In this document: in pieces, positions 1 through 64,000 of the stretch | Numbering within the stretch: position 1 is the stretch's first letter | How the letters are laid out: every line of letters begins with the position of its first letter | The notes under the pieces: model-generated | Databases searched by the model: none | What the model was told of the DNA's origin: nothing | The model's input: the letters and a program-made list of their open reading frames with translations, nothing else | Translations under genes and position numbers: made by a program | Source: Hymenobacter jeollabukensis | Lineage (GTDB): Bacteria > Bacteroidota > Bacteroidia > Cytophagales > Hymenobacteraceae | DNA length: 64,000 nucleotides | Direction: 5' to 3' | NCBI RefSeq assembly: GCF_005771675.1 | Contig: NZ_VAJM01000006.1 | Location: 248,001-312,000 of the forward strand

Positions 1-619
1 CTACGTTGGTACCGATGGCGAGCATAAACGTGCGCTCGGCCACGTGCCGAATGCTCTCGATGCGGCCCTCGGGGTTGAACACGTTGGTGTGCGCGCCCAC
101 CACCACCAGCCCGGGCCGGTCGAGCAGGGGCTCCACCGGCAGGTTGTTGAGCAGGCCGCCGTCCACCAGCACCCGCCCCCGGTAGTCGATGGGCTGGCAG
201 AGCACCGGCACCGCGCAGGAAGCCAGCAGCGGCGGAATCAGCGGCCCTTCGTCGAAAAACGCGGTTTCGCCGGCCACCAGGTCGGCGGCCGAGAGCGTGA
301 CGGGCAGGCTCAGGTCGGCGAAGGTCTGGTTGCCGGGCAAGTGGGCCACGAACAGCTTTTCCAGCAGGGCCAGGCTCACCAGCCCGCGCCGGTAGGCCGG
401 CCGGATCAGCCGCAGGAAGCGCGTATCGGTGAGCAGACGCAGCACTTCGCGCGGCGGGATGCCGGCCGCGTAGAACACCGCCGCCAGCCCGCCCGAACTC
501 ACGCCCGACATGGCCCCGATGGGCAATTCCAGCTCGCCCAGGGCCTCCAGCATGCCCAGGTGGGCAATGCCCCGGGCCGCGCCGCCCGAGAGGGCAATTC
601 CTAGCTTGCGCGTAGCCAC
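1..619 (-). CDS. Patatin-like phospholipase family protein (3' end outside window)
   Basis: Probable cytoplasmic or membrane-associated serine lipid acyl hydrolase of the patatin/RssA type. Starting from a GTG at 619 the protein begins VATRKLGIALSGGAARG, which contains the glycine-rich oxyanion segment. It continues with the nucleophile elbow GVSSG (GxSxG) near residue 40 and the catalytic Asp in VDGGLLNNLPV near residue 165, so the Ser-Asp dyad is intact. The GTG lies 2 nt after the stop of the metallo-hydrolase gene upstream, so the two are probably translated as one operon. The C-terminus runs off the left edge. The family call is firm; the substrate is unknown. Confidence 0.88.
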   Translation of the reverse strand, partial: MATRKLGIALSGGAARGIAHLGMLEALGELELPIGAMSGVSSGGLAAVFYAAGIPPREVLRLLTDTRFLRLIRPAYRRGLVSLALLEKLFVAHLPGNQTFADLSLPVTLSAADLVAGETAFFDEGPLIPPLLASCAVPVLCQPIDYRGRVLVDGGLLNNLPVEPLLDRPGLVVVGAHTNVFNPEGRIESIRHVAERTFMLAIGTNV

Positions 620-621
620 GG

Positions 622-1470
622 CTAAAGGTCGGTCAGGCGCAGGGTTTCGTGCAGGCGCACGCCGCGCTCGGTCAGCTGCACGGTGCAGGCCTCGGTGTGG
701 GCGTCGTGCTCGAGCACCAGCACCCACTGCTCCTCGGCGGCGCGGCGCAGCACCTGCTCCTTCTCGGCCAGCGTCTGCAGGGGGCGCACGTCGTAGCTCA
801 TCACCCAGGGCATGGGCAGGTGGGCCGTCGAGGGCAGCAAATCAGCCATAAACGCCAGCTTACGGCCCCGGTAGTCGAGCAGCGGCACCATCATCTTCTC
901 GGTGTGGCCGTCGGCAAACACGATGTCGCGCAGCATGGGCAGCTCCGCCGGCACGCCCGCGGCCGGGTCGATGAAGCGCAGGTGCCCGCTTTCCTGAATG
1001 GGCCGGATGTTTTCAGCCAGAAAGGAGGCCTTCTCGCGGGCGTTGGGCGTCGTGGCCCAGTCCCAGTGGCTTTGGTTCGACCAGTACGTGGCATTCGGAA
1101 AGGCCAATTCCAGCTGGCCCGCCGGCGTGCGGGTCACCGAGCCGCCGCAGTGGTCGAAGTGCAGGTGGGTCAGAAATACGTCCGTCACGTCGGCCGCCGC
1201 GAAGCCCAGCTTGCGCAGCGAGCCGTCGAGCGAGGCGTCGCCGTGCAGGTAGAAGTGCCCGCGGAATTTCTCGTCCTGCTTGTTGCCGATACCGTTGTCG
1301 ACCAGCACCAGCCGCCCCGCGTCCTCGATGAGCAGGCAGCGCATGGCCCAGGTACACATGTTGTTGTCGTCGGCCGGGTACTGCCGCGACCATAAGGATT
1401 TGGGCACGACGCCGAACATGGCGCCGCCGTCAAGCTTGAACAGGCCGGTATCGAGGGTGTAAACGTTCAT
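622..1470 (-). CDS. MBL-fold metallo-hydrolase
   Basis: A 282-residue metallo-beta-lactamase-fold hydrolase. It has the zinc motif HLHFDH (HxHxDH) near residue 105, a later FADGHTEKM histidine and an FMADLLPS aspartate, which is the arrangement in AHL-lactonase-like and other esterase-type members. I chose the ATG giving MNVYTLDTG because this is where similarity to such enzymes normally begins; an in-frame ATG 11 codons earlier is possible. No signal peptide is visible, so it should be cytoplasmic. It is followed at 2 nt spacing by the patatin gene, suggesting two linked ester or lipid hydrolysis steps (inference). The exact substrate cannot be read from the sequence. Confidence 0.88.
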   Translation of the reverse strand: MNVYTLDTGLFKLDGGAMFGVVPKSLWSRQYPADDNNMCTWAMRCLLIEDAGRLVLVDNGIGNKQDEKFRGHFYLHGDASLDGSLRKLGFAAADVTDVFLTHLHFDHCGGSVTRTPAGQLELAFPNATYWSNQSHWDWATTPNAREKASFLAENIRPIQESGHLRFIDPAAGVPAELPMLRDIVFADGHTEKMMVPLLDYRGRKLAFMADLLPSTAHLPMPWVMSYDVRPLQTLAEKEQVLRRAAEEQWVLVLEHDAHTEACTVQLTERGVRLHETLRLTDL

Positions 1471-1550
1471 GCCCGCAAGATGCACAAAGCCGCCGGACCC
1501 CACACGCGGTGGATCCGGCGGCTTTCATGGATGCCTGAAGCGGGCGGCGC

Positions 1551-1736
1551 CTAGTGTACCCAGGCCAGCATGCCCCGGAAGGGGTTGCCGGCGCCCCGGT
1601 AATGCGTGTAGTTAGGACGATGCGTGTGCGGCTTGCCCTTCATCAGGGACTTTACGTAGCGCGGCCGGGGCCGGGCTTCCGCTTGGCCAGCGCAGCCAAG
1701 CACAATCAGAGCGAGCAGAAGTACCAGTTTGTTCAT
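1551..1736 (-). CDS. Small secreted basic protein with THRP-Y-Y motif
   Basis: A 61-residue protein with a clear N-terminal signal sequence (MNKLVLLLALIVLGCAG, cleavage probably near QAEA) and a mature part of about 40 residues rich in Arg, His, Pro and Tyr. Its core MKGKPHTHRPNYTHYRG closely matches the core MKGRIYTHRPSYKNYKG of the 81-residue protein encoded at 6877-7122, so the two are paralogues. There are no recognisable catalytic residues. The single Cys (C15) lies inside the signal region, so a lipoprotein is possible but the lipobox is poor. Function unknown; the charge suggests binding to an anionic surface or polymer (inference). Confidence 0.65.
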   Translation of the reverse strand: MNKLVLLLALIVLGCAGQAEARPRPRYVKSLMKGKPHTHRPNYTHYRGAGNPFRGMLAWVH

Positions 1737-2047
1737 AACTCAGAAGGCTTAAGGGTCCGTTACTGATACTAATTTATAACATAACCAATCATATAAACCA
1801 TATAACAAGAAAATAATATGATTATTTACACAATTACGCGTTTAAATCAAATTGCATTTTATATAATTTTATCAATAACATGCTTCACAAAACCAACGCC
1901 CTCTCCCGGGCAAACCGCGTTTGCAGCCAGCAGCGGCAGTTCAGGCGCCTGCCAGGGTCGGCCATCACATGATAATGTGATACCTCAAAGGCTGTCCTTT
2001 GCGTTATTCTCAGAAGTTGTACTCCCCGTTGTTTTTTACCCAGCCCT
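1737..2047. other. AT-rich intergenic stretch with an 18-nt palindrome
   Basis: About 310 bases much richer in A+T than the flanks and without a convincing gene. At 1964-1981 there is a perfect inverted repeat, ATCACAT-GATA-ATGTGAT, of the size and symmetry of a dimeric regulator site. Frames that open here (for example from 1818) have no codon-usage or domain support. Confidence 0.4.
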
Positions 2048-2296
2048 ATGGACGATGCCTACTTTCTCGCACTTGGTTTTGAGCGGTGGCTGAGCCTGTT
2101 CCCGCTGCAGACCACCATGTACGTGCACCGCTGCCCTGCCCAAGACGGGGCCCGGCTTTACCTATCCGTTCCGCCAACGGCGGCGGAAAGTTCTGCGGGA
2201 GGGAGGGCTAATCTCGAAGCCCAGATTGAGCGGTTTTTCAGCAAGCACGGAGGCCGCACACCCGTCGCACGGGAAGCAGCGGCCTCCGTGGCCTGA
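2048..2296 (+). CDS. Hypothetical protein
   Basis: An 82-residue frame beginning MDDAYFLALGFERWLSL, with a central FPLQTTMYVHRCPAQDGARLYLSVPP segment that reads like a small mixed beta/alpha domain and an Ala-rich tail. No family recognised, no signal peptide, no membrane segment. It lies alone between an AT-rich spacer with a palindrome (1964-1981) and the tRNA block. It could be a real small orphan, but there is no decisive evidence and the start is uncertain. Confidence 0.35.
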   Translation: MDDAYFLALGFERWLSLFPLQTTMYVHRCPAQDGARLYLSVPPTAAESSAGGRANLEAQIERFFSKHGGRTPVAREAAASVA

Positions 2297-2480
2297 TATG
2301 CGGGTGGACCGCCAGCCCTTCTGCGCCCCACATACACGTGTGATGGCCTGCCCGGGCTGAGCACCTTCATTAGGAGACAAAAGGGTCAGCGGCACGCATG
2401 AACAATGAACGAGCCTTAACCTGCTGGTTGGGGCTTTCTTCGAGTGCCCAAGCCGGAGAGTAATGTTACCCGAAAAAGCA

Positions 2481-2513
2481 AAAGGCCCTCCAGCGTGCTG
2501 CTGAAGGGCCTTT
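2481..2513 (-). terminator. Terminator of tRNA-Asp copy 1
   Basis: Stem AAAGGCCCT / AGGGCCTTT with a 15-nt loop, starting 2 nt after the tRNA and followed on the minus strand by a T-rich tail (TTGCTTTTT). Identical to the hairpin behind the second tRNA-Asp. Confidence 0.75.
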
Positions 2514-2514
2514 G

Positions 2515-2588
2515 CGGTCCGGACGGGACTCGAACCCGCGACCTCCGCCGTGACAGGGCGGCATTCTAACCGACTGAACTACCGAACC
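2515..2588 (-). tRNA. tRNA-Asp (GTC), copy 1
   Basis: A 74-nt cloverleaf on the minus strand. The acceptor stem GGTTCGG pairs with CCGGACC, the anticodon stem CCGCC pairs with GGCGG around the loop CTGTCAC with anticodon GTC, and the T-loop carries TTCGAGT. The terminal CCA is not encoded. An upstream TACCTTTG box (2633-2640) and a downstream terminator make it an independent transcription unit. Confidence 0.97.
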
Positions 2589-2632
2589 AGGTAACCCGCT
2601 CTCGAAGCCGTGTGCTTTTCGTTAAGGTGCTG

Positions 2633-2663
2633 CAAAGGTAAGGCGGCTTTTGACATTTCAAAA
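2633..2663 (-). promoter_or_regulatory. Promoter of tRNA-Asp copy 1
   Basis: Minus-strand TTTG (2662-2659), then 18 nt, then TACCTTTG (2640-2633), matching the Bacteroidota housekeeping promoter TTTG-N19-21-TAnnTTTG. It lies about 45 nt before the mature tRNA 5' end. Confidence 0.7.
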
Positions 2664-2771
2664 CCGCACCGGACACTTATTTCTCAAAAAAACCTTGATT
2701 CCAATGCATGGAGCTGGCTTTTAAGCAAATAGACGAGCAATTTTTTTTCGATACAGCGGCCACCCACGCAC

Positions 2772-3845
2772 TTACCGGGCCGGGGCCTCTGCGGCGGGCT
2801 TGATATCCACCAATTCCACGTCGAAGCGCAGCACGGCATTGGGCGGGATGTCGGCGCCGGCGCCGCGTGCACCATAGGCCAGGCCGGACGGAATCAGCAA
2901 AGTGGCCTTGGCGCCTTTGTTGAGCAGCGAAATGCCCTCGTCCCAGCCGGGAATGACCTGACCCACGCCGATGGGGAAGTCTATCGGCTGGCCGCGCTTG
3001 AACGACGAGTCGAACTCCTGGCCGCCGAGCAGCGTGCCCCGGTAATGCACCGATACCGTCTGGCCCTTGGTGGGCTGGACACCGCTGCCGGGCTGAGTGA
3101 TGATGTAGTAGAGGCCGGATGCCGTTTTCTGGGCCTGCAGGCTGTTTTTCTGCAGGTACGCCTGAATCAGCTGATCGTCGACGGGCTTTTGCCTTTCCTC
3201 GACCAGCTTCGCCTTGGCCTGCATGGCCTCCATCATCTGCTGCTGGGCCGCCATGGCCTCGGCCTGGCTCTGGATGGCGGCCACTTTCACGAGCAGGCGC
3301 ATGGTGTTGCCGTGCTTCTTGATCTGGGGCGGAGCGGGCTGGCCGGAACTTTTAAGGGAGAGCGAGTCGGCGTTGAAGCGGAACGCGGCCGAGTCGCCGG
3401 GCTGCAGCAGCGAAATAGCTTCTTCCAGGCCGCCTTTGCGCACCAGCGCCTCCAGGGGCACGCGCACCGGGAAGCCCCCGGTTTGCTGGCGCGAGCGGAA
3501 CAGCACCGAATCCTTGGCCGTGCGGTACTCCACGTGCAGGGCCATCACCTGCCCGACGCGCTTGGCGTAGGCCGCCGCGGCCGTGGCGGGCACCAGGGCG
3601 GGCTGGCGCGTATAATTGCCGTTCACGCGCTTGTAGATGCGGTACTCAATGCCCGATTTCAGGCGGTTGTAGGCCGGCGGGGTGGTCTGCGCCGCCTTGG
3701 CCGCCGTCGGTTTCTTCTGAGTCGGCTTGGTTTGGCTCGGTTTGGTCTGGGTCGGCTTGGTCTGAAAAGACAGCAGCGCGGCCAGGCCCAGGCCCGCCAG
3801 GGTGTAGCGCGCCGGTTTATTCCAACGGGTCGTCGTCGTCAGCAT
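2772..3845 (-). CDS. FKBP-type peptidyl-prolyl cis-trans isomerase, exported
   Basis: A 357-residue prolyl isomerase and protein-folding factor, probably exported. An N-terminal hydrophobic segment (YTLAGLGLAALLSF) is followed by a Lys/Pro/Thr linker of short repeats (TKPTQTKPSQTKPT). Residues ~65-190 look like a degenerate FKBP domain (VGQVMALHVEYRT...GGLEEAISLLQPGDSAAFRF). A Gln/Met/Lys-rich helix comes next, then a complete C-terminal FKBP domain with VSVHYRGTLLGGQEFDSS, GQVIPGWDEGISLL and IPSGLAYGARGAG. The ATG at 3845 is chosen because longer frames run back through the second tRNA. The gene lies between two identical tRNA-Asp copies and has no operon partner. Confidence 0.92.
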   Translation of the reverse strand: MLTTTTRWNKPARYTLAGLGLAALLSFQTKPTQTKPSQTKPTQKKPTAAKAAQTTPPAYNRLKSGIEYRIYKRVNGNYTRQPALVPATAAAAYAKRVGQVMALHVEYRTAKDSVLFRSRQQTGGFPVRVPLEALVRKGGLEEAISLLQPGDSAAFRFNADSLSLKSSGQPAPPQIKKHGNTMRLLVKVAAIQSQAEAMAAQQQMMEAMQAKAKLVEERQKPVDDQLIQAYLQKNSLQAQKTASGLYYIITQPGSGVQPTKGQTVSVHYRGTLLGGQEFDSSFKRGQPIDFPIGVGQVIPGWDEGISLLNKGAKATLLIPSGLAYGARGAGADIPPNAVLRFDVELVDIKPAAEAPAR

Positions 3846-3953
3846 CGGATAAAAAAAGAATGGGGCTGGCAAGATAGGCGCCCGGGGTGGAAAAGCCCCG
3901 GGCTCGGCCAGACTGACCACGCGCCGGGGCCAGCGGGATGGGCCGGAAAAGCA

Positions 3954-3986
3954 AAAGGCCCTCCAGCGTGCTGCTGAAGGGCCTTT
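3954..3986 (-). terminator. Terminator of tRNA-Asp copy 2
   Basis: Same AAAGGCCCT / AGGGCCTTT stem as copy 1, directly behind the tRNA on the minus strand. It should stop tRNA transcription before the FKBP start at 3845. Confidence 0.75.
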
Positions 3987-3987
3987 G

Positions 3988-4061
3988 CGGTCCGGACGGG
4001 ACTCGAACCCGCGACCTCCGCCGTGACAGGGCGGCATTCTAACCGACTGAACTACCGAACC
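3988..4061 (-). tRNA. tRNA-Asp (GTC), copy 2
   Basis: Identical in all 74 bases to copy 1, with anticodon GTC. It has its own upstream promoter whose flanking sequence differs from that of copy 1, so both copies are likely expressed. Confidence 0.97.
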
Positions 4062-4100
4062 AGGCTGCAATGTAGCCGGGGCGTTTCCCCGATTGCGCTG

Positions 4101-4132
4101 CAAAGGTAGGAGGCAGTTTTGCCGCTTTGCAA
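4101..4132 (-). promoter_or_regulatory. Promoter of tRNA-Asp copy 2
   Basis: Minus-strand TTG, then 21 nt, then TACCTTTG (4108-4101), about 40 nt before the tRNA. Outside the shared motif it does not resemble the first copy's promoter. Confidence 0.65.
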
Positions 4133-4274
4133 GCCCTGGGCGAAAGTTTTTTACCAAATCGTTACCTGACGAGCTGTTGTGGCTGATAGCCAACCAGAAA
4201 AATTTCCGCGCCGGCGGCTAAACATTTCAGTGCCCGCCCTCAAAATAGCCGCACCATGCTTGGCGCGCGTCGCT

Positions 4275-4282
4275 TACCTTTG
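4275..4282 (+). promoter_or_regulatory. -7 promoter box of accA
   Basis: TACCTTTG matching the Bacteroidota -7 element. Transcription would begin near 4288, which excludes the in-frame ATG at 4256 and supports the accA start at 4349. Confidence 0.55.
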
Positions 4283-4348
4283 CCCTCCCCCATTTTCCAC
4301 CGTAACCACGACAACTGCGCGGCGTCTTCGGCCGCCGCCCGTTTGGCC

Positions 4349-5299
4349 ATGCTGCTCGACTTCGAACAACCGATTGCCGCCCTCGAAGGCAAGCTCCGCG
4401 AGATGCAAAAACTGGCGCAGGAAAGCCAGGTTGACGTCTCGGAAGCCGTTGAGGCCCTCGAAACCAAAATCAAGGCCCTCAAAAAGGAGACCTACGCCAA
4501 CCTCACCCGCTGGCAGCGCGTGCAGCTCTCGCGCCACCCCGACCGCCCCTACACCCTCGATTACGTGGAGGGCATGACCCAGAAGTTCGTGGAGCTACAC
4601 GGCGACCGGACCGTGGCCGACGACAAGGCCATGGTGGGCGGGTTTGCCGAGCTCGACGGGCGCACCGTCATGTTTATCGGGCAGCAGAAGGGCCGCAACA
4701 CCAAGCAGCGGCAGCTGCGCAACTTCGGCATGCCCAACCCCGAGGGCTACCGCAAGGCCCTGCGCCTGATGAAGCTGGCCGAGAAATTCGGCAAGCCCAT
4801 CGTGACGCTTATCGACACGCCGGGTGCCTTTCCGGGCCTGGAAGCCGAGGAGCGCGGGCAGGGCGAGGCCATTGCCCGCAACCTGAAGGAGATGTTCATG
4901 CTGAAGGTGCCGGTTATCTGCATCATCATCGGCGAAGGCGCTTCGGGCGGGGCCCTGGGTATTGCCATCGGCGACCGGGTGCTGATGCTGGAAAACACCT
5001 GGTATTCGGTGATTTCGCCCGAGTCGTGCTCCAGCATCCTGTGGCGCTCCTGGAACTACAAGGAGCAGGCCGCCGAGGCGCTCAAGCTCACCGCCACCGA
5101 CATGCTCAAGGCGGGCCTGGTCGACGGTATCGTGAAGGAGCCGCTGGGCGGAGCCCACACCGACCCGGACAAGATGATTCAGACGCTGAAAAAGACCATC
5201 CTCAAGACTCTGGACGAGCTGGAAGCCCTGCCCGGCGACGAGCGGATTTCCCAGCGCATCGACAAGTTCAGCCGCATGGGCGTAGTCGTTGAGGCGTAG
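4349..5299 (+). CDS. accA: Acetyl-CoA carboxylase carboxyltransferase subunit alpha
   Basis: AccA, 316 residues, the usual length. With AccD it transfers the carboxyl group from biotin to acetyl-CoA to make malonyl-CoA in the cytoplasm, the committed step of fatty acid synthesis. Diagnostic segments are the N-terminal coiled coil ([19 protein letters not shown]), [45 protein letters not shown] (oxyanion and CoA site) and [12 protein letters not shown]. The ATG at 4349 gives the conserved N-terminus and lies after the -7 box at 4275-4282. It is monocistronic, closed by the terminator at 5349-5388. No accB, accC or accD lies nearby. Confidence 0.97.
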
Positions 5300-5348
5300 G
5301 TCAGTTGTCAGTAAGGCTACTGCCCAGGATTGAATCCTCTTGCAAATG

Positions 5349-5388
5349 CCAACGAAAAAGCCCGCTACTCAGCGGGCTTTTTCGTTGG
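5349..5388. terminator. Bidirectional terminator between accA and the ADP-ribosylglycohydrolase
   Basis: Perfect inverted repeat with 18-bp arms (CCAACGAAAAAGCCCGCT and its complement) around the loop ACTC. The A/T runs inside the arms give U-tracts on both strands, fitting the two converging genes. Confidence 0.85.
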
Positions 5389-5404
5389 TGCGTTGTCCTG
5401 ACAA

Positions 5405-6373
5405 CTATCCACCGACAACTGACAACTCATTCGCCATGCGGGCGGCCAGGTCTTCGATATCGGCGCGGCGGGCCAGCACCTGCAGCCACTCGGGCGGAAT
5501 GGCCTGTTCGCCGTAGTAAAGGCCGGCCAGGCCGCCGGTGACGGCGCCGGTGGTATCGGTGTCGTCGCCGAGGTTGACGGCGGCCAGCACGGTTTCGGCG
5601 TAGCTCTCGTAGCGCAGCAGGCACCAGAGGGCGGATTCCAGGGTGTGTAGTACGTAGCCGCCGCTGCTGATGGCCGTGGCATGTACGTCGGGCAGCCGAC
5701 CGCTCAGGATACGCTCGAAGTGCTCGGCTTCCTTGGCCGGGATATTCAGCTGCAGCAGCTGGGCGGGCGCGGCGGCGCATAGCTGGGCGTAGGCGGCGGC
5801 GGGCACGAGGCCGGCGCGCAGGTGGCGGGCCATTTCCAGGTACAGCCAGCAGGCCACGGCCGAGCGGATGTGGCCGTGGGTGATGGCCGATACCTCGTGA
5901 ATCAACCGAAACCGGTCTTCTAAGGGCATATCGACTTGGTAGAAAGCCAGCGGCAGGACGCGCATGAGGGCTCCGTTGCCGTTACTGTACTCGTCGGTGC
6001 CACCGGCCAGAATCAGGTCCGGATCAGCCTTCAGGCGTTGCAGGGCTTCGCGGGTGGTAATGCCGATATCGAACACGTGGCCGTGGGGCGTCCAGAGGTT
6101 TTGGTAGTACCAGCGGCAGCTGTATTCGGCCACCATGCCCACAGTAAAGCCATCTGCAATGGCCTGGGCCAGGCAGAACGTGAGCGAAGCATCGTCGGAC
6201 CAGGTACCGGCAGGCTGATTGTGCGTGCCGTACGCCCGCATGGTCACCACGGGGTCGGTTTTGCGGCGGGCGCGGCTTTCAAACTCGACGGGCACGCCGA
6301 GGGCGTCGCCGACGGCCAGGCCGAGCAGGGCGGCGCGGATTTGAGCTTCGGCGGAGGATGGAGTTACGGGCAT
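5405..6373 (-). CDS. ADP-ribosylglycohydrolase family protein
   Basis: A 322-residue DraG/ARH-fold hydrolase that would remove ADP-ribose from proteins or related acceptors using two metal ions. Metal and substrate motifs are visible: GLAVGDALGVPVEF at the N-terminus, GTWSDDASLTFCLA (first Asp pair), SNGNGALMRVLPLAF in the middle and NLGDDTDTTGAVTGGLAG near the C-terminus (second Asp pair). The ATG at 6373 is preferred because it gives MPVTPSSAEAQIRAALLGLAVGDA, the normal family start. The last residues (NELSVVGG) are encoded inside a GACAACT-type heptamer repeat, so the tail may have been altered by that repeat. No partner ADP-ribosyltransferase lies nearby. Confidence 0.9.
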   Translation of the reverse strand: MPVTPSSAEAQIRAALLGLAVGDALGVPVEFESRARRKTDPVVTMRAYGTHNQPAGTWSDDASLTFCLAQAIADGFTVGMVAEYSCRWYYQNLWTPHGHVFDIGITTREALQRLKADPDLILAGGTDEYSNGNGALMRVLPLAFYQVDMPLEDRFRLIHEVSAITHGHIRSAVACWLYLEMARHLRAGLVPAAAYAQLCAAAPAQLLQLNIPAKEAEHFERILSGRLPDVHATAISSGGYVLHTLESALWCLLRYESYAETVLAAVNLGDDTDTTGAVTGGLAGLYYGEQAIPPEWLQVLARRADIEDLAARMANELSVVGG

Positions 6374-6469
6374 TGGCGGAGGGAATAAGGTCCGAAAGTA
6401 ACAACGCCGCTCATCCGACAGCGTCACACGGCAGCGCTGAACGCAGAGCAAGTCGCTTGCGCCGCAAAA

Positions 6470-6496
6470 AAAGCCCGCCGGAAACCGGCGGGCTTT
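6470..6496 (-). terminator. Minus-strand terminator without an obvious gene
   Basis: Stem AAAGCCCGCCGG / CCGGCGGGCTTT with a 3-nt loop, followed on the minus strand by a run of Ts. The only minus-strand frame just upstream is a 21-codon ORF (6523-6588), so it may end a short RNA. Confidence 0.65.
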
Positions 6497-6876
6497 AGGC
6501 AGACAGTCGGTCCCTCCTACGATCAAACCACTGTTTGCTTGCGCTTGATGAGTCCTTCCGGGCTCAATTGGTGGATGCGGGAGGGCATTTTTTTTCACAA
6601 ACCAGGGTCAGATTTTTTTTCTGCGGCGGAGCGGCATCTGCGTTTTACTCAAAAACGAACTGCACAAAACTGCTTCGGGCTATTTTTCGAGCCGGCAGCG
6701 GAACTTTTTTTCATCAAATAACCAACTGATAAAAAGCTATTTAAAAGAACAGTCAGGTTGCTATTGACGGGCAGCGTTATCATTCTGGCGGCAGGAGTAT
6801 AAAATCTGGCACACAATTTTCAAGTGACCTGGAGAGTTTAACAGACACGAACCGCCACTTCAACCTTCTCTCTCCG
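6497..6876. other. Intergenic stretch with a possible 21-codon minus-strand ORF
   Basis: Rich in T-runs and less GC-rich than the flanks. On the minus strand 6588-6523 encodes a 21-residue peptide beginning MPSRIHQLSPEGLIKRK, with an in-frame stop two codons upstream and a terminator 27 nt downstream. Whether it is translated cannot be told. Plus-strand frames here look random. Confidence 0.3.
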
Positions 6877-7122
6877 ATGATCCGAATCCTGCTTCTCTGC
6901 TTTGCGCTGCTGGTGAGCAGTGTGGCCTCCACCACGCCGGCCGAAGCGGCCCGCATCAGTGCCTACGCCAAAGCCAAAATGAAGGGCCGCATCTACACGC
7001 ACCGCCCCAGCTACAAAAACTACAAGGGCCGCAAGAAAGCCAAGCGCTTCAGCCTGCGCAAAACCGGCAAGGCCAGCAGCCGCTCGCTGTTCCGCTCGAA
7101 CCACAGCACCACGCGCTTCTAA
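6877..7122 (+). CDS. Small secreted basic protein, paralogue of the 1551-1736 product
   Basis: An 81-residue precursor. Its signal peptide MIRILLLCFALLVSSVAS ends near TTPAEA|ARIS, and the mature part of about 56 residues is strongly basic with many Lys and Arg and almost no acidic residues. The core MKGRIYTHRPSYKNYKG matches MKGKPHTHRPNYTHYRG of the protein at 1551-1736: M, K, G, T, H, R, P, Y, Y and G are kept at the same spacing. It is followed by its own strong terminator. No known domain. A periplasmic or cell-surface role is inferred from the signal peptide only. Confidence 0.7.
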   Translation: MIRILLLCFALLVSSVASTTPAEAARISAYAKAKMKGRIYTHRPSYKNYKGRKKAKRFSLRKTGKASSRSLFRSNHSTTRF

Positions 7123-7176
7123 CCGCGCCCGACAACCCCACCACCCGGCGGTTCGTCAGTTCCTGATTGCTCCCTT

Positions 7177-7213
7177 GCGGGGCCGCGCCTGCGGGCTGCG
7201 GCCCCGCTTTTTT
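7177..7213 (+). terminator. Terminator of the small secreted protein gene
   Basis: Stem GCGGGGCCGC / GCGGCCCCGC with an 11-nt loop, followed by TTTTTT. The T-run overlaps the stop codon of the converging nucleotidyltransferase gene (stop at 7212-7214). Confidence 0.8.
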
Positions 7214-8285
7214 ATGCCCCGGCGTAGAAGCGCTGCCGCGTTTCGATGAGCACCTGCTCCACGGCCCGGCGGTCGGGCTCGGCGGGCAGCGCGGAGGCGG
7301 CAAACGCGGCGTCGACGCGCGCGACCAGCTCTTCGGCCTGCTGCACGAGGTCGGCGTACTCAAACTCGCCACGGCGGATCTGGAGCAGGAAGTCGCGGTT
7401 GGGGCGGCGCACGTAGAGGCGGCCTTCGCGGGCAATTTCCTCGGCCATCTGCAGCAGCCGGAACACGTGCAGCATGTTCTTGGCGTCGTAGTTTTTGCCG
7501 TGCTGCACGGTGTTCTGGTAGCGCTCCGCGTTGCGCTTCTGCACCCAGTCCCAGTACTCGCGGTACACGCGGCAGTAGGTGCTGTAGCCGTTGCGGTTGA
7601 ACGACAGATACGCCGCCGGCTCCTCCCCTTTCGGCACGGCCGAGAGCTGCACGTCATTGCTGGCCTCGGCGTCGCGCACGAGGCCGCGGTAGCCCAGGCG
7701 GCCGTCGGGCGAGCGGTCCACGAACAGGGCGTAGAGGTCGGTGAGGTGGGGCACCTTGGCCAGGCCGCACTGCGCCGCCGCGAGGCCCTGGCGCTGCAGC
7801 CACTGCGCGGCGGGCTGGGCGCCGGCGCCACGGGTCACGTAGCAGAAATCGAGCACCGACTTACGGGCCGGCGGCTCGGGGTTGTTGATTTTCTTGTTGA
7901 GCCCCTTGGCCTTTTTGATCTGGGCCACGGCGTAGTCGGCGAAGGTCTGGCGGCAGAGCTGGGAGAGAAACAGCTCGGGGCGGAAGGCCGCGAACAGTGG
8001 GTGGCGCTGCACCACGCAGTCGGCCGGGGTAGCCAGCAGCTCCAGCACGTTGGGGTTGTTTTTCAGGGCCAGCTCCACGAAGCGGCGCAGCTCGTAGAAC
8101 ACCTCGTCGTTGGAGTCGTTGGCCACCTGCGCCACGTAGTCGAGGCCCAGAAACTGCCGCTCGGGCAGCACGAACACGCCCTTCAGGTCGGTATCGGAGT
8201 GGGCCAGGTTGGTGCCGTAGGCCCGGCTGCCGCTGATGGCTTCGAAGAGGATGAGGTGCTGAGCGCGAAGGTCCTGGATGAGCAT
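7212..8285 (-). CDS. RlaP-type nucleotidyltransferase domain protein
   Basis: A 357-residue protein with a polymerase-beta-type nucleotidyltransferase core at the N-terminus: ISGSRAYGTNLAHSDTDLKGVF supplies the GS motif and the paired Asp (SDTD) that bind metal. The long helical C-terminal half (YDAKNMLHVFRLLQMAEEI, RRPNRDFLLQIRRGEFEYAD) fits the family called RNA-ligase-associated predicted nucleotidyltransferase (RlaP). That family is proposed, from gene neighbourhoods, to modify RNA ends. A second, shorter member follows the same strand at 8361-9122, 75 nt upstream. The family assignment is good; the activity is undemonstrated. The link to Pnkp and Hen1 elsewhere in this window is an inference. 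Confidence 0.85.
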   Translation of the reverse strand: MLIQDLRAQHLILFEAISGSRAYGTNLAHSDTDLKGVFVLPERQFLGLDYVAQVANDSNDEVFYELRRFVELALKNNPNVLELLATPADCVVQRHPLFAAFRPELFLSQLCRQTFADYAVAQIKKAKGLNKKINNPEPPARKSVLDFCYVTRGAGAQPAAQWLQRQGLAAAQCGLAKVPHLTDLYALFVDRSPDGRLGYRGLVRDAEASNDVQLSAVPKGEEPAAYLSFNRNGYSTYCRVYREYWDWVQKRNAERYQNTVQHGKNYDAKNMLHVFRLLQMAEEIAREGRLYVRRPNRDFLLQIRRGEFEYADLVQQAEELVARVDAAFAASALPAEPDRRAVEQVLIETRQRFYAGA

Positions 8286-8360
8286 GGGGTGTGGGTGGTG
8301 CGGGTGGTTTTTAGCCCGCAGAGGGCGCGGAAGATTAACGCTGAGGACGCGGAGGCAAGG

Positions 8361-9122
8361 CTAAAAAGCGGCGGCTAGCAGCTCCTGAAACAGCTGATTC
8401 AGGGCCGGCGTGGGGTCGGGGCGGCGCGGGGGTGGCGTGGCGCGGGCCAGCTGCCCGGCGGCGTATTCCGCTTCGATGAAGCGGGCCAACGCCTCGGGGC
8501 GGGGCACGGTGGTTTTTTCGGTGGCCTGGGCTTTCTGGCGCAGCAGCGCGTCGACTTCGGCCTGCAGCTCGGCGGGCAGCAGCTCGCGCAGCAACCGAAA
8601 CTCCATCGGCGGCACCGTCTGCCGCTCCCGAATCCAGCGGGTGGCCAGGGCGGAGCGCAGGGCGTAGAACAGCCGCTTCAGCCGCAGCTCGGCGCCGGGC
8701 AGGTCTTCCTTCACGCCCCGGCCCACCAGGCCCAGATAGTGGTGCAGCCCGGCTAGCGGGTTGAAGCATTCGGCCAGCCGCGGCTGCACGGCGCGGCGGA
8801 AGTCCAGCGCCTCCAGGTACACCACCGGCGACTGTAGCCACTCCAGCAAGGCCGCGTTGGAGCCGCGCAGCAGCTTCAGGGCCTTGCGCAGGTCCCAGCC
8901 GGCCAGGTCCAGCTCGGCGTCGACGGGGAAGTTGAGCGTGTCCGGGCCGTCGTCGAGGGTGAGGTACCAGCGGGCGGGGCGGCCGTAGATAAAGCGCACG
9001 TCGTAGTCGGAATCGGGCGAGGGAAAGCCCCAGGCCCGGCTGCCGGCTTCGCAGGCGTAGAGGATGCGGACGTCGTGGGCGGCCTCCAGGCGGCGCAGCT
9101 CGGCTTCGATTCGCAGGTGCAT
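8361..9122 (-). CDS. RlaP-type nucleotidyltransferase domain protein
   Basis: A 253-residue paralogue of the downstream gene. The N-terminus CEAGSRAWGFPSPDSDYDVRFIY carries the nucleotidyltransferase GS motif and the SDYD metal pair; the rest is helical (LRKALKLLRGSNAALLEWLQSP, GAELRLKRLFYALRSALATRW), as in the RlaP/YcgL-like family. It probably forms an operon with 7212-8285, of which it is the first gene. A TAATTTG element lies 5 nt before the ATG (9134-9128), hinting at a leaderless message. Cytoplasmic; substrate unknown. Confidence 0.85.
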   Translation of the reverse strand: MHLRIEAELRRLEAAHDVRILYACEAGSRAWGFPSPDSDYDVRFIYGRPARWYLTLDDGPDTLNFPVDAELDLAGWDLRKALKLLRGSNAALLEWLQSPVVYLEALDFRRAVQPRLAECFNPLAGLHHYLGLVGRGVKEDLPGAELRLKRLFYALRSALATRWIRERQTVPPMEFRLLRELLPAELQAEVDALLRQKAQATEKTTVPRPEALARFIEAEYAAGQLARATPPPRRPDPTPALNQLFQELLAAAF

Positions 9123-9355
9123 ACGGGCAAATTAGCGCCGTTTCGGCCGCCCGCAGCGGCAGTCATAAATCCGTGAGGTTTTGGCAGGCGGCGCGGCGGA
9201 TCAAAGGCCGCGGCTGATGCTGGATCGGCAACAAACATTAATCTACTATTAATCAAGCCCTAGCAATATAATCACGCGAATTCAACTCCATCAGCCGCGG
9301 CCTGTTTTCCGACCGAATTCAGCAACGCACCTGCGCAAAGCCGCCCTACTCGTCC

Positions 9356-10138
9356 TCAATCCCGACGCACACCCACCAGGGCCGTGGCGCAGCCCAGCAG
9401 CAAGGGCACCTGCCGCACTTCGGCGAAACCGGCGGCCAGGAGTGCGCCCTCCGCCGCGTCGAGGTTGGCGAAGCTGTGGGCGTAGAAGGGCAGGTAGCGG
9501 TGCAGGGCGGCGCGTCCCCGGCTCAGCCAGGTCAGCAGCGGCAGCACGGTGCCGAGGTACTGCCGAAATGCCCAGCGCCGCCAGCCCTGCCGGGGCAGGG
9601 TGAATTCGAGCAGCACGCAGGCGCCGCCCGGGCGCAGCAGGCGCCGCACTTCGGCCGCGAGGTCCAGCAGCCGCTCGGTTTCCAGGGTTTTCAGCCCGTA
9701 GGCGCACACCACCGCATCGGCCGCGGCGGCGGGCAGCGGGGTGCGCAGCGCGTCGGCCAGGTGCAGGGCGGTGTTGGCGTGCACGGCGGCCGACTGCTGG
9801 CGGCGGGCGGCCTGCTCGAGCATAGCGGCGGCAAAATCCACGCCGTGCAGCTGCGCGGCGGGCCCGAGGCGGCGGCGCAGGGCGGGCCACAGCTCCCCGC
9901 CCCCGCACATCAAATCCACGACCACCCCGGCCGGGGGCAGCGCGGGCAGCTGCTGCACGGCCTGCCGGCGCCAGCAGGCTGTTAGGCCCAGGGCCATCCA
10001 CTGGTGCCAGCCGTAGCTGGGGGCCATCTGGTTGAAGAGGTGGCGCACGAAGCCGGGGCCGAACAGGGTGGCATCGGGGGCGGTATCGGCGGAGGTGCGG
10101 CGGCGGGCGCGGGGCCGGCTCATGACGCGGCTACTCAT
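9356..10138 (-). CDS. Class I SAM-dependent methyltransferase (UbiE-like)
   Basis: A 260-residue methyltransferase. The SAM-binding motif I VVVDLMCGGGELWPALRRRL is followed by LHGVDFAAAMLEQA (acidic loop Asp), ADAVVCAYGLKTLE and RRLLRPGGACVLLEFTLP, an order typical of UbiE/COQ5-like enzymes. It is the last gene of a four-gene operon: the ATG at 10138 overlaps the stop of the SRPBCC gene by 8 nt, which suggests translational coupling. A second in-frame ATG at 10123 is possible. The company of an SRPBCC domain and an epimerase-like protein points to a lipid, quinone or pigment substrate (inference). Confidence 0.85.
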   Translation of the reverse strand: MSSRVMSRPRARRRTSADTAPDATLFGPGFVRHLFNQMAPSYGWHQWMALGLTACWRRQAVQQLPALPPAGVVVDLMCGGGELWPALRRRLGPAAQLHGVDFAAAMLEQAARRQQSAAVHANTALHLADALRTPLPAAAADAVVCAYGLKTLETERLLDLAAEVRRLLRPGGACVLLEFTLPRQGWRRWAFRQYLGTVLPLLTWLSRGRAALHRYLPFYAHSFANLDAAEGALLAAGFAEVRQVPLLLGCATALVGVRRD

Positions 10139-11174
10139 CTTGGGCTTGGGTTTGGATGGCGGAAAGCACGCGCTGGTGCATGTCGTCGAGCAGGTAGTCG
10201 CTCCAGAGCTGCCAGTAGGCGCGCGGCGCGATGCTGTGGCGGTAGGTGGTCGTGGCTTCGAGCACGGTGCTGCCGTCGGGCTGGGGCAGTAAGCGGAAGG
10301 TGCCCTGCTCGACGCGGAAAAAGCCGTGCAAATGCGGGGCGTGGATGCGCGGGTACGGGCTCAGCTCTCGCATTGGCGCAGGCATGTGGGGCACCCGAAA
10401 CGTCAGCTCCCGCCCCGGCTGCCAGGTGCTGATGGGCAGCCGCGCCTCGCCCTGCGAGTAGGTGCAGACAAGCTGCGGCGTGCCGCCGGGACCGGTGGCC
10501 AGGGCCGTGCGCGTGGGGTAGGCCACGCCAGCCCGAAACAGCCAGCCCACTTCGGCCGGGTACTGCACCGGCCGCGTGAGCACCTGCCACACCCGCTCGG
10601 GCGAGGCCTGCACCCGCCGCCGCGTGACGACGCTGTGCGGCGGCACCGGCGCGGGGTAGCGCGCTTCCAGCGCCTGCCCGGCCGGGTAGAGCAGCACCAG
10701 CACCGAAAACATGCGCAGCGAGGTCCGCTCCCCCAGCAGCCGGCCCAGGGAAGTGCCCACCACGGCGCCGGCCAGGGCCACTATCAGGGCCAGCGGGGCG
10801 GTCATCAGCACGCAGATCAGGCCCTCCAGGGCCGAGGCCACCAGCAGGGCCAGCGTGCTGAGCGCGGCCAGCACCACCGTCACCCACGAGGCCAGCAGGC
10901 CGGGCCGGGGCTCGGCGGGGTTGTTCAGCCAGGTGTATAGGACATTGGCAATGAGCCCGGCCAGAAAGGGCACGGCCACAAACACCATCCCGCCGTAGGT
11001 GTGGAAGATGTTGGTCGACAGGTAGGTAAGGCCGGCGCTGAGGGCGGCGGTGGGCAGCACGGCCAGCAGGGTGCAGCCCAGGGGCGTGCCGGTCAGCCAC
11101 TGCTTCAGGGAGCGGGGCGCGGCGGGTTGGTCGTCTTCGGGGTAGAGGCGGGGCGGTTGGTTGGCGGGGTCCAT
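10131..11174 (-). CDS. Membrane protein with C-terminal SRPBCC (START-like) domain
   Basis: A 347-residue two-part protein. Residues ~30-165 form about four hydrophobic membrane segments (LGCTLLAVLPTAALSAGLTYL, MVFVAVPFLAGLIANVLY, LLASWVTVVLAALSTLALLV, VLMTAPLALIVALAGAVVG). Residues ~185-345 read like a polyketide-cyclase/START-type ligand-binding fold (VVTRRRVQASPERVWQVLTRPVQYPAEVGWLF ... DGSTVLEATTTYRHSIAPRAYWQLWSDYLLDDMHQRVL). It could present a hydrophobic ligand at the inner membrane to the methyltransferase encoded next (inference). Third gene of the operon starting at 12729; the gap to the regulator gene is 39 nt. Confidence 0.75.
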   Translation of the reverse strand: MDPANQPPRLYPEDDQPAAPRSLKQWLTGTPLGCTLLAVLPTAALSAGLTYLSTNIFHTYGGMVFVAVPFLAGLIANVLYTWLNNPAEPRPGLLASWVTVVLAALSTLALLVASALEGLICVLMTAPLALIVALAGAVVGTSLGRLLGERTSLRMFSVLVLLYPAGQALEARYPAPVPPHSVVTRRRVQASPERVWQVLTRPVQYPAEVGWLFRAGVAYPTRTALATGPGGTPQLVCTYSQGEARLPISTWQPGRELTFRVPHMPAPMRELSPYPRIHAPHLHGFFRVEQGTFRLLPQPDGSTVLEATTTYRHSIAPRAYWQLWSDYLLDDMHQRVLSAIQTQAQDE

Positions 11175-11213
11175 AGCGCGCGGGTGTGGCGGGCAGACCG
11201 GAGCCGGCCGCCC

Positions 11214-11783
11214 TTAGGTGAACATTCGGAGGAGTTTGTCGATCAGCCAGGTTTTTTCGGCCTTCATCACGCCGGTCAGCACCGTGTCGGCGCTGTCGGC
11301 CAGCTGCTGGATGTCGCCGAGCACGCGGTGAAACTCGCGGTAGCCGGGCTCGGTGGGGTCGCCGGGCAGGGCAGCCAGCTGGTCGAGGCTGCGCTTCATG
11401 GCGTCCAGCTCGCGGCGCTTCCGCTCGCGGATGATGCAGCGCGTGACCTGCAGCATGTCCTTTTCGGCCACGAAGTACTCGCGCCGCTCGCCGGGCTTCA
11501 GGGCCTTGTACACCAGGCCCCAGTCGAGCAGCTCGCGCACGGTCATGCTGGCGTTGCCGCGCGAAATCTGCAGCTGCGTCATCAGGTCTTCGGTGCTCAG
11601 CGCCTCGGCCGACACCAGCAGCAAGGCGTGCATCTGGGCCATGGTGCGGTTGATGCCCCAGCTGGCGCTGGTGGCGCCCCAGAGGTGGATGAACTGCGCT
11701 TTGGCCTGCTCCAGCGTCAGGGCGGTGGCAGCGGAAGGGTCGGGCGTCGGGTTGGTCGGGTCGGGCATGAAGGAAAAGCGCAA
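11214..11783 (-). CDS. GbsR/MarR-family transcriptional regulator
   Basis: A 189-residue DNA-binding regulator. After a Pro/Thr-rich N-terminus comes a winged helix-turn-helix of the GbsR/MarR type: WGINRTMAQMHALLLVSAEALSTEDLMTQLQISRGNASMTVRELLDWGLVYKALKPGERREYFVAEKDM, that is, recognition helix then wing. A helical dimerisation segment to the C-terminus follows. The second in-frame Met (11768, MPDPTNP) may be the true start. It lies 10 nt behind the epimerase-like gene in the same operon, whose promoter is covered by a 42-bp palindrome (12783-12824). Autoregulation through that site is the natural inference. Confidence 0.88.
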   Translation of the reverse strand: MRFSFMPDPTNPTPDPSAATALTLEQAKAQFIHLWGATSASWGINRTMAQMHALLLVSAEALSTEDLMTQLQISRGNASMTVRELLDWGLVYKALKPGERREYFVAEKDMLQVTRCIIRERKRRELDAMKRSLDQLAALPGDPTEPGYREFHRVLGDIQQLADSADTVLTGVMKAEKTWLIDKLLRMFT

Positions 11784-11793
11784 AGGCCGCGGA

Positions 11794-12729
11794 TCAGGCC
11801 TCTACGGTACGCACAATATCGGCAACGGCCGCTTTGCAGCCGGGAAACTGGAATTCGAAACCCCATTCGAGCAGGCGCTGGGGGTACACTTTGCGGCTTT
11901 TGAGCACCAGCTCGGTCTGGGTTTGCAGGGCCCAGGCGCCGGCTTCGAGCAGCCACTCGGGCTGGGGCAGGCGCAGCAGGGGCCGCAGTGTCCGGGCCAG
12001 CAGGGCGTTGAAGTCGCGGTTTTGGATGGGCTGGGGCGCGCAGAGGTTGAACACCCCGCTGGCGCCGGGCTGCTGGGCCAGAAACTCCACGGCCCGGGCA
12101 AAATCGGTGGCATGCAGCCAGCTGATCCACTGCCGGCCACTCCCCTGCGGGGTGCACAGGCCCCAGCGCGCCAGCCGGGCCAGCACCGGGAAGGCCCCGC
12201 CATCCGCCCCCAGCACAATGGCCGTGCGCAGGGCGACGCGGCGGGTATTGGGCGCCGGGCAGGCCCAGAAGGCCTCTTCCCAGGCCTGGGCCACTTCCAC
12301 CGAAAAGCCCCGCCCGATAACGCCGTCGGCCTCGGTGTTGGCCGGCCGCTCGCCCTCGGTGTGCTCGTAGATGGTGGCCGTAGCGGCGTTCAGCCACACC
12401 CGCGGCGGGCGGCGGCAGGCCGCCACGGCCGCCCCCAGCACCCGCGTGCTATCCACCCGGCTGCTGAGGATGGCGCGGCGGTTGGCCTCGTGGTAGCGAC
12501 AGTCGACGCTGCGGCCGGCCAGGTTCACCAGCACGTCGGCCCCGTCGAGCTCGGCGGCCCACTCGTCGAGGGTGCGGCCGTCCCAGCGGGCGTAGCGCAC
12601 GTTGGCGTAGGCCGGCAGCTGCTCCCGCGACAGCACCACGATTTCCACCCCGGGACGGCGGAAGTGGCGGATCAGGCATTGGCCCAGAAAGCCGGTGCCA
12701 CCGGCCAGAACGATGCGCGTGGGTGCCAT
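11794..12729 (-). CDS. TIGR01777-family NAD(P)-dependent oxidoreductase/epimerase-like protein
   Basis: A 311-residue protein of the atypical SDR group (SDR39U1/YfcH type). It has the nucleotide-binding GGTGFLG at residues ~10-16, GADVLVNLAGRSVDCRYHEANRRAILSSRV, NAATATIYEHTEGE, and the C-terminal DUF1731-like segment SRKVYPQRLLEWGFEFQFPG. The biochemical role of this family is not established. First gene of the four-gene operon, with a 50-nt leader after a TACATTTG box. The operon promoter is embedded in a long palindrome. Confidence 0.88.
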   Translation of the reverse strand: MAPTRIVLAGGTGFLGQCLIRHFRRPGVEIVVLSREQLPAYANVRYARWDGRTLDEWAAELDGADVLVNLAGRSVDCRYHEANRRAILSSRVDSTRVLGAAVAACRRPPRVWLNAATATIYEHTEGERPANTEADGVIGRGFSVEVAQAWEEAFWACPAPNTRRVALRTAIVLGADGGAFPVLARLARWGLCTPQGSGRQWISWLHATDFARAVEFLAQQPGASGVFNLCAPQPIQNRDFNALLARTLRPLLRLPQPEWLLEAGAWALQTQTELVLKSRKVYPQRLLEWGFEFQFPGCKAAVADIVRTVEA

Positions 12730-12779
12730 AGCGAACAGCGAAGGGAGGCGTTGAGAATCCGTTTTGTCTTTGTTCGCTC

Positions 12780-12824
12780 CAAATGTATCACAAGTTTCAA
12801 TAATTATTGAAACTTGTGATACAT
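12780..12824 (-). promoter_or_regulatory. Operon promoter inside a perfect 42-bp palindrome (putative MarR/GbsR operator)
   Basis: 12783-12824 is a perfect palindrome with 21-bp arms and no spacer. Its half-site is ATGTATCACAAGTTTCAATA then A, and the centre reads TTTCAATAATTATTGAAA. On the minus strand its end forms the -7 box TACATTTG (12787-12780), and TTTC 21 nt upstream falls in the other arm. A bound dimer or tetramer would cover the promoter of the operon that encodes the MarR/GbsR regulator. Confidence 0.7.
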
Positions 12825-13095
12825 AATTAATAATTGATTAATTATCAGCGACTTTATTTTCGAGCAATTCGTGCTGACTGGCCGCTGGTAATCCGAAGCT
12901 CAGACCGCCAAGGTGGCGCATTGCCGCGGCCGCGGCGCATAAAATCGGCTTCTTCACGAAAAGATCAGCTAATACCGAAGAGTTTGCCGGCGCAGCCGGC
13001 AGGCCGTCCCGGTGGCGGCCACGAAACCCGCTGGGTGTAACCCCCGGGCCGGTTTTGCTGTCTAGCAATTAGGTTTTCCATTCCAAACAGCCGCC

Positions 13096-13911
13096 ATGAC
13101 GCAGCCAGCATCCCTCCCACTCCAACACCAGATTGCCCTCGTCACGGGGGCCAGCTCCGGCATCGGCTACGGCGTGGCCGAGGCCCTGGCGGCGGCCGGG
13201 GCCACCGTGGTCATCAACTACAACCGCGAAGCCGAGCCGGCGGAACAGCTGGCCCAGACCATCCGCGACAAGGGCGGCGAGGCCCTGGCCATTCAGGCCG
13301 ACGTGAGCCAGGAGGAGGACGTGCAACGCATGTTCCGCGCAACCATCGAGAAGTACGGCACGCTGCACATCCTGGTGAGCAACAGCGGCATTCAGCAGGA
13401 CGCGGCCTTTCTGGACATGACCGTGGACCAGTGGCACAAGGTTATCGGGGTGAACCTGACGGGGCAGTTCCTGTGCATGCGCGAGGCAGCCCGGGAGTTT
13501 GTGCGCCGCGGGCCCCAGCCCGACATTTCCCGGGCCACGGGCAAGATTATCTGCATGAGCTCGGTGCACGAGGTGATTCCCTGGGCCGGGCACGTAAACT
13601 ACGCCGCCAGCAAGGGCGGGCTGATGCTGCTGATGAAGAGCGTGGCCCAGGAGCTGGCGCCCAAAGGCATTCGGGTGAACAGCATCGGGCCGGGCGCCAT
13701 TGCCACGCCCATCAACCTGGAGGCCCGCGACACCCCGCAGGAGGAAAAGGACCTGCTCAAGTTGATTCCCTACGGCCGCATCGGCGAGCCCGCCGACATC
13801 GGCAAGGTGGCCGTGTGGCTGGCCTCCGATGAATCAGACTACGTGACGGGCCACACCCTGTTTGCCGACGGCGGCATGCTGCTCTACCCCGGCTTCGTGG
13901 GCAACGGCTGA
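13096..13911 (+). CDS. SDR family oxidoreductase (glucose 1-dehydrogenase-like)
   Basis: A 271-residue classical short-chain dehydrogenase. It has the Rossmann motif TGASSGIGYGVAEAL (residues ~18-32), NSGIQQDAAF in place of NAG, the catalytic Ser (CMSSVHEV) and the YAASK Tyr/Lys pair, then the GPGAIATPIN loop and a DGGMLLYPG C-terminus. The length and C-terminal pattern match the glucose 1-dehydrogenase group, which oxidises D-glucose with NAD(P), but sugar specificity cannot be proved from sequence. It is monocistronic, transcribed away from the operon at 9.3-12.7 kb, and followed by an AT-rich foldback repeat. Confidence 0.9.
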   Translation: MTQPASLPLQHQIALVTGASSGIGYGVAEALAAAGATVVINYNREAEPAEQLAQTIRDKGGEALAIQADVSQEEDVQRMFRATIEKYGTLHILVSNSGIQQDAAFLDMTVDQWHKVIGVNLTGQFLCMREAAREFVRRGPQPDISRATGKIICMSSVHEVIPWAGHVNYAASKGGLMLLMKSVAQELAPKGIRVNSIGPGAIATPINLEARDTPQEEKDLLKLIPYGRIGEPADIGKVAVWLASDESDYVTGHTLFADGGMLLYPGFVGNG

Positions 13912-13916
13912 TTTGC

Positions 13917-14087
13917 AATTAATAATGAACAATTAATAATTAATAATTGAAGCTGCGGCAGCTAGCTCTATTTGCTTTTTCGCCAGCCGCGCCCTCTGGA
14001 CTGCCTAACCATAAGCCTTTTGCACTAATGGCAAGCCAGCAAAGCATCCGCCTCAATTATTAATTGTTAATTATTAATTCTTAATTA

Positions 14088-14090
<3 letters not shown>
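13917..14090. repeat. AT-rich heptamer foldback between SDR and GH63 genes
   Basis: Two runs built on AATTAAT heptamers, at 13917-13950 and 14053-14090, face each other as an imperfect inverted repeat around a ~100-nt GC-rich spacer. The right arm contains the start codon of the glycoside hydrolase gene (14088). Confidence 0.7.
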
Positions 14091-16838
<2,748 letters not shown>

Positions 16839-16845
16839 CAAGTAG

Positions 16846-16899
16846 CCAGTTGCCAGTTGCCAGTTGCCAGTTGCCAGTTGCCAGTTGCCAGTTGCCAGT
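16846..16899 (+). repeat. CCAGTTG heptamer tandem array (7.7 copies)
   Basis: Seven perfect CCAGTTG units plus a partial one, starting 8 nt after the GH63 stop codon. Degenerate relatives of the unit (AGTTGTC, AGTTGTG, AGTTGTT) occur at 5301-5430 and inside pnkp at 23624-23712. Confidence 0.9.
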
Positions 16900-16909
16900 A
16901 AAAAAGAAC

Positions 16910-17057
16910 GTCATCCTGAGCGCAGCGAAGGACCTTCCTCTGACCCTGCACCAACCGGAAAGCGCAGCCACCAACGCCTTTCCATTAGGACGTCCAAACT
17001 ATGACTTAACCACTTGTGCGAGGTGCGAGGAAGTTCCTTCGCTGCGCTCAGGATGAC
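16910..17057. repeat. Extragenic inverted repeat, CATCCTGAG type
   Basis: Arms at 16910-16940 and 17027-17057, 31 bp with one mismatch, beginning GTCATCCTGAGCGCAGCGAA. Inside each arm TCCT and AGGA can pair, giving a small hairpin. Same architecture as the CATGCTGAGC and CATTGCGAGG elements elsewhere in the window. Confidence 0.8.
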
Positions 17058-17077
17058 AGACGATTAACCACCTCCTC

Positions 17078-17719
17078 ATGCCCGACTCTCCCGCCGCCAC
17101 GCCCTGGCTGGATTTGACCACGCCCATTACCGACCAGATGCTGCACTGGCCCGACAACGCCCCGGTGCACATTCGCCTGACGCGCAGCATGGCCTGGGGC
17201 GACGCGGCCAACGTGACCGAGCTGAGCCTGAGCGCCCACACCGCCACCCACGTGGATGCCCCGCGCCACTTCCTGGCCGATGGCGCCGACGTAACCCAGC
17301 TGGACCTGCAGACCCTCATGGGCCCGGCCCAGGTAGTGCGCATCGAGCACCCCGGGTTTGTCACCCGCGAGGAGCTGCAGCGGCAGCTGCCCGACCTGCC
17401 GCCCGGCGCCCGCCTGCTCTTCCGCACCCGCAACACCGAGCGCAACTGGGTCGCGCAGCCCTTCACCCAGGACTTCGTGAAAGTGCGCGCCGACGCGGCC
17501 GAGTGGCTGCGCGACAAGCAGGTGGTGTGCGTAGGCGTCGACTACCTTTCCGTGGGCCCGGCCGACACCCACCGGATTCTGCTCGGGGCGGGCATCACCG
17601 TCATTGAGGGCCTGAACCTGGCCCCCGCCGAGCCGGGCCACTACGAGCTGCTCTGCCTGCCCCTGCTCATCGAAGGCGCCGACGGTGCCCCCGCCCGCTG
17701 CCTTGCCCGACGGCTTTAA
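17078..17719 (+). CDS. Cyclase family protein (kynurenine formamidase-like)
   Basis: A 213-residue metal-dependent hydrolase of the cyclase/KynB superfamily. The signature HTATHVDAPRHF (HxxTHxDxPxHF) at residues ~53-64 holds the metal ligands, with the further conserved VGVDYLSVGPADTHRILL and NLAPAEPGHYELLCLPL. KynB members hydrolyse N-formylkynurenine; others act on different amides or lactones. No other tryptophan-degradation gene is nearby, so the substrate is open. It is flanked on both sides by foldback repeats and likely transcribed alone. Confidence 0.87.
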   Translation: MPDSPAATPWLDLTTPITDQMLHWPDNAPVHIRLTRSMAWGDAANVTELSLSAHTATHVDAPRHFLADGADVTQLDLQTLMGPAQVVRIEHPGFVTREELQRQLPDLPPGARLLFRTRNTERNWVAQPFTQDFVKVRADAAEWLRDKQVVCVGVDYLSVGPADTHRILLGAGITVIEGLNLAPAEPGHYELLCLPLLIEGADGAPARCLARRL

Positions 17720-17826
17720 GTGAAATAGTGAGTTGGTGAAATGGTGAGTGTCGTGCTGCTTGCGCAAACTGCGCAGCTCGGCCTCCAGAACGTCAAACTC
17801 ACTATTTCACCAACTCACTATTTCAC
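17720..17826. repeat. Inverted repeat, GTGAAATAGTGAG type
   Basis: Arms 17720-17748 and 17798-17826, 29 bp with one mismatch, built from GTGAAAT/GTGAGTT heptamers. It starts directly after the cyclase stop codon and ends 20 nt before the gnd start. Confidence 0.85.
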
Positions 17827-17845
17827 CACTTCACTAAATCACCGC

Positions 17846-18832
17846 ATGAGCAACACCCAAATCGGCATCGTCGGCCTCGGCAAGATGGGCGCCGCCCTGG
17901 CCCAGCAGGCGGCCGAAAAAGGCTACCCCGTGGTGGGCATGGACCTGCGCCCCCGGCCCGACCTCGAATCGGACCTGATTGACATCGTGCCGACGCTGCT
18001 GGAACTGGCCCAGCGGCTGCAGCGGCCCCGCAAGGTCTTTCTGTACATCCCGGCCGGCGCGGCCGTCGACGGCATCATCGAGCAGCTGCTGGCGGTGCTG
18101 GAGCCCGGCGACATCATCGTCGACGGCGGCAACTCCTACTGGGGCGACTCCATCCGGCGGGCCAAGCGCCTGCAGGAGCGCGGCATCCACTTCCTCGACT
18201 GCGGCACCAGCGGCGGCCCGGGCGGCGCCCGCACCGGCGCCTGCTACATGGTGGGCGGCGACGCCGACGCGGTGGCCCTGCTGCGCGACTTCTTTGTGGC
18301 CACGGCCGTGCCCGACGGCTTTCTGCACACCGGCCCGGCCGGCACCGGGCACTACGTGAAGCTGGTGCACAACGGCATCGAGTTCGGGATGCTGCAGGCC
18401 ATTGCCGAGGGCATGGGTTTGCTCACCCACTTCCGCGAAAAGCTGGATATCAGCGCCATCCTGCAGCTCTGGAACAACGGCTCGGTGGTACGCTCGTGGC
18501 TGATCGAGCTGATGAAGAAAACCTACGACCAGGAAGGCGGCTTCACCGTGCCCAGCTACATCGAGGACACCGGCGAGGTGAACTGGCTGGTGGCCGACGC
18601 GCTGCACATGGAAGTGCCCATCCCGGTCATCACGCAGTCGGTGGTGCAACTCTTCACCTCCCGCGACAAGGACCCGACCTGGGCCAAGGCCATTGCCATG
18701 ATGCGTCACGGCTTCGGCGGCCACCCCTACGGCGAGGACGCGGGCATCCGGCACGAGCGGCAGTTCGGCCGCGTGGGCGAGTACGAGCAGCCCGAAGAAA
18801 CCGGCGAGCAACCGGAAAACAACCCGAAATGA
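17846..18832 (+). CDS. gnd: 6-phosphogluconate dehydrogenase, decarboxylating (short form)
   Basis: A 328-residue enzyme of the short Gnd class. It oxidises and decarboxylates 6-phosphogluconate to ribulose 5-phosphate in the oxidative pentose phosphate pathway. The N-terminal Rossmann motif IGIVGLGKMGAALAQQ is followed by VVGMDLRPRPDLE, VDGGNSYWGDSIRR, LDCGTSGGPGGARTGACYMVGG (substrate loop), GPAGTGHYVKLVHNGIEFGMLQAIAEG (catalytic Lys/Asn region) and a C-terminal helical dimer domain. The acidic residue after the second strand (MDLRP) may indicate NAD preference. The ATG at 17846 gives the family N-terminus; longer frames would run through an inverted repeat. Confidence 0.94.
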   Translation: MSNTQIGIVGLGKMGAALAQQAAEKGYPVVGMDLRPRPDLESDLIDIVPTLLELAQRLQRPRKVFLYIPAGAAVDGIIEQLLAVLEPGDIIVDGGNSYWGDSIRRAKRLQERGIHFLDCGTSGGPGGARTGACYMVGGDADAVALLRDFFVATAVPDGFLHTGPAGTGHYVKLVHNGIEFGMLQAIAEGMGLLTHFREKLDISAILQLWNNGSVVRSWLIELMKKTYDQEGGFTVPSYIEDTGEVNWLVADALHMEVPIPVITQSVVQLFTSRDKDPTWAKAIAMMRHGFGGHPYGEDAGIRHERQFGRVGEYEQPEETGEQPENNPK

Positions 18833-18907
18833 ATGGAGAATTCTGAATTATGAATGCTGAATTTTGCCCTGCCCAATTGAGCATTCATAATTCAGAATTC
18901 TCCATTC
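18831..18907. repeat. Perfect inverted repeat, GAATGGAGAATTC type
   Basis: 28-bp perfect arms (18831-18858 and 18880-18907), beginning GAATGGAGAATTCTGAATTA, with a 21-nt spacer. The left arm starts inside the gnd stop codon. It may double as a transcription terminator, though it lacks a T-tract. Confidence 0.9.
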
Positions 18908-18920
18908 ATAATTCATCCCC

Positions 18921-19523
18921 ATGCATAAGGGCCGGCTCGAAGCCTTCAGCGACGGTGTACTCGCCATCATTATCACCATCATGGTGCTGGAAATCAAGGT
19001 GCCGCACGGCCACGGCACCCTGGCCGAGCTGCAGCCGCTGATTCCGGTGGCGCTGAGCTACCTGCTCAGCTTCATCTACATCGGCATTTACTGGAACAAC
19101 CACCACCACATGCTCAGCAGCGCCTCGCGCATCAGCGGGGCGGTGCTCTGGGCCAACCTGCACCTGCTGTTCTGGTTGTCTTTGGTGCCCTTCGCCACCG
19201 GCTGGATGGGCGAAAACCACTTCGCCCCGGCCACGCTCACCATCTACGGGGTGGTGCTGCTGATGGCGGGCGTGGCCTACTGGGTGCTGCAGAACCTGAT
19301 TATCCGCGAAGACGGCCCCGACTCCGTTCTGGCCCATGCCATCGGCCGGGACCTGAAGGGCAAGGCCTCGCCCCCACTCTACATCCTGGGCATCCTGGCC
19401 TCGTTCTGGCAGCCCTGGCTGTCGGGAGCCGTCTACGTGTCCGTGGCGCTGATGTGGCTGATTCCCGACCGCCGCATCGAACGCACCCTGGCCCGCAAAG
19501 CTGCCGGGCCGGTGGGGCATTGA
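18921..19523 (+). CDS. TMEM175-family (DUF1211) membrane protein, putative potassium channel
   Basis: A 200-residue inner-membrane protein with about six hydrophobic segments. The family signature near the N-terminus, RLEAFSDGVLAIIITIMVLEIKVP, corresponds to the pore-lining first helix with the RxxxFSDGVxAI motif of TMEM175 proteins. The downstream ALSYLLSFIYIGIYWNNHHHML and ANLHLLFWLSLVPFATGWMGE are also typical. Bacterial TMEM175 proteins are potassium-selective channels. No regulator domain; monocistronic between two foldback repeats. Confidence 0.87.
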   Translation: MHKGRLEAFSDGVLAIIITIMVLEIKVPHGHGTLAELQPLIPVALSYLLSFIYIGIYWNNHHHMLSSASRISGAVLWANLHLLFWLSLVPFATGWMGENHFAPATLTIYGVVLLMAGVAYWVLQNLIIREDGPDSVLAHAIGRDLKGKASPPLYILGILASFWQPWLSGAVYVSVALMWLIPDRRIERTLARKAAGPVGH

Positions 19524-19559
19524 GCGGTATCTGAAAAAGCAGTCATTGCTTTCTGAACG

Positions 19560-19649
19560 GTCATGCTGAGCCCCGCGAAGCATCTCTACTGATAGTAACC
19601 TATACTATCGGACGAAGCGGTAGAGATGCTTCGCGGGGCTCAGCATGAC
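19560..19649. repeat. Perfect extragenic inverted repeat, CATGCTGAGC type
   Basis: 30-bp perfect arms (19560-19589, 19620-19649) beginning GTCATGCTGAGCCCCGCGAA, around a 30-nt loop that itself contains GATAGT/ACTATC. A degenerate third copy of the unit (GTCATGTCGAGC type) lies on the opposite strand at 19681-19709. Confidence 0.9.
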
Positions 19650-19820
19650 TTTCTGGTTGTTGTTGGTCAACGAAGCGCGCGAGATGCCTCGGCTTCGCTC
19701 GACATGACGGGCCCGGGTTGCTTGTCCGAGCGAAGTCAGCAGATGCGCTTTGTCTGGCGCGGGCGTTGTAAGTTGGCGGGCCGCGGCCTCCGTTGCGCCG
19801 GGGCCTTACTCTGCCCGCTT

Positions 19821-21512
19821 ATGCCTGCTCCCGCCTGGTTTCGTTTGCTGCTGGCCGCGCCCCTGGGTCTGCTGGCGTTGCTTCCCATCTACCGCGCCCA
19901 ACCGGCTACCTCCGCCGCTGCTCCGGCCCCGGTCCCGGCCGACCCCATTATCAGCGCCGCCACCATCGGGCGCTACCTGCGGGCCGTGTCTTCCGATGAC
20001 ATGCTGGGGCGCAAGCCCTTTACCGAGGGCGAGAAGCGTATTACCGGCTATCTGGCGGCCGAGTTCAAGCGCCTGGGGCTGCAGCCGGCACCGGGCGGCA
20101 GCTACTTTCAGCCGGTGCCGCTGGTGGAGATTACCGGCACGCCCGCGCCTACGTTGCAGATCAAAGGCAGCAAGGGAGCGGCGCTCAGCCTGGACTACAA
20201 AACCGACTTCGTGGCCTTCACCCAGCGCGAGCAGCCCGAGGTGGCCGTTACCAACTCCCCGCTGGTCTTCGCCGGCTACGGCGTGACGGCGCCCGAGTAC
20301 GGCTGGGACGACTACCAGGGCCTTGACGTGAAGGGCAAGACGGTGGTGGTGCTCGTCAACGATCCGGGCAACGCGGGCACGGACACCACCCTGTTTCGGG
20401 GCAAGGCCATGACCTACTACGGCCGCTGGACCTACAAATACGAGGAAGCCGCCCGCCACGGCGCCGCCGCCGTGCTCATCGTGCACGACACCCAGCCGGC
20501 GGCCTACCCTTGGTCGGTGGTGCTGAGCGGGGCCATCAGCCCCAAGCTGCGCGCCCAGACCGACAACAAGGGCGCCGACAAGTGCGCCCTGGAAGGCTGG
20601 CTGACCCTGGACGCGGCCAAACGGCTGTTTCAGGCAGCCGGGCAGGACTACCAGGCGCTCTACCAAGCCGCCAACACCAAGGGCTTCCGCCCGCGCCTGC
20701 TCGGGGGGCTCACGCTCACGGGCAGCATCCGTAACCAGCTGCGTCGCCAGACCTCGCAGAACGTGCTGGGCGTGCTGCCCGGCACCCAGCGCCCCGACGA
20801 GTACATCATCTACTCCGCGCACTGGGACCATTTCGGCGTCGGCAAAGCCATCGAGGGCGACTCCATCTACAACGGCGCGGTGGACGATGGCACCGGGCTG
20901 GCCGCTTTGCTCAGCATTGCCGAAGCATTTCAGCAGGCCAAGGTGAAGCCCCAGCGCAGCATCGTGTTCCTTGCCGTGACGGCCGAGGAACAGGGTCTGC
21001 TCGGCTCGGCCTACTACGCCCAGCACCCGCCGTTTCCCCTGAATAAGACGGTGGCCGACCTGAACATGGACATGCTCTGGCCCTACGGCCCGATGAAGGA
21101 TCTGACGGTCATCGGCTACGGCCAGTCGGAGCTGGAGGACTACGCCCGGGCGGCGGCCAAGGCCCAGGACCGCTACCTGCTGCCCGACCAGACGCCCGAA
21201 ACCGGCATGTTCTACCGCTCCGACCACTTCAGCTTCGCCCACGTGGGCGTGCCCTCGCTCTACGCCGCCGGCGGCTTCGAGAGCCGCGCCTACGGCAAGG
21301 ACTTCATTGCCCAGAAGCGCCGCGACTACACCACCAGCATGTACCACAAGCCCGCCGACCAGTTCGACGCCGGCTGGGACCTGTGGGGCATTGCCCAGGA
21401 CGCGGAGCTGTACTACCAGGTGGGCCGGCGCCTGGCCGCCGAAACCACCTTCCCGCAGTGGCGCCCGGGCTCGGAATTTCGGGCGGCGCGGGAGAAGAGT
21501 ATGGGGAAATGA
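19821..21512 (+). CDS. M28 family metallopeptidase with PA domain, exported
   Basis: A 563-residue zinc aminopeptidase. It has an N-terminal signal/anchor (WFRLLLAAPLGLLALLPIY), then an M28 domain interrupted by a protease-associated insert (NSPLVFAGYGVTAPEYGWDDYQGLDVKGKTVVVLVND). The zinc ligands and catalytic acids follow in order: YSAHWDHFG, GAVDDGTGLAALL, AVTAEEQGLLGSAYYA, DLNMDML and YRSDHFSFAHVGVPSLY. It should digest peptides in the periplasm or at the surface. The ATG at 19821 gives the signal peptide; a longer frame would run back through an inverted repeat. Confidence 0.93.
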   Translation: MPAPAWFRLLLAAPLGLLALLPIYRAQPATSAAAPAPVPADPIISAATIGRYLRAVSSDDMLGRKPFTEGEKRITGYLAAEFKRLGLQPAPGGSYFQPVPLVEITGTPAPTLQIKGSKGAALSLDYKTDFVAFTQREQPEVAVTNSPLVFAGYGVTAPEYGWDDYQGLDVKGKTVVVLVNDPGNAGTDTTLFRGKAMTYYGRWTYKYEEAARHGAAAVLIVHDTQPAAYPWSVVLSGAISPKLRAQTDNKGADKCALEGWLTLDAAKRLFQAAGQDYQALYQAANTKGFRPRLLGGLTLTGSIRNQLRRQTSQNVLGVLPGTQRPDEYIIYSAHWDHFGVGKAIEGDSIYNGAVDDGTGLAALLSIAEAFQQAKVKPQRSIVFLAVTAEEQGLLGSAYYAQHPPFPLNKTVADLNMDMLWPYGPMKDLTVIGYGQSELEDYARAAAKAQDRYLLPDQTPETGMFYRSDHFSFAHVGVPSLYAAGGFESRAYGKDFIAQKRRDYTTSMYHKPADQFDAGWDLWGIAQDAELYYQVGRRLAAETTFPQWRPGSEFRAAREKSMGK

Positions 21513-21585
21513 TCCGCCGCCGTTTGCCGACGCTTGCGCATACCTCGTTCTCGAAAGCTGTTTGCGAGGGTTTACTTATGACTAT

Positions 21586-21771
21586 CGAACCCTCAGAAGT
21601 TCTTCGCTAATCCTCCGGAGGTCTTCGCTAATCCTCGGAAGGTCTTACCGAACCCTCCAAAACTCTTACCGAACCCTCCGAAACTCTTACCGAACCCTCG
21701 GAAGTCCTTACCGAACCCTCCGAAATCCTTGCCGAATCCTCCCAAGTCATTTCCGAATCCTCGGGAGAGAC
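21586..21771 (+). repeat. 21-bp minisatellite, about 8.9 units
   Basis: Units of exactly 21 bp with consensus CGAACCCTCCGAAACTCTTAC and scattered substitutions, starting 74 nt after the M28 peptidase stop. Because 21 is divisible by three, both strands stay open: the minus strand would read a GGFGKSF-type heptapeptide repeat. No start or signal supports translation, so I annotate it as a tandem repeat only. Confidence 0.85.
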
Positions 21772-21911
21772 TTGGGAGGGTTTGTTTGAGACTTTTACCG
21801 CTAAAATTCAGTGCTGGCACTGATGTGGAACGCTTAAATGGTCAGCACTTTGGTGCACTTTTCTGCCCCGACGCAGTGAAGCTTGTTTTCCACCTCTTTT
21901 TCTTCACTATC

Positions 21912-22283
21912 ATGGCGTACAAGCTGCGCGACTCCGAATCCATTACCAAGGCCAAGCAACGTCTGGCCGGACTCAACGCTATCGAGCCCTCGGGCAAACT
22001 CGATCTGGGCAACGGCTACGGCACCGAAAGCCTGGCGGCCAAAATTGGCGACGCGGAAGCCCGACTTAAAGTCTACAACGAAGCCCTCAAAACCCTGAGC
22101 AGTCTGAAAAACGAGGTCGATAAAGCAGAAAAAGAGCTGGATAAATTTTCTTCCGGCGTCCTGACGGCGGTGGGCCAGAAGTTCACCAAGGACAGCAACC
22201 AGTACGAGCAGGCCGGCGGCACCCGCGAAAGTAACCGGGTCAAGCGCACAACGAAGGCCCGCAGCAAGCCAGCCGTGGCGTAA
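21912..22283 (+). CDS. Hypothetical coiled-coil protein
   Basis: A 123-residue hydrophilic protein beginning MAYKLRDSESITKAKQRLAGL. A central helical stretch (LAAKIGDAEARLKVYNEALKTLSSLKNEVDKAEKELDKF) has heptad-like spacing of hydrophobic residues. The basic C-terminus (RVKRTTKARSKPAVA) could contact nucleic acid. No family recognised. The start at 21912 is the first Met after the minisatellite and gives a compositionally uniform protein; a longer frame would read through the repeat. Ends at a bidirectional terminator facing pnkp. Confidence 0.65.
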   Translation: MAYKLRDSESITKAKQRLAGLNAIEPSGKLDLGNGYGTESLAAKIGDAEARLKVYNEALKTLSSLKNEVDKAEKELDKFSSGVLTAVGQKFTKDSNQYEQAGGTRESNRVKRTTKARSKPAVA

Positions 22284-22303
22284 GCCCGACTGCCTTGCTC
22301 ACC

Positions 22304-22339
22304 AAACCGCCGCGCTTTCCCGGGAAAGCGCGGCGGTTT
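22304..22339. terminator. Bidirectional terminator between coiled-coil gene and pnkp
   Basis: Perfect palindrome with 18-bp arms (AAACCGCCGCGCTTTCCC and complement), no loop spacer, and T-runs on both strands. Confidence 0.8.
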
Positions 22340-22373
22340 TAGTTGGGCCCGCTGCCATCGTTAGTTGCTTCCT

Positions 22374-25115
22374 TTACAGGCGCGGGTCCACGGCTTCGCT
22401 TTCCAGGGCCAGCACCCCGAACACGCACTGGTGCACCTGCCGTAGCGGCTGCCCGGCCACGAACCGCTCCAGGCCTTCCACGCCGAGGGCGAATTCGCGC
22501 AGGGCCAGGTTGCGCTTGCTCTTCACGTTCCGTTCGCGCAGGCGCTCCAGGTTGCCGGGCAGCAGGTAGTCGGGGCCGTAGATGATGCGCAGGTACTCCC
22601 GGCCGCGGCACTTCAGGGCGGGCTGCACCAGGTTTTTCTGGCCCGCGGGAATGAAGTCGTAGGGCTTCACCACCATGCCTTCGCCGCCGCTGGCGGTCAG
22701 GTCCAGCCACCACTGGGTAGCCGCTTCCACGTCGGGAATGTCGCGCAGCGTCACCACCCGGTAGGGCGTGGCGCGCAGCAGGCCTTCGTCGGCGCGGCAG
22801 AGGGTGCGCAGGGTTTCCATGTGCCAGGCGTGGTCCCGGTCGAAGTACGTGCGGCCCTCGGTGGCCAGCAGGTGGAAGGGCGCCAGGCGCAGGTCGGCCA
22901 GGCTTTCCACCGGCCAGCAGTAGCGCCGGTAGGCCTCTGCGTAGTGCTCGGCCGCGTTCTGCCGGGCCACGGTACGGGCCAGCAGCGCCTCGATGCCGTC
23001 GAGGCCGCGGGTGGCGGCCTGGCTGAGCACGGCGGCGGCTTCGGGCAGGGCGGCGGTAGCGGCCGACGCCACGGCGGCGTACTGGTTTTTGATCAGTTCC
23101 TGGGCCTTGGCCGACCAGGGCAGCAGCTCCGCGTCGAGGCAAACCCACTCCGTGTCGAACCGCTCCCAGAAGCCGCTGGTCGTCAGGGCCGCTTGCAGGC
23201 GGGCGAGGAAGGCGGCTTCCAGGTCGGCGTCGGTGAAGAAGTTGCGGCCGGTGCGGGTGTACACCTTGCCCGGCCCCTCGCCTACCACCCCGAAGCGGCG
23301 GCGGGCGGCGGCTTCGTCGCGGGCCAGCACCACCACCACGCGGCTGCCCATGTGCTTTTCCTCGCACACCACCCGCTCCACGCCCTGCCGGCGGAAGTAG
23401 TCGAAGGCTTCGGCCGGGTGCTCCAGCAGATCGGGCAGAGCCGAGGTTTCGGAGGGCGACATGGTGGGCGGCAGGTACAGCAGCCACTTCGGATTCAGGG
23501 CAAAGCGCGACATGACCTCCAGCGCCGCCGCCGCGTTTTCCTCCCGAATCGTGACTGAGGGCAGCAAGCGGGTCTTGATGATCTGCTTGCCCATCACGTC
23601 GCCGAGGTCGAGCACCTCGTCGTGCAGTTGTTGAGTTGTCAGTTGTGAGTTGTTAGTTGTCAGTTCGTTCTGACCTTCATCACTGGCAACTGACAACTGA
23701 TTACTGACAACTCCCCGCAACGGCCGCACCGGCTCGCAGTAGACTTCGGCGGCGGGCACGGTGACCAGCTCCCGCTCGGGGTAGCGCAGGACGGTGAGGC
23801 GGCCGCCGAACACGCAGCCCGTGTCGATGTCGATGGTGTTGTTGAGCCATTCGGGCTCGGGCACGGGGGTATGGCCGTACACCACCGTGGCCCGGCCGCG
23901 GTACTCGGCGGCCCAGGGGTAGCGCACGGGCAGCCCGAACTCGTCGATTTCCCCGGTGGTTTCGCCGAACAGGGCAAAAGCCCGCACGGCACCCGAGCCG
24001 CGGCCCTGCATTTCTTCGCGCAGGCCGGCGTGGGCCACCACCAGGCGGCCGTTGTCGAGCACATAGTGGCTCACCAGCGAATCAAGAAACTGCCGCACCT
24101 GGTTCTTAAAGGTGTCCGACTCGCCGGCCAGCTGCTGCAGGGTGGCGGCAAATCCGTGCTGCTCGTTGACCTGCTTGCCATTGAGGTAGCGCAGCAGCTT
24201 GATGTCGTGGTTGCCGGGCACGCACAGGGCCAGCCCGTCCTGCACCATGCGCATCACCAGGCGCAGCACCGCCGGGGAGTCGGGGCCGCGGTCCACCAGG
24301 TCTCCGAGGAAGACGGCCTTGCGCGGAGCCTCTTCCCCCGGCCCCCGCTCCGAAAGAGCGGGGGAGTCAGCCGACTGGGTAGCGTCCGGGTCAGTGGCCG
24401 GGAGCCGGCCGGCGGCCGGGCCGTCGGGACGGCGGCTGACGCGCACGCCCAGGTCGCGCACGTCCTGCACCGGCTCGGTTTCCACGATGTAGCCCAGTTG
24501 GTCGAGCAGCTGCACCAGCTCGTGGTAGCAGCCGTGTACGTCGCCGATGATGTCGAAGGGGCCGGATTCGTGGCGCCGGTTGTTGTGCAGCGGGTCGCGC
24601 ACCACGGCCTGCACCGCGTCGATTTCCTCGGGGCCGCGCAGGTGGTAGATGTGGCGAAACCCCTCGCCTTTCAGCAGCTTCAGGGAGCGGCGCAGCTGCT
24701 GGCGCTGCTGGGGCACCACGTGCCGGCCCAGGTGCTGCCGCTCGGCGCGGTGGCGGTTGCGGTCCTCGGCCAGGCGGTCGGGCACGTCGAGCACGATGGC
24801 GGCGGGCAGCACGTGGTAGTCGCGGGCCAGCTGCACCAGCGCCTTGCGCGCCTCCGGCTGCACGTTGGTGGCGTCGACCACGGTGAGCAGGCCGCGCTTC
24901 AGCCGCAGGCCCACCAGGTAGTGCAGCAGGGCAAAAGCGTCGGTGGTGGCGCCCTGGTCGTTTTCGTCGTCGGCCACCAGCGCCCGGCACTGGTCGGAGG
25001 ACACGATTTCGGTGCTGCGGAACAGCCGGCGGGCAAAGGTGCTCTTGCCCGCGCCCGAGGTGCCGATGAGCAGCACCAGGGAAAGTTCGGGGAGCTTGAG
25101 GGAAGTCAGGGGCAT
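22374..25115 (-). CDS. pnkp: Polynucleotide kinase-phosphatase-ligase (bacterial Pnkp)
   Basis: A 913-residue three-domain RNA repair enzyme. Residues ~12-175 are the 5'-OH kinase (P-loop GTSGAGKST at 18-26, DATN at 81-84). Residues ~186-465 are the 2',3'-phosphoesterase of the calcineurin type (FDIIGDVHGCYHEL at 188, GDLVDRGPDS at 271, GNHD at 301). Residues ~500-913 are the RNA ligase/adenylyltransferase (motif I KHMGSR near 587). The enzyme heals broken RNA ends and, with Hen1, seals them. Two in-frame inserts are derived from repeats: residues ~230-264 (a CCCCCGCTC hairpin) and ~468-498 (AGTTGTC heptamers). hen1 lies about 6 kb away, not adjacent as is usual. The ATG at 25115 gives MPLTSLKLPELSLVLLIG. 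Confidence 0.95.
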   Translation of the reverse strand: MPLTSLKLPELSLVLLIGTSGAGKSTFARRLFRSTEIVSSDQCRALVADDENDQGATTDAFALLHYLVGLRLKRGLLTVVDATNVQPEARKALVQLARDYHVLPAAIVLDVPDRLAEDRNRHRAERQHLGRHVVPQQRQQLRRSLKLLKGEGFRHIYHLRGPEEIDAVQAVVRDPLHNNRRHESGPFDIIGDVHGCYHELVQLLDQLGYIVETEPVQDVRDLGVRVSRRPDGPAAGRLPATDPDATQSADSPALSERGPGEEAPRKAVFLGDLVDRGPDSPAVLRLVMRMVQDGLALCVPGNHDIKLLRYLNGKQVNEQHGFAATLQQLAGESDTFKNQVRQFLDSLVSHYVLDNGRLVVAHAGLREEMQGRGSGAVRAFALFGETTGEIDEFGLPVRYPWAAEYRGRATVVYGHTPVPEPEWLNNTIDIDTGCVFGGRLTVLRYPERELVTVPAAEVYCEPVRPLRGVVSNQLSVASDEGQNELTTNNSQLTTQQLHDEVLDLGDVMGKQIIKTRLLPSVTIREENAAAALEVMSRFALNPKWLLYLPPTMSPSETSALPDLLEHPAEAFDYFRRQGVERVVCEEKHMGSRVVVVLARDEAAARRRFGVVGEGPGKVYTRTGRNFFTDADLEAAFLARLQAALTTSGFWERFDTEWVCLDAELLPWSAKAQELIKNQYAAVASAATAALPEAAAVLSQAATRGLDGIEALLARTVARQNAAEHYAEAYRRYCWPVESLADLRLAPFHLLATEGRTYFDRDHAWHMETLRTLCRADEGLLRATPYRVVTLRDIPDVEAATQWWLDLTASGGEGMVVKPYDFIPAGQKNLVQPALKCRGREYLRIIYGPDYLLPGNLERLRERNVKSKRNLALREFALGVEGLERFVAGQPLRQVHQCVFGVLALESEAVDPRL
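23624..23712. repeat. AGTTGTC heptamer foldback inside pnkp
   Basis: Arms at about 23624-23663 and 23682-23712 consist of AGTTGTC/AGTTGTG/AGTTGTT/AGTTGCC units and their complements. The element keeps the pnkp frame open and is translated as a Asn/Gln/Thr-rich linker (NELTTNNSQLTTQQL) between the phosphatase and ligase domains. Confidence 0.85.
24342..24364. repeat. CCCCCGCTC hairpin inside pnkp
   Basis: Stem CCCCCGCTC / GAGCGGGGG with loop CGAAA, translated as SPALSERGP within an extra ~35-residue Pro/Gly/Ala-rich stretch of the phosphatase domain. It resembles an intergenic hairpin that has been captured in the gene. Confidence 0.7.
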
Positions 25116-25542
25116 GGGTAAGGGCGGATATTGAGCCGCTTCCGATATGGGGTTTGATACAGGGTAAGTCCGGTAAAATTGCGCAAACTCCACTAATAGC
25201 GGCTTTTTCGCGGAAGATATCCGTCGAGCGAATGTTTGAGGACGGCGACGCCATTGCCCACGTGTGGTTCAGTTCAAAAACCCGTCTTCGAGTACGGCGA
25301 AGGGCACGATGAGCAGCAAGGCAGCCATGCAAGCTTAGCAGCATCCGGTTTCGCCGGCGGTGTTCTACACGGCCCGGGCGTCGATCAGCCCCGGCAAGAC
25401 ATTGCGGCCACTATCGGGGAACCAGTTGGCAAAATGGGGGCTGGAGCTGCCGCCAATGCCGCAGCTGCCTTAGGAGCTGTATCATTTGGGGATAAGTATA
25501 TTTGGCAAGCGCCGGTTTGCCGGTGGCCCTGGGAGTTACACT
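25116..25542. other. Intergenic region between divergent pnkp and the helical-repeat gene
   Basis: 427 bases. It holds the upstream region of pnkp (minus-strand TTTG at ~25186 and TACCCTG-like box) and, at 25497-25504, the box TATATTTG for the plus-strand gene. A plus-strand frame opens at 25236, but its composition does not look like a protein and it overlaps the next gene in another frame. No RNA gene seen. Confidence 0.5.
25497..25504 (+). promoter_or_regulatory. -7 promoter box of the helical-repeat gene
   Basis: TATATTTG, a full match to TAnnTTTG, 39 nt before the ATG at 25543. It excludes the in-frame ATG at 25486 as a start. Confidence 0.55.
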
Positions 25543-27006
25543 ATGAAACGCCGTTACGTCTTACTTATCAGTGCCTTGCTTATGAGTGGCAGCCCGGCGG
25601 CAGCGCAGCGCCTGTCGCCGCAGGTGCGGCAGCTGGTGAGCCAGCTCCGGCACAAGAACCAGCTGCAGGCGGAGCGCGTCGGCTGGGCTGGCACCACGCC
25701 GGAGCAGTACAAGACCTTTGTTGCCCTGCGGGATACAGCTACCACCGATGAGCTGCTGCGCCTCACCCACCACGCCAACGCCGTGGTGCGGGGCTACGCC
25801 GGTTGGGCGCTGGCCGACCGGGCCTATCCGCAGCTACCGCGCGTGTTTCAGCGCTACCTACACCAGCTGCGCAAAGTCACCAACCAACACGGCTGCATTG
25901 TCGGCCGCAACCGACTGGGACCGGAATTGTATTACCGGGTGGCCCACGATTGTTTCGATCCGGCCGGCGCCGACTCGCTGACTTACGCCCGCCAGCTGGC
26001 CCGGCTCGACAGCATCATTCTCTACCAGTACCCCCGCCACCACCTGGTACGCAGCGCGTTGCGGGGCAACGCAGCCAATCCGCACCGCTACGCCGTGGTG
26101 CGCAACATCTGCCAGCGTAACCCCGATGGCGTGGCGCTGGAGGCCCTGGCCCAGTACCGCCGGCCCGAAGACATCGCGCTGATCCGGGCGCAGGGCAACG
26201 CGGCCTTGGGGGCCATTGCCCGCTTTCCCGACCCCACGTTCTGGCCCCTGCTGACGAGCTTCGACCTCACCGCGTATGCGGGCGAGGCCAACCGGTGGCG
26301 CGCCGAACATTACCTGCCGGAGTATTACCGCGCCCTGGCCAGCTACCGCACTACCGAGGCCATCGGGTTTATCCGCAGCCTGTACCACCAAGGGCGCATC
26401 GTACAGCCGGCCATCCTGGCCGTGGCCCTCGCCGACACCCAGGACCCGGTATACGATGCCCTGCTGCTAGACCTCTGGGCCACGGACAAGCTCATGCTGC
26501 TTCCCGTTGCCAAACGGCTGGCGACCACGCAGCCCGCCGCGGCGGCCCGGGCGTTTGCCCAGGGCCTGCTTGCCCCAGGCCCGTACGAACCGCAGGAGGC
26601 ATATTCCTACTACCGCCTCGACGAGCAGGTTATCGACCTGATGCTGGGCCACTTGCAGCAGCATGACAGCGCGCTGGTTTCGGTAGTTTGCCGGCAAAAC
26701 ATCCAGACGGCCAGCTTTACCCCGCTGAAAATGTTTCTGGAATACGCCCGGCGCCACCAGCTGACTAGCTGCAAGGCCGCTATCATGGCGCGGCTGCAAC
26801 AGCCCAATTCGCCCTTCGACACGTTTCACCTGGCGGAAACGGCCCTGTCTTTCCACGATCCAAGCCTGAAGCCTGAGCTAATCCGCGTACTGACACTGCA
26901 CCGTTCGAGCTGGGACCGGTACAACTGGCCGGAGGCTTTCCGCAAGCTATTCGCGGCCAACGACATTCATCTTGCCGCCTCCCCACCAACGCCTGAAAGC
27001 AAGTAA
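25543..27006 (+). CDS. Exported alpha-helical (HEAT-like) repeat protein
   Basis: A 487-residue protein with a signal peptide (MKRRYVLLISALLMSGSPAAA|QRL). The mature part is almost entirely helical, with repeated helix pairs such as TTDELLRLTHHANAVVRGYAGWALADRAYPQLPRVFQRYL and RPEDIALIRAQGNAALGAIARFPDPTFWPLL. These resemble HEAT/armadillo-type scaffolds; I do not recognise a named family. It is probably periplasmic and protein-binding (inference). It is divergent from pnkp and ends 11 nt before the converging gene at 27018. Confidence 0.75.
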   Translation: MKRRYVLLISALLMSGSPAAAQRLSPQVRQLVSQLRHKNQLQAERVGWAGTTPEQYKTFVALRDTATTDELLRLTHHANAVVRGYAGWALADRAYPQLPRVFQRYLHQLRKVTNQHGCIVGRNRLGPELYYRVAHDCFDPAGADSLTYARQLARLDSIILYQYPRHHLVRSALRGNAANPHRYAVVRNICQRNPDGVALEALAQYRRPEDIALIRAQGNAALGAIARFPDPTFWPLLTSFDLTAYAGEANRWRAEHYLPEYYRALASYRTTEAIGFIRSLYHQGRIVQPAILAVALADTQDPVYDALLLDLWATDKLMLLPVAKRLATTQPAAAARAFAQGLLAPGPYEPQEAYSYYRLDEQVIDLMLGHLQQHDSALVSVVCRQNIQTASFTPLKMFLEYARRHQLTSCKAAIMARLQQPNSPFDTFHLAETALSFHDPSLKPELIRVLTLHRSSWDRYNWPEAFRKLFAANDIHLAASPPTPESK

Positions 27007-27017
27007 GGCGCCACGCC

Positions 27018-27458
27018 CTACTTCCGCACAAACGCTACCTGCCCGTCCTTGTAGGTTTCCAGCAGGCGCGGCTGCAGCTTGCCCCAGTACGTGAGGGTAC
27101 GGCCGGTCTTGGCGTCCTTGTGCAGACGAAAGAGCACGTCCCCGGACTTGAGCTGCTGGAACCTGGCGCCATCGAGGCCTTGCACGAAGAGGACCTGGGC
27201 GTCGGTGGGCGTGCCGGTGGCGCGGACTTTCAGCTTCATAAAGGTCTGCTGGCCTTCCACGCTCAGCTGCCCGCCGAGGGCGCCGTTCTGCGGTTGCAGG
27301 CCCAGCTTCCAGGTCATGGCCATGCTGTAGCCGGCCAGGGCTTTCACGGGTTCTTCCTCGTAGAGGTAGGTGCCGGCCCAGTTGGCGACGCCGGCCGCTT
27401 TGGGGCTGGCAAAAAAGAGCGTAGACCAGGCAGCGAGGGGCAACAGCAGCGTCGTCAT
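27018..27458 (-). CDS. Small exported protein, possibly DUF5991
   Basis: A 146-residue protein with a signal peptide (MTTLLLPLAAWSTLFFASPKAAG) and a beta-rich mature domain: ANWAGTYLYEEEPVKALAGYSMAMTWKLGLQP ... VLFRLHKDAKTGRTLTYWGKLQPRLLETYKDGQVAFVRK. The WAGTYxYEE start and the beta-strand periodicity resemble the DUF5991 group, but I assign this from memory only. Function unknown. It converges on the helical-repeat gene with an 11-nt gap and has an extragenic repeat upstream. Confidence 0.65.
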   Translation of the reverse strand: MTTLLLPLAAWSTLFFASPKAAGVANWAGTYLYEEEPVKALAGYSMAMTWKLGLQPQNGALGGQLSVEGQQTFMKLKVRATGTPTDAQVLFVQGLDGARFQQLKSGDVLFRLHKDAKTGRTLTYWGKLQPRLLETYKDGQVAFVRK

Positions 27459-27568
27459 GGCGGCTAAAGCGTTGGTGGAACCCTGCTTCTAACGAAAAGA
27501 ATGCCACCACGGTCGAGCGTTGATTGCCCAACCCATACCAGTAGGTGTGGACCGCTACCTATCAGAAC

Positions 27569-27668
27569 GTCATGCTGAGCTTGTCGAAGCATCTCTACCG
27601 CTTCGTTGAATCGGTGCGGATGAAGCGGTAAGGACGCTTCGGCAAGCGGAGGCCAGATGAAGCATGAC
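27569..27668. repeat. Extragenic inverted repeat, CATGCTGAGC type (degenerate)
   Basis: Left arm GTCATGCTGAGCTTGTCGAA continuing to 27604; right arm 27622-27668 with an insertion, ending GCATGAC. Same family as 19560-19649 but with diverged arms. Confidence 0.7.
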
Positions 27669-27719
27669 GGCCGTTTTTCTTAACGATCCACAAAGCCTAA
27701 CCCGGCCATCAGCCGTGGG

Positions 27720-29711
27720 CTACTTCGTCACGCTCGTCACTCGAAACTCCACCCGGCGGTTGAGCTTGCGCGTTTCCTCCCGCTCGTTGCTGGCCCGCGG
27801 CTCGGCCCCGCCCAGGCCCACCCCGCTGATGCGCTCGGCGGCCACGCCGTGGCTGACGAGGTAGGTCTTGACGGCCGCCACGCGCTGCTCGCTCAATTCC
27901 ACATTTTTCTGCGGGTCGCCCACGTTGTCGGTGTGGCCGCGCAGCTCGATGCTCATGCCGGGGTTCTGGGCCAGCAGAGCGGCCAGCTGGTCGAGGGCGG
28001 CGAAGGACGAGGGCAGCAGCGCGGCCTGGCCCTGCTCGAACTGCACCTTGTCGAGGGCCGTGACGGTGCCCACGCCCAGGGGCCGCAGCAGGATGTCCTG
28101 CGCCGAAGCGCCGGGTGGCAGCAGGTAGAGGCTGTCGGCGGCGAGGTAGCCGGCCAGCTGGGCCTCGGCCGCGTAGGCGAAGCCAGGCTGGGCCGTAAAG
28201 CTGAAAGTGCCGTCGGCGGCGACGGGCACGGCCCGGCCGCGCAGGCGCAGCTGGGCCCGCGGCAGGGGTTGAAACGTGGCGGCATCGAGCACGCGCCCGC
28301 GCCAGGTAGCCGCGGCGGGCGCCGCCGGAGTGGCCGCCACCGGGGCCGGGTCGGCCGGCGGCGGGGTGCTGCGCCGAAACAGGTTGCAGCCGGCCAGGTC
28401 GGTATACACGCCGCGGCGCACGCGGCGGGCGTCGCGGAACGAGAGGTCGACTTCGTACACCGACTTGGGCCCGGCCAGGTACAGGCGGCGCTGCCCGCTG
28501 GCGTCCTTCTGCATAAGCAGGTCGCTGTAGCCGCCGCGCTCGGGCAGCCCGTCGATGGGCAGCAGGTCGGGGTCGGCCTTGAGGGTGCCCAGGTCGATGC
28601 GCAGCACGGCCCCGTCGGTGCTGTACACCTCGTAGAGCGTGCCCTTGTCATCGAGGCAGAAGTTGGCGTGGGTGCCGGCGCCGGCAAAGCCGATAGCCGG
28701 GTAGTAGGGCGCCTGCTGCACCGGGTCGTGGGTCCAGACCACCGTCACGCGGCCGTCGGCGGGGCTCACGCGCACGAGCTGGTTGGCGTCGGAGGTAATA
28801 AAGTAGAGGCGGCCCCACTCGTCGGTGGCGGCCGAAATCCAGACGCTTTCCCCGCCCTGGGCCGGCAATTGCCACTCGGTGTAGCCGCCCTGCCGGGTGG
28901 CCGGGTCGTAGCGGTACACGTACTCGGGGGCGTTGGTGGGCGCCTTCGTGACGGTGTAGAGGCAGTTGTCGAAGCCCTTGGCCAGGGCGTAGGACTGAAA
29001 AGGCAGCACCTGCCGGTGCACCTTGGGCGGCGCCGCCAGGTCATCGGTGATGAACTCGTGAATCGTGCGGCAGTCATCTTCCCAGATGCCGTCATGGGTG
29101 CGCAGGGCCGCAATGCCGTACATCTTGTCGTCGCAGCCTTGCTCAGCGGCGCGTTTGGCGGCCGGGCCGGCCGCGGCAGCGGCGGGCGCGTTGCCGACGA
29201 ACGTAAACGACTCGACCAGCTGCCGGCCTTCGGCGAGGTAGCGCCGCTCGGCCACCGCCGCCCGGTATTCCACCTGAAACACCTGCCCGCCGCGCCACAG
29301 GCGGCGGCCCAGCACGCGGGTGCGGCCGGCGGCACCCGGGGCGGCGTAGGTGTAGTCGTAGCTGAGTTCCTGGTAGGCGCCGGCGTCGTGCTCGGTCAGG
29401 CGCAGTACCTGGCTGCGGGGCAGGGCCCGCAGGCGGCGCCACAGCGTGTCCGGCTGCCCCTGGGCCAGCGGGTTCGGCGGCGCCTGGGGCAGCACGCGGC
29501 TGGTCAGCTCGACGGCGGCCGGCGGGGCCTGGGGCGCGCCGCCGGCGTAGAACGTCACCGCGCCGGCGTCCTGACTTACCTGCCAGGTGGAAGGGTACGT
29601 GAGCCGGTAGCCCAGGCGGGCATCGGTGTAGGCCTGGCCCGCCGCCGGACCCTGGGCGCGCAGGACCGGCCCGCACAGCATCAGGACAAGCAGCGTCAGC
29701 AAAACCTTCAT
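27720..29711 (-). CDS. OmpA-family outer membrane protein with N-terminal beta-propeller-like region
   Basis: A 663-residue exported protein. A signal peptide (MKVLLTLLVLMLCGPVLRAQ) is followed by a PsbP-like/uncharacterised domain (residues ~25-165) and a region of WD/NHL-like repeats (LYTVTKAPTNAPEYVYRYDP, VWISAATDEWGRLYFITSDANQL). Then comes a carboxypeptidase-regulatory-like beta-sandwich (WRGRVLDAATFQPLPRAQLRLRG) and a C-terminal OmpA peptidoglycan-binding domain (IELRGHTDNVGDPQKNVELSEQRVAAVKTYL ... RKLNRRVEFRVTSV). It anchors the outer membrane to peptidoglycan. The ATG at 29711 follows a TAACTTTG promoter box at 29781-29774. Confidence 0.9.
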   Translation of the reverse strand: MKVLLTLLVLMLCGPVLRAQGPAAGQAYTDARLGYRLTYPSTWQVSQDAGAVTFYAGGAPQAPPAAVELTSRVLPQAPPNPLAQGQPDTLWRRLRALPRSQVLRLTEHDAGAYQELSYDYTYAAPGAAGRTRVLGRRLWRGGQVFQVEYRAAVAERRYLAEGRQLVESFTFVGNAPAAAAAGPAAKRAAEQGCDDKMYGIAALRTHDGIWEDDCRTIHEFITDDLAAPPKVHRQVLPFQSYALAKGFDNCLYTVTKAPTNAPEYVYRYDPATRQGGYTEWQLPAQGGESVWISAATDEWGRLYFITSDANQLVRVSPADGRVTVVWTHDPVQQAPYYPAIGFAGAGTHANFCLDDKGTLYEVYSTDGAVLRIDLGTLKADPDLLPIDGLPERGGYSDLLMQKDASGQRRLYLAGPKSVYEVDLSFRDARRVRRGVYTDLAGCNLFRRSTPPPADPAPVAATPAAPAAATWRGRVLDAATFQPLPRAQLRLRGRAVPVAADGTFSFTAQPGFAYAAEAQLAGYLAADSLYLLPPGASAQDILLRPLGVGTVTALDKVQFEQGQAALLPSSFAALDQLAALLAQNPGMSIELRGHTDNVGDPQKNVELSEQRVAAVKTYLVSHGVAAERISGVGLGGAEPRASNEREETRKLNRRVEFRVTSVTK

Positions 29712-29773
29712 AGGCAACAAAACAAACTCGGCGCGTAACGGCCGAACTACGACGTTCGGCCGGCCTACTAACG

Positions 29774-29781
29774 CAAAGTTA
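29774..29781 (-). promoter_or_regulatory. -7 promoter box of the OmpA-family gene
   Basis: Minus-strand TAACTTTG, a full match to TAnnTTTG. The leader would be about 57 nt, and longer in-frame starts upstream are excluded. Confidence 0.55.
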
Positions 29782-29902
29782 CGCCCGGTTTGCTCCCCGC
29801 CGCCGCAATTCGCCGGCACCCACTCGCCCGGCCAGGCGGCGGCAGGCGCAGTCTACGGCTGATTCTCAGGCAGAAGGCCGATCTGCAGCAATCGAATAAC
29901 GA

Positions 29903-29975
29903 GTAAAAAGGCGCGTCCTGCTTCCTTTGACGTCCGCGCGGTCGATAGATCAAGCAGGACGTTCAAAAGGCGCTT
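29903..29975 (-). terminator. Possible terminator behind the HxlR gene
   Basis: On the minus strand AAGCAGGACG pairs with CGTCCTGCTT over a 28-nt loop and is followed by GCGCCTTTTTA. It is the only hairpin in the 327-base gap 29712-30038, which otherwise contains just the OmpA-gene promoter. Confidence 0.45.
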
Positions 29976-30038
29976 TTCAGGCTCAACCCCACAGCTACTG
30001 ACCCGGCCACGGCCGGCTTTGCTGCGCGGCGCCCGGCT

Positions 30039-30452
30039 CTACGCCGACAGCGCATCCGGCGCGGCCCACTCGGCGGCGGTGGCCTCCAGGGTTTCGGGGT
30101 GCATGATGTGGCGGCGGTGCTGCTGGCCCCAGGTGTGCAGCGACTCGATGACCGGGTAGAGCGTGCGGCCGTAGGCGGCCAGCGTGTACGTGACGGCCAC
30201 CGGGGCCACGTCGGCCTGCACGTGGCGGGTAATGAGGCCGTTGATTTCCAACTCCTTCAGCTCCTTGCTGAGCATTTTGGCCGTGATGCCGACCACCTCG
30301 CGCTGCAGCTGCTTGAAGCGCCGCGGGCCGCTGGTGAGGCCCACGATGATGGGCAGCTTCCACTTGCCACCGAGCAGGTCGAGGGCGTCGCGCACGGAGC
30401 GCATGGCGGTGGAGCATTCGTGCGAGGAGAGGTCGGGGTGAGTCGGGTGCAT
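30039..30452 (-). CDS. HxlR-family winged-helix transcriptional regulator
   Basis: A 137-residue HxlR regulator. It begins MHPTHPDLSSHECSTAMRSVRDALDLLGGKWKLPIIVGL, with the single conserved Cys near the N-terminus that is often redox-sensing in the family, followed by the winged helix RRFKQLQREVVGITAKMLSKELKELEINGLITRHV and wing PVAVTYTLAAYGRTL. The ATG at 30452 lies 4 nt after GACCTTTG, suggesting a leaderless message. It is divergent from a DoxX-like gene, and a perfect 8+6+8 inverted repeat between them (30482-30503) is the likely operator. Confidence 0.9.
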   Translation of the reverse strand: MHPTHPDLSSHECSTAMRSVRDALDLLGGKWKLPIIVGLTSGPRRFKQLQREVVGITAKMLSKELKELEINGLITRHVQADVAPVAVTYTLAAYGRTLYPVIESLHTWGQQHRRHIMHPETLEATAAEWAAPDALSA

Positions 30453-30481
30453 GATGCAAAGGTCGTTAGAAATCAGGCCGC

Positions 30482-30503
30482 TATACCGGGGCACACCGGT
30501 ATA
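30482..30503. promoter_or_regulatory. Putative HxlR operator
   Basis: TATACCGG-GGCACA-CCGGTATA, a perfect inverted repeat in the 159-bp gap between the divergent HxlR and DoxX genes. A related half-site (CGGTAAACCG) follows at 30507-30516. Position and symmetry suit control of both promoters. Confidence 0.6.
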
Positions 30504-30611
30504 CTTCGGTAAACCGCTATCCGATTCACACCCCACTGCGGCCACCTTTGCCGGCAGCAGCGCCCCGCCGACCAGGGCCTGCGCGTCCCCTCACCTACCA
30601 CCGTTACCCCC

Positions 30612-30983
30612 ATGACTGTCAACAAGAAAACCCTCGTGACCGGGCTGGTCACCGCCGTGCCCGCCTTGATGATTACGGCCAGCGGCATCATGAAGCTGCT
30701 CGGCAGCGCCGAAATCCGCGACGCCATGAGCAAAGCCGGCGCGGCCGAGCTGCGCGTACCGCTGGGCCTGATGGAGCTGGCGTTTACGGCCCTGTTCATC
30801 TTCCCGCGCACCATGAAGCTGGGGCTGCTGCTGCTCACCAGCTACTTCGCCGGCGCCATTGCCACCGACCTCACCCACGGCAAAAGCCCCGGCCCGGCCG
30901 TTATGATCCTGACTCTGGTCTGGATTGCCGCCTTCGTGCGCGACCGGTCGGCTTTCCTGCCCGCTGCGCCGGCCCACAGCTGA
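30612..30983 (+). CDS. DoxX-like membrane protein
   Basis: A 123-residue four-helix inner-membrane protein: VTGLVTAVPALMITASGIMKLLG, PLGLMELAFTALFIF, LGLLLLTSYFAGAIATDLTHG and AVMILTLVWIAAFV. The ASGIMKLLG and YFAGAIATDLTHG segments fit the DoxX-like family, which is often paired with redox or electrophile-responsive regulators. The pairing with a divergent HxlR gene and shared operator suggests it is that regulator's target. No catalytic residues. Confidence 0.82.
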   Translation: MTVNKKTLVTGLVTAVPALMITASGIMKLLGSAEIRDAMSKAGAAELRVPLGLMELAFTALFIFPRTMKLGLLLLTSYFAGAIATDLTHGKSPGPAVMILTLVWIAAFVRDRSAFLPAAPAHS

Positions 30984-31107
30984 TAGCGCTGCTGCGCCTG
31001 CACCCGTTCCGATCAGGCTGCTACTTCGGGCAGCCTGTAACTTCCCGGCTCCTGTCAGGTCCGTTGCTCAGCTACCATTTGGGATTGTCGGAAAGTGCCA
31101 TTAGAAC

Positions 31108-31145
31108 GTCATGCTCCATTCGGCAAATGCCGGATGGAGCATGAC
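31108..31145. repeat. GTCATGCTC hairpin between DoxX and hen1
   Basis: Stem GTCATGCTCCATTCGGCA against its complement with a single G-T mismatch, loop AAT. It resembles the CATGCTGAGC repeat family at its ends. It may end both converging transcripts. Confidence 0.6.
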
Positions 31146-31176
31146 CCACTATTGAGCGTACTCTCGACCAACGCCG

Positions 31177-32610
31177 CTAGCCCTCCCGCTCAAACACGGC
31201 CAGCTGCGAGGGCGCCCCGACTTCAGCGTCCTCCGGCCCCAATGGTTCGACCCGCAGGCGGTAGCCGTGCCGCCCGGCCACGCCCGCGGCCCAGGCTTCG
31301 AACTGCGCCCGCGTCCATTCGAAGCGGTGGTCGTGGTGGCGGAACTGCCCGGCCGAGAGGGTTTCGTAGCGCTGGTTGTAGTCGGCGTTGGGCGTGGTGA
31401 CGAGCACGGCGCCGGGCCGGGCGCGGGCAAACACCACCTGCTCGAACGTGGCCAGCCGGCTCTCGTCGAGGTGCTCGATGACTTCCACCACGGCCGCCGC
31501 GTCGTAGCCGGCCAGGCGCGGGTCGTGGTAGAGCAGGGAGCCCTGCGTGAGCGTGAGCCGCTCGCGCTGCCGCGGGGGCATCTCGGCCACGTGCAGCCGC
31601 TCCTGCGCCCGCTGCAGCTCCTGCCACGACACGTCCAGGGCCAGGATGTGCTCCACCTGCGGCAGGCGCAGCAGGCGGCGCACCAGCTGGCCTTCGCCGC
31701 AGCCCAGATCGAGCACCCGCCGGGCCCCGAGGCGCTGAATTTCCTCGGCCACCCGGTCGAGGCGCAGCGCGTGCAGCTTCTGCGTCTTCTCCTCGGCGGC
31801 GGGCGCCGGTTCGCCCGCCGCTTCCGCCTCGCCGATGGCGGCGGTTTCCGTATCGTCCGAGGCCGGTTCGTCGGCGGCCAGCAGGCGCTCCAGGGTGGGG
31901 TTCACGTACTGGGCTAGGTTGCGCAGGTAGCGGCGGGTGATGAACTCCCGCTCGGGGTGCTCGGGCAGCCAGCCGGCGCCGCGCAGCAGCAGCTTCTCGG
32001 CTTCGGCCTGATTGATCCAGTAGTGCTTGTCGCCGCGGTCGAGTACGGGCAGCAGCACGTAGAGGTGGCTGAGCAGGTCGCGCAGGCGGCGGGCCGGGTG
32101 GCGCAGGCGCAGGGTGAAGTAGCGGCCCTCGCCCCAGGCCGGCACGGTGGGGTCGAGCGGGTGCGGTTCGGCTTCGACGGCATAGCCCAGCGGCCCGAAC
32201 AGCCGGTGCAGCTGCTCGGCGCCGGCCGCCGGCACCACGGCCACCGTGGCTTCCAGCGGCAGCAGGGTATCGGGCAGCTCGGGGCGGTCCTTGCAGGTGC
32301 CGTTCATGGCCGTGTTGAAGGCCTTGGCCAGGGCCGTGCTCAGAAACGACGAGGCCACGTACGGCCGGTCGTTGACGTACTGCTCCAGCGCGAAGCCCTC
32401 CCCCGCCGGCCCGCGGTGGTTGCGCACCAGCCCGATGGGGTCGAGGTCGAGCAGCAGGGCGGCGGTGCAGCGCTCCGCGGTGGCTTCGGGGTAGAAAATA
32501 TGGGCGTGGCCCGCCGCCACTTCCAGCGTCTGCAGGCGGGCGGGGTTCTTGTGCAGCAGGTAGCCCAGGTCGGTGGCGGGCTGGTGGGTAGTGGTAATGG
32601 TCAGCAGCAT
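31177..32610 (-). CDS. hen1: 3'-terminal RNA ribose 2'-O-methyltransferase Hen1
   Basis: Bacterial Hen1, 477 residues. The N-terminal half (residues 1-250: LLTITTTHQPATDLGYLLHKNPARLQ, FYPEATAERCTAALLLDLDPIGLVR, YVNDRPYVASSFLSTALAKAFN) is the Pnkp-ligase-activating domain. The C-terminal half is the methyltransferase: VLDLGCGEGQLVRRLL near residue 300, the metal-binding EVIEH near 375 and HHDHRFEW near 424. It methylates the 2'-OH at the 3' end of cleaved RNA so that the repaired RNA resists a second cut. Its partner pnkp is on the same strand but about 6 kb upstream, with five unrelated genes between. All catalytic residues seem present. Confidence 0.95.
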   Translation of the reverse strand: MLLTITTTHQPATDLGYLLHKNPARLQTLEVAAGHAHIFYPEATAERCTAALLLDLDPIGLVRNHRGPAGEGFALEQYVNDRPYVASSFLSTALAKAFNTAMNGTCKDRPELPDTLLPLEATVAVVPAAGAEQLHRLFGPLGYAVEAEPHPLDPTVPAWGEGRYFTLRLRHPARRLRDLLSHLYVLLPVLDRGDKHYWINQAEAEKLLLRGAGWLPEHPEREFITRRYLRNLAQYVNPTLERLLAADEPASDDTETAAIGEAEAAGEPAPAAEEKTQKLHALRLDRVAEEIQRLGARRVLDLGCGEGQLVRRLLRLPQVEHILALDVSWQELQRAQERLHVAEMPPRQRERLTLTQGSLLYHDPRLAGYDAAAVVEVIEHLDESRLATFEQVVFARARPGAVLVTTPNADYNQRYETLSAGQFRHHDHRFEWTRAQFEAWAAGVAGRHGYRLRVEPLGPEDAEVGAPSQLAVFEREG

Positions 32611-32852
32611 AGTGGATATCGATGCGAGCCGGCCCCAGCAGGGTCGGCAACGGCAAGATAGAGCCGTTTGCCGGTAGTGCGCCGCGGACTGCCGGCTGGG
32701 GTGGGCTCAATACGGGCCGCTTTCTTCCGTTAGGGTCCGAGCGGAGTCCAACGCACCCAGCCGGTTAGCTCCCGAACCCAGCAGGCAGCGCTTTTTCGGC
32801 GAAGTGGCGGCAATGCTGGCCGAAAGGGCGTGGCCGGACGCTGCTGGTTAGC

Positions 32853-32860
32853 TATTTTTG
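32853..32860 (+). promoter_or_regulatory. -7 promoter box of the 32900 gene
   Basis: TATTTTTG, matching TAnnTTTG, 40 nt before the ATG at 32900. It rules out the ATG at 32858 in the same frame. Confidence 0.5.
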
Positions 32861-32899
32861 TCGGCTGAAAAGCTCCCATTGGTTTCCCTCCACCCCTCT

Positions 32900-33463
32900 A
32901 TGAAGAAGTTCGTACCCCTGTTCGCGTTGCTGGCCCTCGGCACCGTCGCGGCGCACGCCCAGAACCTGCCCGGCGCCGAGCGCAAAAAATACATGCTGCC
33001 CAAAAAGGACACGGAGTGCCCCTACGTACAGAACGTGACCAAGAACACGGAGGACGACCAGGAAGTGGAAGGCACCTTCACCCGCCTGGCCTACCGCCCC
33101 TACAGCGAGCTGCTGAACGAAATCAACGAGCTGCGGAAGATGAACAGCTGGGCCGACTCGACCTACCAGCGCCGCTTCAACACCCTGCCCGCCGGCGGCA
33201 CGCTCACCATCATCATGCACCGCAAAGGCCCCAAAAACGCCGACCCCAGCCTGCTCACCGTAGCGGCCCTGACCAAGGACGGCCAGCCGCTGATGAGCCA
33301 GCAGCTCACGCCCGGTACCGGCCGCTTCTGGAACCGCGACCTGTACCTAAGCACGCGCACCATACCATTTGTTAAAACCGAGCAACCCGGCCCCGTGTCG
33401 GTCGTCATCACCGACGCCAAACTTAAGCAACACTTTGACTACGTTGTCAATACGCAGCAATAG
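32900..33463 (+). CDS. Hypothetical exported protein
   Basis: A 187-residue protein with a signal peptide (MKKFVPLFALLALGTVAAHA|QNLPG). The mature domain has a Lys/Asp/Glu-rich first part (KKYMLPKKDTECPYVQNVTKNTEDDQEVEGTFTRLAYRPY), then beta-rich sequence (GGTLTIIMHRKGPKNADPSLLTVAALTKDGQ, PGPVSVVITDAKLKQHFDYVV). The C-terminal half could be an immunoglobulin-like sandwich. One Cys in the mature chain. No family recognised; periplasmic or surface location inferred. Ends at a strong bidirectional terminator. Confidence 0.75.
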   Translation: MKKFVPLFALLALGTVAAHAQNLPGAERKKYMLPKKDTECPYVQNVTKNTEDDQEVEGTFTRLAYRPYSELLNEINELRKMNSWADSTYQRRFNTLPAGGTLTIIMHRKGPKNADPSLLTVAALTKDGQPLMSQQLTPGTGRFWNRDLYLSTRTIPFVKTEQPGPVSVVITDAKLKQHFDYVVNTQQ

Positions 33464-33487
33464 ACAGTAACGCGGCCGTCGCCCAAT

Positions 33488-33545
33488 AATACGGACCGCG
33501 GCGGGCAACACCAAGTAAAGTGTGCCCGCCGCGGTCCGTATTTTT
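33488..33545. terminator. Bidirectional terminator between the 32900 gene and the Nudix gene
   Basis: Perfect 20-bp stem AATACGGACCGCGGCGGGCA / complement with a 15-nt loop and TTTTT on the plus strand. Confidence 0.85.
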
Positions 33546-33559
33546 CCAAATGGGTGCAG

Positions 33560-34081
33560 CTATTTTTTGTTGAGCCGCGCCCACTGCACGGCAATCAGCG
33601 TCTTGGCGTCGCGCCACTCGCGGGCTTCCATATCGGCCCGGCTCAGGCGCAGCAGAGTGATGTTCTCGTTTTCCCCTTCGACGCCGCCGCCCGCGCCGCT
33701 TTGCTTGCTGACTTCGGCGTAGTAGATGCCAATCGTTTCGGCGTTGCCGCCCGGCGAGGGAAAGATGGTGACGATGTGCTCCAGGTGGTCGACCTCCGCG
33801 TAGCCCAGCTCCTCCTCGATTTCGCGGCGCAGCGCCTCTTCCGGCGACTCATGGCTCTTATCGAGCATGCCGGCGGCAATTTCTTCCACCTCCTGCTCGG
33901 CCCCGATGCGGAACTGCCGCACGAAAACATATTCCTGCGTGTTGGTGTCATACACCAGCGCAGCCACGGCGCGGCCCGGCTCAAACCGCTCGCGCGTGAG
34001 CTGCTGGTCGCCGTCCTGCACGGTGAGTTTGCGCAGCTTATAGAAGCCGTCGTAAACCGTTTCTACCTTTGTAATCTTCAT
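33560..34081 (-). CDS. Nudix hydrolase (ADP-ribose pyrophosphatase-like)
   Basis: A 173-residue Nudix hydrolase that cleaves a nucleoside diphosphate linked to another group. The Nudix box is [25 protein letters not shown]: the [17 protein letters not shown] half is exact and the first glycine is one residue further away than in the strict consensus, as in the NudK/GDP-mannose or ADP-sugar groups. The upstream [35 protein letters not shown] is the usual dimer/substrate segment of ADP-ribose pyrophosphatases. Cytoplasmic. Divergent from the DEAD-box helicase gene. Confidence 0.92.
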
Positions 34082-34182
34082 GGGGTGGATTGGCTAGGGT
34101 TCGAACCTCGTTCCTTACGCCAAATATGCGGGCCAATGTTCGGCCCGCAGCCCACTCCGCCGCATTTCTTTTCCCATCGATT

Positions 34183-35607
34183 TTGACATTTGACGACCTT
34201 CACCTGCTGCCCGAGATTCTGAAATCTCTGCACGCCGCGGGCTATGAGCGCCCCACGCCCATCCAGCAGCAGGCCATTCCGCACGTGCTCGACGCCCGCG
34301 ACCTGCTGGGCGTGGCCCAGACTGGCACCGGCAAAACCGCCGCCTTCACGCTGCCGCTGCTCCAGCGCCTGCACCTGGCCCGGCCCGCGCATCAGCCCAC
34401 CGGCCCCCGCGCCGTGCGCGCCCTCATCCTGACGCCCACCCGCGAGCTGGCCATTCAGATCGGGGAGAGCTTCGAGAGCTACGGCAGCCAGCTGCCGCTG
34501 CGCCACGCGGTTATTTTCGGCGGCGTGAGCCAGCACCCGCAGGTGCAGGCCCTCAAGCGCGGCGTCGACGTGCTGGTGGCCACCCCCGGCCGCCTGCTCG
34601 ACCTCATCAACCAGGGCTTCATCGATCTGAAGCGCCTGGAAATCTTCGTGCTCGACGAAGCCGACCGCATGCTCGACATGGGCTTCATCAACGATATCCG
34701 GCGCATTCTGCCCCTGCTGCCCAAGCAGCGGCAGTCGCTGTTCTTCTCGGCCACCATGCCGCCCACCATCCGCGAGCTGGCCGATACCATCCTGCGCAAC
34801 CCGGTGCAGGTGGCCGTCACGCCGGTATCGAGCACCGCCGAAACGGTGGAGCAGGTGGTGTACCTGGTGGACAAGACCGACAAGCCCTACCTGCTGCTGG
34901 AAGTGCTGGAAGACCCCGCGCTGCGCCGCGTGCTCGTTTTCAGCCGCACCAAGCACGGCGCCGACCGCGTGGCCAAGGGCCTGAACGCAAAAGGCATCGG
35001 AGCCGAGGCCATCCACGGCAACAAGTCGCAGAACGCCCGGCAGCGGGCCCTGCAGAATTTCAAGTCGGGCGAAACCCGCGTGCTGGTAGCTACCGACTTG
35101 GCCGCCCGCGGCATCGACGTGGACGAGCTGAGCCACGTGGTGAACTACGAGCTGCCCAACGAGCCCGAAACCTACGTGCACCGCATCGGCCGTACCGGCC
35201 GCGCCGGCGCCGAGGGCCGCGCCCTCTCCTTCTGCGACGCGGAGGAGCGCGCCTACCTGCAGGACATTCAGCGCCTGATCAACCAGCAGATTACGGTGGT
35301 CGACACCCACTCTTACGCCCAGAACGACGTGGAGCCGGTGCCGCTGAAGGGCCCGAACATCACCAAGCCCAAAGGCCCGGCCGGCCGCCCGCCGCGCTCC
35401 GGCCCCCGCCCCGAGCGCGGCGGCTCAGCCCCGAAAGCCCCCAAAGCCGCTACCGGCGGCGGACGCTCGGCGGCCTCGGCCCCGCGCCCCAAAGCGGAGC
35501 GCGGCGGCCAGCAACGCTCGGGCGCGGCCCCGGCGGGTGGCAGCGGAGGCAACGGCCGCTCCGGCCGACGCCGCAGCCGCAACTCCCGGCCCAACCGCCC
35601 GTCGTAG
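34183..35607 (+). CDS. DEAD/DEAH-box RNA helicase (RhlE-like)
   Basis: A 474-residue ATP-dependent RNA helicase. The TTG at 34183 is taken as start because it gives [28 protein letters not shown], the normal RhlE N-terminus; in-frame ATGs at 34090 and 34126 would add unrelated residues. The motifs are all in place: Q motif ([10 protein letters not shown]), I (AQTGTGKT), Ia (PTRELAIQ), II (DEAD), III (SAT), and IV-VI ending HRIGRTGR. The tail of about 90 residues is a disordered Gly/Arg/Pro/Ala-rich extension ([15 protein letters not shown]...) for RNA binding. Roles are ribosome assembly or mRNA turnover in the cytoplasm. Confidence 0.95.
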
Positions 35608-35621
35608 TTCGATTCCGCTTT

Positions 35622-35660
35622 AGCCGCCCGTCCTGCCAGGATGGGCGGCTTTTTTTTGAG
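35622..35660 (+). terminator. Terminator of the DEAD-box helicase gene
   Basis: Stem AGCCGCCCGTCCTG against CCAGGATGGGCGGCT with one wobble, followed by TTTTTTT. Confidence 0.8.
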
Positions 35661-35763
35661 CCTTTCATAAGCGTCTGGTGCGAACAAATTTCCGGGCCCG
35701 GCGCTTATAAAGAAGCCCGGCGGCTGTCGGGCTTTGCATGTGCCATTTCACTTCCGCGTTTTT

Positions 35764-36240
35764 ATGGCTAGCTGTTCGCTTTCGGTTATTGAGGCGCTGC
35801 GCACCACGGCCCAGCGCCTGAGCGCCCAGGCACCATACCAATGGGGCCATATGGGTAGCTGCAACTGCGGCCACCTCGCCCAGACCATCACGTGCCTGAG
35901 CAAGGCCGAAATCCATGCCCGCGCCCTGCAGCGCCACGGCGACTGGGACCAGCAGTTGCGCGACTACTGCCCCACCAGCGGCCTGCCCATCGACGACATC
36001 ATCGACGAGATGCTGGCCGCCGGCTTTACCCGCCCCGACCTGGCGCACCTCGAACGTCTGTCCGACCCGGTCATCCGCGCCGCCATTCCGGCTGCGCGGC
36101 GCGAGGCCCTGCGCCATAATCAGCGCGACGACGTGGTGCTGTACTTGCGCACCTGGGCACAGCTGCTGGAAGCCCAGTGGCTGGCCGGAATTGAGCTGCC
36201 CAGGTTGCAGTTGGCGTCTGCTGTGCAGGTCAGCGAATAA
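35764..36240 (+). CDS. Conserved-looking hypothetical protein with CxC motif
   Basis: A 158-residue cytoplasmic protein beginning MASCSLSVIEALRTTAQRLSA. It has an N-terminal helical segment, then a compact motif WGHMGSCNCGHLAQTITCLSK (Cys at ~33, 35 and 44) and RDYCPTSGLPIDDIIDEMLAAGF (Cys ~69). Four clustered cysteines could bind metal or a cofactor (inference). The C-terminal half is helical (RPDLAHLERLSDPVIRAAI, DDVVLYLRTWAQLLEAQWL). I do not recognise a named family. An in-frame ATG at 35734 is an alternative start. Confidence 0.75.
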   Translation: MASCSLSVIEALRTTAQRLSAQAPYQWGHMGSCNCGHLAQTITCLSKAEIHARALQRHGDWDQQLRDYCPTSGLPIDDIIDEMLAAGFTRPDLAHLERLSDPVIRAAIPAARREALRHNQRDDVVLYLRTWAQLLEAQWLAGIELPRLQLASAVQVSE

Positions 36241-36263
36241 TCCGGGTTAGACAACAGCCGTAG

Positions 36264-36322
36264 CCCGCAACGCAACGCGCCCCACCTGACGAGTCGTCAA
36301 GTGGGGCGCGTTGCGTTGCGGG
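36264..36322. terminator. Long hairpin between the CxC-protein gene and the lipoprotein gene
   Basis: Perfect 22-bp outer stem beginning CCCGCAACGCAACGCGCCCC; the inner TGACGA/TCGTCA also pairs. There is no long T-tract, but it lies between converging genes. Confidence 0.7.
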
Positions 36323-36343
36323 GGCCGTGTTGGCCCAACCGGG

Positions 36344-36517
36344 TTACTTGATGGCGTTCGGGTTGCTGCTCTGGGCCTCGCGGTATCCTTCAGCCCGGTG
36401 GCTGCGCTTGTAGGCAGCATCGGCATTGGGGTCTTGTTCAGCATTCGGCGGGGGCGTGCACGACGTGGCCAGCACGGCCACCCAGGCAAATAAAGCGAGC
36501 AGGCAGGTCTTCTTCAT
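36344..36517 (-). CDS. Small lipoprotein
   Basis: A 57-residue lipoprotein precursor. The signal MKKTCLLALFAWVAVLATSC ends in a lipobox (LATSC), and the mature part of about 38 residues is hydrophilic (TPPPNAEQDPNADAAYKRSHRAEGYREAQSSNPNAIK). No domain. The ATG at 36517 lies only 4 nt after the promoter box TACCTTTG (36529-36522), with TTG 21 nt further upstream, so transcription should start at or next to the ATG (leaderless message). Confidence 0.75.
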   Translation of the reverse strand: MKKTCLLALFAWVAVLATSCTPPPNAEQDPNADAAYKRSHRAEGYREAQSSNPNAIK

Positions 36518-36521
36518 GCCC

Positions 36522-36553
36522 CAAAGGTAAGCAGCGCCCACCGATTCCGGCAA
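36522..36553 (-). promoter_or_regulatory. Promoter of the small lipoprotein gene (leaderless)
   Basis: Minus-strand TTG (36553-36551), 21 nt, TACCTTTG (36529-36522), then GGGC and the ATG. Confidence 0.7.
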
Positions 36554-37217
36554 GGGGTAAATGATATGTATGACAAGGATTCGTTCCGGCGACCTTAACC
36601 CGAGGCAGCGTGAGCAGATAGATGCCGGAGCAGAACATGCAAATCAAGCGTTTACATAGATACACTCAATGGCGACCGGGCAAAAAGCATGCAATACCCA
36701 TGTTTACAAGTTCACAGAGCCTGGCACACTTTAAGCAGCAACACATCCCGGTTTTACATTTCAACATCCGCAGTCATCATTCGTGATAAAGCTAAGCAGG
36801 TTGGCCGTATACAGGTCTTAGACCAATATGATTTTAACTATAACAGTCTAAGACCTTATTTTTAGCAAAATACTGACTCAGCACATTGTAGATGAGTATT
36901 CAATATCAAGAAACAACTTTTTTAACTAACCCACTATTATCAAGGACATCAAAGCCCGGCATTTAAGCAAAACAATCTCTTCATATATTTCACTATAAAT
37001 AACTGATAAACAGCAATTTTAAAATCAAAAAACAAACTTAAACCAACGAAAATAAGCCAACCTGACAACTTTCACTATACCAATTCTATACACATAAACC
37101 CGCAACCATATTCATTAAGCTGTTATGATATAACGTTATCAAACATCTTCTTCAATCAATAAAACAGGCTAAATAGCACTTATCCATCGTCTAGGTATTC
37201 GGCTAAAGGCTTCCAGA
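36554..37217. other. AT-rich gene-free island
   Basis: About 660 bases of low GC in a GC-rich window with no coding frame. It holds three GTTTACA-like motifs (36650-36657, 36702-36708, 36752-36759). It also holds an inverted repeat AGGTCTTAGAC (36813-36823) / GTCTAAGACCT (36846-36856) followed on the plus strand by TATTTTT, which could end a small RNA or be a pair of protein sites. The rest up to 37217 is featureless A+T-rich DNA. Confidence 0.5.
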
Positions 37218-37784
37218 TCAGAGTCCATCCGCAGATGGGCTAAAGTCTGCAAAAGTGCCGTCGCTGTAGAAGACCATCACACGACGAATCGTCCTGGGTG
37301 GTTTGGCCGGCGAAGCGGACTGAGCTAGAGCCATTACGATGGGGTCCATTGCAACGGAGCCAGCCTCTGCAGGCAGCGGCGGGGTAACTATGGGAGGCTG
37401 CGGAGCTTGTACTACATGCTCCACGGGGCTTTCCAGCTGAGCAGGGGCTGTCGACTCCGCTGTGGTGCCCGCCAGGGCTCTGGAGGCCTTGGCAACCCGC
37501 CGTGGCTGAACGACGGACTCAGGAGCCACCGGACTTGCCGTAGCCGCGTCTGACGACGTAGTGGCCTCCGTAGCCGGAGTCAGCATGGGGCCCTGGCCCG
37601 TCAGCAGCCACGGCATGGCTATATCGGGGAAGGCTGCAATGATTTTCTGCACCACCTCCAGGCTAGGCTTGTTACGCCCACCCAGTATGTGGCTCACAAT
37701 CGGACGCGCTACCCCAATTGTATCGGCAAATTGCGTAGGGCTAAGCTGACGCGCTTGCAAAAGCTGACGGATTCGGTCGACCAT
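37218..37784 (-). CDS. XRE-family helix-turn-helix regulator
   Basis: A 188-residue DNA-binding protein. Residues 1-60 form a Cro/cI-type helix-turn-helix (MVDRIRQLLQARQLSPTQFADTIGVARPIVSHILGGRNKPSLEVVQKIIAAFPDIAMPWLLTG). A disordered Ala/Pro/Thr-rich linker of about 95 residues follows, then a short basic C-terminal strand pair (RRVMVFYSDGTFADFSPS). It is bordered on both sides by AT-rich DNA carrying GTTTACA/TGTAAAC motifs, one of them 14 nt before the start codon, so autoregulation is plausible. GC content is lower than in neighbouring genes. Confidence 0.85.
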   Translation of the reverse strand: MVDRIRQLLQARQLSPTQFADTIGVARPIVSHILGGRNKPSLEVVQKIIAAFPDIAMPWLLTGQGPMLTPATEATTSSDAATASPVAPESVVQPRRVAKASRALAGTTAESTAPAQLESPVEHVVQAPQPPIVTPPLPAEAGSVAMDPIVMALAQSASPAKPPRTIRRVMVFYSDGTFADFSPSADGL

Positions 37785-38192
37785 GGTGCTGGAACTATGT
37801 TTACAAAACTATCAACATCTCGACAGACATTCATCACGGCCCCGGATTATGATTTCAGTAAGTTTTGTTTCAATAGTAAACAGTAAGATCTGTACAGCTT
37901 ACATTAATAACACATGTAAACGAATTGATTACACAAGTAACAGATGTAAATAGTATACTTTGCTGCTCATTCCTGGCTGGTATAGCCAGTTTTACCTTAT
38001 CAAGCTTAGCTGCCGGGGGTAACCGGGGCACTATCTGTTTCCAACTGCGAAGCATGTACACATGAGCTTGCTTTGTCAACGCGTGGGGGGAATACTCCAC
38101 AAACGCCAAAGCCGCCGTTCCCCTCAATCGGGAAACGGCGGCTTTGGCTATACGGCTGCGTGCGGGCACACGCACCTAGTGCTAACGGTAGA
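37785..38192. other. AT-rich upstream region of the XRE regulator
   Basis: Contains TGTTTACA at 37798-37805, GTAAAC at 37876-37881, TGTAAAC at 37915-37921 and TGTAAAT at 37945-37951. A minus-strand frame across 37870-38175 has no codon support. The right end holds the terminator at 38105-38148. Confidence 0.5.
38105..38148. terminator. Hairpin behind the L,D-transpeptidase gene
   Basis: GCCAAAGCCGCCG and its complement form a near-perfect stem with a Pro-codon-rich loop, 45 nt after the transpeptidase stop on the minus strand. Confidence 0.65.
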
Positions 38193-39986
38193 TCAGGTGC
38201 TAAAGTACTCCTGAGCCAGGGCCTTGTCGTGGCCGTAGATGTCGTCGCGGAAATGCAGATTGCCGGCGTCATCCACCCAGGCGGTGAAGTACACCAGGTA
38301 CACCGGCAGCTTCTCGGGCAGGGTCACGTACTGCTCCTTCCCTTCCGCTACCGTCTGCTGGATCTTGCTCATGTCCCAGCCGGGCTTGTTGCGCAGCAGG
38401 TACTCGGCCAGCACCAGGGGTTTCTCGACGCGCACGCAGCCGTGGCTGAAGCCGCGCTTGGCCTGGCTGAACAGCTCGTCGTGCGGAGTATCGTGCAGGT
38501 AGATGTCCTGCGAGTTGGGGAACAGGAATTTCACGTCGCCCAAATCGTTCTTCGGGCCGGGCCGCCGGCGCAGCGTGTAGCGCCAGGTGCTCTGAGTAAG
38601 GTTGGCCCAGTCGATGCTGGTTGGGTCGACAGGCGTGGCTTTGGCCCCGGAGCCTTTCACCACTTCCATGTCGAGGCGGTTGAGCGTGCCGTTGGGGTCG
38701 GCCGCCAGCTTGTTACGCAGCTCCTTGTCGATGATGCTGTAGGGCACGTTCCAATAAGGCGCTACTACCACGTATTCCATCTTGTCGCTGAACACCGGCG
38801 TTGCGTTCAGGGTCTTGCCCACGATGACGCGCATGTCCAGGGCCGGCTTGCCATTCTCGTACACCCACATGTGGTAGTCGGGAATGTTTACGAGCAGGTA
38901 GTTCGGCTCGAAGCGCTTGGGTATCCAGCGCCAACGCTCCATGTTCACGATGATCTGGTCGATGCGGCGCTGCAGCGGCACGTTCAGCATGGTCACCGTT
39001 TCGGGCGTCAGGCGGCCGTCGGCTTTCAGCCCGGTCTGCTGCTGAAAGGCCTTAACGGCGGCCGCCAGTTCCGCGTCGTACTTGTGCGACTCGCGGGGCG
39101 CGGCAGCGGCCGGCTGGCCGGGCTTGTTCGACACCGGCATGGCCTGCATTGGGGCGTTGGCTACGGCCGGGTTGGGCGTACCGTCGGGGTTGAAGCCGAG
39201 CAGGCGGCGGCGCAGCGCGGGCACCACCGCCGACGAGTCGCCGGGGCGCAGGGCCTTCTTCACGGCGGGCACGGGCAGCCAGCCGCCGTTGCGTTGCATG
39301 GCGCGGTAGTTGGCCAGCGCCTTCCGCAGCCGGTCGTACTCGGGGTGCAAGGGCGCGAATTCGTAGTACGGATAGGTACTTTCGCGCTCCTGCAGTATGG
39401 TCATGAGGGCCTTGTGCAACTTGATTTTGTTGCGTTTGACCTTCCAATCGATGTTTTTTACTTCGCGCGGATCCACGATGCCGCGGTAGAAGTCGTCGGC
39501 CCAGTTGAAGTACGTGGCCGACAGCGCCACGTCGATTTCCTTTTCGAGGGCATTGCGCGCCGTGGTGTCCGGCGCCTTTTTGATCTGCGCGAAGAGCTGC
39601 GCGAAGTCAACGACCTTATACTTTTTGGGGTCGAGGCCATTCTCGCCGGCCTTGCTCAGTTCGGTGAGCATGCGCTCCGTCTGGGGCACCAGCTGGTGGT
39701 TTTTGAACCAGCCGAGGCGGCCGTCGCGCTCCTTGTAGAACTTCTTGCCCCACTCGATTTCGTTTTTGAACGCGGGCTTGGCGGCCATGTACTTCTCGAC
39801 GTACACGGTATCGACGTGGGGCTGCGGGCCGCTGGTCAGCTGGCCCTGGCCGGGCAAAATGCCGGCGGCTGCGTCCTGCACCTTTGCTTTCTGCTCCTGG
39901 CTACACGCGCTGGTAACCAGCAGCAGGCAGAAGGCCAGCCACAGCATGAGGGTGGAAAGGAAAACGGATTGAACCGATGATTTCAT
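38193..39986 (-). CDS. L,D-transpeptidase, YcbB/LdtD-like, lipoprotein
   Basis: A 597-residue cell-wall enzyme that forms or exchanges 3-3 peptidoglycan cross-links. It begins with a lipoprotein signal (LMLWLAFCLLLVTSAC). A scaffold domain with FYKERDGRLGWFKNHQL...GLDPKKY follows, then a peptidoglycan-binding-type helix bundle (AAAVKAFQQQTGLKADGRLTPETVTMLN) and the catalytic YkuD domain with HDTPHDELFSQAKRGFSHGCVRVEKPL, where the Cys of SHGCVR is the nucleophile. An unusual Pro/Ala-rich loop ([28 protein letters not shown]) interrupts the middle. The ATG at 39986 gives the lipoprotein signal. Monocistronic. Confidence 0.93.
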   Translation of the reverse strand: MKSSVQSVFLSTLMLWLAFCLLLVTSACSQEQKAKVQDAAAGILPGQGQLTSGPQPHVDTVYVEKYMAAKPAFKNEIEWGKKFYKERDGRLGWFKNHQLVPQTERMLTELSKAGENGLDPKKYKVVDFAQLFAQIKKAPDTTARNALEKEIDVALSATYFNWADDFYRGIVDPREVKNIDWKVKRNKIKLHKALMTILQERESTYPYYEFAPLHPEYDRLRKALANYRAMQRNGGWLPVPAVKKALRPGDSSAVVPALRRRLLGFNPDGTPNPAVANAPMQAMPVSNKPGQPAAAAPRESHKYDAELAAAVKAFQQQTGLKADGRLTPETVTMLNVPLQRRIDQIIVNMERWRWIPKRFEPNYLLVNIPDYHMWVYENGKPALDMRVIVGKTLNATPVFSDKMEYVVVAPYWNVPYSIIDKELRNKLAADPNGTLNRLDMEVVKGSGAKATPVDPTSIDWANLTQSTWRYTLRRRPGPKNDLGDVKFLFPNSQDIYLHDTPHDELFSQAKRGFSHGCVRVEKPLVLAEYLLRNKPGWDMSKIQQTVAEGKEQYVTLPEKLPVYLVYFTAWVDDAGNLHFRDDIYGHDKALAQEYFST

Positions 39987-40389
39987 TGGGGGAGGGTGGA
40001 AAAACAAGGCGGCAAGTGGTGCGCATCCGCGGTGGCATGGCCAAACGCTCGTTTGGCCGCGGCGGCGCTTGCTCCGTTGTACTCCGTCGGTGCGCGGCGG
40101 GTTGCCTTGCTCCTGCGGTTTCCAGCGTGCAAGATAGCCGAAAACCGCAGCGCCGAAAACATTTCTAAACAGATATATATCCATCGGTGCGCCCGCCATT
40201 CGGCTTATCGGCCGCCTGCTTAGCCCCATCTTTGTGGCGCCGATTTCCTTTCCGACGAGCCGGCATCCCCGCCAGACCCGGCCGGTCTTCGTAGGCAGTT
40301 TCAACGGATTCTTGCGGGCCGCGCAAACTCGTCCGCCGCCGGGGCGGTTATCTTTGCCTTCCCGTTCACCTCACCCACTCCTTATATAT
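39987..40389. other. Divergent intergenic region (L,D-transpeptidase / M1 aminopeptidase)
   Basis: 403 bases with no gene. A full -7 box TATCTTTG for the aminopeptidase is at 40349-40356. No tRNA or strong hairpin was seen. Confidence 0.5.
40349..40356 (+). promoter_or_regulatory. -7 promoter box of the M1 aminopeptidase gene
   Basis: TATCTTTG, 34 nt before the ATG at 40390. It makes the in-frame ATG at 40234 impossible as a start from this promoter. Confidence 0.55.
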
Positions 40390-42195
40390 ATGGCTGCCCC
40401 CTTGCTCGCCGCCGACCCGCACAGCTGCGCCCGCCCCGCCGAAGCGGCGGTGCGTCACCTCTCGCTCGACCTGACCGTGGACTTTGCCGCCCGCACCCTG
40501 CAGGGCCGGGCGACCTGGCAGCTGGAAGTGCAGCCCGGCGCGACGGATCTGTGGCTTGACACCCGGGACCTGGCCATCGAAGCCGTGACGCTGGCCGACG
40601 GGGTGACGCTCACCGAATTTGAGCTGAGCGACGACGACGACCCGGTACTGGGCCGCCCGCTGCGCATTCATCTGCCGACCAGCACCCGGCAAGTCAGCAT
40701 CAGCTACCGCACCGCCCCCGACGCGGCCGCGCTGCAGTGGCTGAGCCCCGAGCAGACGGCCGGCAAGCAGCACCCTTTCCTCTTCACCCAGTCGCAAGCC
40801 ATCCTGGCCCGCACCTGGATTCCCTGCCAGGATTCGCCCGGGGTGCGCTTCACCTACGAGGCCACCGTGCGCGGTCCGCGGGAGCTGCTGGCCCTGATGA
40901 GCGCCGAAAACCCGCAGGAGCTGTCGGCCACGGGCGAGTACCACTTCCGCATGCCCCAGCCCATTCCGGCCTACCTCATGGCCCTGGCCGTGGGCGACCT
41001 GCGCTTCGAGCCGTTGAGCCCGCGCACCGGCGTGTACGCCGAGCCGGCCACGCTGCCGGTAGCCACGGCCGAATTCGGCGACCTGGAAAACATGGTGGCC
41101 GCCGCCGAGGAGCTGTACGGCCCCTACCGCTGGGAGCGGTACGATTTGCTGGTGCTGCCGCCTTCCTTCCCCTTCGGCGGCATGGAAAACCCGCGCCTCA
41201 CCTTCGTCACGCCCACTATCCTGGCCGGCGACCGAAGCCTGACCAGCCTGGTGGCCCACGAGCTGGCGCACTCCTGGTCGGGCAACCTGGTGACCAACGC
41301 CACCTGGAACGACTTCTGGCTGAACGAGGGCTTCACGGTGTACTTCGAGCGACGCATTATGGAGCGCCTCTACGGCCGCCCCTACGCCGACATGCTGCAG
41401 GTGCTCGGCCAGACGGCCCTGCACCACACCATTGACGAATTGGGCAAGGAGAGCATCGACACCCACCTGCACCTCGACCTGGCCGACCGCGACCCGGACG
41501 AAGGGCTCAACGAAATTGCCTACGAGAAGGGCAATTACCTGCTGCTGACCCTGGAAAGCATTGTCGGCCGCGAAAAGCTCGACGCATTCATCACCCAGTA
41601 CTTCGCCGCGCACGCCTTCCAATCCATGGACACGGCGCACTTCCTGGCCTACCTGCGCCGGGAGCTGCTCGACCAGGTACCGGGCTCGGAGGAAAAGCTG
41701 CAGCTCGACAAATGGATAAACGCCCCGGGCATTCCGGCCGTGGCGCCGCCGGTGCAGTCGGAGCGCTTTGCCGGCGTGGAAGCGGCCCTGCAGAGCTGGC
41801 GCCACGGCGCCGCCCCCGCTGCCCTCGAAACTGCCGCGTGGAGTACGCACGAGTGGGTGCATTTCCTGCACGGCCTACCCGAGCACATCAGCGCCGAGCA
41901 GTTGCAGCAGTTGGACCAGGCCTTCGGCTTCACCCATTCCGGCAACGCCGAAATCCTGACGGCCTGGCTGCCGCTGACGGTGCGGGCCGGTTATTCGGCC
42001 GCCGACGAGGCGCTGGCGGCTTTCCTGACCCGCGTGGGCCGGCGCAAGTTTCTGGTGCCGCTCTACAAAGCCCTGCTGGCCACGCCCGCGGGCACGGAGC
42101 GCGCCCGGCAGATTTACCAGCAGGCCCGGCCCAACTACCATTCTGTATCCACCAGCACCTTGGATACGTTAGTAGGCAAACCCGCTACGGCGTAG
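40390..42195 (+). CDS. M1 family aminopeptidase (leukotriene A4 hydrolase-like)
   Basis: A 601-residue zinc aminopeptidase. It has an N-terminal beta-sandwich (VRHLSLDLTVDFAARTLQGRATW), the exopeptidase motif FGGMENPRLTFVTP, the zinc site HELAHSWSGNLVTNATWNDFWLNEGFTVYFE (HExxH-x18-E) and a C-terminal helical domain of the LTA4H type (YKALLATPAGTERARQIYQQARPNYH). Length and domain order match bacterial relatives of leukotriene A4 hydrolase. No signal peptide, so it is probably cytoplasmic and degrades peptides. Confidence 0.95.
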   Translation: MAAPLLAADPHSCARPAEAAVRHLSLDLTVDFAARTLQGRATWQLEVQPGATDLWLDTRDLAIEAVTLADGVTLTEFELSDDDDPVLGRPLRIHLPTSTRQVSISYRTAPDAAALQWLSPEQTAGKQHPFLFTQSQAILARTWIPCQDSPGVRFTYEATVRGPRELLALMSAENPQELSATGEYHFRMPQPIPAYLMALAVGDLRFEPLSPRTGVYAEPATLPVATAEFGDLENMVAAAEELYGPYRWERYDLLVLPPSFPFGGMENPRLTFVTPTILAGDRSLTSLVAHELAHSWSGNLVTNATWNDFWLNEGFTVYFERRIMERLYGRPYADMLQVLGQTALHHTIDELGKESIDTHLHLDLADRDPDEGLNEIAYEKGNYLLLTLESIVGREKLDAFITQYFAAHAFQSMDTAHFLAYLRRELLDQVPGSEEKLQLDKWINAPGIPAVAPPVQSERFAGVEAALQSWRHGAAPAALETAAWSTHEWVHFLHGLPEHISAEQLQQLDQAFGFTHSGNAEILTAWLPLTVRAGYSAADEALAAFLTRVGRRKFLVPLYKALLATPAGTERARQIYQQARPNYHSVSTSTLDTLVGKPATA

Positions 42196-42254
42196 CTTGC
42201 TTACGCCGTAGCGCAACGTCCGGCTTCCGGCCGGCGCTGTGCCGCTCCGGCCGG

Positions 42255-42284
42255 GGCCGCCTTTGGCGGCCGGCCGCTGTTTTT
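42255..42284 (+). terminator. Possible terminator of the M1 aminopeptidase gene
   Basis: GGCCGCC-TTT-GGCGGCC stem followed, after a few bases, by TTTTT. Weak spacing. Confidence 0.4.
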
Positions 42285-42348
42285 GGCCGCAGACTTGCAT
42301 ACGCGCCTGCGGTTTATTGTTCACCCCACGTCACCCTCCCCTAGCTAA

Positions 42349-43272
42349 TTGGACGCTCCAAAACCCCTGGGTAAGCTGATTGCCGTTGGCGGCAACGAAG
42401 ACAAAGGCACCTACGCCAACCCGCGCCGGCGCAAGAAATACTACCTGAATTTCTTCGAGCTCGGTATTCTGAAACGCGTCGTGCTGGAAAGCGGCAAGAC
42501 CGATCCGCGCATCGAAGTGGTAACCACGGCCTCCATGATTCCGGAGGAAGTGGGCGCCATCTACGTGTCCTCGTTCGGCATGCTGAACTGCCTGAACGTG
42601 GGCGTGCTCGACATCCGCGTGCCCGCCGACACCGACCAGCCCGACTACCTGCAGCGCCTGGCCCAGGCCGACATCATCATGTTCTCGGGCGGCGACCAGT
42701 CGCGGCTCAAGGAAATGTTCGGCGGCACGCGTTTTCTGAAGCTACTGACGCAACGCTACCAGCAGGAGTCACACTTCGTCATTGCCGGCACCTCGGCCGG
42801 GGCCATGGCCATGTCGCAGATTATGATTCGCGGCGGCTCGGTGCCCGAAGCCCTGCTGAAGGGCGCCGTGAAGATGGGCACCGGCCTGGCGCTGATTCAG
42901 AACGTAGTCATCGATTCGCACTTCGTCAAGCGCGGGCGCTTCGGCCGGCTGATCGAAGCGGTGGGCCTGCACCCCAAGCTCATCGGCATCGGCCTGGGCG
43001 AAGATACCGGCGTGCTCATCCGCGACGGTAACCTGATCGAAACCATCGGCTCCAATCTGGTCATCATCGTCGACGGGCACAACATCCGGCACAACAACAC
43101 GCCGGCCGCCGCCAAAGGCACGGCGCTGTCCATCGAGAACATGACCATGCACGTGCTGGCCAAGGGCAACGTGTACGACATCCGCGAGCGGAAATTCTTC
43201 GTCGACAAGCGCACCCACGACGAGGCCGTGGGCACCTCCGCCACGGTACTGCCCACGCCGGCCGTTTCGTAG
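42349..43272 (+). CDS. cphB: Cyanophycinase
   Basis: A 307-residue serine peptidase of family S51 that cuts the storage polymer cyanophycin (multi-L-arginyl-poly-L-aspartate) into beta-Asp-Arg dipeptides. Signature segments are GKLIAVGGNEDKG, EVVTTASMIPEE, ADIIMFSGGDQSRL, VIAGTSAGAMAMS (nucleophile Ser in GTSAGA), VIDSHFVKRGRFGRL (His) and GIGLGEDTGVLIR. Translation starts at a TTG (42349). It converges on an isoaspartyl peptidase gene 84 nt further, which would split the dipeptide product. No cyanophycin synthetase is in the window. Confidence 0.94.
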   Translation: MDAPKPLGKLIAVGGNEDKGTYANPRRRKKYYLNFFELGILKRVVLESGKTDPRIEVVTTASMIPEEVGAIYVSSFGMLNCLNVGVLDIRVPADTDQPDYLQRLAQADIIMFSGGDQSRLKEMFGGTRFLKLLTQRYQQESHFVIAGTSAGAMAMSQIMIRGGSVPEALLKGAVKMGTGLALIQNVVIDSHFVKRGRFGRLIEAVGLHPKLIGIGLGEDTGVLIRDGNLIETIGSNLVIIVDGHNIRHNNTPAAAKGTALSIENMTMHVLAKGNVYDIRERKFFVDKRTHDEAVGTSATVLPTPAVS

Positions 43273-43276
43273 CGGC

Positions 43277-43293
43277 TACTCCTTATTATATAG
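43277..43293 (+). repeat. 17-nt direct repeat, copy 1
   Basis: TACTCCTTATTATATAG, repeated exactly at 44393-44409, so the two copies frame the isoaspartyl peptidase gene and its terminator. Confidence 0.8.
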
Positions 43294-43294
43294 G

Positions 43295-43332
43295 GCGCGG
43301 GCCGGAGCGACGATTGTCGCTCCGGCCCGCGC
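43295..43332. terminator. Bidirectional terminator between cphB and the isoaspartyl peptidase gene
   Basis: Perfect 17-bp stem GCGCGGGCCGGAGCGAC with loop GATT, T-run on the plus side. Confidence 0.8.
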
Positions 43333-43355
43333 TGTTTTCCGGTTGAGGTCCGGCG

Positions 43356-44330
43356 CTACTGCTCGTCCTTGTAGATGCCAACGAACAGTTCCGACGCGCT
43401 GCTGATGCTGGCGCGGTACATACCCTCGGAATTGAACGGCAGCGCGATATGGCCGCGGGCGTCGACGGCCACCAGCCCACCTTCGCCCCCGACGGGCGCC
43501 AGTTTGTCGTGCACCACCACGCGGCAGGCTTCGGCTAGGCTCAGGCCGCGGTACTCCATCAGGCAGGCAATGTCGTGGGCCACCACGGCGCGGATGAAAA
43601 ACTCGCCGTGCCCGGTGCAGCTGATGGCGCAGGTCCGGTCGTCGGCCCAGGTGCCCGCCCCGATGAGCGGGGAGTCGCCGACGCGGGAGTAGCGCTTGTT
43701 GGTCATGCCGCCGGTGCTGGTGGCGGCGGCCAGGTGGCCGTGCTGGTCCAGCGCCACCGCGCCCACCGTGCCCATTTTCTTTTTCGGGTCCTCGTCGACG
43801 GCCTTCGGCTCTTCGAGCGGAGCGTCTTCGCTGTGGTCGAGGCGTACCTGCCCGCTGGCCAGGGCTTCCTGCAGCTGCTGGTAGCGGTGCTCGGTGAAAA
43901 AATACTCCGGCGGCTGCATGGGCAGGCCCTGCTGCCGGGCAAACTCTTCGGCACCGGGCCAGGCCAGCAGCACGTGCTCCGATTTTTCCATCACCAGGCG
44001 CGCGGCCCGGATGGGGTTCTGAATGGCGCGCACCCCGGTCACGGCTCCGGCCAGCCGCGTATGGCCCACCATCACCGAAGCATCCATTTCGTGGTGGCCT
44101 TCGTGGGTGAACACCGCGCCGCGGCCGGCATTGAACAACGGGCAGTTTTCGAGCTGCACCACGGTATGCTCCACCGCGTCGAGGGCCGACGCGCCTTGGC
44201 GGAGCAGGTCGTAGCCGGCGGTGAGGGCGTCGCGCAGGGCCTGGCGGTACTGAATTTCAGCATCGGCAGTGAGCAGGTGGCGGGCAATGGTGCCGGCGCC
44301 GCCGTGCAGGGCAAGGGCAATGGAAGACAT
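43356..44330 (-). CDS. iaaA: Isoaspartyl peptidase / L-asparaginase (Ntn-hydrolase)
   Basis: A 324-residue plant-type asparaginase precursor that is expected to cleave itself before the Thr of KKMGTVGAVALD; that Thr is the nucleophile. Other landmarks are IALALHGGAGTI, NAGRGAVFTHEGHHEMDASVM, GVRAIQNPIRAARLVM, STGGMTNKRYSRVGDSPLIGAGTWAD and SCTGHGEFFIR. It hydrolyses beta-aspartyl dipeptides, including beta-Asp-Arg from cyanophycin, and L-asparagine. It converges with cphB, so together they make a cyanophycin-degrading pair. CATCTTTG lies 4 nt before the ATG, suggesting a leaderless message. Confidence 0.93.
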   Translation of the reverse strand: MSSIALALHGGAGTIARHLLTADAEIQYRQALRDALTAGYDLLRQGASALDAVEHTVVQLENCPLFNAGRGAVFTHEGHHEMDASVMVGHTRLAGAVTGVRAIQNPIRAARLVMEKSEHVLLAWPGAEEFARQQGLPMQPPEYFFTEHRYQQLQEALASGQVRLDHSEDAPLEEPKAVDEDPKKKMGTVGAVALDQHGHLAAATSTGGMTNKRYSRVGDSPLIGAGTWADDRTCAISCTGHGEFFIRAVVAHDIACLMEYRGLSLAEACRVVVHDKLAPVGGEGGLVAVDARGHIALPFNSEGMYRASISSASELFVGIYKDEQ

Positions 44331-44392
44331 GCAGCAAAGATGGTGGGTGCGCAGGCAAAACTACGGCAGCCCGGCCACCTGGTTCGGCTGCT

Positions 44393-44409
44393 TACTCCTT
44401 ATTATATAG
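44393..44409 (+). repeat. 17-nt direct repeat, copy 2
   Basis: TACTCCTTATTATATAG, identical to 43277-43293. Confidence 0.8.
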
Positions 44410-44646
44410 AGCAGCCCGGTTTTCGGCCCGATGAACGGAGCCCGGCAGCCTCGGGCAGAAGCACCGCCGCCGCTTGGCCATCAACCGTAGCCATTATTTT
44501 TAGCAAAACCCCATTCGCTCAACTATCTTTTTGAGCAAAATAACCTTCACCGGGCATCCGCTTCATTTCCTGACGCTTATATTAGCATCCGAAAATAGCC
44601 TTGGCGCCAACCCGGTTTCAGGCCTCTGCCAGGGAATTATTTTTCG

Positions 44647-44654
44647 TAGATTTG
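44647..44654 (+). promoter_or_regulatory. -7 promoter box of the DUF3127 gene
   Basis: TAGATTTG, 35 nt before the ATG at 44690, matching TAnnTTTG. Confidence 0.55.
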
Positions 44655-44689
44655 GCTTACTAATTTTCAAACCTCCCCCTCTTTTGACT

Positions 44690-45106
44690 ATGGCTTACGA
44701 AGCTACCGGCCGCCTGCACGACATCATGGATGAGCAACAGGTGAGCGAGAAATTCCGCAAGCGCGAGTTCGTGCTGGAAGTCGTAGACGGCCAGTATCCC
44801 GAGCATATCAAGTTTCAGCTGGTTCAGGACAAAACCGCGCTGATCGACCAATACAAGGTTGGTGATGAAGTGCGCGTGCAGTTCAACCTGCGCGGCCGCG
44901 GCTTCAACAAGAATGGCCAGATGCTGTACTTCACCAACCTGGAAGCCTGGCGCATCGAGCCGGCTGGTGCGGCCCCCGCGGGCGGCAACCAGGGCGGTGG
45001 CTACGCTGCTCCGGCCGCCAACCAGAACCCCGGCCTGCGCCGCGACGCCCAGCCGCAGCGCCCCGCTCCCATTGCTTCGGACGACGACAACGACCTGCCG
45101 TTCTAA
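44690..45106 (+). CDS. DUF3127 protein with SSB-like acidic tail
   Basis: A 138-residue protein. Residues 1-90 form a DUF3127 domain of OB-fold type (MAYEATGRLHDIMDEQQVSEKFRKREFVLEV, YPEHIKFQLVQDKTALIDQYKVGDEVRVQFNLRGR, MLYFTNLEAWRI). A Gly/Ala/Gln/Asn-rich flexible linker follows, then the last residues SDDDNDLPF. That layout (OB fold, disordered linker, acidic tip ending in a Pro-Phe) copies single-stranded DNA-binding protein SSB, whose tip recruits repair and replication enzymes. DNA binding is therefore likely but inferred. Confidence 0.88.
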   Translation: MAYEATGRLHDIMDEQQVSEKFRKREFVLEVVDGQYPEHIKFQLVQDKTALIDQYKVGDEVRVQFNLRGRGFNKNGQMLYFTNLEAWRIEPAGAAPAGGNQGGGYAAPAANQNPGLRRDAQPQRPAPIASDDDNDLPF

Positions 45107-45128
45107 GCCTGGCTTGACGCTTAGGTAA

Positions 45129-45165
45129 AAAAATGCCGCTTCTGCCTGTCAGGAGCGGCATTTTT
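45129..45165. terminator. Terminator of the DUF3127 gene
   Basis: Stem AAAAATGCCGCT / AGCGGCATTTTT with a loop that pairs partly (CTG/CAG); T-tract on both strands. Confidence 0.8.
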
Positions 45166-45211
45166 GCGTACGTATCGGCAGGTGCCCGCCCGGGTGCCGC
45201 TCCACCTTCGC

Positions 45212-46093
45212 ATGAGAATTGATTTCGCTGCCGGCTCGTTGCGGGGCCGCATCGTATTGCTGACCGGCGCTTCGGCCGGCATTGGCTTGGCCGCCGCGCG
45301 GCAGCTGGCCCTGCTCGGCGCCCACCTGATCCTGGTGTGCCGCGACGCGGGCCGCGGCGAACAGGCCCGCGCGGCCGTGCGCCTCGCCGCCCCCGAGGCC
45401 CCTACTCCAGATCTGCTACTGGCCGATCTGGCCGTGCAGGCCGAAGTGCACCGCCTCAGCGACGAAATCCTGGCCCGGTACCCGCGCCTCGACGTGCTCA
45501 TCAACAACGCCGGGGTGCTGCCCAACCAGCTCATCACTACCGCCGACGGCCACGAGCTGTGCTGGGCCACCAACCACCTGGCGCCGTTTATCCTCACCAA
45601 CCGCCTGCTGCCGCTGCTGGAAGCCGCCGGCCCGGGCGCCCGTATCATCACGGTGGCTTCGGAGGCGCACTGGATTGGTGAAATCGAGGCCACGGCAGCG
45701 GCTCGCGCCAACGCCAACCGCAGCAGTGCCTTCACCGCCTACTGCGACTCCAAGCTGGCCAACATCCTCTTTACCAAAGCCCTGGCCGACCGCCTGGAGC
45801 TGACCGGCATCACCGCCCACTGCCTGCATCCGGGCATCGTGCGCTCCAATCTATGGTCGCACAGCTCCTGGCTGCTGCGCCTGCTGATGGCCGGGGCCCA
45901 GCCCTTCGCCCGCTCCTGCGAGCGGGCCGCCGAAACGATTACGCATCTGGCCACCTTGCCAGAAGCCGCGCAGGCCAACGGCCACTATTTCAAGAACAAA
46001 CGCGTAGCCCGGGTTTCCAGTCGGGCCACCAACCGCGCCGAAATTCACCGGCTATGGCGAATTTCGGCTGAGGAAACCGGTATCAGTGAATAA
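45212..46093 (+). CDS. SDR family oxidoreductase (retinol dehydrogenase-like)
   Basis: A 293-residue short-chain dehydrogenase. It has the cofactor motif IVLLTGASAGIGLAAARQLALLGAHLILVCRD (the Arg after the second strand favours NADP), LDVLINNAGVLPNQ, the catalytic Ser in ITVASEAHW and the YCDSKLAN Tyr/Lys pair, then the loop CLHPGIVRSNLW. The pattern matches the retinol dehydrogenase/WWOX-like subgroup. The ATG at 45212 starts MRIDFAAGSLRGRIVLLTG. Substrate unknown; cytoplasmic, monocistronic. Confidence 0.9.
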   Translation: MRIDFAAGSLRGRIVLLTGASAGIGLAAARQLALLGAHLILVCRDAGRGEQARAAVRLAAPEAPTPDLLLADLAVQAEVHRLSDEILARYPRLDVLINNAGVLPNQLITTADGHELCWATNHLAPFILTNRLLPLLEAAGPGARIITVASEAHWIGEIEATAAARANANRSSAFTAYCDSKLANILFTKALADRLELTGITAHCLHPGIVRSNLWSHSSWLLRLLMAGAQPFARSCERAAETITHLATLPEAAQANGHYFKNKRVARVSSRATNRAEIHRLWRISAEETGISE

Positions 46094-46351
46094 TCGACCG
46101 ACGGAAAAATCCGGCGGTAAAACCCAATGCAGGGCCGGTTAATTCTGAATTAATCCGGGGCATTAATACCCATTTTATTGCCTCCTATTGACGGCCGCGC
46201 AAATTAATTACCGCGCAAAAAACGCCTTTTTCAGGCCATCTTAGGCCTTTCAATGATTATCACGCAAAAAACCTGGCGGCGCGGCGTTACTTTATTTTCT
46301 ATTTCTCGTTCCTTTGCTCAGGTTTTGCACCCCTTTAACACACCCCTACCA

Positions 46352-46612
46352 ATGGCCGAACTCAACCTGCAGCATCTACAAAAAGTATTGTCGGACGCGA
46401 CGCGTAACGAAAACCTGGTTCGCGAAATTCGCCGCGCCCACGGCAAGGTTCAGTCGGCGCTGAACGAGCTGGCCGAACTGCTGGACCCGGCCTACGCGCC
46501 GACGGAGCGGAAAAAACCCGGTCGCAAAGCCACCGCCACGGAAGGCGGCGAGGCGGGCGAAGGCCGCCGTCGGGGCCCGGGCCGTCCGCCCAAAAACACG
46601 ACCAACGCTTAA
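46352..46612 (+). CDS. Small AT-hook-type DNA-binding protein
   Basis: An 86-residue protein. Residues 1-45 form a helical hairpin (MAELNLQHLQKVLSDATRNENLVREIRRAHGKVQSALNELAELLDP). The tail is disordered and basic, with ERKKPGRKATA and RRRGPGRPPKN. The RGPGRPPK core is a good match to the AT-hook that enters the minor groove of A/T-rich DNA. Likely a nucleoid-associated protein. The upstream 46094-46351 spacer is AT-rich and holds no other gene. Closed by a T-tailed terminator. Confidence 0.7.
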   Translation: MAELNLQHLQKVLSDATRNENLVREIRRAHGKVQSALNELAELLDPAYAPTERKKPGRKATATEGGEAGEGRRRGPGRPPKNTTNA

Positions 46613-46933
46613 CTTGGTCATTAGTACCGCCGCTCCGCGGCAGTGCCCAGCCCGTCGCCCGTTTGGTCGACGGGCTTTTTTATTGCCGGCATTGGTTACG
46701 GCTACCAACTGGCGCAGTATCGCACGTCCGACAATATTGTTTCGCCGAAGTACCCGGGGCAAATACCAATAATTCCCCAAAGGTTTACAGCAGCAAAATT
46801 ATGCGACGCCGTGGTCAACCGGTAATCAACGGATGAAACCCAGGCCGCATCGGCGCAGTTATCCAATCAGAAAACCGCAGTACTGGGATTCAAGTACTGG
46901 CCCGACTCGTTTCCGTTATTGGTTGTCAACCGG
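46613..46933. other. Intergenic region between AT-hook and AlbA_2 genes
   Basis: Apart from the terminator at 46649-46681 I see nothing in it: no full promoter box, no hairpin, and the plus-strand frame at 46643-46825 lacks coding character. Confidence 0.45.
46649..46681 (+). terminator. Terminator of the AT-hook gene
   Basis: AGCCCGTCG / CGACGGGCT stem with a 10-nt loop followed by TTTTT. Confidence 0.8.
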
Positions 46934-47581
46934 ATGAAGCTCACCTTACCGCAGCTGCGGGAATTGATTGCCCAGGGCGAAAGCGAAACCCTGGAATTTA
47001 AAAAGCGCACCACGCATCCCCGTCGGATTTCGCGCACCCTCGCCTCGTTGGCCAATGCCCGCGGCGGCTGGGTGCTGGTGGGCGTGGAAGACAACGGCCG
47101 CCTGGTAGGCGTGCGCGACGCGGAGGAGGAGCGCTACCTGCTACAGCAGGCGGCCGAGCAGTTCGTGGACCCGCCGCTGCCGCTGCGCATCGATGAGGTG
47201 GAGGACGAAGACGAGCGGGTGGTGCTGGTGGTGACCGTGGCCGAAAGCCCGCGCAAGCCCCACCGGGCCCTGGTGGGCGAGGACGACTGGCGCGGCTACG
47301 TGCGCGTGGGCGACCAGAGCGTGCAAACCAGTCAGCTCACCGAAAAGGTGCTGCGCAACGAGCCGCCGCCCGAGCAGCGCCTGGAGTGGCTCCCGCTCAG
47401 CCGCCATGAGCAGGCCGCCCTCGATTACGTGCGCCAGCAGCCCCGCCTCACGCTGCCCCAGTACGCGAAGCTGATCAACGTATCGAAACGCCGGGCGCAC
47501 CGCATGCTCATCAAGCTGGTGCTGCACGGCTACCTGCGCTACCACGACAAGGAAAAGGAGCCTTATTATACCAAGGCCTGA
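46934..47581 (+). CDS. AlbA_2 (Schlafen-like) domain protein with C-terminal winged helix
   Basis: A 215-residue protein. The N-terminal ~120 residues form a Schlafen/AlbA_2 domain: ELIAQGESETLEFKKRTTHPRRISRTLASLANARGGWVLVGVEDNGRLVGV, with the E-x-x-x-E-F-K motif and ANARGG, ending in YVRVGDQSVQTS. The C-terminal ~60 residues look like a winged helix (LSRHEQAALDYVRQQPRLTLPQYAKLINVSKRRAHRMLIKLVLHGYLRYH). Such proteins are nucleic-acid-associated regulators or nucleases. The ATG at 46934 is chosen; one 5 codons earlier is possible. Confidence 0.85.
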   Translation: MKLTLPQLRELIAQGESETLEFKKRTTHPRRISRTLASLANARGGWVLVGVEDNGRLVGVRDAEEERYLLQQAAEQFVDPPLPLRIDEVEDEDERVVLVVTVAESPRKPHRALVGEDDWRGYVRVGDQSVQTSQLTEKVLRNEPPPEQRLEWLPLSRHEQAALDYVRQQPRLTLPQYAKLINVSKRRAHRMLIKLVLHGYLRYHDKEKEPYYTKA

Positions 47582-47589
47582 CCTGTGCA

Positions 47590-47632
47590 GAAACAGCACC
47601 GCCCGGCTGAATAGGCCAGGCGGTGCTGTTTC
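47590..47632. terminator. Bidirectional terminator between AlbA_2 and DinB genes
   Basis: 14-bp stem GAAACAGCACCGCC / GGCGGTGCTGTTTC with a 15-nt loop. Confidence 0.75.
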
Positions 47633-47653
47633 TACGAAAGTATTGTCAAGGAC

Positions 47654-48196
47654 TTACGCCTCGGCGGTAATCAGCGGCAGGTAGCGCTCGGCCAGGATTT
47701 CGGCGTGGTGCGCCTCGTGGCCGGCCAGGATGTAGAGCAGGGCGCGCACGGTGGAGGGCCGGCCATTGGCCGTGCCGCCGCGCTGCAATTGCTCGGGCGT
47801 GAAGCTATGGAACAGGGCCAGCGTGGCCTGGCGCACGGCCGCGTACTCGGCCAGTAGGCTGGCCAGCGTCCGGTCGTCGGCGCCGGAGTGCTCGGCGTAG
47901 CTGTTTTCGGCGAAGCCGGGCAGCTCCTGCTCATCGGCGCGGGCGAAGCGCAGGGCGCGGTAGGCGAAGATGCGCTCGGCATCGGCCAGGTGCAACACCA
48001 CCTGCTTGATGCTCCACTTGCCGGGGGCGTAGCGCAGGGTGGCCTGCTCCTCGGTCACGCCAGCCAGGAGCTGGTGCAGGGCGGTGGGCTGCACGCTGAG
48101 CATGTCGAGCGGGTCGATGTCGGTGGCCACGCGGCTGATGTAGATGTCGAAGTAGGGCGGGTAAGTACCCGGCTCCGGGCGCAGAAGTTCGGACAT
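47654..48196 (-). CDS. DinB-family protein
   Basis: A 180-residue four-helix-bundle protein of the DinB/YfiT superfamily. It shows the usual metal-site pattern: the first His in GKWSIKQVVLHLADAERI, and the last two in LAGHEAHHAEIL. Many members are thiol-dependent metalloenzymes acting on low-molecular thiols, but many have no known activity. No neighbouring partner. It starts MSELLRPEPGTYPPYFDIYI and is cytoplasmic. Confidence 0.87.
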   Translation of the reverse strand: MSELLRPEPGTYPPYFDIYISRVATDIDPLDMLSVQPTALHQLLAGVTEEQATLRYAPGKWSIKQVVLHLADAERIFAYRALRFARADEQELPGFAENSYAEHSGADDRTLASLLAEYAAVRQATLALFHSFTPEQLQRGGTANGRPSTVRALLYILAGHEAHHAEILAERYLPLITAEA

Positions 48197-48320
48197 AAGG
48201 CAGTAATTGGGGATTGGGGGCGTAAGATAAGGGCCGCGCCGCGGCCGGCCGCGTTGGATTTAGCTCATCTTCATGATGTTTTGGTAACATTTAGGTAACA
48301 TTGTAGCCCTCACTCAGAAT

Positions 48321-48328
48321 TAACTTTG
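48321..48328 (+). promoter_or_regulatory. -7 promoter box of the secreted nuclease gene
   Basis: TAACTTTG, 23 nt before the ATG at 48351. Upstream, GGTAACATT occurs twice (about 48281-48302) as a short direct repeat that could be a regulator site. Confidence 0.55.
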
Positions 48329-48350
48329 CCTTCCCACTTAACCCGACCTC

Positions 48351-51300
48351 ATGTCGATGAAATCACCTTTACTACTTGGCTTGCTAAGCGCTGGTTTTCT
48401 GGGCTTAGCGAGCCAGGCAGCGCAAGCGCAAACTCCGGTTACGCTGGCTAGCACCCCTTACACCGAAAACTTCGACAACCTGGCTTCGGGTCTGCCGGCG
48501 GGCTTCGGGGTTTACACCGGTGCCTCGGCTACGGCCGTTGGCACGGCGGCCACCTTTGCCCCGGCCAAAGCGGCCTGGAACGGCACGGGCGGCGGCTTCA
48601 AGAACGTAGCCTCGGCGACGGGCCTGACGGCAACGGCTACCACGGCCGACCAGGATGCCTCGACCAACCGGGCGCTGGCTTTGCGCCAGACCGGTACCCT
48701 GGGTGACCCGGGCGGAGCCTTCGTGTTCCAGGCCGCCAGCACCACCGGCAAGACGGATTTCGCGGTCAGCTTCAAGCTCCAGTCGCTCGACAACTCGGTG
48801 GGCCGCACGGTGAACTGGACGGTGGATTACGCCACCGGCGCCACGCCGACGGCCTTTACCCCGCTGGCGGCAGGTACGGGCAGCACCTCGCCCACCTTCG
48901 GCAGCAACACCATCACGGCCAGCTTCGGCACAGCCCTGGACAACCAGACCGGCCCGGTGTGGATTCGCATCGTGGCCCTGGCGGCCAGCACGGGCTCGGG
49001 CAGCCGCCCCACCTCGGCCATCGATGATTTCTCGCTGAGCTGGCAGGGCAACCCCAACGCCCCGACGCTGACGACTTCGGCCTCGACGCTGACCTTTGGC
49101 AGCCAGAACATCGGCACGACCTCGGCCGCGCAGAACTACACCCTGACCGGCAGCAACCTGACCGCGGGCGTGACCGTGGCCGCCACCGGCCCCTTCACCG
49201 TGTCGAAGGACAACACCACCTTCGCTTCGTCGGTGACCCTGACCTCTGCGGAAGTGGCTACGGCCAAGACGCTGTACGTGAAGTTTGCCCCGACCGTGGC
49301 CGGCCCGGCCACCGGCACCCTCACCCACACCAGCACCGGCGCCAGCACTCGCACCGTGACGCTGACGGGCACGGCCATCGACCCCAGCCAGACCAGCTTC
49401 GACTTCCAGGCCTGCACCGGCACCACGGCCATTTCCGACGGCTGGACGCAGTTCAGCGTAAGCGGCCCGCAGACCTGGGCCTGCACCACCTTCGGCCGCG
49501 ACCCGCAGAACCCGGCCGGCACCACGGCTTTCCCGAACGGTGTGCAGATCAACGGCTTCGCCGGCGGCACGAACGTGCTCAACGAGGACTGGCTGATTTC
49601 GCCGGTGCTGAACCTGAGCGCCACCACCTTCCCGCTGCTCTCCTACTGGAGCCGCGTGGCCTTCAACGGCGCCCCGCTGAAGCTGATGGTGTCGACCAAC
49701 TACTCGGGCTCGGGCAGCCCGCTGGCTTCGGGCGTGACCTGGACCGACCTGAACGGCTCGTTCCCGGCTACCGGCACGGCTGAATGGACGCAGACCAGCA
49801 ACGTGGACCTCTCGGCCTACAAGCAGGCCGCCGTGTACATCGCCTTCGTGTACAACTCGAGCAACGACGACGGGGCCCGCTGGACCCTGGACGACGTGGC
49901 CGTAACGAACTCGACCACCGCCCCGCCCGCCGCCATCCGCACCAACGTGCCGAGCCTGGCCTTCGGCTTCCGCGCCGTCAACAGCACCCCCACGCAGACC
50001 TTCACGGCGACCTTCAGCAACCTGACGGCCAACGCCACCATCACGTCGTCGGACCCGGCCTTCCAAGTATCGACCAACGGCACCACCTTCGGTAGCACGG
50101 CTACCGTGACGCAGGCCGCCGCCGCCGCCGGCTCCATCACCGTGACGGTGCGCTTCGCCCCGACTACGGCCTCGCGCAACTACACCGGCAACATCACGCT
50201 GGCGACGACCGGCGCCACCAGCGTAGTAGTGGCCGTGAGCGGCAACACCTACGACGTGGCCAACACGCTGGAAGTGGTGAACTGGAACGTGGAGTGGTTC
50301 GGTTCGGCCACCATGGGCCCGACCAACGACAACCAGCAGGCTACCAACGTGGCCACCATCATCAACTCGCTGAACGCCGACATCTACGCCCTGGCCGAAG
50401 TAGTGGACACCGTGCGCCTGCGCGCCATGGTGGCCGCCATGCCCGGCTACGCCTACCGCGTGTCGGACTTCGGCTCGTACGCCGACAACCGCACCGACCC
50501 GGACTACGCCGACGCCCAGAAGCTGGCCTTCATCTACCGCACCAGCGTGGTGTCGAACCCGCAGTTCACCTCCTTCTTCCGCTGCACCGAAGCTCAGGCC
50601 TGCCCCGAGCGCAACTACTGGTCGTCGGGCCGTTTCCCCTTCGTGATGACGGCCAACGTGACGCTGAACAGCGTGACCAAGCAGGTGACCTTCATCCTGA
50701 TCCACGCCAAGGCCAACACCAGCCCCACGGCTACCTCCTACGCCCGGCGTAAGAGCGGCGCCGACGGCCTGAAAGCCAAGCTGGACGCCGACTACCCCAC
50801 GCAGAACTTCGTCATCCTGGGCGACTTCAACGACGACCTGGACCAGACCATCACCACCGGCATCACGCCGAACGTGACCTCGTACGTGGCCTTCACCACC
50901 GACGCGGCCAACTACCCGGCCCCGACCCTGGCGCTGAGCCTGGCCGGCAAGAAGTCGACGGTGAGCTACAACGACGTGATTGACCACGTGGTAACGTCGA
51001 ACGAGATGTACGCCTACTACATCCCCGCCTCGGCCGAAATTCAGTCGCAGGTAGCGGGCCTGGTGACCAGCTACGGCAGCACCACCACTGACCACTACCC
51101 GGTGCTGACGCGCTACTCCTTCTCGCCGACCACGGCTACGGCCGGTGCCCGCACCGCCAAGCTGGGCCTGTACCCGAACCCGGTGAGCAAGTCGGTGCGC
51201 GTGGAAGTGCCCGAGAAAGGCCAGAAGCTGCAGCTGGAGGTGCGCACCGCCGACGGCCGCCTGGTGCTGAGCACCACCGGCTCGGTGGAGCAGCTTAACC

Positions 51301-51401
51301 AGCAGCTGAACGCCAAAGTGGGCGGCCTGCACGCCGGTATGTACGTGGTACGTATCGTGGGCGAGCAGCAGACCTACGTGGAGCGCTTCGTGAAGCAGTA
51401 A
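48351..51401 (+). CDS. Secreted endonuclease/exonuclease/phosphatase-domain protein with type IX sorting domain
   Basis: A 1016-residue exported protein. After a signal peptide (SPLLLGLLSAGFLGLASQAAQA) come a beta-sandwich (~25-230), two Ig-like repeats with SxxTLTFGSQNIGTTS-type starts, and a choice-of-anchor J-like domain (~340-525: DFQACTGTTAISDGWTQFS...WTLDDVAVTNS). The nuclease/phosphatase domain follows (~640-925: VVNWNVEWFG, ADIYALAEVVD, FILIHAKANT, VILGDFNDDLDQ, VIDHVVTSNE, TTDHYPVLT). The C-terminal sorting domain is LGLYPNPVSKSVRVEVP...GMYVVRIVG. All EEP metal/catalytic motifs are present. It probably degrades extracellular nucleic acid or phosphoesters. Confidence 0.92.
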   Translation: MSMKSPLLLGLLSAGFLGLASQAAQAQTPVTLASTPYTENFDNLASGLPAGFGVYTGASATAVGTAATFAPAKAAWNGTGGGFKNVASATGLTATATTADQDASTNRALALRQTGTLGDPGGAFVFQAASTTGKTDFAVSFKLQSLDNSVGRTVNWTVDYATGATPTAFTPLAAGTGSTSPTFGSNTITASFGTALDNQTGPVWIRIVALAASTGSGSRPTSAIDDFSLSWQGNPNAPTLTTSASTLTFGSQNIGTTSAAQNYTLTGSNLTAGVTVAATGPFTVSKDNTTFASSVTLTSAEVATAKTLYVKFAPTVAGPATGTLTHTSTGASTRTVTLTGTAIDPSQTSFDFQACTGTTAISDGWTQFSVSGPQTWACTTFGRDPQNPAGTTAFPNGVQINGFAGGTNVLNEDWLISPVLNLSATTFPLLSYWSRVAFNGAPLKLMVSTNYSGSGSPLASGVTWTDLNGSFPATGTAEWTQTSNVDLSAYKQAAVYIAFVYNSSNDDGARWTLDDVAVTNSTTAPPAAIRTNVPSLAFGFRAVNSTPTQTFTATFSNLTANATITSSDPAFQVSTNGTTFGSTATVTQAAAAAGSITVTVRFAPTTASRNYTGNITLATTGATSVVVAVSGNTYDVANTLEVVNWNVEWFGSATMGPTNDNQQATNVATIINSLNADIYALAEVVDTVRLRAMVAAMPGYAYRVSDFGSYADNRTDPDYADAQKLAFIYRTSVVSNPQFTSFFRCTEAQACPERNYWSSGRFPFVMTANVTLNSVTKQVTFILIHAKANTSPTATSYARRKSGADGLKAKLDADYPTQNFVILGDFNDDLDQTITTGITPNVTSYVAFTTDAANYPAPTLALSLAGKKSTVSYNDVIDHVVTSNEMYAYYIPASAEIQSQVAGLVTSYGSTTTDHYPVLTRYSFSPTTATAGARTAKLGLYPNPVSKSVRVEVPEKGQKLQLEVRTADGRLVLSTTGSVEQLNQQLNAKVGGLHAGMYVVRIVGEQQTYVERFVKQ

Positions 51402-51425
51402 GCTTCGGCTAGCCTCCCGGCTTAC

Positions 51426-51462
51426 AAAAAAGCCCCGTTCCTACCCGGAATGGGGCTTTTTT
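51426..51462. terminator. Terminator between the secreted nuclease and VOC genes
   Basis: AAAAAAGCCCC...GGGGCTTTTTT with an inner GTTCC/GGAAT stem; T-tracts on both strands. Confidence 0.85.
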
Positions 51463-51486
51463 GTGCGCATTCGGATGGCAAAGCGC

Positions 51487-52158
51487 CTACCGTGCCAACG
51501 GGCCCGACCCGTCTTCCAGCACGACGGGCTGACCGGCCTGCTCGCCCTCGATGCGCAGCCAGTGCCGCTCGGCCGGGCGGGCGGTGGGCAGCCAGCCCCG
51601 GCCGGTTTCGGTGAGGATGAGCAGGCCTTCGTCGTCGCCGAGGGCGGCAAAGTTGGGCAGGCGTGGGCCGCGGTGAAAGGGCGGAATGCCGTGGGCAGCC
51701 AGCAGCGCCTCGGCCGTGGGCAGCACAGCGGGCGTCACCACGCCGGCTTCGCTCAGGCCCAGCAGGCTGGCGGCGGAAAACGGCTCCGCGGCAGCGTTAG
51801 GCAGGTCCTGGCGGGCAATGCACTCCAGGATGTTGCCGGCCGGATCGTGAAAGTAGAAGGCGCGGGCGTGCCAGTTGGGAAAGTCGGCAATGGGCTGGCC
51901 GTCGGTGAAGGGCAGCAGCGCGGTGCGGGCCTTCAGCCAGGCGTAGGCGGCGTCGAGCTGGTTGTGGGGCACATGGAAGGCAAAGTGGTAGTAGGGCGCG
52001 GTACCGGGCGCGGCGGCCCGAAAAATCAGCTCGGAGTAGCCCACCTGGATGCGCCGCGCCGCGGCCGTAAGCTGCGCGGGCAAGGCCAGCACGGCGGCGT
52101 AGAAGTGGTGCAGGGCGGGCATATCGGGCGCCAGCAGGTGCAGGGCGAGGATGCGCAT
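51487..52158 (-). CDS. VOC (glyoxalase/dioxygenase fold) family protein
   Basis: A 223-residue vicinal-oxygen-chelate protein. The first beta-alpha-beta-beta-beta module is clear: MRILALHLLAPDMPALHHFYAAVLALP, then YYHFAFHVPHNQLDAAYAWLKART with a metal-type His, and ARAFYFHDPAGNILECIARQ with the conserved Glu. The second half is diverged (GDDEGLLILTETGRGWLPTARPAERHWLRIEG). The length suits a two-module protein. Enzyme activity unknown. The start at 52158 gives the normal N-terminus. Divergent from the DUF1232 gene. Confidence 0.85.
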   Translation of the reverse strand: MRILALHLLAPDMPALHHFYAAVLALPAQLTAAARRIQVGYSELIFRAAAPGTAPYYHFAFHVPHNQLDAAYAWLKARTALLPFTDGQPIADFPNWHARAFYFHDPAGNILECIARQDLPNAAAEPFSAASLLGLSEAGVVTPAVLPTAEALLAAHGIPPFHRGPRLPNFAALGDDEGLLILTETGRGWLPTARPAERHWLRIEGEQAGQPVVLEDGSGPLAR

Positions 52159-52285
52159 GGGCAGCGGGAACAGCGGTACGGAGCCGTAACGTAGGCAGCG
52201 GGCGGCACACTTGCTATTACCGCCGGGCACAACGGCGCGGCGGCGCCCCGCGTACACGGGGCCACCAACCTCCTTCCCCAAATCA

Positions 52286-52798
52286 ATGGCAACCCTTACC
52301 GAACGCGGCCTGCAGATTTCCAAAAACGCGCTGTTCAACGTCTTCACCTCCCGGGCCGGCAAGCTGCTCGGCAAGCCCTTCAAAGCAGTCCTGGTGCTCA
52401 ACGAAGTGGCCGACAAGCTGGCCAGCGAGGAAAGTAAGGACAACAAGTTCAAGCAACTCTTCGACGCGGCCCTGACCCTGGTGCGACTGGTGCGCGCCTA
52501 CGTCAACGGCTCGTACCGCGAAGTGCAGACGGGCACCATCGTTTCGGGCCTGGGCGTGCTGCTCTACGTTCTCTCGCCCATCGACTTGGTGCCCGACTTC
52601 ATTCCGGTGCTCGGCTTTCTGGACGATTTGAGTCTGGTCAGCTGGTTTATCGGCAAGTTTCAGGACGAAATCCGCCGCTTCCGCGAGTGGGAGGCCAGCG
52701 CCCACTCGGCCGAGGCTTCGGCTACGGCCCTGGCGCCTTCGGCCTCGGCCAGCTCAGCCGAAAACGCGGTGGCCGTGGCCGAACTGGGTCACTCGTAA
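52286..52798 (+). CDS. DUF1232 (YkvA-like) membrane protein
   Basis: A 170-residue protein with the DUF1232 core LVRLVRAYVNGSYREVQTGTIVSGLGVLLYVLSPIDLVPDFIPVLGFLDDLSLVSWFIGKFQDEIRRF, containing SPIDLVPDFIP and a hydrophobic hairpin. A Ser/Ala-rich low-complexity tail follows (SAEASATALAPSASASSAENAVA). It is likely inner-membrane associated; function unknown. Its 3' end overlaps the converging DUF4184 gene by 10 nt. Confidence 0.87.
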   Translation: MATLTERGLQISKNALFNVFTSRAGKLLGKPFKAVLVLNEVADKLASEESKDNKFKQLFDAALTLVRLVRAYVNGSYREVQTGTIVSGLGVLLYVLSPIDLVPDFIPVLGFLDDLSLVSWFIGKFQDEIRRFREWEASAHSAEASATALAPSASASSAENAVAVAELGHS

Positions 52799-53613
52799 AA
52801 CGCTTCTTCGGGCTGCGGCACCGGCGCGGAAGCCGGCTCTTCGGGGCCGGCTTTTTTCGCTTTAAGCTGGTACCATAAGCTAAACCCAATCAGGCCCAGC
52901 CACAAAAACGAGCAGCTGGCCACGATGCTCTGCACGATAACCCAACGCACGGCCGCGTAGGAAGTCAGCGGCGGCAGCTGCCAGGCGTTGTAGGCAATAC
53001 TCAACGCCACCGCGCCCAGCAGCAGGCCCGCCGTCCACACGAGCCGGTGGCGCAGCGCGGGAGCCGTACCCACTGGCTGCCGCCGCAGCCACTGCCAGGC
53101 CCACCAGGCCAGCAAGGCGCCGCCCACGGCCGTGCTCAGCAGCTGCAGCAGCTTGCAGATGGGCATGTGCTCGAAATATGGAAACGGCACCTCGCGCAGC
53201 AGCAGCGGCCAGTGCTCAACCACCCAACCGTCGGTGTGGGTGAAGGCGTCCCAGACGTTGTGCGTAATGGCGCCGATGAGAATGGCGGCCGCTAGCTGCC
53301 CCAGGCGCCGGCCGGGGCCGAAGGCAAACGGCGCGGCGGCCGCTGCCGCGGCCCGGCGGCCGGCCCAGGCGGGCAGCAGCGCGGCGGCGGGGCCTTTCAC
53401 CACCGCGTGCCACAGCCAGAGCACCACCAGGCTCAGCGGCAGGCAGAAAAAAAACAGGCCCCAGAACGAGTGGCCGAACTCACCTTCGGCCTTCAGCTGC
53501 AGGAAATAAATGAAATCGGGGCTGAGGCTGCCCACCCACAGGGCCGACATGGGCAGCCGCAGCGGGCGGGCCAGCGGCACGGCCGCGGCAGGATGGCTGA
53601 AGGTAAAAGGCAT
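52789..53613 (-). CDS. DUF4184 family membrane protein
   Basis: A 274-residue integral membrane protein. It begins MPFTFSHPAAAVPLARPLRLPMSALWVGSLSPDFIYFL, the DUF4184 signature with conserved His and SPDF, and continues with five or six hydrophobic helices and ITHNVWDAFTHTDGWVVEHWPLL, holding the other conserved His/Asp residues. The motifs resemble the metal-dependent membrane hydrolase group that includes YdjM, but activity is unproven. It overlaps the DUF1232 gene tail to tail by 10 nt. Confidence 0.88.
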   Translation of the reverse strand: MPFTFSHPAAAVPLARPLRLPMSALWVGSLSPDFIYFLQLKAEGEFGHSFWGLFFFCLPLSLVVLWLWHAVVKGPAAALLPAWAGRRAAAAAAAPFAFGPGRRLGQLAAAILIGAITHNVWDAFTHTDGWVVEHWPLLLREVPFPYFEHMPICKLLQLLSTAVGGALLAWWAWQWLRRQPVGTAPALRHRLVWTAGLLLGAVALSIAYNAWQLPPLTSYAAVRWVIVQSIVASCSFLWLGLIGFSLWYQLKAKKAGPEEPASAPVPQPEEAFYE

Positions 53614-53745
53614 TGAGTGAGCGGCAGTTTCGGCGCCGGCTCTGGCGCACGAACCACTAAAGTTAACGGCAGAATCTGACGACAAGGTGAAGCGAGTCGG
53701 GTTTGCGGCGTAATTTTACCGTAACCAATCCCCACACACATTCCC

Positions 53746-56034
53746 TTGCTGACCTCCCTGTTCACCCGCCGCGCCGCACGCACCTGGGCCCTGCTGCTGG
53801 CCCTGATGCTGCCCGCCGCCGCCCGCGCCGACGAAGGCATGTGGCTGCCCCTGCTGCTCAAGCAGCTCAACGAAGCCGACATGCAGCAAAAAGGCCTCAA
53901 GCTCTCGGCCGAAGACATTTACTCGGTCAACCGCGGCTCGCTCAAGGATGCCATCGTGCAGTTCGGCGGCGGCTGCACCGGCGAAATTATTTCGAATGAA
54001 GGCCTGCTGCTCACCAACCACCACTGCGGCTACGGGCAGATTCAGCAGCACTCGTCGGTGGAAAACGACTACCTCACGAAGGGCTACTGGGCCATGACGC
54101 GCGAGCAGGAGTTGCCCAACCCGGGCCTCACCGCCACCTTCATCGTGCGCATGGAAGACGTGACGGCGCCGGTGCTGCAGGGCATCCCGGCCGGCATTCC
54201 GGAAGCCGACCGCGAGAAAATCGTGCTGCAGCGCTCGGCCGAAGTGGCCCAGAAAGCCGTGGCCGGCACGCACTACAAGGCCTTCGTGCGGCCCATGTTC
54301 AACGGCGGCGAGTACTACCTTTTCGTGACGGAGGTGTTCGAGGACATCCGCCTCGTGGGCGCCCCGCCGAGCAGCATCGGCAAGTTCGGCGGCGACACCG
54401 ACAACTGGATGTGGCCCCGCCACACCGGCGACTTTTCGATGTTCCGCATCTACGCCGGCCCCGACAACAAGCCCGCGCCCTACTCCAAGGCCAACAAGCC
54501 CTACGTGCCGCGCCACTCCCTGCCGATTTCGCTCGGCGGCGTGCGCCCCGGCGACTTCACCCTGGTGTTCGGCTTCCCCGGCCGCACCACCGAGTACCTG
54601 ACCAGCTGGGGCGTGGAGGAAACCTACGCCGTATCGGACCCGGCCAAGGTGAAAATCCGCGACACCAAGCTGCGCATCCTCGACGCGGACATGAAGGCCT
54701 CGGACAAGGTGCGCATTCAGTATGCGGCCAAGTACGCCTCGCTGGCCAACTACTGGAAGAAGTGGATCGGCGAGATGCGCGGGCTCAAGCGCCTCGACGC
54801 GGTGCGCCGCAAGCAGCAGCAGGAGCAGCAGTTCCGCCAGTGGACCCAAGCCGGAGACGCCGCCCGCAAGGCCAGCTACGGGCAGATTCTGGACCAGCTG
54901 GAGCAGCAGTACCGCACCGTGCGCCCCTACGTGCAGGCCCGCGACTACGTGACCGAGGCCGCCCTGGGCATCGAGCTGCTCAGCTACGCCAACGCCCTGC
55001 AGCAGTACGTGGACCTGATCAAAGACAAAGCCCCGCAGGCAGAAATCAACGCGGCGCTGGAAAAAACGCGCAAGGGCACCACCGGCACCTTCCGCAACAT
55101 CAACATCGCCACCGACCAGAAGGTGGCCGCCGCCCTGCTGCCCATTTACGCCGAAGGCACGCCCCCGGAGCTGCTGCCCGACTACATCAAGGCCCTGCGC
55201 AAGCAGAACGCCACGCCCGAAGCCTGGCAGCGCTTCGTGGCCGATGTGTATTCGCGCAGCCGCCTGACCTCGGAGGAAAGCGCCCAGAAAGTGCTCGACG
55301 AGGTGGCCAAGGGCAACGTCAGTGGCATCGTGAACGACCCGGCCTACCAGCTGGTGGCGCCCATTGTGGCTACCTACCGCCAGAAGGTGCTGCCGACCTA
55401 CACCCAGGCCCAGGACCAGATTACGCTGCTGCAGCGCACCTACATTGCCGGCCTGCGCGAGCAGCAACCCCAGCGCAAGTTCTACCCTGACGCTAACTCC
55501 ACCCTGCGCGTGGCCTACGGCCAAGTAGCTGGCTACCAGCCCGCCGACGGCGTGCAGTACGATTACTACACCACCCTCGACGGCATCATGCAGAAGGCCG
55601 ACCCGACCAACGTGGACTTCGAAATTCCGGCCCGCCTCACGGAGCTGTACGAGAAGAAGGACTACGGCCCCTACGCCGTCAACGGCACGGTGCCGGTGGC
55701 TTTCACGGCCACCAACCACACCACCGGCGGCAACTCCGGCTCCCCGGTCATCAACGGCCGCGGCGAGCTGATCGGCACCAACTTCGACCGCAACTGGGAG
55801 GGCACCATGTCGGATCTGATGTACGACCCGGACCGCGTACGCAACATCACGCTGGACGTGCGCTACATGCTCTTCGTGGTCGACAAGTACGCCGGCGCCA
55901 CGCACCTGGTGCGCGAAATGAAGCTGGTGAACGGCCCTGGCTCAGCGTCCACGGAAGCCGCCGGCTCCGACGACAAGAAGGCCAAGAAAACCAAGGTAAA
56001 AGTGAAGCGCGAGAAGGCCGCGGCGGTCAACTAA
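53746..56034 (+). CDS. S46 family dipeptidyl-peptidase (DPP7/DPP11-like)
   Basis: A 762-residue exported serine peptidase that removes dipeptides from the N-terminus of oligopeptides in the periplasm. A signal peptide (WALLLALMLPAAARA|DEGMW) starts from a TTG at 53746. The chymotrypsin-type triad is visible: LLTNHHCGYG (His, ~93), GDTDNWMWPRHTGDFSMFRIY (Asp, ~226) and TTGGNSGSPVINGRGELIG (Ser, ~660). The segment after the Ser reads TNFDRNWEGTMSD; an Arg at this place is what distinguishes the acidic-residue-specific DPP11 type from DPP7, so DPP11 is favoured (from memory of the family). The C-terminus is a Lys-rich tail (DDKKAKKTKVKVKREK). Confidence 0.93.
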   Translation: MLTSLFTRRAARTWALLLALMLPAAARADEGMWLPLLLKQLNEADMQQKGLKLSAEDIYSVNRGSLKDAIVQFGGGCTGEIISNEGLLLTNHHCGYGQIQQHSSVENDYLTKGYWAMTREQELPNPGLTATFIVRMEDVTAPVLQGIPAGIPEADREKIVLQRSAEVAQKAVAGTHYKAFVRPMFNGGEYYLFVTEVFEDIRLVGAPPSSIGKFGGDTDNWMWPRHTGDFSMFRIYAGPDNKPAPYSKANKPYVPRHSLPISLGGVRPGDFTLVFGFPGRTTEYLTSWGVEETYAVSDPAKVKIRDTKLRILDADMKASDKVRIQYAAKYASLANYWKKWIGEMRGLKRLDAVRRKQQQEQQFRQWTQAGDAARKASYGQILDQLEQQYRTVRPYVQARDYVTEAALGIELLSYANALQQYVDLIKDKAPQAEINAALEKTRKGTTGTFRNINIATDQKVAAALLPIYAEGTPPELLPDYIKALRKQNATPEAWQRFVADVYSRSRLTSEESAQKVLDEVAKGNVSGIVNDPAYQLVAPIVATYRQKVLPTYTQAQDQITLLQRTYIAGLREQQPQRKFYPDANSTLRVAYGQVAGYQPADGVQYDYYTTLDGIMQKADPTNVDFEIPARLTELYEKKDYGPYAVNGTVPVAFTATNHTTGGNSGSPVINGRGELIGTNFDRNWEGTMSDLMYDPDRVRNITLDVRYMLFVVDKYAGATHLVREMKLVNGPGSASTEAAGSDDKKAKKTKVKVKREKAAAVN

Positions 56035-56056
56035 GCATCCTTTTGCTTATTCATCG

Positions 56057-56090
56057 AAACCCCGGACTTGCCTGCAGGTCCGGGGTTTTT
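56057..56090 (+). terminator. Terminator of the S46 peptidase gene
   Basis: AAACCCCGGAC / GTCCGGGGTTT stem followed by TT; loop of 10 nt. Confidence 0.8.
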
Positions 56091-56203
56091 GTTGGCGCTA
56101 CGCCCGTCTGCCGCAGCTGTGGCATCTGCTCTCGCGCTGTCTTGTTGCCCGCGGCCGGCCTTGCGCCGCAGCGCAACGGCCACGTAATCGGGGCCGCGTG
56201 GCT

Positions 56204-56286
56204 GTGTGATAATTTTGCGGGCACCAGCGAAAAAATATAACAGCCCATGTGATATTTTTTCGCTGGTGCCCGCAAAATTATCACAC
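56204..56286. repeat. 83-nt hairpin with 35-bp perfect arms carrying convergent -7 boxes
   Basis: Left arm 56204-56238 starts GTGTGATAATTTTGCGGGCA; the right arm 56252-56286 is its exact complement; the spacer is 13 nt. Each arm contains TAATTTTG, a full TAnnTTTG match, so the two boxes point inward at each other. It lies 67 nt before the amidohydrolase gene. Confidence 0.9.
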
Positions 56287-56352
56287 GCTTCTGGCTGGCT
56301 TGCTCATTGGCAACCGTCAAGGACGGTTGCGCCCGAAGCCGTAGCTTGCGGC

Positions 56353-57660
56353 ATGACCCGCTTGCTTCATTACCTGAGTTTGTGCCTGCTGAGCTGCTTT
56401 GCCTTGGCTGGCCCTGCTCACACCCAGGCCCAGTCTGCCGCCACCGCTTCCCCGCTCCTGCTCCAGCCCGCCGCCGTGTTCGACGGCCAGGCGCTGCACC
56501 CCGGCTGGGCCGTGCTCGTCGAGGGGGAGCGAATCAAGGCCGTGGGTCCGGCCGCGCAACTGGCCGCGCCGGCCGACGCCCGCGCCGTGCCGTTGCCGGG
56601 GCTGACCTTGCTGCCCGGCCTCATCGAAGGCCACGCGCACCTGCTGCTGCACCCCTACAACGAAACCAGCTGGGACGACCAGGTGCTGCGCGAGTCGCAG
56701 GCCCTGCGAGTGGCCCGGGCCACCGCCCACGCCCGGCGCACCCTGCTGGCCGGCTTCACCACCGCCCGCGACCTGGGCACCGAGGGCGCCGACTACGCCG
56801 ACGTGGGCCTCAAGCAGGCCATTGACCAGGGCATCATCCCCGGCCCGCGCCTGCTCATTGCCACCCGCGCCCTGGTGGCTACCGGCTGCTACGGCCCCAG
56901 GCTGTCCGTCGACGTGGCGGTGCCGCAGGGCGCGCAAGAAGTCAGCGGCCCCGACGAAATCGTGCGGGCCGTGCGCGAGCAAGTCAGCCGCGGCGCCGAC
57001 GTGGTGAAGGTATACGCCGACTACCGCCTGAGCGCGGGCGGCCCCGCGGTGCCCACCTTTTCGCAGGACGAGCTGAACGTGCTGGTGACCACCGCCCGCG
57101 GGCTCGGCCGGCCGGTGGTAGCCCACGCCTCCACGCCCGAGGGCATGCGCCGGGCCACGCTGGCCGGCGTCGAAACCATCGAGCACGGCGACCAGGGCAC
57201 GGCGGACGTATTCCGGCTCATGAAGCAACGCGGCGTAGCCCTCTGCCCCACCGTGGCCGCCGGCGACGCCATTTTGCAGTACCGCGGCTGGCGCAAGGGC
57301 CAGGGCCCCGAGCCGGAGCGCATCAGCCAGAAAAAAGCCAGCGTGGCCGCCGCCCGCCGGGCCGGCGTGGCCCTGGTGCTCGGCGGCGACGTGGGCGTGT
57401 TTCCGCACGGCGATAACGCCCGCGAAGCCGAGTTGCTGGTCCGCGAGTACGGCTTCAGCCCCTTGGAAGTGCTGCGCCAGGCCACCAGCGGCAACGCCCA
57501 GCTACTGCACCTCCCCGACCGCGGCCAGATTCAGCCCGGCCTGCTCGCCGACCTCGTAGCCGTGCCCGGCGACCCGACGCAGGACGTGGCCCCGCTGCGG
57601 CAGGTGCAGTGGGTAATGAAAGGTGGAGTGGTCTATCTTACTCCGAAAAGCACTAATTGA
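56353..57660 (+). CDS. Exported metal-dependent amidohydrolase
   Basis: A 435-residue amidohydrolase with a signal peptide (LLHYLSLCLLSCFALAGPAHTQAQ). The imidazolonepropionase/prolidase-like layout is complete: LLPGLIEGHAHLLL (HxH), DVVKVYADY (Lys, probably carboxylated), RPVVAHASTPEG (His), VETIEHGDQGT (His) and LGGDVGVFPHGDN (Asp). The end GLLADLVAVPGDPTQDVAPLRQVQWVMKGGVVYL is the usual small beta domain. It should hydrolyse a peptide-like or cyclic amide in the periplasm. The ATG at 56353 gives the signal peptide; the longer frame begins inside the 83-nt hairpin. Confidence 0.92.
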   Translation: MTRLLHYLSLCLLSCFALAGPAHTQAQSAATASPLLLQPAAVFDGQALHPGWAVLVEGERIKAVGPAAQLAAPADARAVPLPGLTLLPGLIEGHAHLLLHPYNETSWDDQVLRESQALRVARATAHARRTLLAGFTTARDLGTEGADYADVGLKQAIDQGIIPGPRLLIATRALVATGCYGPRLSVDVAVPQGAQEVSGPDEIVRAVREQVSRGADVVKVYADYRLSAGGPAVPTFSQDELNVLVTTARGLGRPVVAHASTPEGMRRATLAGVETIEHGDQGTADVFRLMKQRGVALCPTVAAGDAILQYRGWRKGQGPEPERISQKKASVAAARRAGVALVLGGDVGVFPHGDNAREAELLVREYGFSPLEVLRQATSGNAQLLHLPDRGQIQPGLLADLVAVPGDPTQDVAPLRQVQWVMKGGVVYLTPKSTN

Positions 57661-57663
57661 CGG

Positions 57664-58107
57664 ATGGAACAGCAAAACTTCCTGCAGTCCATAGCTTACG
57701 CCTTACCACACTTTGCTCACCCCAATGCTACTGAGCAGAGCGTTTATGATGCACTAATCGCCTACGGCATCGATTCCTCGTTAGCAGAACGCATTATCAT
57801 ATTCACTCCTACTGCTTTTGGCAGGGTACTGATGCGGCATTTGGCACTAGCCTTCCCATCTACTTACCGCATTGAAAACGAGGCCGGCCAGCTCACAGAT
57901 AGTCTGCTTTTAGCCGAGGAACCCGTGTTTTGCGCCGCGCTGCAACTGGCTGTTCACCTTGCTGATGCAGATGAATGGCAATCAGATATTCACGACGAAG
58001 TAGCTTATTGGAGCGCGGAAGCAGGTGTTGTCAGTCAAGCTTTGGTCGAAGGCTATAATCCGCAGGACCTTAAGCTCCAAGAGTTAATTGTGCACTGGCA
58101 TGTTTAA
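57664..58107 (+). CDS. Hypothetical protein of unusual (lower GC) composition
   Basis: A 147-residue acidic, mostly helical protein (MEQQNFLQSIAYALPHFAHPNATEQSVYDALIAYGI, FCAALQLAVHLADADEWQSDIHDEVAYWSAEAGVV). No signal peptide, membrane segment or known family. The codons are far less GC-rich than those of any neighbour, suggesting recent gain. It starts 3 nt after the amidohydrolase stop, so it may be co-transcribed. Size and acidity would suit an immunity or cytoplasmic inhibitor protein, but nothing specific supports this. Confidence 0.65.
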   Translation: MEQQNFLQSIAYALPHFAHPNATEQSVYDALIAYGIDSSLAERIIIFTPTAFGRVLMRHLALAFPSTYRIENEAGQLTDSLLLAEEPVFCAALQLAVHLADADEWQSDIHDEVAYWSAEAGVVSQALVEGYNPQDLKLQELIVHWHV

Positions 58108-58155
58108 CTGTATCTGATGGCAGTAGCGCACTGTAGCTTGGCATTGTAGTTATAG

Positions 58156-58204
58156 TTAAACGCAGTGGTCCGACGACTTTGAGTCGTCGGACCACTGCGT
58201 TTAA
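58156..58204. terminator. Bidirectional terminator overlapping the glycosyltransferase stop codon
   Basis: Perfect 23-bp stem beginning TTAAACGCAGTGGTCCGACG with loop TTG. The right arm includes the stop codon of the minus-strand glycosyltransferase gene (58201-58203). Confidence 0.85.
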
Positions 58205-58965
58205 CCCGGCCGTTCCACCCCCAGCTCCTTCAACTGCGCGGCGTACTTGTCGTAAATCACCTGCAGGTCGGCGCCGTGCTTGGCCGCGTCCACGCCGATG
58301 CTCACGTTGGCGCGGTGGAAGCGGTGCAGGTGGCTCAGGTGCGGGCAGATAACGGGCAGGTGCCCGGCCAGCAGAAAGCGCACGTAGAGGTCCAGGTCTT
58401 CGGCCATGCGCAGTTGCTCGTCGTAACCGCCCACCTCATCGAAGAGGCGGCGGCTGTAGCACACGTTGCCCTGGATGAAGTGCTCAGCTTTGAAGATGGC
58501 CTCCAGCATCTTGACGGGCGTGTCGAAGCGCCAGGCGTAGTAATCCTCGCCGGGCAGGTAGCGGCGCTCCTCGTCCACGCGCAGGAAGTCGGCCACCAGC
58601 CACTGCCGCTCCGGATTTGCCTCGATCTGGGCGCCGTAATGGTAGAGGCAGCGCTGCAGCAGCAGGTCGTCGTCGTCGAGGGGCACCAGCCAGGCGGCGG
58701 GGTCGGTTTCTTTTATCAGCTGGTTGCGGGCCGGGCCGGGCAGCAGGCGCTCCGGGCCCCGGTGCTGCCAGGTGCGGATGGGCGGGCCCTGCCAACCGCT
58801 GGCTTCGGCCAGGAAGGCGGCCGTGCCGTCGGTGCAGGCGTTGTCGAGGATGAAGTGCTGATACTGAGCGTCGAGCGGGGCCAGCACGCTGGCGCGCACG
58901 CTCTGCACGGCCTCGGGCAGAAAGGCGGCCCGGTTGTGCGTGGGGGTGATGACGGCGAATTGCAT
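58201..58965 (-). CDS. Glycosyltransferase family 2 protein
   Basis: A 254-residue GT-A-fold glycosyltransferase. It begins MQFAVITPTHNRAAFLPEAVQSV, has HFILDNACTDGTAAFL, and the metal-binding acidic run WLVPLDDDDLLLQR (DXD). The acceptor-side GGYDEQLRMAEDLDLYVRFLLAG carries the ED catalytic-base pair. It transfers a sugar from a nucleotide donor; the acceptor is unknown, and no other glycan-synthesis gene lies beside it. No membrane segment. The ATG at 58965 gives the family N-terminus. Confidence 0.92.
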   Translation of the reverse strand: MQFAVITPTHNRAAFLPEAVQSVRASVLAPLDAQYQHFILDNACTDGTAAFLAEASGWQGPPIRTWQHRGPERLLPGPARNQLIKETDPAAWLVPLDDDDLLLQRCLYHYGAQIEANPERQWLVADFLRVDEERRYLPGEDYYAWRFDTPVKMLEAIFKAEHFIQGNVCYSRRLFDEVGGYDEQLRMAEDLDLYVRFLLAGHLPVICPHLSHLHRFHRANVSIGVDAAKHGADLQVIYDKYAAQLKELGVERPG

Positions 58966-59077
58966 ACGGGCTGCTTGTTCGGGCGCGGAGGAAAAAAGTT
59001 GCCTTTCCGGGGCACTGGTCAACCTTCGGGCGGCGGCTGGCGTTAATCCGGGCAACCCTTCCCGCCGCCGCATTCCT

Positions 59078-59377
59078 ATGGGCTTGTACGTCGTTACGCT
59101 CCGCTTACCCGATTCCTTCGACGAGGAATTCGTTGCCCTGATTCCGCGCCACCGGGCATTCATCAACAGCCTCATCGAGGAAAACGTTATCCTTTCCTAC
59201 GCCATCAGCGCCGACCGCTCGCGCGGCTGGGTGACCATGCACGGGGCCACCCCCGAGGCCGTGCGCGGCGTGGTGGAGCAGTTTCCGCTGTACCGGTTTT
59301 TGCAGGGCATCGAGGTCGACGAGCTGTTCGTGTTCGACAGCACGGCCACGCGCCTGCCCAAAATCAGCCTGAACTAA
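59078..59377 (+). CDS. Small YciI/muconolactone isomerase-like protein
   Basis: A 99-residue protein, MGLYVVTLRLPDSFDEEFVALIPRHRAFINSLIEENVILSYAISADRSRGWVTMHGATPEAVRGVVEQFPLYRFLQGIEVDELFVFDS. The beta-alpha-beta-beta-alpha-beta layout and the length match the ferredoxin-like alpha-beta barrel family of YciI and muconolactone isomerase proteins. Specific activity unknown. Cytoplasmic; followed by another small protein gene after 89 nt. Confidence 0.7.
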   Translation: MGLYVVTLRLPDSFDEEFVALIPRHRAFINSLIEENVILSYAISADRSRGWVTMHGATPEAVRGVVEQFPLYRFLQGIEVDELFVFDSTATRLPKISLN

Positions 59378-59466
59378 CTTCCGCCGGCCCGACGTTCCGC
59401 TAGTCCGAAGACCGGTTGCCGGCGGCCGACGCCGGCCGCGCCCCGGGCCCATTCGCTTTGCCTTTC

Positions 59467-59871
59467 ATGCAGTCCCTTTTGTCGCTTCCCTATCTTTCCG
59501 TGTACCTGCACCCCGGTCCGGCGCCCGTGCTCGAAGCCCAATGGCGGGGCTTTGCCACCAGCGCCGAGTTTCGGGCGGCCATCGGGCAGCTGCTGCAGCT
59601 CGGGCTGGCGCACCGCGTCCGGGGCTGGCTGGCCGACGACCGGCAGCTCGGCGCCGTGCGCCCCCGCGACCTGGAATGGTCGCGCCAGGAGCTGCTGGGG
59701 GGCCTGAGCCGCGCCGGCCTGCGGCGCTTCGCCCTCATCGAGTCGACGGAGGCGCTGAACCGCCACACCATTGCCGCCATGTACGAACGGGCCACGGCCG
59801 CCGTCGGCTTCGACATCCGCCGTTTCGACGCCCTCGGGCCGGCCCGCGCCTGGGCGGCGGGCGGCGAATAG
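59467..59871 (+). CDS. Hypothetical STAS/SpoIIAA-like protein
   Basis: A 134-residue protein (MQSLLSLPYLSVYLHPGPAPVLEAQWRGFATSAEFRAAIGQLLQLGLAHRVRGWLADDRQLGAVRPRDLEWSRQELLGGLSRAGLRRFALIESTEALNRHTI...). The pattern WLADDRQLGAVRPRDLEW and the alternation of strands and helices resemble the SpoIIAA/STAS-like proteins common in Bacteroidota. No catalytic motif; function unknown. Not membrane-bound. Confidence 0.65.
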   Translation: MQSLLSLPYLSVYLHPGPAPVLEAQWRGFATSAEFRAAIGQLLQLGLAHRVRGWLADDRQLGAVRPRDLEWSRQELLGGLSRAGLRRFALIESTEALNRHTIAAMYERATAAVGFDIRRFDALGPARAWAAGGE

Positions 59872-59949
59872 CCGGGTTGTTGCGGACTCTGCGTAGCTTA
59901 CTCCCTGTATTCCTCCCCCGCTCCTTCCACTCTGAGCTTTTCTCCCCGC

Positions 59950-60810
59950 ATGATGTCCCTGTTGCTCTGGCCGCTGAGCCTGCTGGCTCTGTTTCCTCCG
60001 GTCACCGCACCGCCACCTCCCCCCCCGGCGCCCGCCGAGGCCCCCACCACCGATGCCCTGCTCACGCGCTTGGGCACGGCCATCAGCAAGCTGCAAACCC
60101 TGCGCTGCAACGTGAAAGCCAGCGAGCGGCACCCCGACGGCTACCAGCAGGCCCGCACGCTGATGAAAATTGCCACCAGCCCCCTGCGCATCTACCTGCG
60201 CAATCAGAAGGGCATCGAGGTGCTCTACGTGCAGGGCCAGAACAACGGCGACGCCTGGGTGTACCCGGCCAAGTTTCCCTACGTCACCATCAGCCTCGAC
60301 CCCAACGGCTCGCTGATGCACCGCAACCAGCACCACTCCGTGCTCGACGCGGGCTACGGCGTCATTGCCGATTTGATCCGCATTCCGCCGCAGCGCTCCG
60401 AGGCCTACCGCCGCTCGTTCCGCTACCAGGGCGACACCACCATTCAGGGCCGCCCCTGCTACCTGCTGCGCTCCGACTTCCCGCAGTTTCGCTACATCAG
60501 CTACAAAACCACCGGCGGCGAAACCGCCGCCAAGATTGCCGAACGCTTCGGCTGCGGCGAATACCGCATTGCCCAGCGCAACGACATCGGCTACGAGGAC
60601 GTGCTGCCCGAGGGCAAAACCCTGCAGGTGCCCAACGCCTACGGCCGCCGCACCATCCTCTGCGTCGACCAGAAGCTGATGCTGCCCCTGGCCGTAGCCG
60701 TGTGGGACGACAAAGGCCTGTTCGAGTCCTTCGAGTTTTCGCAGGTAGTCCCCAATCAGCCCATCCCGCCGGCTGAGTTCAGCAAGGATTACAAGGACTA
60801 CAAGTTCTGA
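59950..60810 (+). CDS. Exported DUF1571-like protein
   Basis: A 286-residue protein with a signal peptide (MMSLLLWPLSLLALFPPVTA) followed by a Pro-rich stretch (PPPPPPAPAEAPTT). The mature part starts with a helix (ALLTRLGTAISKLQTLRCNVKASER), then beta-strands (YQQARTLMKIATSPLRIYLRNQKGIEVLYVQGQNNGDAWVYP, YLLRSDFPQFRYISYKTT). It matches the DUF1571 outline, a lipoprotein-carrier-like (LolA-type) sheet. Cys residues at ~54, 175, 203 and 238 could form disulfides. Role probably periplasmic or outer-membrane; unknown. Confidence 0.8.
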   Translation: MMSLLLWPLSLLALFPPVTAPPPPPPAPAEAPTTDALLTRLGTAISKLQTLRCNVKASERHPDGYQQARTLMKIATSPLRIYLRNQKGIEVLYVQGQNNGDAWVYPAKFPYVTISLDPNGSLMHRNQHHSVLDAGYGVIADLIRIPPQRSEAYRRSFRYQGDTTIQGRPCYLLRSDFPQFRYISYKTTGGETAAKIAERFGCGEYRIAQRNDIGYEDVLPEGKTLQVPNAYGRRTILCVDQKLMLPLAVAVWDDKGLFESFEFSQVVPNQPIPPAEFSKDYKDYKF

Positions 60811-60824
60811 CGGCCGCACTGGCA

Positions 60825-60997
60825 GTCATTGCGAGGCGCAGCCGCAGCAATCTTTCCTCCACTAGCACTGCCGCCTCAACTGGCAGAAACCGAAAACAGC
60901 ACCGCCAGAAACTGCAGCTACCAGTTTCGGGCGGTGCTCATTTTGGGGTTGGCACGTTGGCCAGGACCGATTGCTTCGCTTCGCTCGCAACGACTGC
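60825..60997. repeat. Extragenic inverted repeat, CATTGCGAGG type
   Basis: Left arm GTCATTGCGAGGCGCAGCCG (60825-60857) and complementary right arm (60964-60997) with several mismatches. Internally ATTGC and GCAAT can pair, as ATGCT/AGCAT do in the CATGCTGAGC repeats. Confidence 0.7.
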
Positions 60998-61060
60998 AGG
61001 ATGAACCGACGTAATCGTCCACAAAATCCGTGTAATCCGACAAATCCGTCGAATCCGTGG

Positions 61061-61936
61061 TTACCGACGCATGGTTTTCTCGATCATGTCCCACATGTCC
61101 GAGGTCAGCAGCTCCAGCTTGTTGAACTCGCCGGCCCCGTTCAGCCACTCGCCGCCGTCGATGGTCACGACCTCCCCGTTGATGTAGCTGGCGAAATCCG
61201 AGACCAGGAAGGCGGCTAGGTTGGCCAGCTCCTGGTGCGAGCCCACGCGCTTGAGCGGCACCGAGGCGGCCGGGTCGAGCTTGGAGGCCAGCGGCTCGGG
61301 AAACAGCCGGCTCCAGGCGCCCTCCGTCGGGAACGGGCCGGGCGCAATGGCCACTGAGCGGATGCCGTACTTGGCCCACTCCACGGCCAGGGAGCGGGTG
61401 AGGGCCAGCACGCCGGCCTTGGCCGTGGCCGAGGGCACGACGAAGGCCGAGCCGACGGAAGCGTAGGTCGTGACGATGTTCAGAATGGTGCCGGGCTGCT
61501 GCTCCTTGATCCAGTGCTTGCCCACGGCCAGGGTGCAGTTATAGCTGCCCTTCAGCACGATGTCGACGATGACGTCGAAGGCCTTGTTCGACAGCCGCTC
61601 GGTGGGGCTGATGAAGTTGCCGGCGGCGTTGTTGACCAGCACGTCGATGCGGCCGAATTCCTCGATGGTGCGGGCCACCAGCTTCTCCACCTCGTCGTAC
61701 TTGCGCACGTCGCACTGCACGGCCAGCACCTTGCCGCCCGTTTGGGTGCGCAGCTCGGCGGCGGTGGCTTCCAGCACGTCAAGCTTGCGGGAGCTGATGA
61801 CCACGTTGGCCCCGAGCTGCAGGAAGTAGGTGGTCATGGCGCGGCCCAGGCCGGTGCCGCCGCCGGTGACGATGATGGTTTTACCGTCGAGGGCGCCGTC
61901 GCGCAGCATGGGTTGGGCGTAAGGGGCAGTTGCCAT
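61061..61936 (-). CDS. SDR family oxidoreductase (2,4-dienoyl-CoA reductase-like)
   Basis: A 291-residue short-chain dehydrogenase: GKTIIVTGGGTGLGRAMTTYFLQLGANVVISSRK (TGGGTGLG, Arg for NADP), NNAAGNFISPTERLS, LNIVTTYASVGSAFVVPSATAKAGVLALTRSLAVEW and SVAIAPGPFPTEGAWSRLFP. The AAGNFISPTE and PGPFPTEGA segments are the hallmarks of the DECR/fadH-type 2,4-dienoyl-CoA reductases for unsaturated fatty acid beta-oxidation. The usual active-site Tyr is not obvious at the YxxxK position (SATAK), as in human DECR, which uses a different Tyr. The ATG at 61936 gives MATAPYAQPML. Confidence 0.88.
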   Translation of the reverse strand: MATAPYAQPMLRDGALDGKTIIVTGGGTGLGRAMTTYFLQLGANVVISSRKLDVLEATAAELRTQTGGKVLAVQCDVRKYDEVEKLVARTIEEFGRIDVLVNNAAGNFISPTERLSNKAFDVIVDIVLKGSYNCTLAVGKHWIKEQQPGTILNIVTTYASVGSAFVVPSATAKAGVLALTRSLAVEWAKYGIRSVAIAPGPFPTEGAWSRLFPEPLASKLDPAASVPLKRVGSHQELANLAAFLVSDFASYINGEVVTIDGGEWLNGAGEFNKLELLTSDMWDMIEKTMRR

Positions 61937-62075
61937 TGAGTTCGGGGGTTGAGGTGGGAGTTGCGGTGCCGCAAGAACGGCATTTGCCGGAAATTGTATG
62001 CATGCCGCGTACTTTTCCCGCCGTTGCAGCCGGCATATTACCGATTGTTTCGCGGCGGACACAGTTCTTTGCGCC

Positions 62076-62903
62076 ATGAATGTCACATCCATTGCCGTGC
62101 TCGGCTGCGGCTGGCTGGGCCTGCCGCTGGCCCGGGCGCTGGCCGAAGCGGGCCACCATGTGGCCGGCAGCAGCACCACGCCCGACAAGCTGCCCCTGCT
62201 GGCCGCCGCCGGCATTTCGCCCCACCTGCTGCGCCTCGGTCCCGACACCACGGCGGCCGACGTAGCGCCGCTGCTGGCCGGGGCCGAGGTGCTGGTCGTC
62301 AGCGTGCCGCCTTCCCGCGCCGCCGCCGACCGCACTGCCTACGCCCGCGCCCTGCAGCCCGTGGCCGATGCCTTGGCTGCCGCCACGGTACAATCCGTGC
62401 TGTTCATCAGCTCCACCGGCGTGTACCCCGACGAACCGCGTCCGATGAGCGAAACCGACGCCGTGGCCGTTCCCGAATCCGAAAACCACCTCCTGCGGGC
62501 CGAAGCCCTGTTTCAGCAGCCCGGCCGGCCCTGGCAAACCACCGTGCTGCGCCTCGGTGGCCTGATGGGTCCCGGCCGGGCGCCGGGCCGCTTCCTGGTC
62601 GGGCGCATCGACCTGCCCCAGCCCATAGCCCCCGTCAACATGCTGCACCTCGACGACGCCGTGGGCGTCAGTCGGGCCATTATTGAGCAGGGCGTATGGA
62701 GCCGTACGCTCAACGTGTGTGCCGCCGGGCATCCGTCGCGCCAGCAGTTCTACGAGGCCGCGGCGGCACAGCTTGGGCTACCGGCGCCGCAGTTCCTGCC
62801 CGATGGGAAAGGTGGTAAGCAAATCAATACCGATGCCTTGCGAAGTGCCGTAGCGTACGATTTCCGCCACGACGTCCCGCTGGCGGCCCTGCCCTACTGC
62901 TAA
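62076..62903 (+). CDS. NAD(P)-binding epimerase-like protein (YeeZ/SDR-type)
   Basis: A 275-residue protein. The N-terminal Rossmann motif IAVLGCGWLGLPLARALAEAGHHVAG is followed by AEVLVVSVPPSRAAAD, LFISSTGVYPDEPRPMSE, the TVLRLGGLMGPGR segment and the C-terminal PVNMLHLDDAVGVSRAIIE. The IAVLGCGWLG start and SSTGVYP are typical of YeeZ-like NAD-dependent epimerase/dehydratase proteins of unknown substrate. The ATG at 62076 lies 4 nt after GTTCTTTG, suggesting a leaderless message. Confidence 0.88.
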   Translation: MNVTSIAVLGCGWLGLPLARALAEAGHHVAGSSTTPDKLPLLAAAGISPHLLRLGPDTTAADVAPLLAGAEVLVVSVPPSRAAADRTAYARALQPVADALAAATVQSVLFISSTGVYPDEPRPMSETDAVAVPESENHLLRAEALFQQPGRPWQTTVLRLGGLMGPGRAPGRFLVGRIDLPQPIAPVNMLHLDDAVGVSRAIIEQGVWSRTLNVCAAGHPSRQQFYEAAAAQLGLPAPQFLPDGKGGKQINTDALRSAVAYDFRHDVPLAALPYC

Positions 62904-62916
62904 ACGCCAGCCGCTG

Positions 62917-62924
62917 TACCTTTG
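62917..62924 (+). promoter_or_regulatory. Promoter box of the flavoprotein gene (leaderless)
   Basis: TACCTTTG, 14 nt after the epimerase stop codon, 5 nt before the GTG start (62930). Confidence 0.6.
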
Positions 62925-62929
62925 CCGTT

Positions 62930-64000
62930 GTGAAAGACCTGCTGACTGCCGACGTGGCCGTGCTGGGCGGCGGGGCCGCCGGCTTTTTCGGGGCCATTGC
63001 CTGCGCCGAAGCCAACCCCGAACTGACGGTACTCCTGCTCGAAAAAACCACCAAGCTGCTGAGCAAGGTGCGCGTGTCGGGCGGCGGGCGCTGCAACGTG
63101 ACGCACCACTGCTTTCAGCCCGTGGAGCTGGCCCGGCACTACCCCCGCGGCGGCAAGCAGCTGCAGGAGCCCTTCCGGCAGTTCGGCGCCCAGGACACGG
63201 TGCGCTGGTTCGAAGCCCGCGGCGTGAAGCTCAAGGCCGAGTCCGACGGCCGCATGTTCCCCGTCACCGATTCCAGCGAAACCATTGCCCAGGCCCTCGA
63301 AGACGCCGCCCGCCGCGCCGACGTGCGCGTGCTCACCAGCACCGGCGCCGACCACATTGAGCCGCTGGCGGAAAGCGGCTTCCGGCTGACGTTGAGCGGC
63401 GCGCAGGCTCCAGCTAAGGTATTGCAGGTGCGCAAGCTGCTGATAGCCACCGGCGGCAACCCCAAGTCCAGCGGCTACGACTGGCTGCGGCAGCTGGGCC
63501 ACTCGGTGCAGGAGCCGGTGCCGTCGCTGTTCACCTTCAACGTGCCCAACTCCCCGCTCAAGGAGCTGATGGGCGTAAGCGTGCCGCACGCCCGCGTGGT
63601 GCTGGCCGGCGAAAAGCTGGAGTACGAGGGCCCGCTGCTCATCACCCACTGGGGGGTGAGTGGCCCGGCCGTGCTCAAGCTTTCGGCCTGGGGCGCCCGC
63701 CGCCTGCACGAGCTGCAATACACCGGCACGGCCCTCATCAGCTGGCTGCCCGCGCAGCAGGAGGAGCCGCTGCGGCAGTGGCTGCACCAGTTCCGGGCCA
63801 ATAATGGCAAGAAAACCGTGCTGGCCAACCCGCTCTTTGGACTGCCCCAGCGCCTGTGGCGCAGCCTGGTGGAGCAGGCCGACATCGGCACCGAAACGCG
63901 CTGGAGCGAGCTGGCCGGCAAGCTGCAAAACCGCCTGATCGAGCTGCTACTGCGCATGCCGCTACAGGTGCGCGGCAAGACCACCTTCAAGGAGGAATTC
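62930..64000 (+). CDS. HI0933-family FAD-dependent flavoprotein (3' end outside window)
   Basis: A partial protein of at least 357 residues. Starting from GTG it reads VKDLLTADVAVLGGGAAGFFGAIACAEANP, the FAD dinucleotide motif GGGAAG. VRVSGGGRCNVTHHCFQP, KLKAESDGRMFPVTDSSETIAQAL, LLIATGGNPKSSGYDWL and GPLLITHWGVSGPAVLKLSA follow, all hallmarks of the HI0933/BaiN family. BaiN-type members reduce unsaturated bile-acid intermediates, but most are uncharacterised. The GTG follows a TACCTTTG box by 5 nt (leaderless). It runs off the right edge with no visible stop. Confidence 0.93.
   Translation, partial: MKDLLTADVAVLGGGAAGFFGAIACAEANPELTVLLLEKTTKLLSKVRVSGGGRCNVTHHCFQPVELARHYPRGGKQLQEPFRQFGAQDTVRWFEARGVKLKAESDGRMFPVTDSSETIAQALEDAARRADVRVLTSTGADHIEPLAESGFRLTLSGAQAPAKVLQVRKLLIATGGNPKSSGYDWLRQLGHSVQEPVPSLFTFNVPNSPLKELMGVSVPHARVVLAGEKLEYEGPLLITHWGVSGPAVLKLSAWGARRLHELQYTGTALISWLPAQQEEPLRQWLHQFRANNGKKTVLANPLFGLPQRLWRSLVEQADIGTETRWSELAGKLQNRLIELLLRMPLQVRGKTTFKEEF

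What the first reader, a model, noticed from the sequence alone, without database searches (positions are those of the whole stretch)
22374..32610. RNA repair genes pnkp and hen1 are separated by about 6 kb, with RlaP-type nucleotidyltransferases in the same window
Sequence: complete Pnkp (three catalytic domains intact) and complete Hen1 (both halves and the metal motif EVIEH/HHDHRFEW) lie on the same strand with five unrelated genes between. Two RlaP-type nucleotidyltransferases lie at 7212-9122. Family knowledge: Pnkp and Hen1 act as one complex and their genes are normally adjacent; RlaP was named for its association with RNA ligases. Inference: this genome may keep a dispersed RNA repair set, perhaps with an added end-modifying step.
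Basis: partly seen in the sequence, partly recalled or inferred. Interest (0 to 1): 0.7.

Follow-up and report, generated by a model that had tools for sequence, protein, structure and literature searches.

The report
Scattered but co-inherited RNA repair genes
In Hymenobacter bacteria, four genes that probably repair cut RNA (two core repair genes and a pair of nucleotide-adding enzymes) are pushed apart by unrelated genes yet usually keep the same order and strand and tend to be present or absent together, which suggests a known repair machine with an added end-rebuilding step.

Summary
Pnkp (22374-25193, -) and Hen1 (31177-32610, -) are intact, 5,983 nt apart with five genes between. Two tandem RlaP-type nucleotidyltransferases (RlaP1 8361-9122, RlaP2 7212-8285, both -) lie 13.3 kb beyond Pnkp. 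The genome is a Hymenobacter. In 200 family genomes RlaP1 is in 93 of 100 with intact hen1 and pnkp (two of the 93 fragmentary) and in 13 of the other 100. Linked copies are almost always on one strand, although genes between them turn over and two thirds point the other way. Outgroups hold the set compact, so the window shows a loosened former operon; atpH-atpA, as control, is adjacent in 30 of 30 of these genomes. Outside the family the RlaP pair also sits beside RtcB or Pnkp1-Rnl-Hen1 genes, and in about half of the loci read beside no ligase found: a shared module, not specific to Pnkp-Hen1. A second locus of the genome has TROVE, an array of YrlA-like RNAs and RtcB. Best reading: a split RNA-repair set in which the RlaP pair rebuilds broken ends before healing, methylation and ligation. 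RlaP activity is inferred. A new variant of a known kind.

The parts
31177..32610 (-). hen1: N-terminal ligase-activating region (Hen1_L) + 2'-O-methyltransferase
   Evidence: Pfam (Hen1_L 351.4 bits); motifs EVIEH and HHDHRFEW
22374..25193 (-). pnkp: 5' kinase, 3' phosphatase, adenylyltransferase/ligase in one chain
   Evidence: Pfam (AAA_33, Metallophos, PNKP_ligase 604.7 bits)
8361..9122 (-). rlaP1: full-length RlaP nucleotidyltransferase, catalytic G-S...SD-D motif intact
   Evidence: alignments A2/A4; AF2 model pLDDT 95.9, nearest solved fold HalB
7212..8285 (-). rlaP2: divergent RlaP paralogue, 75 nt after rlaP1, with a long conserved, mostly helical C-terminal half
   Evidence: AF2 model pLDDT 94.6
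25486..30983 (.). five intervening genes between hen1 and pnkp (not part of the system): 506-aa protein (+), DUF5991 (-), OmpA (-), HxlR regulator (-), DoxX_2 (+)
9123..22373 (.). 13.3 kb with 12 called open frames (5 same, 7 opposite strand) between rlaP1 and pnkp; close relatives G002 and G006 have 13 and 12 there, the sister G001 has none (141-nt gap)

Best explanation
The window holds four genes of one RNA-repair set: hen1, pnkp, rlaP1 and rlaP2. They descend from a compact operon and have been pried apart by unrelated genes while mostly keeping order, strand and co-inheritance. SHOWN here: domain content, intact motifs, co-occurrence in the family, conserved order and strand, compact arrangements in outgroups, and a second locus with TROVE, Y-like RNAs and RtcB. 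INFERRED: that the compact form is the older one, and the mechanism. After a ribotoxin or anticodon nuclease cuts a tRNA, the RlaP pair (template-independent Pol-beta-type nucleotidyltransferases) puts back nucleotides lost from a broken end; Pnkp dephosphorylates the 3' end and phosphorylates the 5' end; Hen1 opens the Pnkp ligase and 2'-O-methylates the 3' end; Pnkp seals it, leaving a tRNA resistant to the same cut. At least three transcription units are implied, because opposite-strand genes lie in both long gaps.
For: Family profile: RlaP1 in 93 of 100 genomes with intact Hen1+Pnkp (two of the 93 fragmentary), 13 of the other 100; Hen1-RlaP and Pnkp-RlaP phi 0.82 over 200 genomes. Order and strand: hen1-pnkp on one strand in 97 of the 99 genomes with both on one contig; pnkp-rlaP1 within 25 kb in 81 of 85 on one contig, all 81 on one strand. 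In the 35 Hen1-first genomes mapped, the 164 open frames in the two long gaps are 113 opposite and 51 same strand, from 31 and 48 families, 77 in all. Control: atpH-atpA adjacent in 30 of 30 of these genomes. Compact outgroups: G344 WYL | hen1 pnkp (294 aa) rlaP1 rlaP2; L257, L264, L268, L247. Congruence: pairwise distances of the four proteins correlate 0.82-0.95 over 36 genomes. RlaP pair next to two other ligase types. Both paralogues keep the G-S...SD-D motif; RlaP1's nearest solved fold is HalB, solved in complex with oligodeoxyadenylate.
Against: The co-occurrence is not corrected for phylogeny. Seven of 100 intact Hen1+Pnkp genomes lack RlaP1 (G005, G099, G121, G164, G191, G192, G196) and in two more it is fragmentary, so RlaP is not essential. 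In 4 of 85 genomes rlaP1 is 270 kb or more from pnkp. In the wider phylum 20 of 23 RlaP genomes lack Hen1_L and 2 of 5 Hen1 genomes lack RlaP. Of 17 such RlaP-only loci read, 9 showed no ligase gene with my queries: single RlaP in G275, G416, G233, G303 and G480, pairs in G486, G286, G409 and G482. I know of no measured RlaP activity or contact with Pnkp; no solved structure by sequence. The RlaP2 fold match is weak (E 0.011). No housekeeping protein was compared for the congruence test.
Confidence: 0.68

Rival explanations
1. The RlaP pair belongs functionally to the RtcB/TROVE repair branch and only sits near pnkp-hen1 because the ancestral island contained both ligase systems.
For: In G053, G018 and G008 of the same family the order is rlaP1-rlaP2-rtcB with hen1-pnkp after it. 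RtcB lies near RlaP2 in 14 of 80 sampled genome loci and TROVE in 9 of 80. RlaP without hen1/pnkp is found in G010 and G056 with RtcB and TROVE close by.
Against: In the g1/g5 genomes mapped, RlaP stayed with pnkp while RtcB/TROVE are at another locus. RlaP tracks Pnkp (phi 0.82) better than TROVE (phi 0.64) in the family. G344 and L257 have RlaP with hen1-pnkp and no RtcB seen in the stretch.
Confidence: 0.3
2. The dispersal is decay: the system is being lost and the scattered genes are remnants without selection.
For: Broken or partial copies occur: hen1 with a stop in G129/G131, pnkp in four pieces in G055 and two in G183, short pnkp remnants in G086/G112, RlaP1 with a stop in G036.
Against: All four genes are open and full-length in the window and in G002 and G006 with the longest gaps among those mapped; catalytic motif residues are invariant or nearly so. 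97 of 98 hen1-pnkp pairs within 25 kb keep one strand.
Confidence: 0.12
3. Co-occurrence is only shared descent of a neutral neighbourhood: genes that sit together are lost together.
For: Close relatives G000, G002 and G006 share many of the same intervening genes; no phylogenetic correction was made.
Against: Intervening open frames come from 77 families and change between relatives while the core four stay. Other lineages link the RlaP pair to unrelated ligase systems.
Confidence: 0.12
4. Assembly artefact separates hen1 and pnkp.
For: The genome is in 27 contigs.
Against: Much the same gap contents are found in the separate assemblies of G002 and G006, and gaps form a continuum over 98 genomes.
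Confidence: 0.01

Closest known systems
Bacterial Pnkp-Hen1 RNA repair complex
   Same: Tri-functional Pnkp and two-part Hen1, motifs intact
   Different: PMC4411300 (passages) says the two genes are always in the same operon; here they are 5,983 nt and five genes apart, and a tandem RlaP pair is co-inherited
[quoted passage not shown]
   Same: Family membership, active-site motif, presence beside RNA ligases; predicted in PMC7824862 (passages) to restore lost nucleotides before ligation
   Different: Two paralogues in tandem, one with a long extra conserved C-terminal half; tied here to Pnkp-Hen1 across a family
Pnkp1-Rnl-Hen1 complex
   Same: Its genes carry the same RlaP pair nearby in G220 and G403
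   Different: Ligase and kinase-phosphatase are separate proteins there; the window has the fused Pnkp
rsr-yrlBA-rtcBA operon of Salmonella
   Same: TROVE/Rsr, Y RNAs and RtcB together at the genome's second repair locus
   Different: The Salmonella operon name gives two Y RNAs, yrlB and yrlA (PMC7790460 passages), against 7-8 units in the window's genome

Membership tests
Pnkp-Hen1 RNA repair system | Pnkp with kinase, phosphatase and ligase domains | tested here: met
Pnkp-Hen1 RNA repair system | Hen1 with ligase-activating N-terminal region and methyltransferase | tested here: met
   motifs
Pnkp-Hen1 RNA repair system | Genes in the same operon | tested here: not met
   5,983 nt apart with two opposite-strand genes between; estimated gap under 300 nt in 18 of 98 relatives. 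This is a gene-order feature, not one of protein identity
Pnkp-Hen1 RNA repair system | Physical complex and repair activity | not testable with these tools
   needs biochemistry
RlaP (PF10127) | Score above the Pfam cut-off | tested here: met
   257.9 and 87.6 bits, cut-off 23; the second over profile positions 16-140 only
RlaP (PF10127) | Pol-beta-type G-S...DxD catalytic motif and fold | tested here: met
   motif; fold: RlaP1 to HalB and aminoglycoside nucleotidyltransferases with E below 0.001, RlaP2 only E 0.011
RlaP (PF10127) | Linkage to RNA ligase genes | tested here: met
   not in every locus (9 of 17 RlaP-only loci without a ligase found)
RlaP (PF10127) | Adds nucleotides to broken RNA | not testable with these tools
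   prediction in PMC7824862 (passages)
YrlA Y RNA (RF02553), second locus | Rfam gathering score 69 bits | tested here: not met
   best 35.3 bits, E 1.2e-5; looks like a YrlA in structure but is below the family threshold

The most novel reading that the evidence does not exclude
RlaP1 and RlaP2 form a two-subunit end-rebuilding enzyme, a portable module that restores nucleotides trimmed from anticodon loops and serves three different sealing systems (Pnkp-Hen1, Pnkp1-Rnl-Hen1, RtcB). In Hymenobacter it makes Pnkp-Hen1 repair possible after nucleases that remove bases as well as cut, while TROVE with a multi-copy array of tRNA-mimic Y RNAs handles or decoys the same damage from a second locus.
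Probability: 0.3. Interest if true: 0.75.

Novelty: new variant of a known kind. Interest (0 to 1): 0.52.

Why it matters
Pnkp-Hen1 can repair a clean cut, but some nucleases also remove the wobble nucleotide (RloC, as cited in PMC7824862, passages). A nucleotidyltransferase pair that accompanies Pnkp-Hen1 in about nine of ten genomes of a family that have it gives a concrete candidate for the missing refill step and a system to test it in. The loosened but order-keeping gene cluster is also a clean case for asking what holds gene order once co-transcription is gone.

Tried and rejected
Considered and dropped: chance proximity (the family profile and compact outgroups speak against it); a wholly new system (each of the four proteins belongs to a named family); assembly error (similar gaps appear in separate assemblies of relatives).

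Led nowhere: sequence search of solved structures for both RlaPs (best E 0.034 and 0.51, unrelated proteins). Rfam at gathering thresholds found only two tRNA-Asp in the window and nothing in the five TROVE/RtcB stretches given with it. A first hand-written Y-RNA scan had a wrong helix register and found almost nothing; corrected. A scan for a Bacteroidota-type promoter element (recalled) gave 20 matches against 10.6 expected, none of them on the right strand just upstream of hen1, pnkp or rlaP1; not used. Paper searches: none of the held papers has both 'Hymenobacter' and 'RNA repair'; 'RlaP' with 'RNA ligase' is in two papers. Burroughs and Aravind 2016, cited as the source of the RlaP family, is not held; what I say of it rests on PMC7824862 and PMC6514570 passages and recall, so I cannot exclude that it already lists RlaP beside Pnkp-Hen1. 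Multi-copy Y RNAs may also be in print: one search listed three papers on my terms, none of which I opened for this.

Not done: phylogeny-corrected co-occurrence, dN/dS, expression.
Full report
WHAT IS THERE. On the minus strand, in order of transcription: hen1 (31177-32610), a gap of 5,983 nt with five genes, pnkp (22374-25193), a gap of 13,251 nt with 12 called open frames, rlaP1 (8361-9122), 75 nt, rlaP2 (7212-8285). Motifs of the catalytic domains are intact (motif meaning recalled). RlaP1 matches the whole RlaP profile; RlaP2 matches only positions 16-140 and carries a long, highly conserved C-terminal half. The window is 64 kb of contig C24 of a 6.18 Mb, 27-contig genome.

DO THEY GO TOGETHER? 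In 200 genomes of the family I searched Hen1_L (110 have it), PNKP_ligase (112) and RlaP (110). Full-length domains of both Hen1 and Pnkp occur in 100. RlaP1 is in 93 of these and in 13 of the other 100 (Fisher p 4e-33, not corrected for relatedness). Two of the 93 are fragmentary (G036, G163). The 7 exceptions are G005, G099, G121, G164, G191, G196 and G192, the last with one weaker RlaP match in a 400-contig assembly. Eight genomes with an RlaP match have no hen1 or pnkp match (G010, G056, G075, G102, G114, G127, G133, G150; in G102, G114 and G133 only a weaker match); eight more have partial ones. In the window's genus (8 genomes, and the tables) five have all three, G005 lacks RlaP, and G003 and G007 lack all three.

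ORDER AND STRAND. Of the 100 genomes, hen1 and pnkp share a contig in 99 and a strand in 97; 98 are within 25 kb. With average gene lengths assumed, the gap is under 300 nt in 18, 300-1500 in 29, 1500-4000 in 28 and 4000 or more in 23 of these 98; the window's genome ranks 91st. pnkp and rlaP1 share a contig in 85 genomes and lie within 25 kb in 81, all 81 on one strand, rlaP1 downstream in 73 and upstream in 8; in 4 they are 270 kb or more apart, and in 8 more genomes they are on different contigs. I mapped 37 of the 100 genomes besides giving the window the same treatment. In the 35 with hen1 first, the open frames between hen1 and pnkp number 64 (45 opposite strand; 31 families) and between pnkp and rlaP1 100 (68 opposite; 48 families; 77 families in all); one of the 64 is a pnkp-like fragment in G093. 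Because opposite-strand genes lie inside both long gaps of the window, one simple transcript cannot serve the set. As a control for general gene shuffling, atpH-atpA is adjacent in 30 of 30 of these genomes: 29 by direct gap of 3-122 nt, one by full-length similarity to another locus. This is one operon of core metabolism; other accessory operons were not compared.

WHICH STATE IS OLDER? The outgroup G344 (same order, other family) has a WYL-domain regulator opposite to hen1-pnkp-(294 aa)-rlaP1-rlaP2, all tight. Agaribacillus aureus (L257), a Sporocytophaga (L268), a Flammeovirgaceae MAG (L264, pnkp only in its short contig) and an uncultured Cytophagales (L247) also hold hen1 and/or pnkp close to the RlaP pair. 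G053, G018 and G008 of the same family have rlaP1-rlaP2-rtcB and then hen1-pnkp, directly in G053 and after further genes in G018 and G008, with TROVE in G018 and a second rtcB plus a release-factor-like gene (RF-1 domain, PrfH-like) in G008. A WYL-domain regulator lies opposite the RlaP pair in G053 and G008 (Pfam run on G053's). So the compact form is most likely ancestral (inference). On a tree of the four proteins short and long gaps are interleaved. The window's clade (G000, G002, G006) has 12.9-14.1 kb between pnkp and rlaP1 while its sister G001 has 141 nt. Distances of the four proteins correlate 0.82-0.95 over 36 genomes, as expected for co-inheritance; no housekeeping control was run for this.

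WHAT ELSE DOES THE RLAP PAIR SIT WITH? In 296 Bacteroidota genomes Hen1_L is in 5, RlaP in 23, both in 3 (Fisher p 0.004). I read 20 stretches: G344, the two Hen1-only genomes and 17 of the 20 RlaP-only genomes. Of the 17: G220 and G403 hold Hen1_N (PF22032) and a stand-alone PNKP_ligase, and in G220 also HAD_PNKP plus kinase by Pfam, that is the Pnkp1-Rnl-Hen1 type, near RlaP1 and RlaP2. G474, G293, G407 and G211 hold an RtcB only 27-28% identical to the query (Pfam RtcB in the two tested, G474 and G293) and a WYL-type regulator; G324 and G282 hold a closer RtcB. The other nine showed none of my ligase queries: single RlaP in G275, G416, G233, G303 and G480; RlaP1 and RlaP2 in G486 (about 14 kb apart), G286, G409 and G482. 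Within their flanks of up to 10 kb RlaP1 is in 60 of 80, Pnkp in 25, Hen1 in 14, RtcB in 14, WYL in 11, TROVE in 9. In viral contigs, 98 relatives, 80 kept: RlaP1 in 14, Pnkp1-like in 7, RtcB in 1. RlaP is therefore a module shared by several sealing systems, in line with its name, and not a Pnkp-Hen1 subunit by definition.

THE SECOND LOCUS. The genome's one RtcB match and its TROVE match lie on contig C26; the two open frames (L145:7587-9116 TROVE, L145:10801-12270 RtcB, both confirmed by Pfam) are 1.7 kb apart on one strand. TROVE is in 102 and RtcB in 164 of 200 family genomes. Hence in the window's lineage the old island appears split in two. Between TROVE and RtcB lies a tandem array of tRNA-mimic RNAs, reported under 'noticed'.

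STRUCTURE. AlphaFold2 models: RlaP2 pLDDT 94.6, RlaP1 95.9. RlaP1's nearest solved folds are HalB of the Hailong system (E 1.6e-5, TM 0.40-0.44 for the top chain) and aminoglycoside nucleotidyltransferases. RlaP2's best match is kanamycin nucleotidyltransferase with E 0.011 and TM 0.23-0.30 over 150 columns, a weak match. The motif G-S...SD-D is invariant in 68 RlaP2 rows and in 36 RlaP1 rows, apart from one S of RlaP1 at 90% or more.

MECHANISM. Pnkp-Hen1 chemistry (dephosphorylation, phosphorylation, Hen1-dependent sealing, 2'-O-methylation giving resistance to a second cut) is taken from PMC4411300 (passages). The refill role of RlaP is a published prediction (PMC7824862, passages), not an experiment. 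What this work adds is that an RlaP pair is co-inherited with Pnkp-Hen1 over a bacterial family and is also present beside two other ligase systems, which fits a general refill step upstream of sealing. Which of the two RlaPs acts on RNA, and whether they act together, is unknown.

LIMITS. Counts are from a sample drawn evenly by the tool; relatedness inflates the significance. Gap sizes over the 98 genomes are estimates from domain positions. Gene calls in the mapped stretches come from open frames supported by similarity, not a gene finder. I could not read the paper that named RlaP.

Noticed in passing
L145:9616-10787 (second locus of the window's genome, contig C26, between TROVE and RtcB): Tandem array of 7-8 units, mostly about 130-170 nt with shorter ones at the end, each with a Y-RNA-like closing stem and most with a T-arm and a D-arm. 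In 23 aligned units (of 34 called in 7 genomes; short and some other units left out) 19 of 29 pairs change on both sides and 0 of 500 shuffles reach this (structure derived from these units). A model from them matches 105 of 200 family genomes, median 6 copies, maximum 10; 101 of these also have TROVE (102 in all). Rfam YrlA matches three units, below threshold (best 35.3 of 69 bits).
   Followed up: yes
window ~23630-23700, inside pnkp; another copy of the motif at 5416-5427: The linker between the Pnkp phosphatase and ligase domains carries an in-frame stretch coded by a GTTGTCAGTTG / CAACTGACAAC palindromic repeat. Several Hymenobacter Pnkps have a different insert of similar style at this place (QLSV...ELTTDNQQLTT, SSADSVVR...RTTESAL) while others have a short linker. 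Looks like repeated insertion of palindromic elements into one tolerant site; not counted or tested further.
   Followed up: partly
L193:6822-17652 and L194:1596-12660: Loci with Pnkp1-Rnl-Hen1 type genes followed by rlaP1 and rlaP2; in L193 an AAA ATPase (AAA_21) lies between the two RlaPs.
   Followed up: partly
L301, L304-L316: RlaP1-RlaP2 in tandem in 14 of 80 viral-contig loci. In most of them the contig is about 38-44 kb and the pair lies at or near its end (L314 is a 7.7 kb contig; L307 also has RtcB): phage cargo or host flank of prophages.
   Followed up: no
L145:6094-7395: A PcfJ-like protein (PF14284, 46.5 bits) sits directly upstream of TROVE here; the same family is in 3 of the other 10 TROVE/RtcB stretches mapped. 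A possible further member of the TROVE locus.
   Followed up: no
L146:8278-9120: A microbial-type PARG (PF10021, 156 bits) follows TROVE directly in G113, with a relative at the same place in G123: ADP-ribose chemistry beside the Y-RNA array.
   Followed up: partly
L189:6498-7382: In the compact operon of G344 a 294-aa protein without a Pfam match lies between pnkp and rlaP1.
   Followed up: no
window 2514-2588 and 3987-4061: Two tRNA-Asp(gtc) genes about 1.4 kb apart on the minus strand, scoring identically.
   Followed up: no
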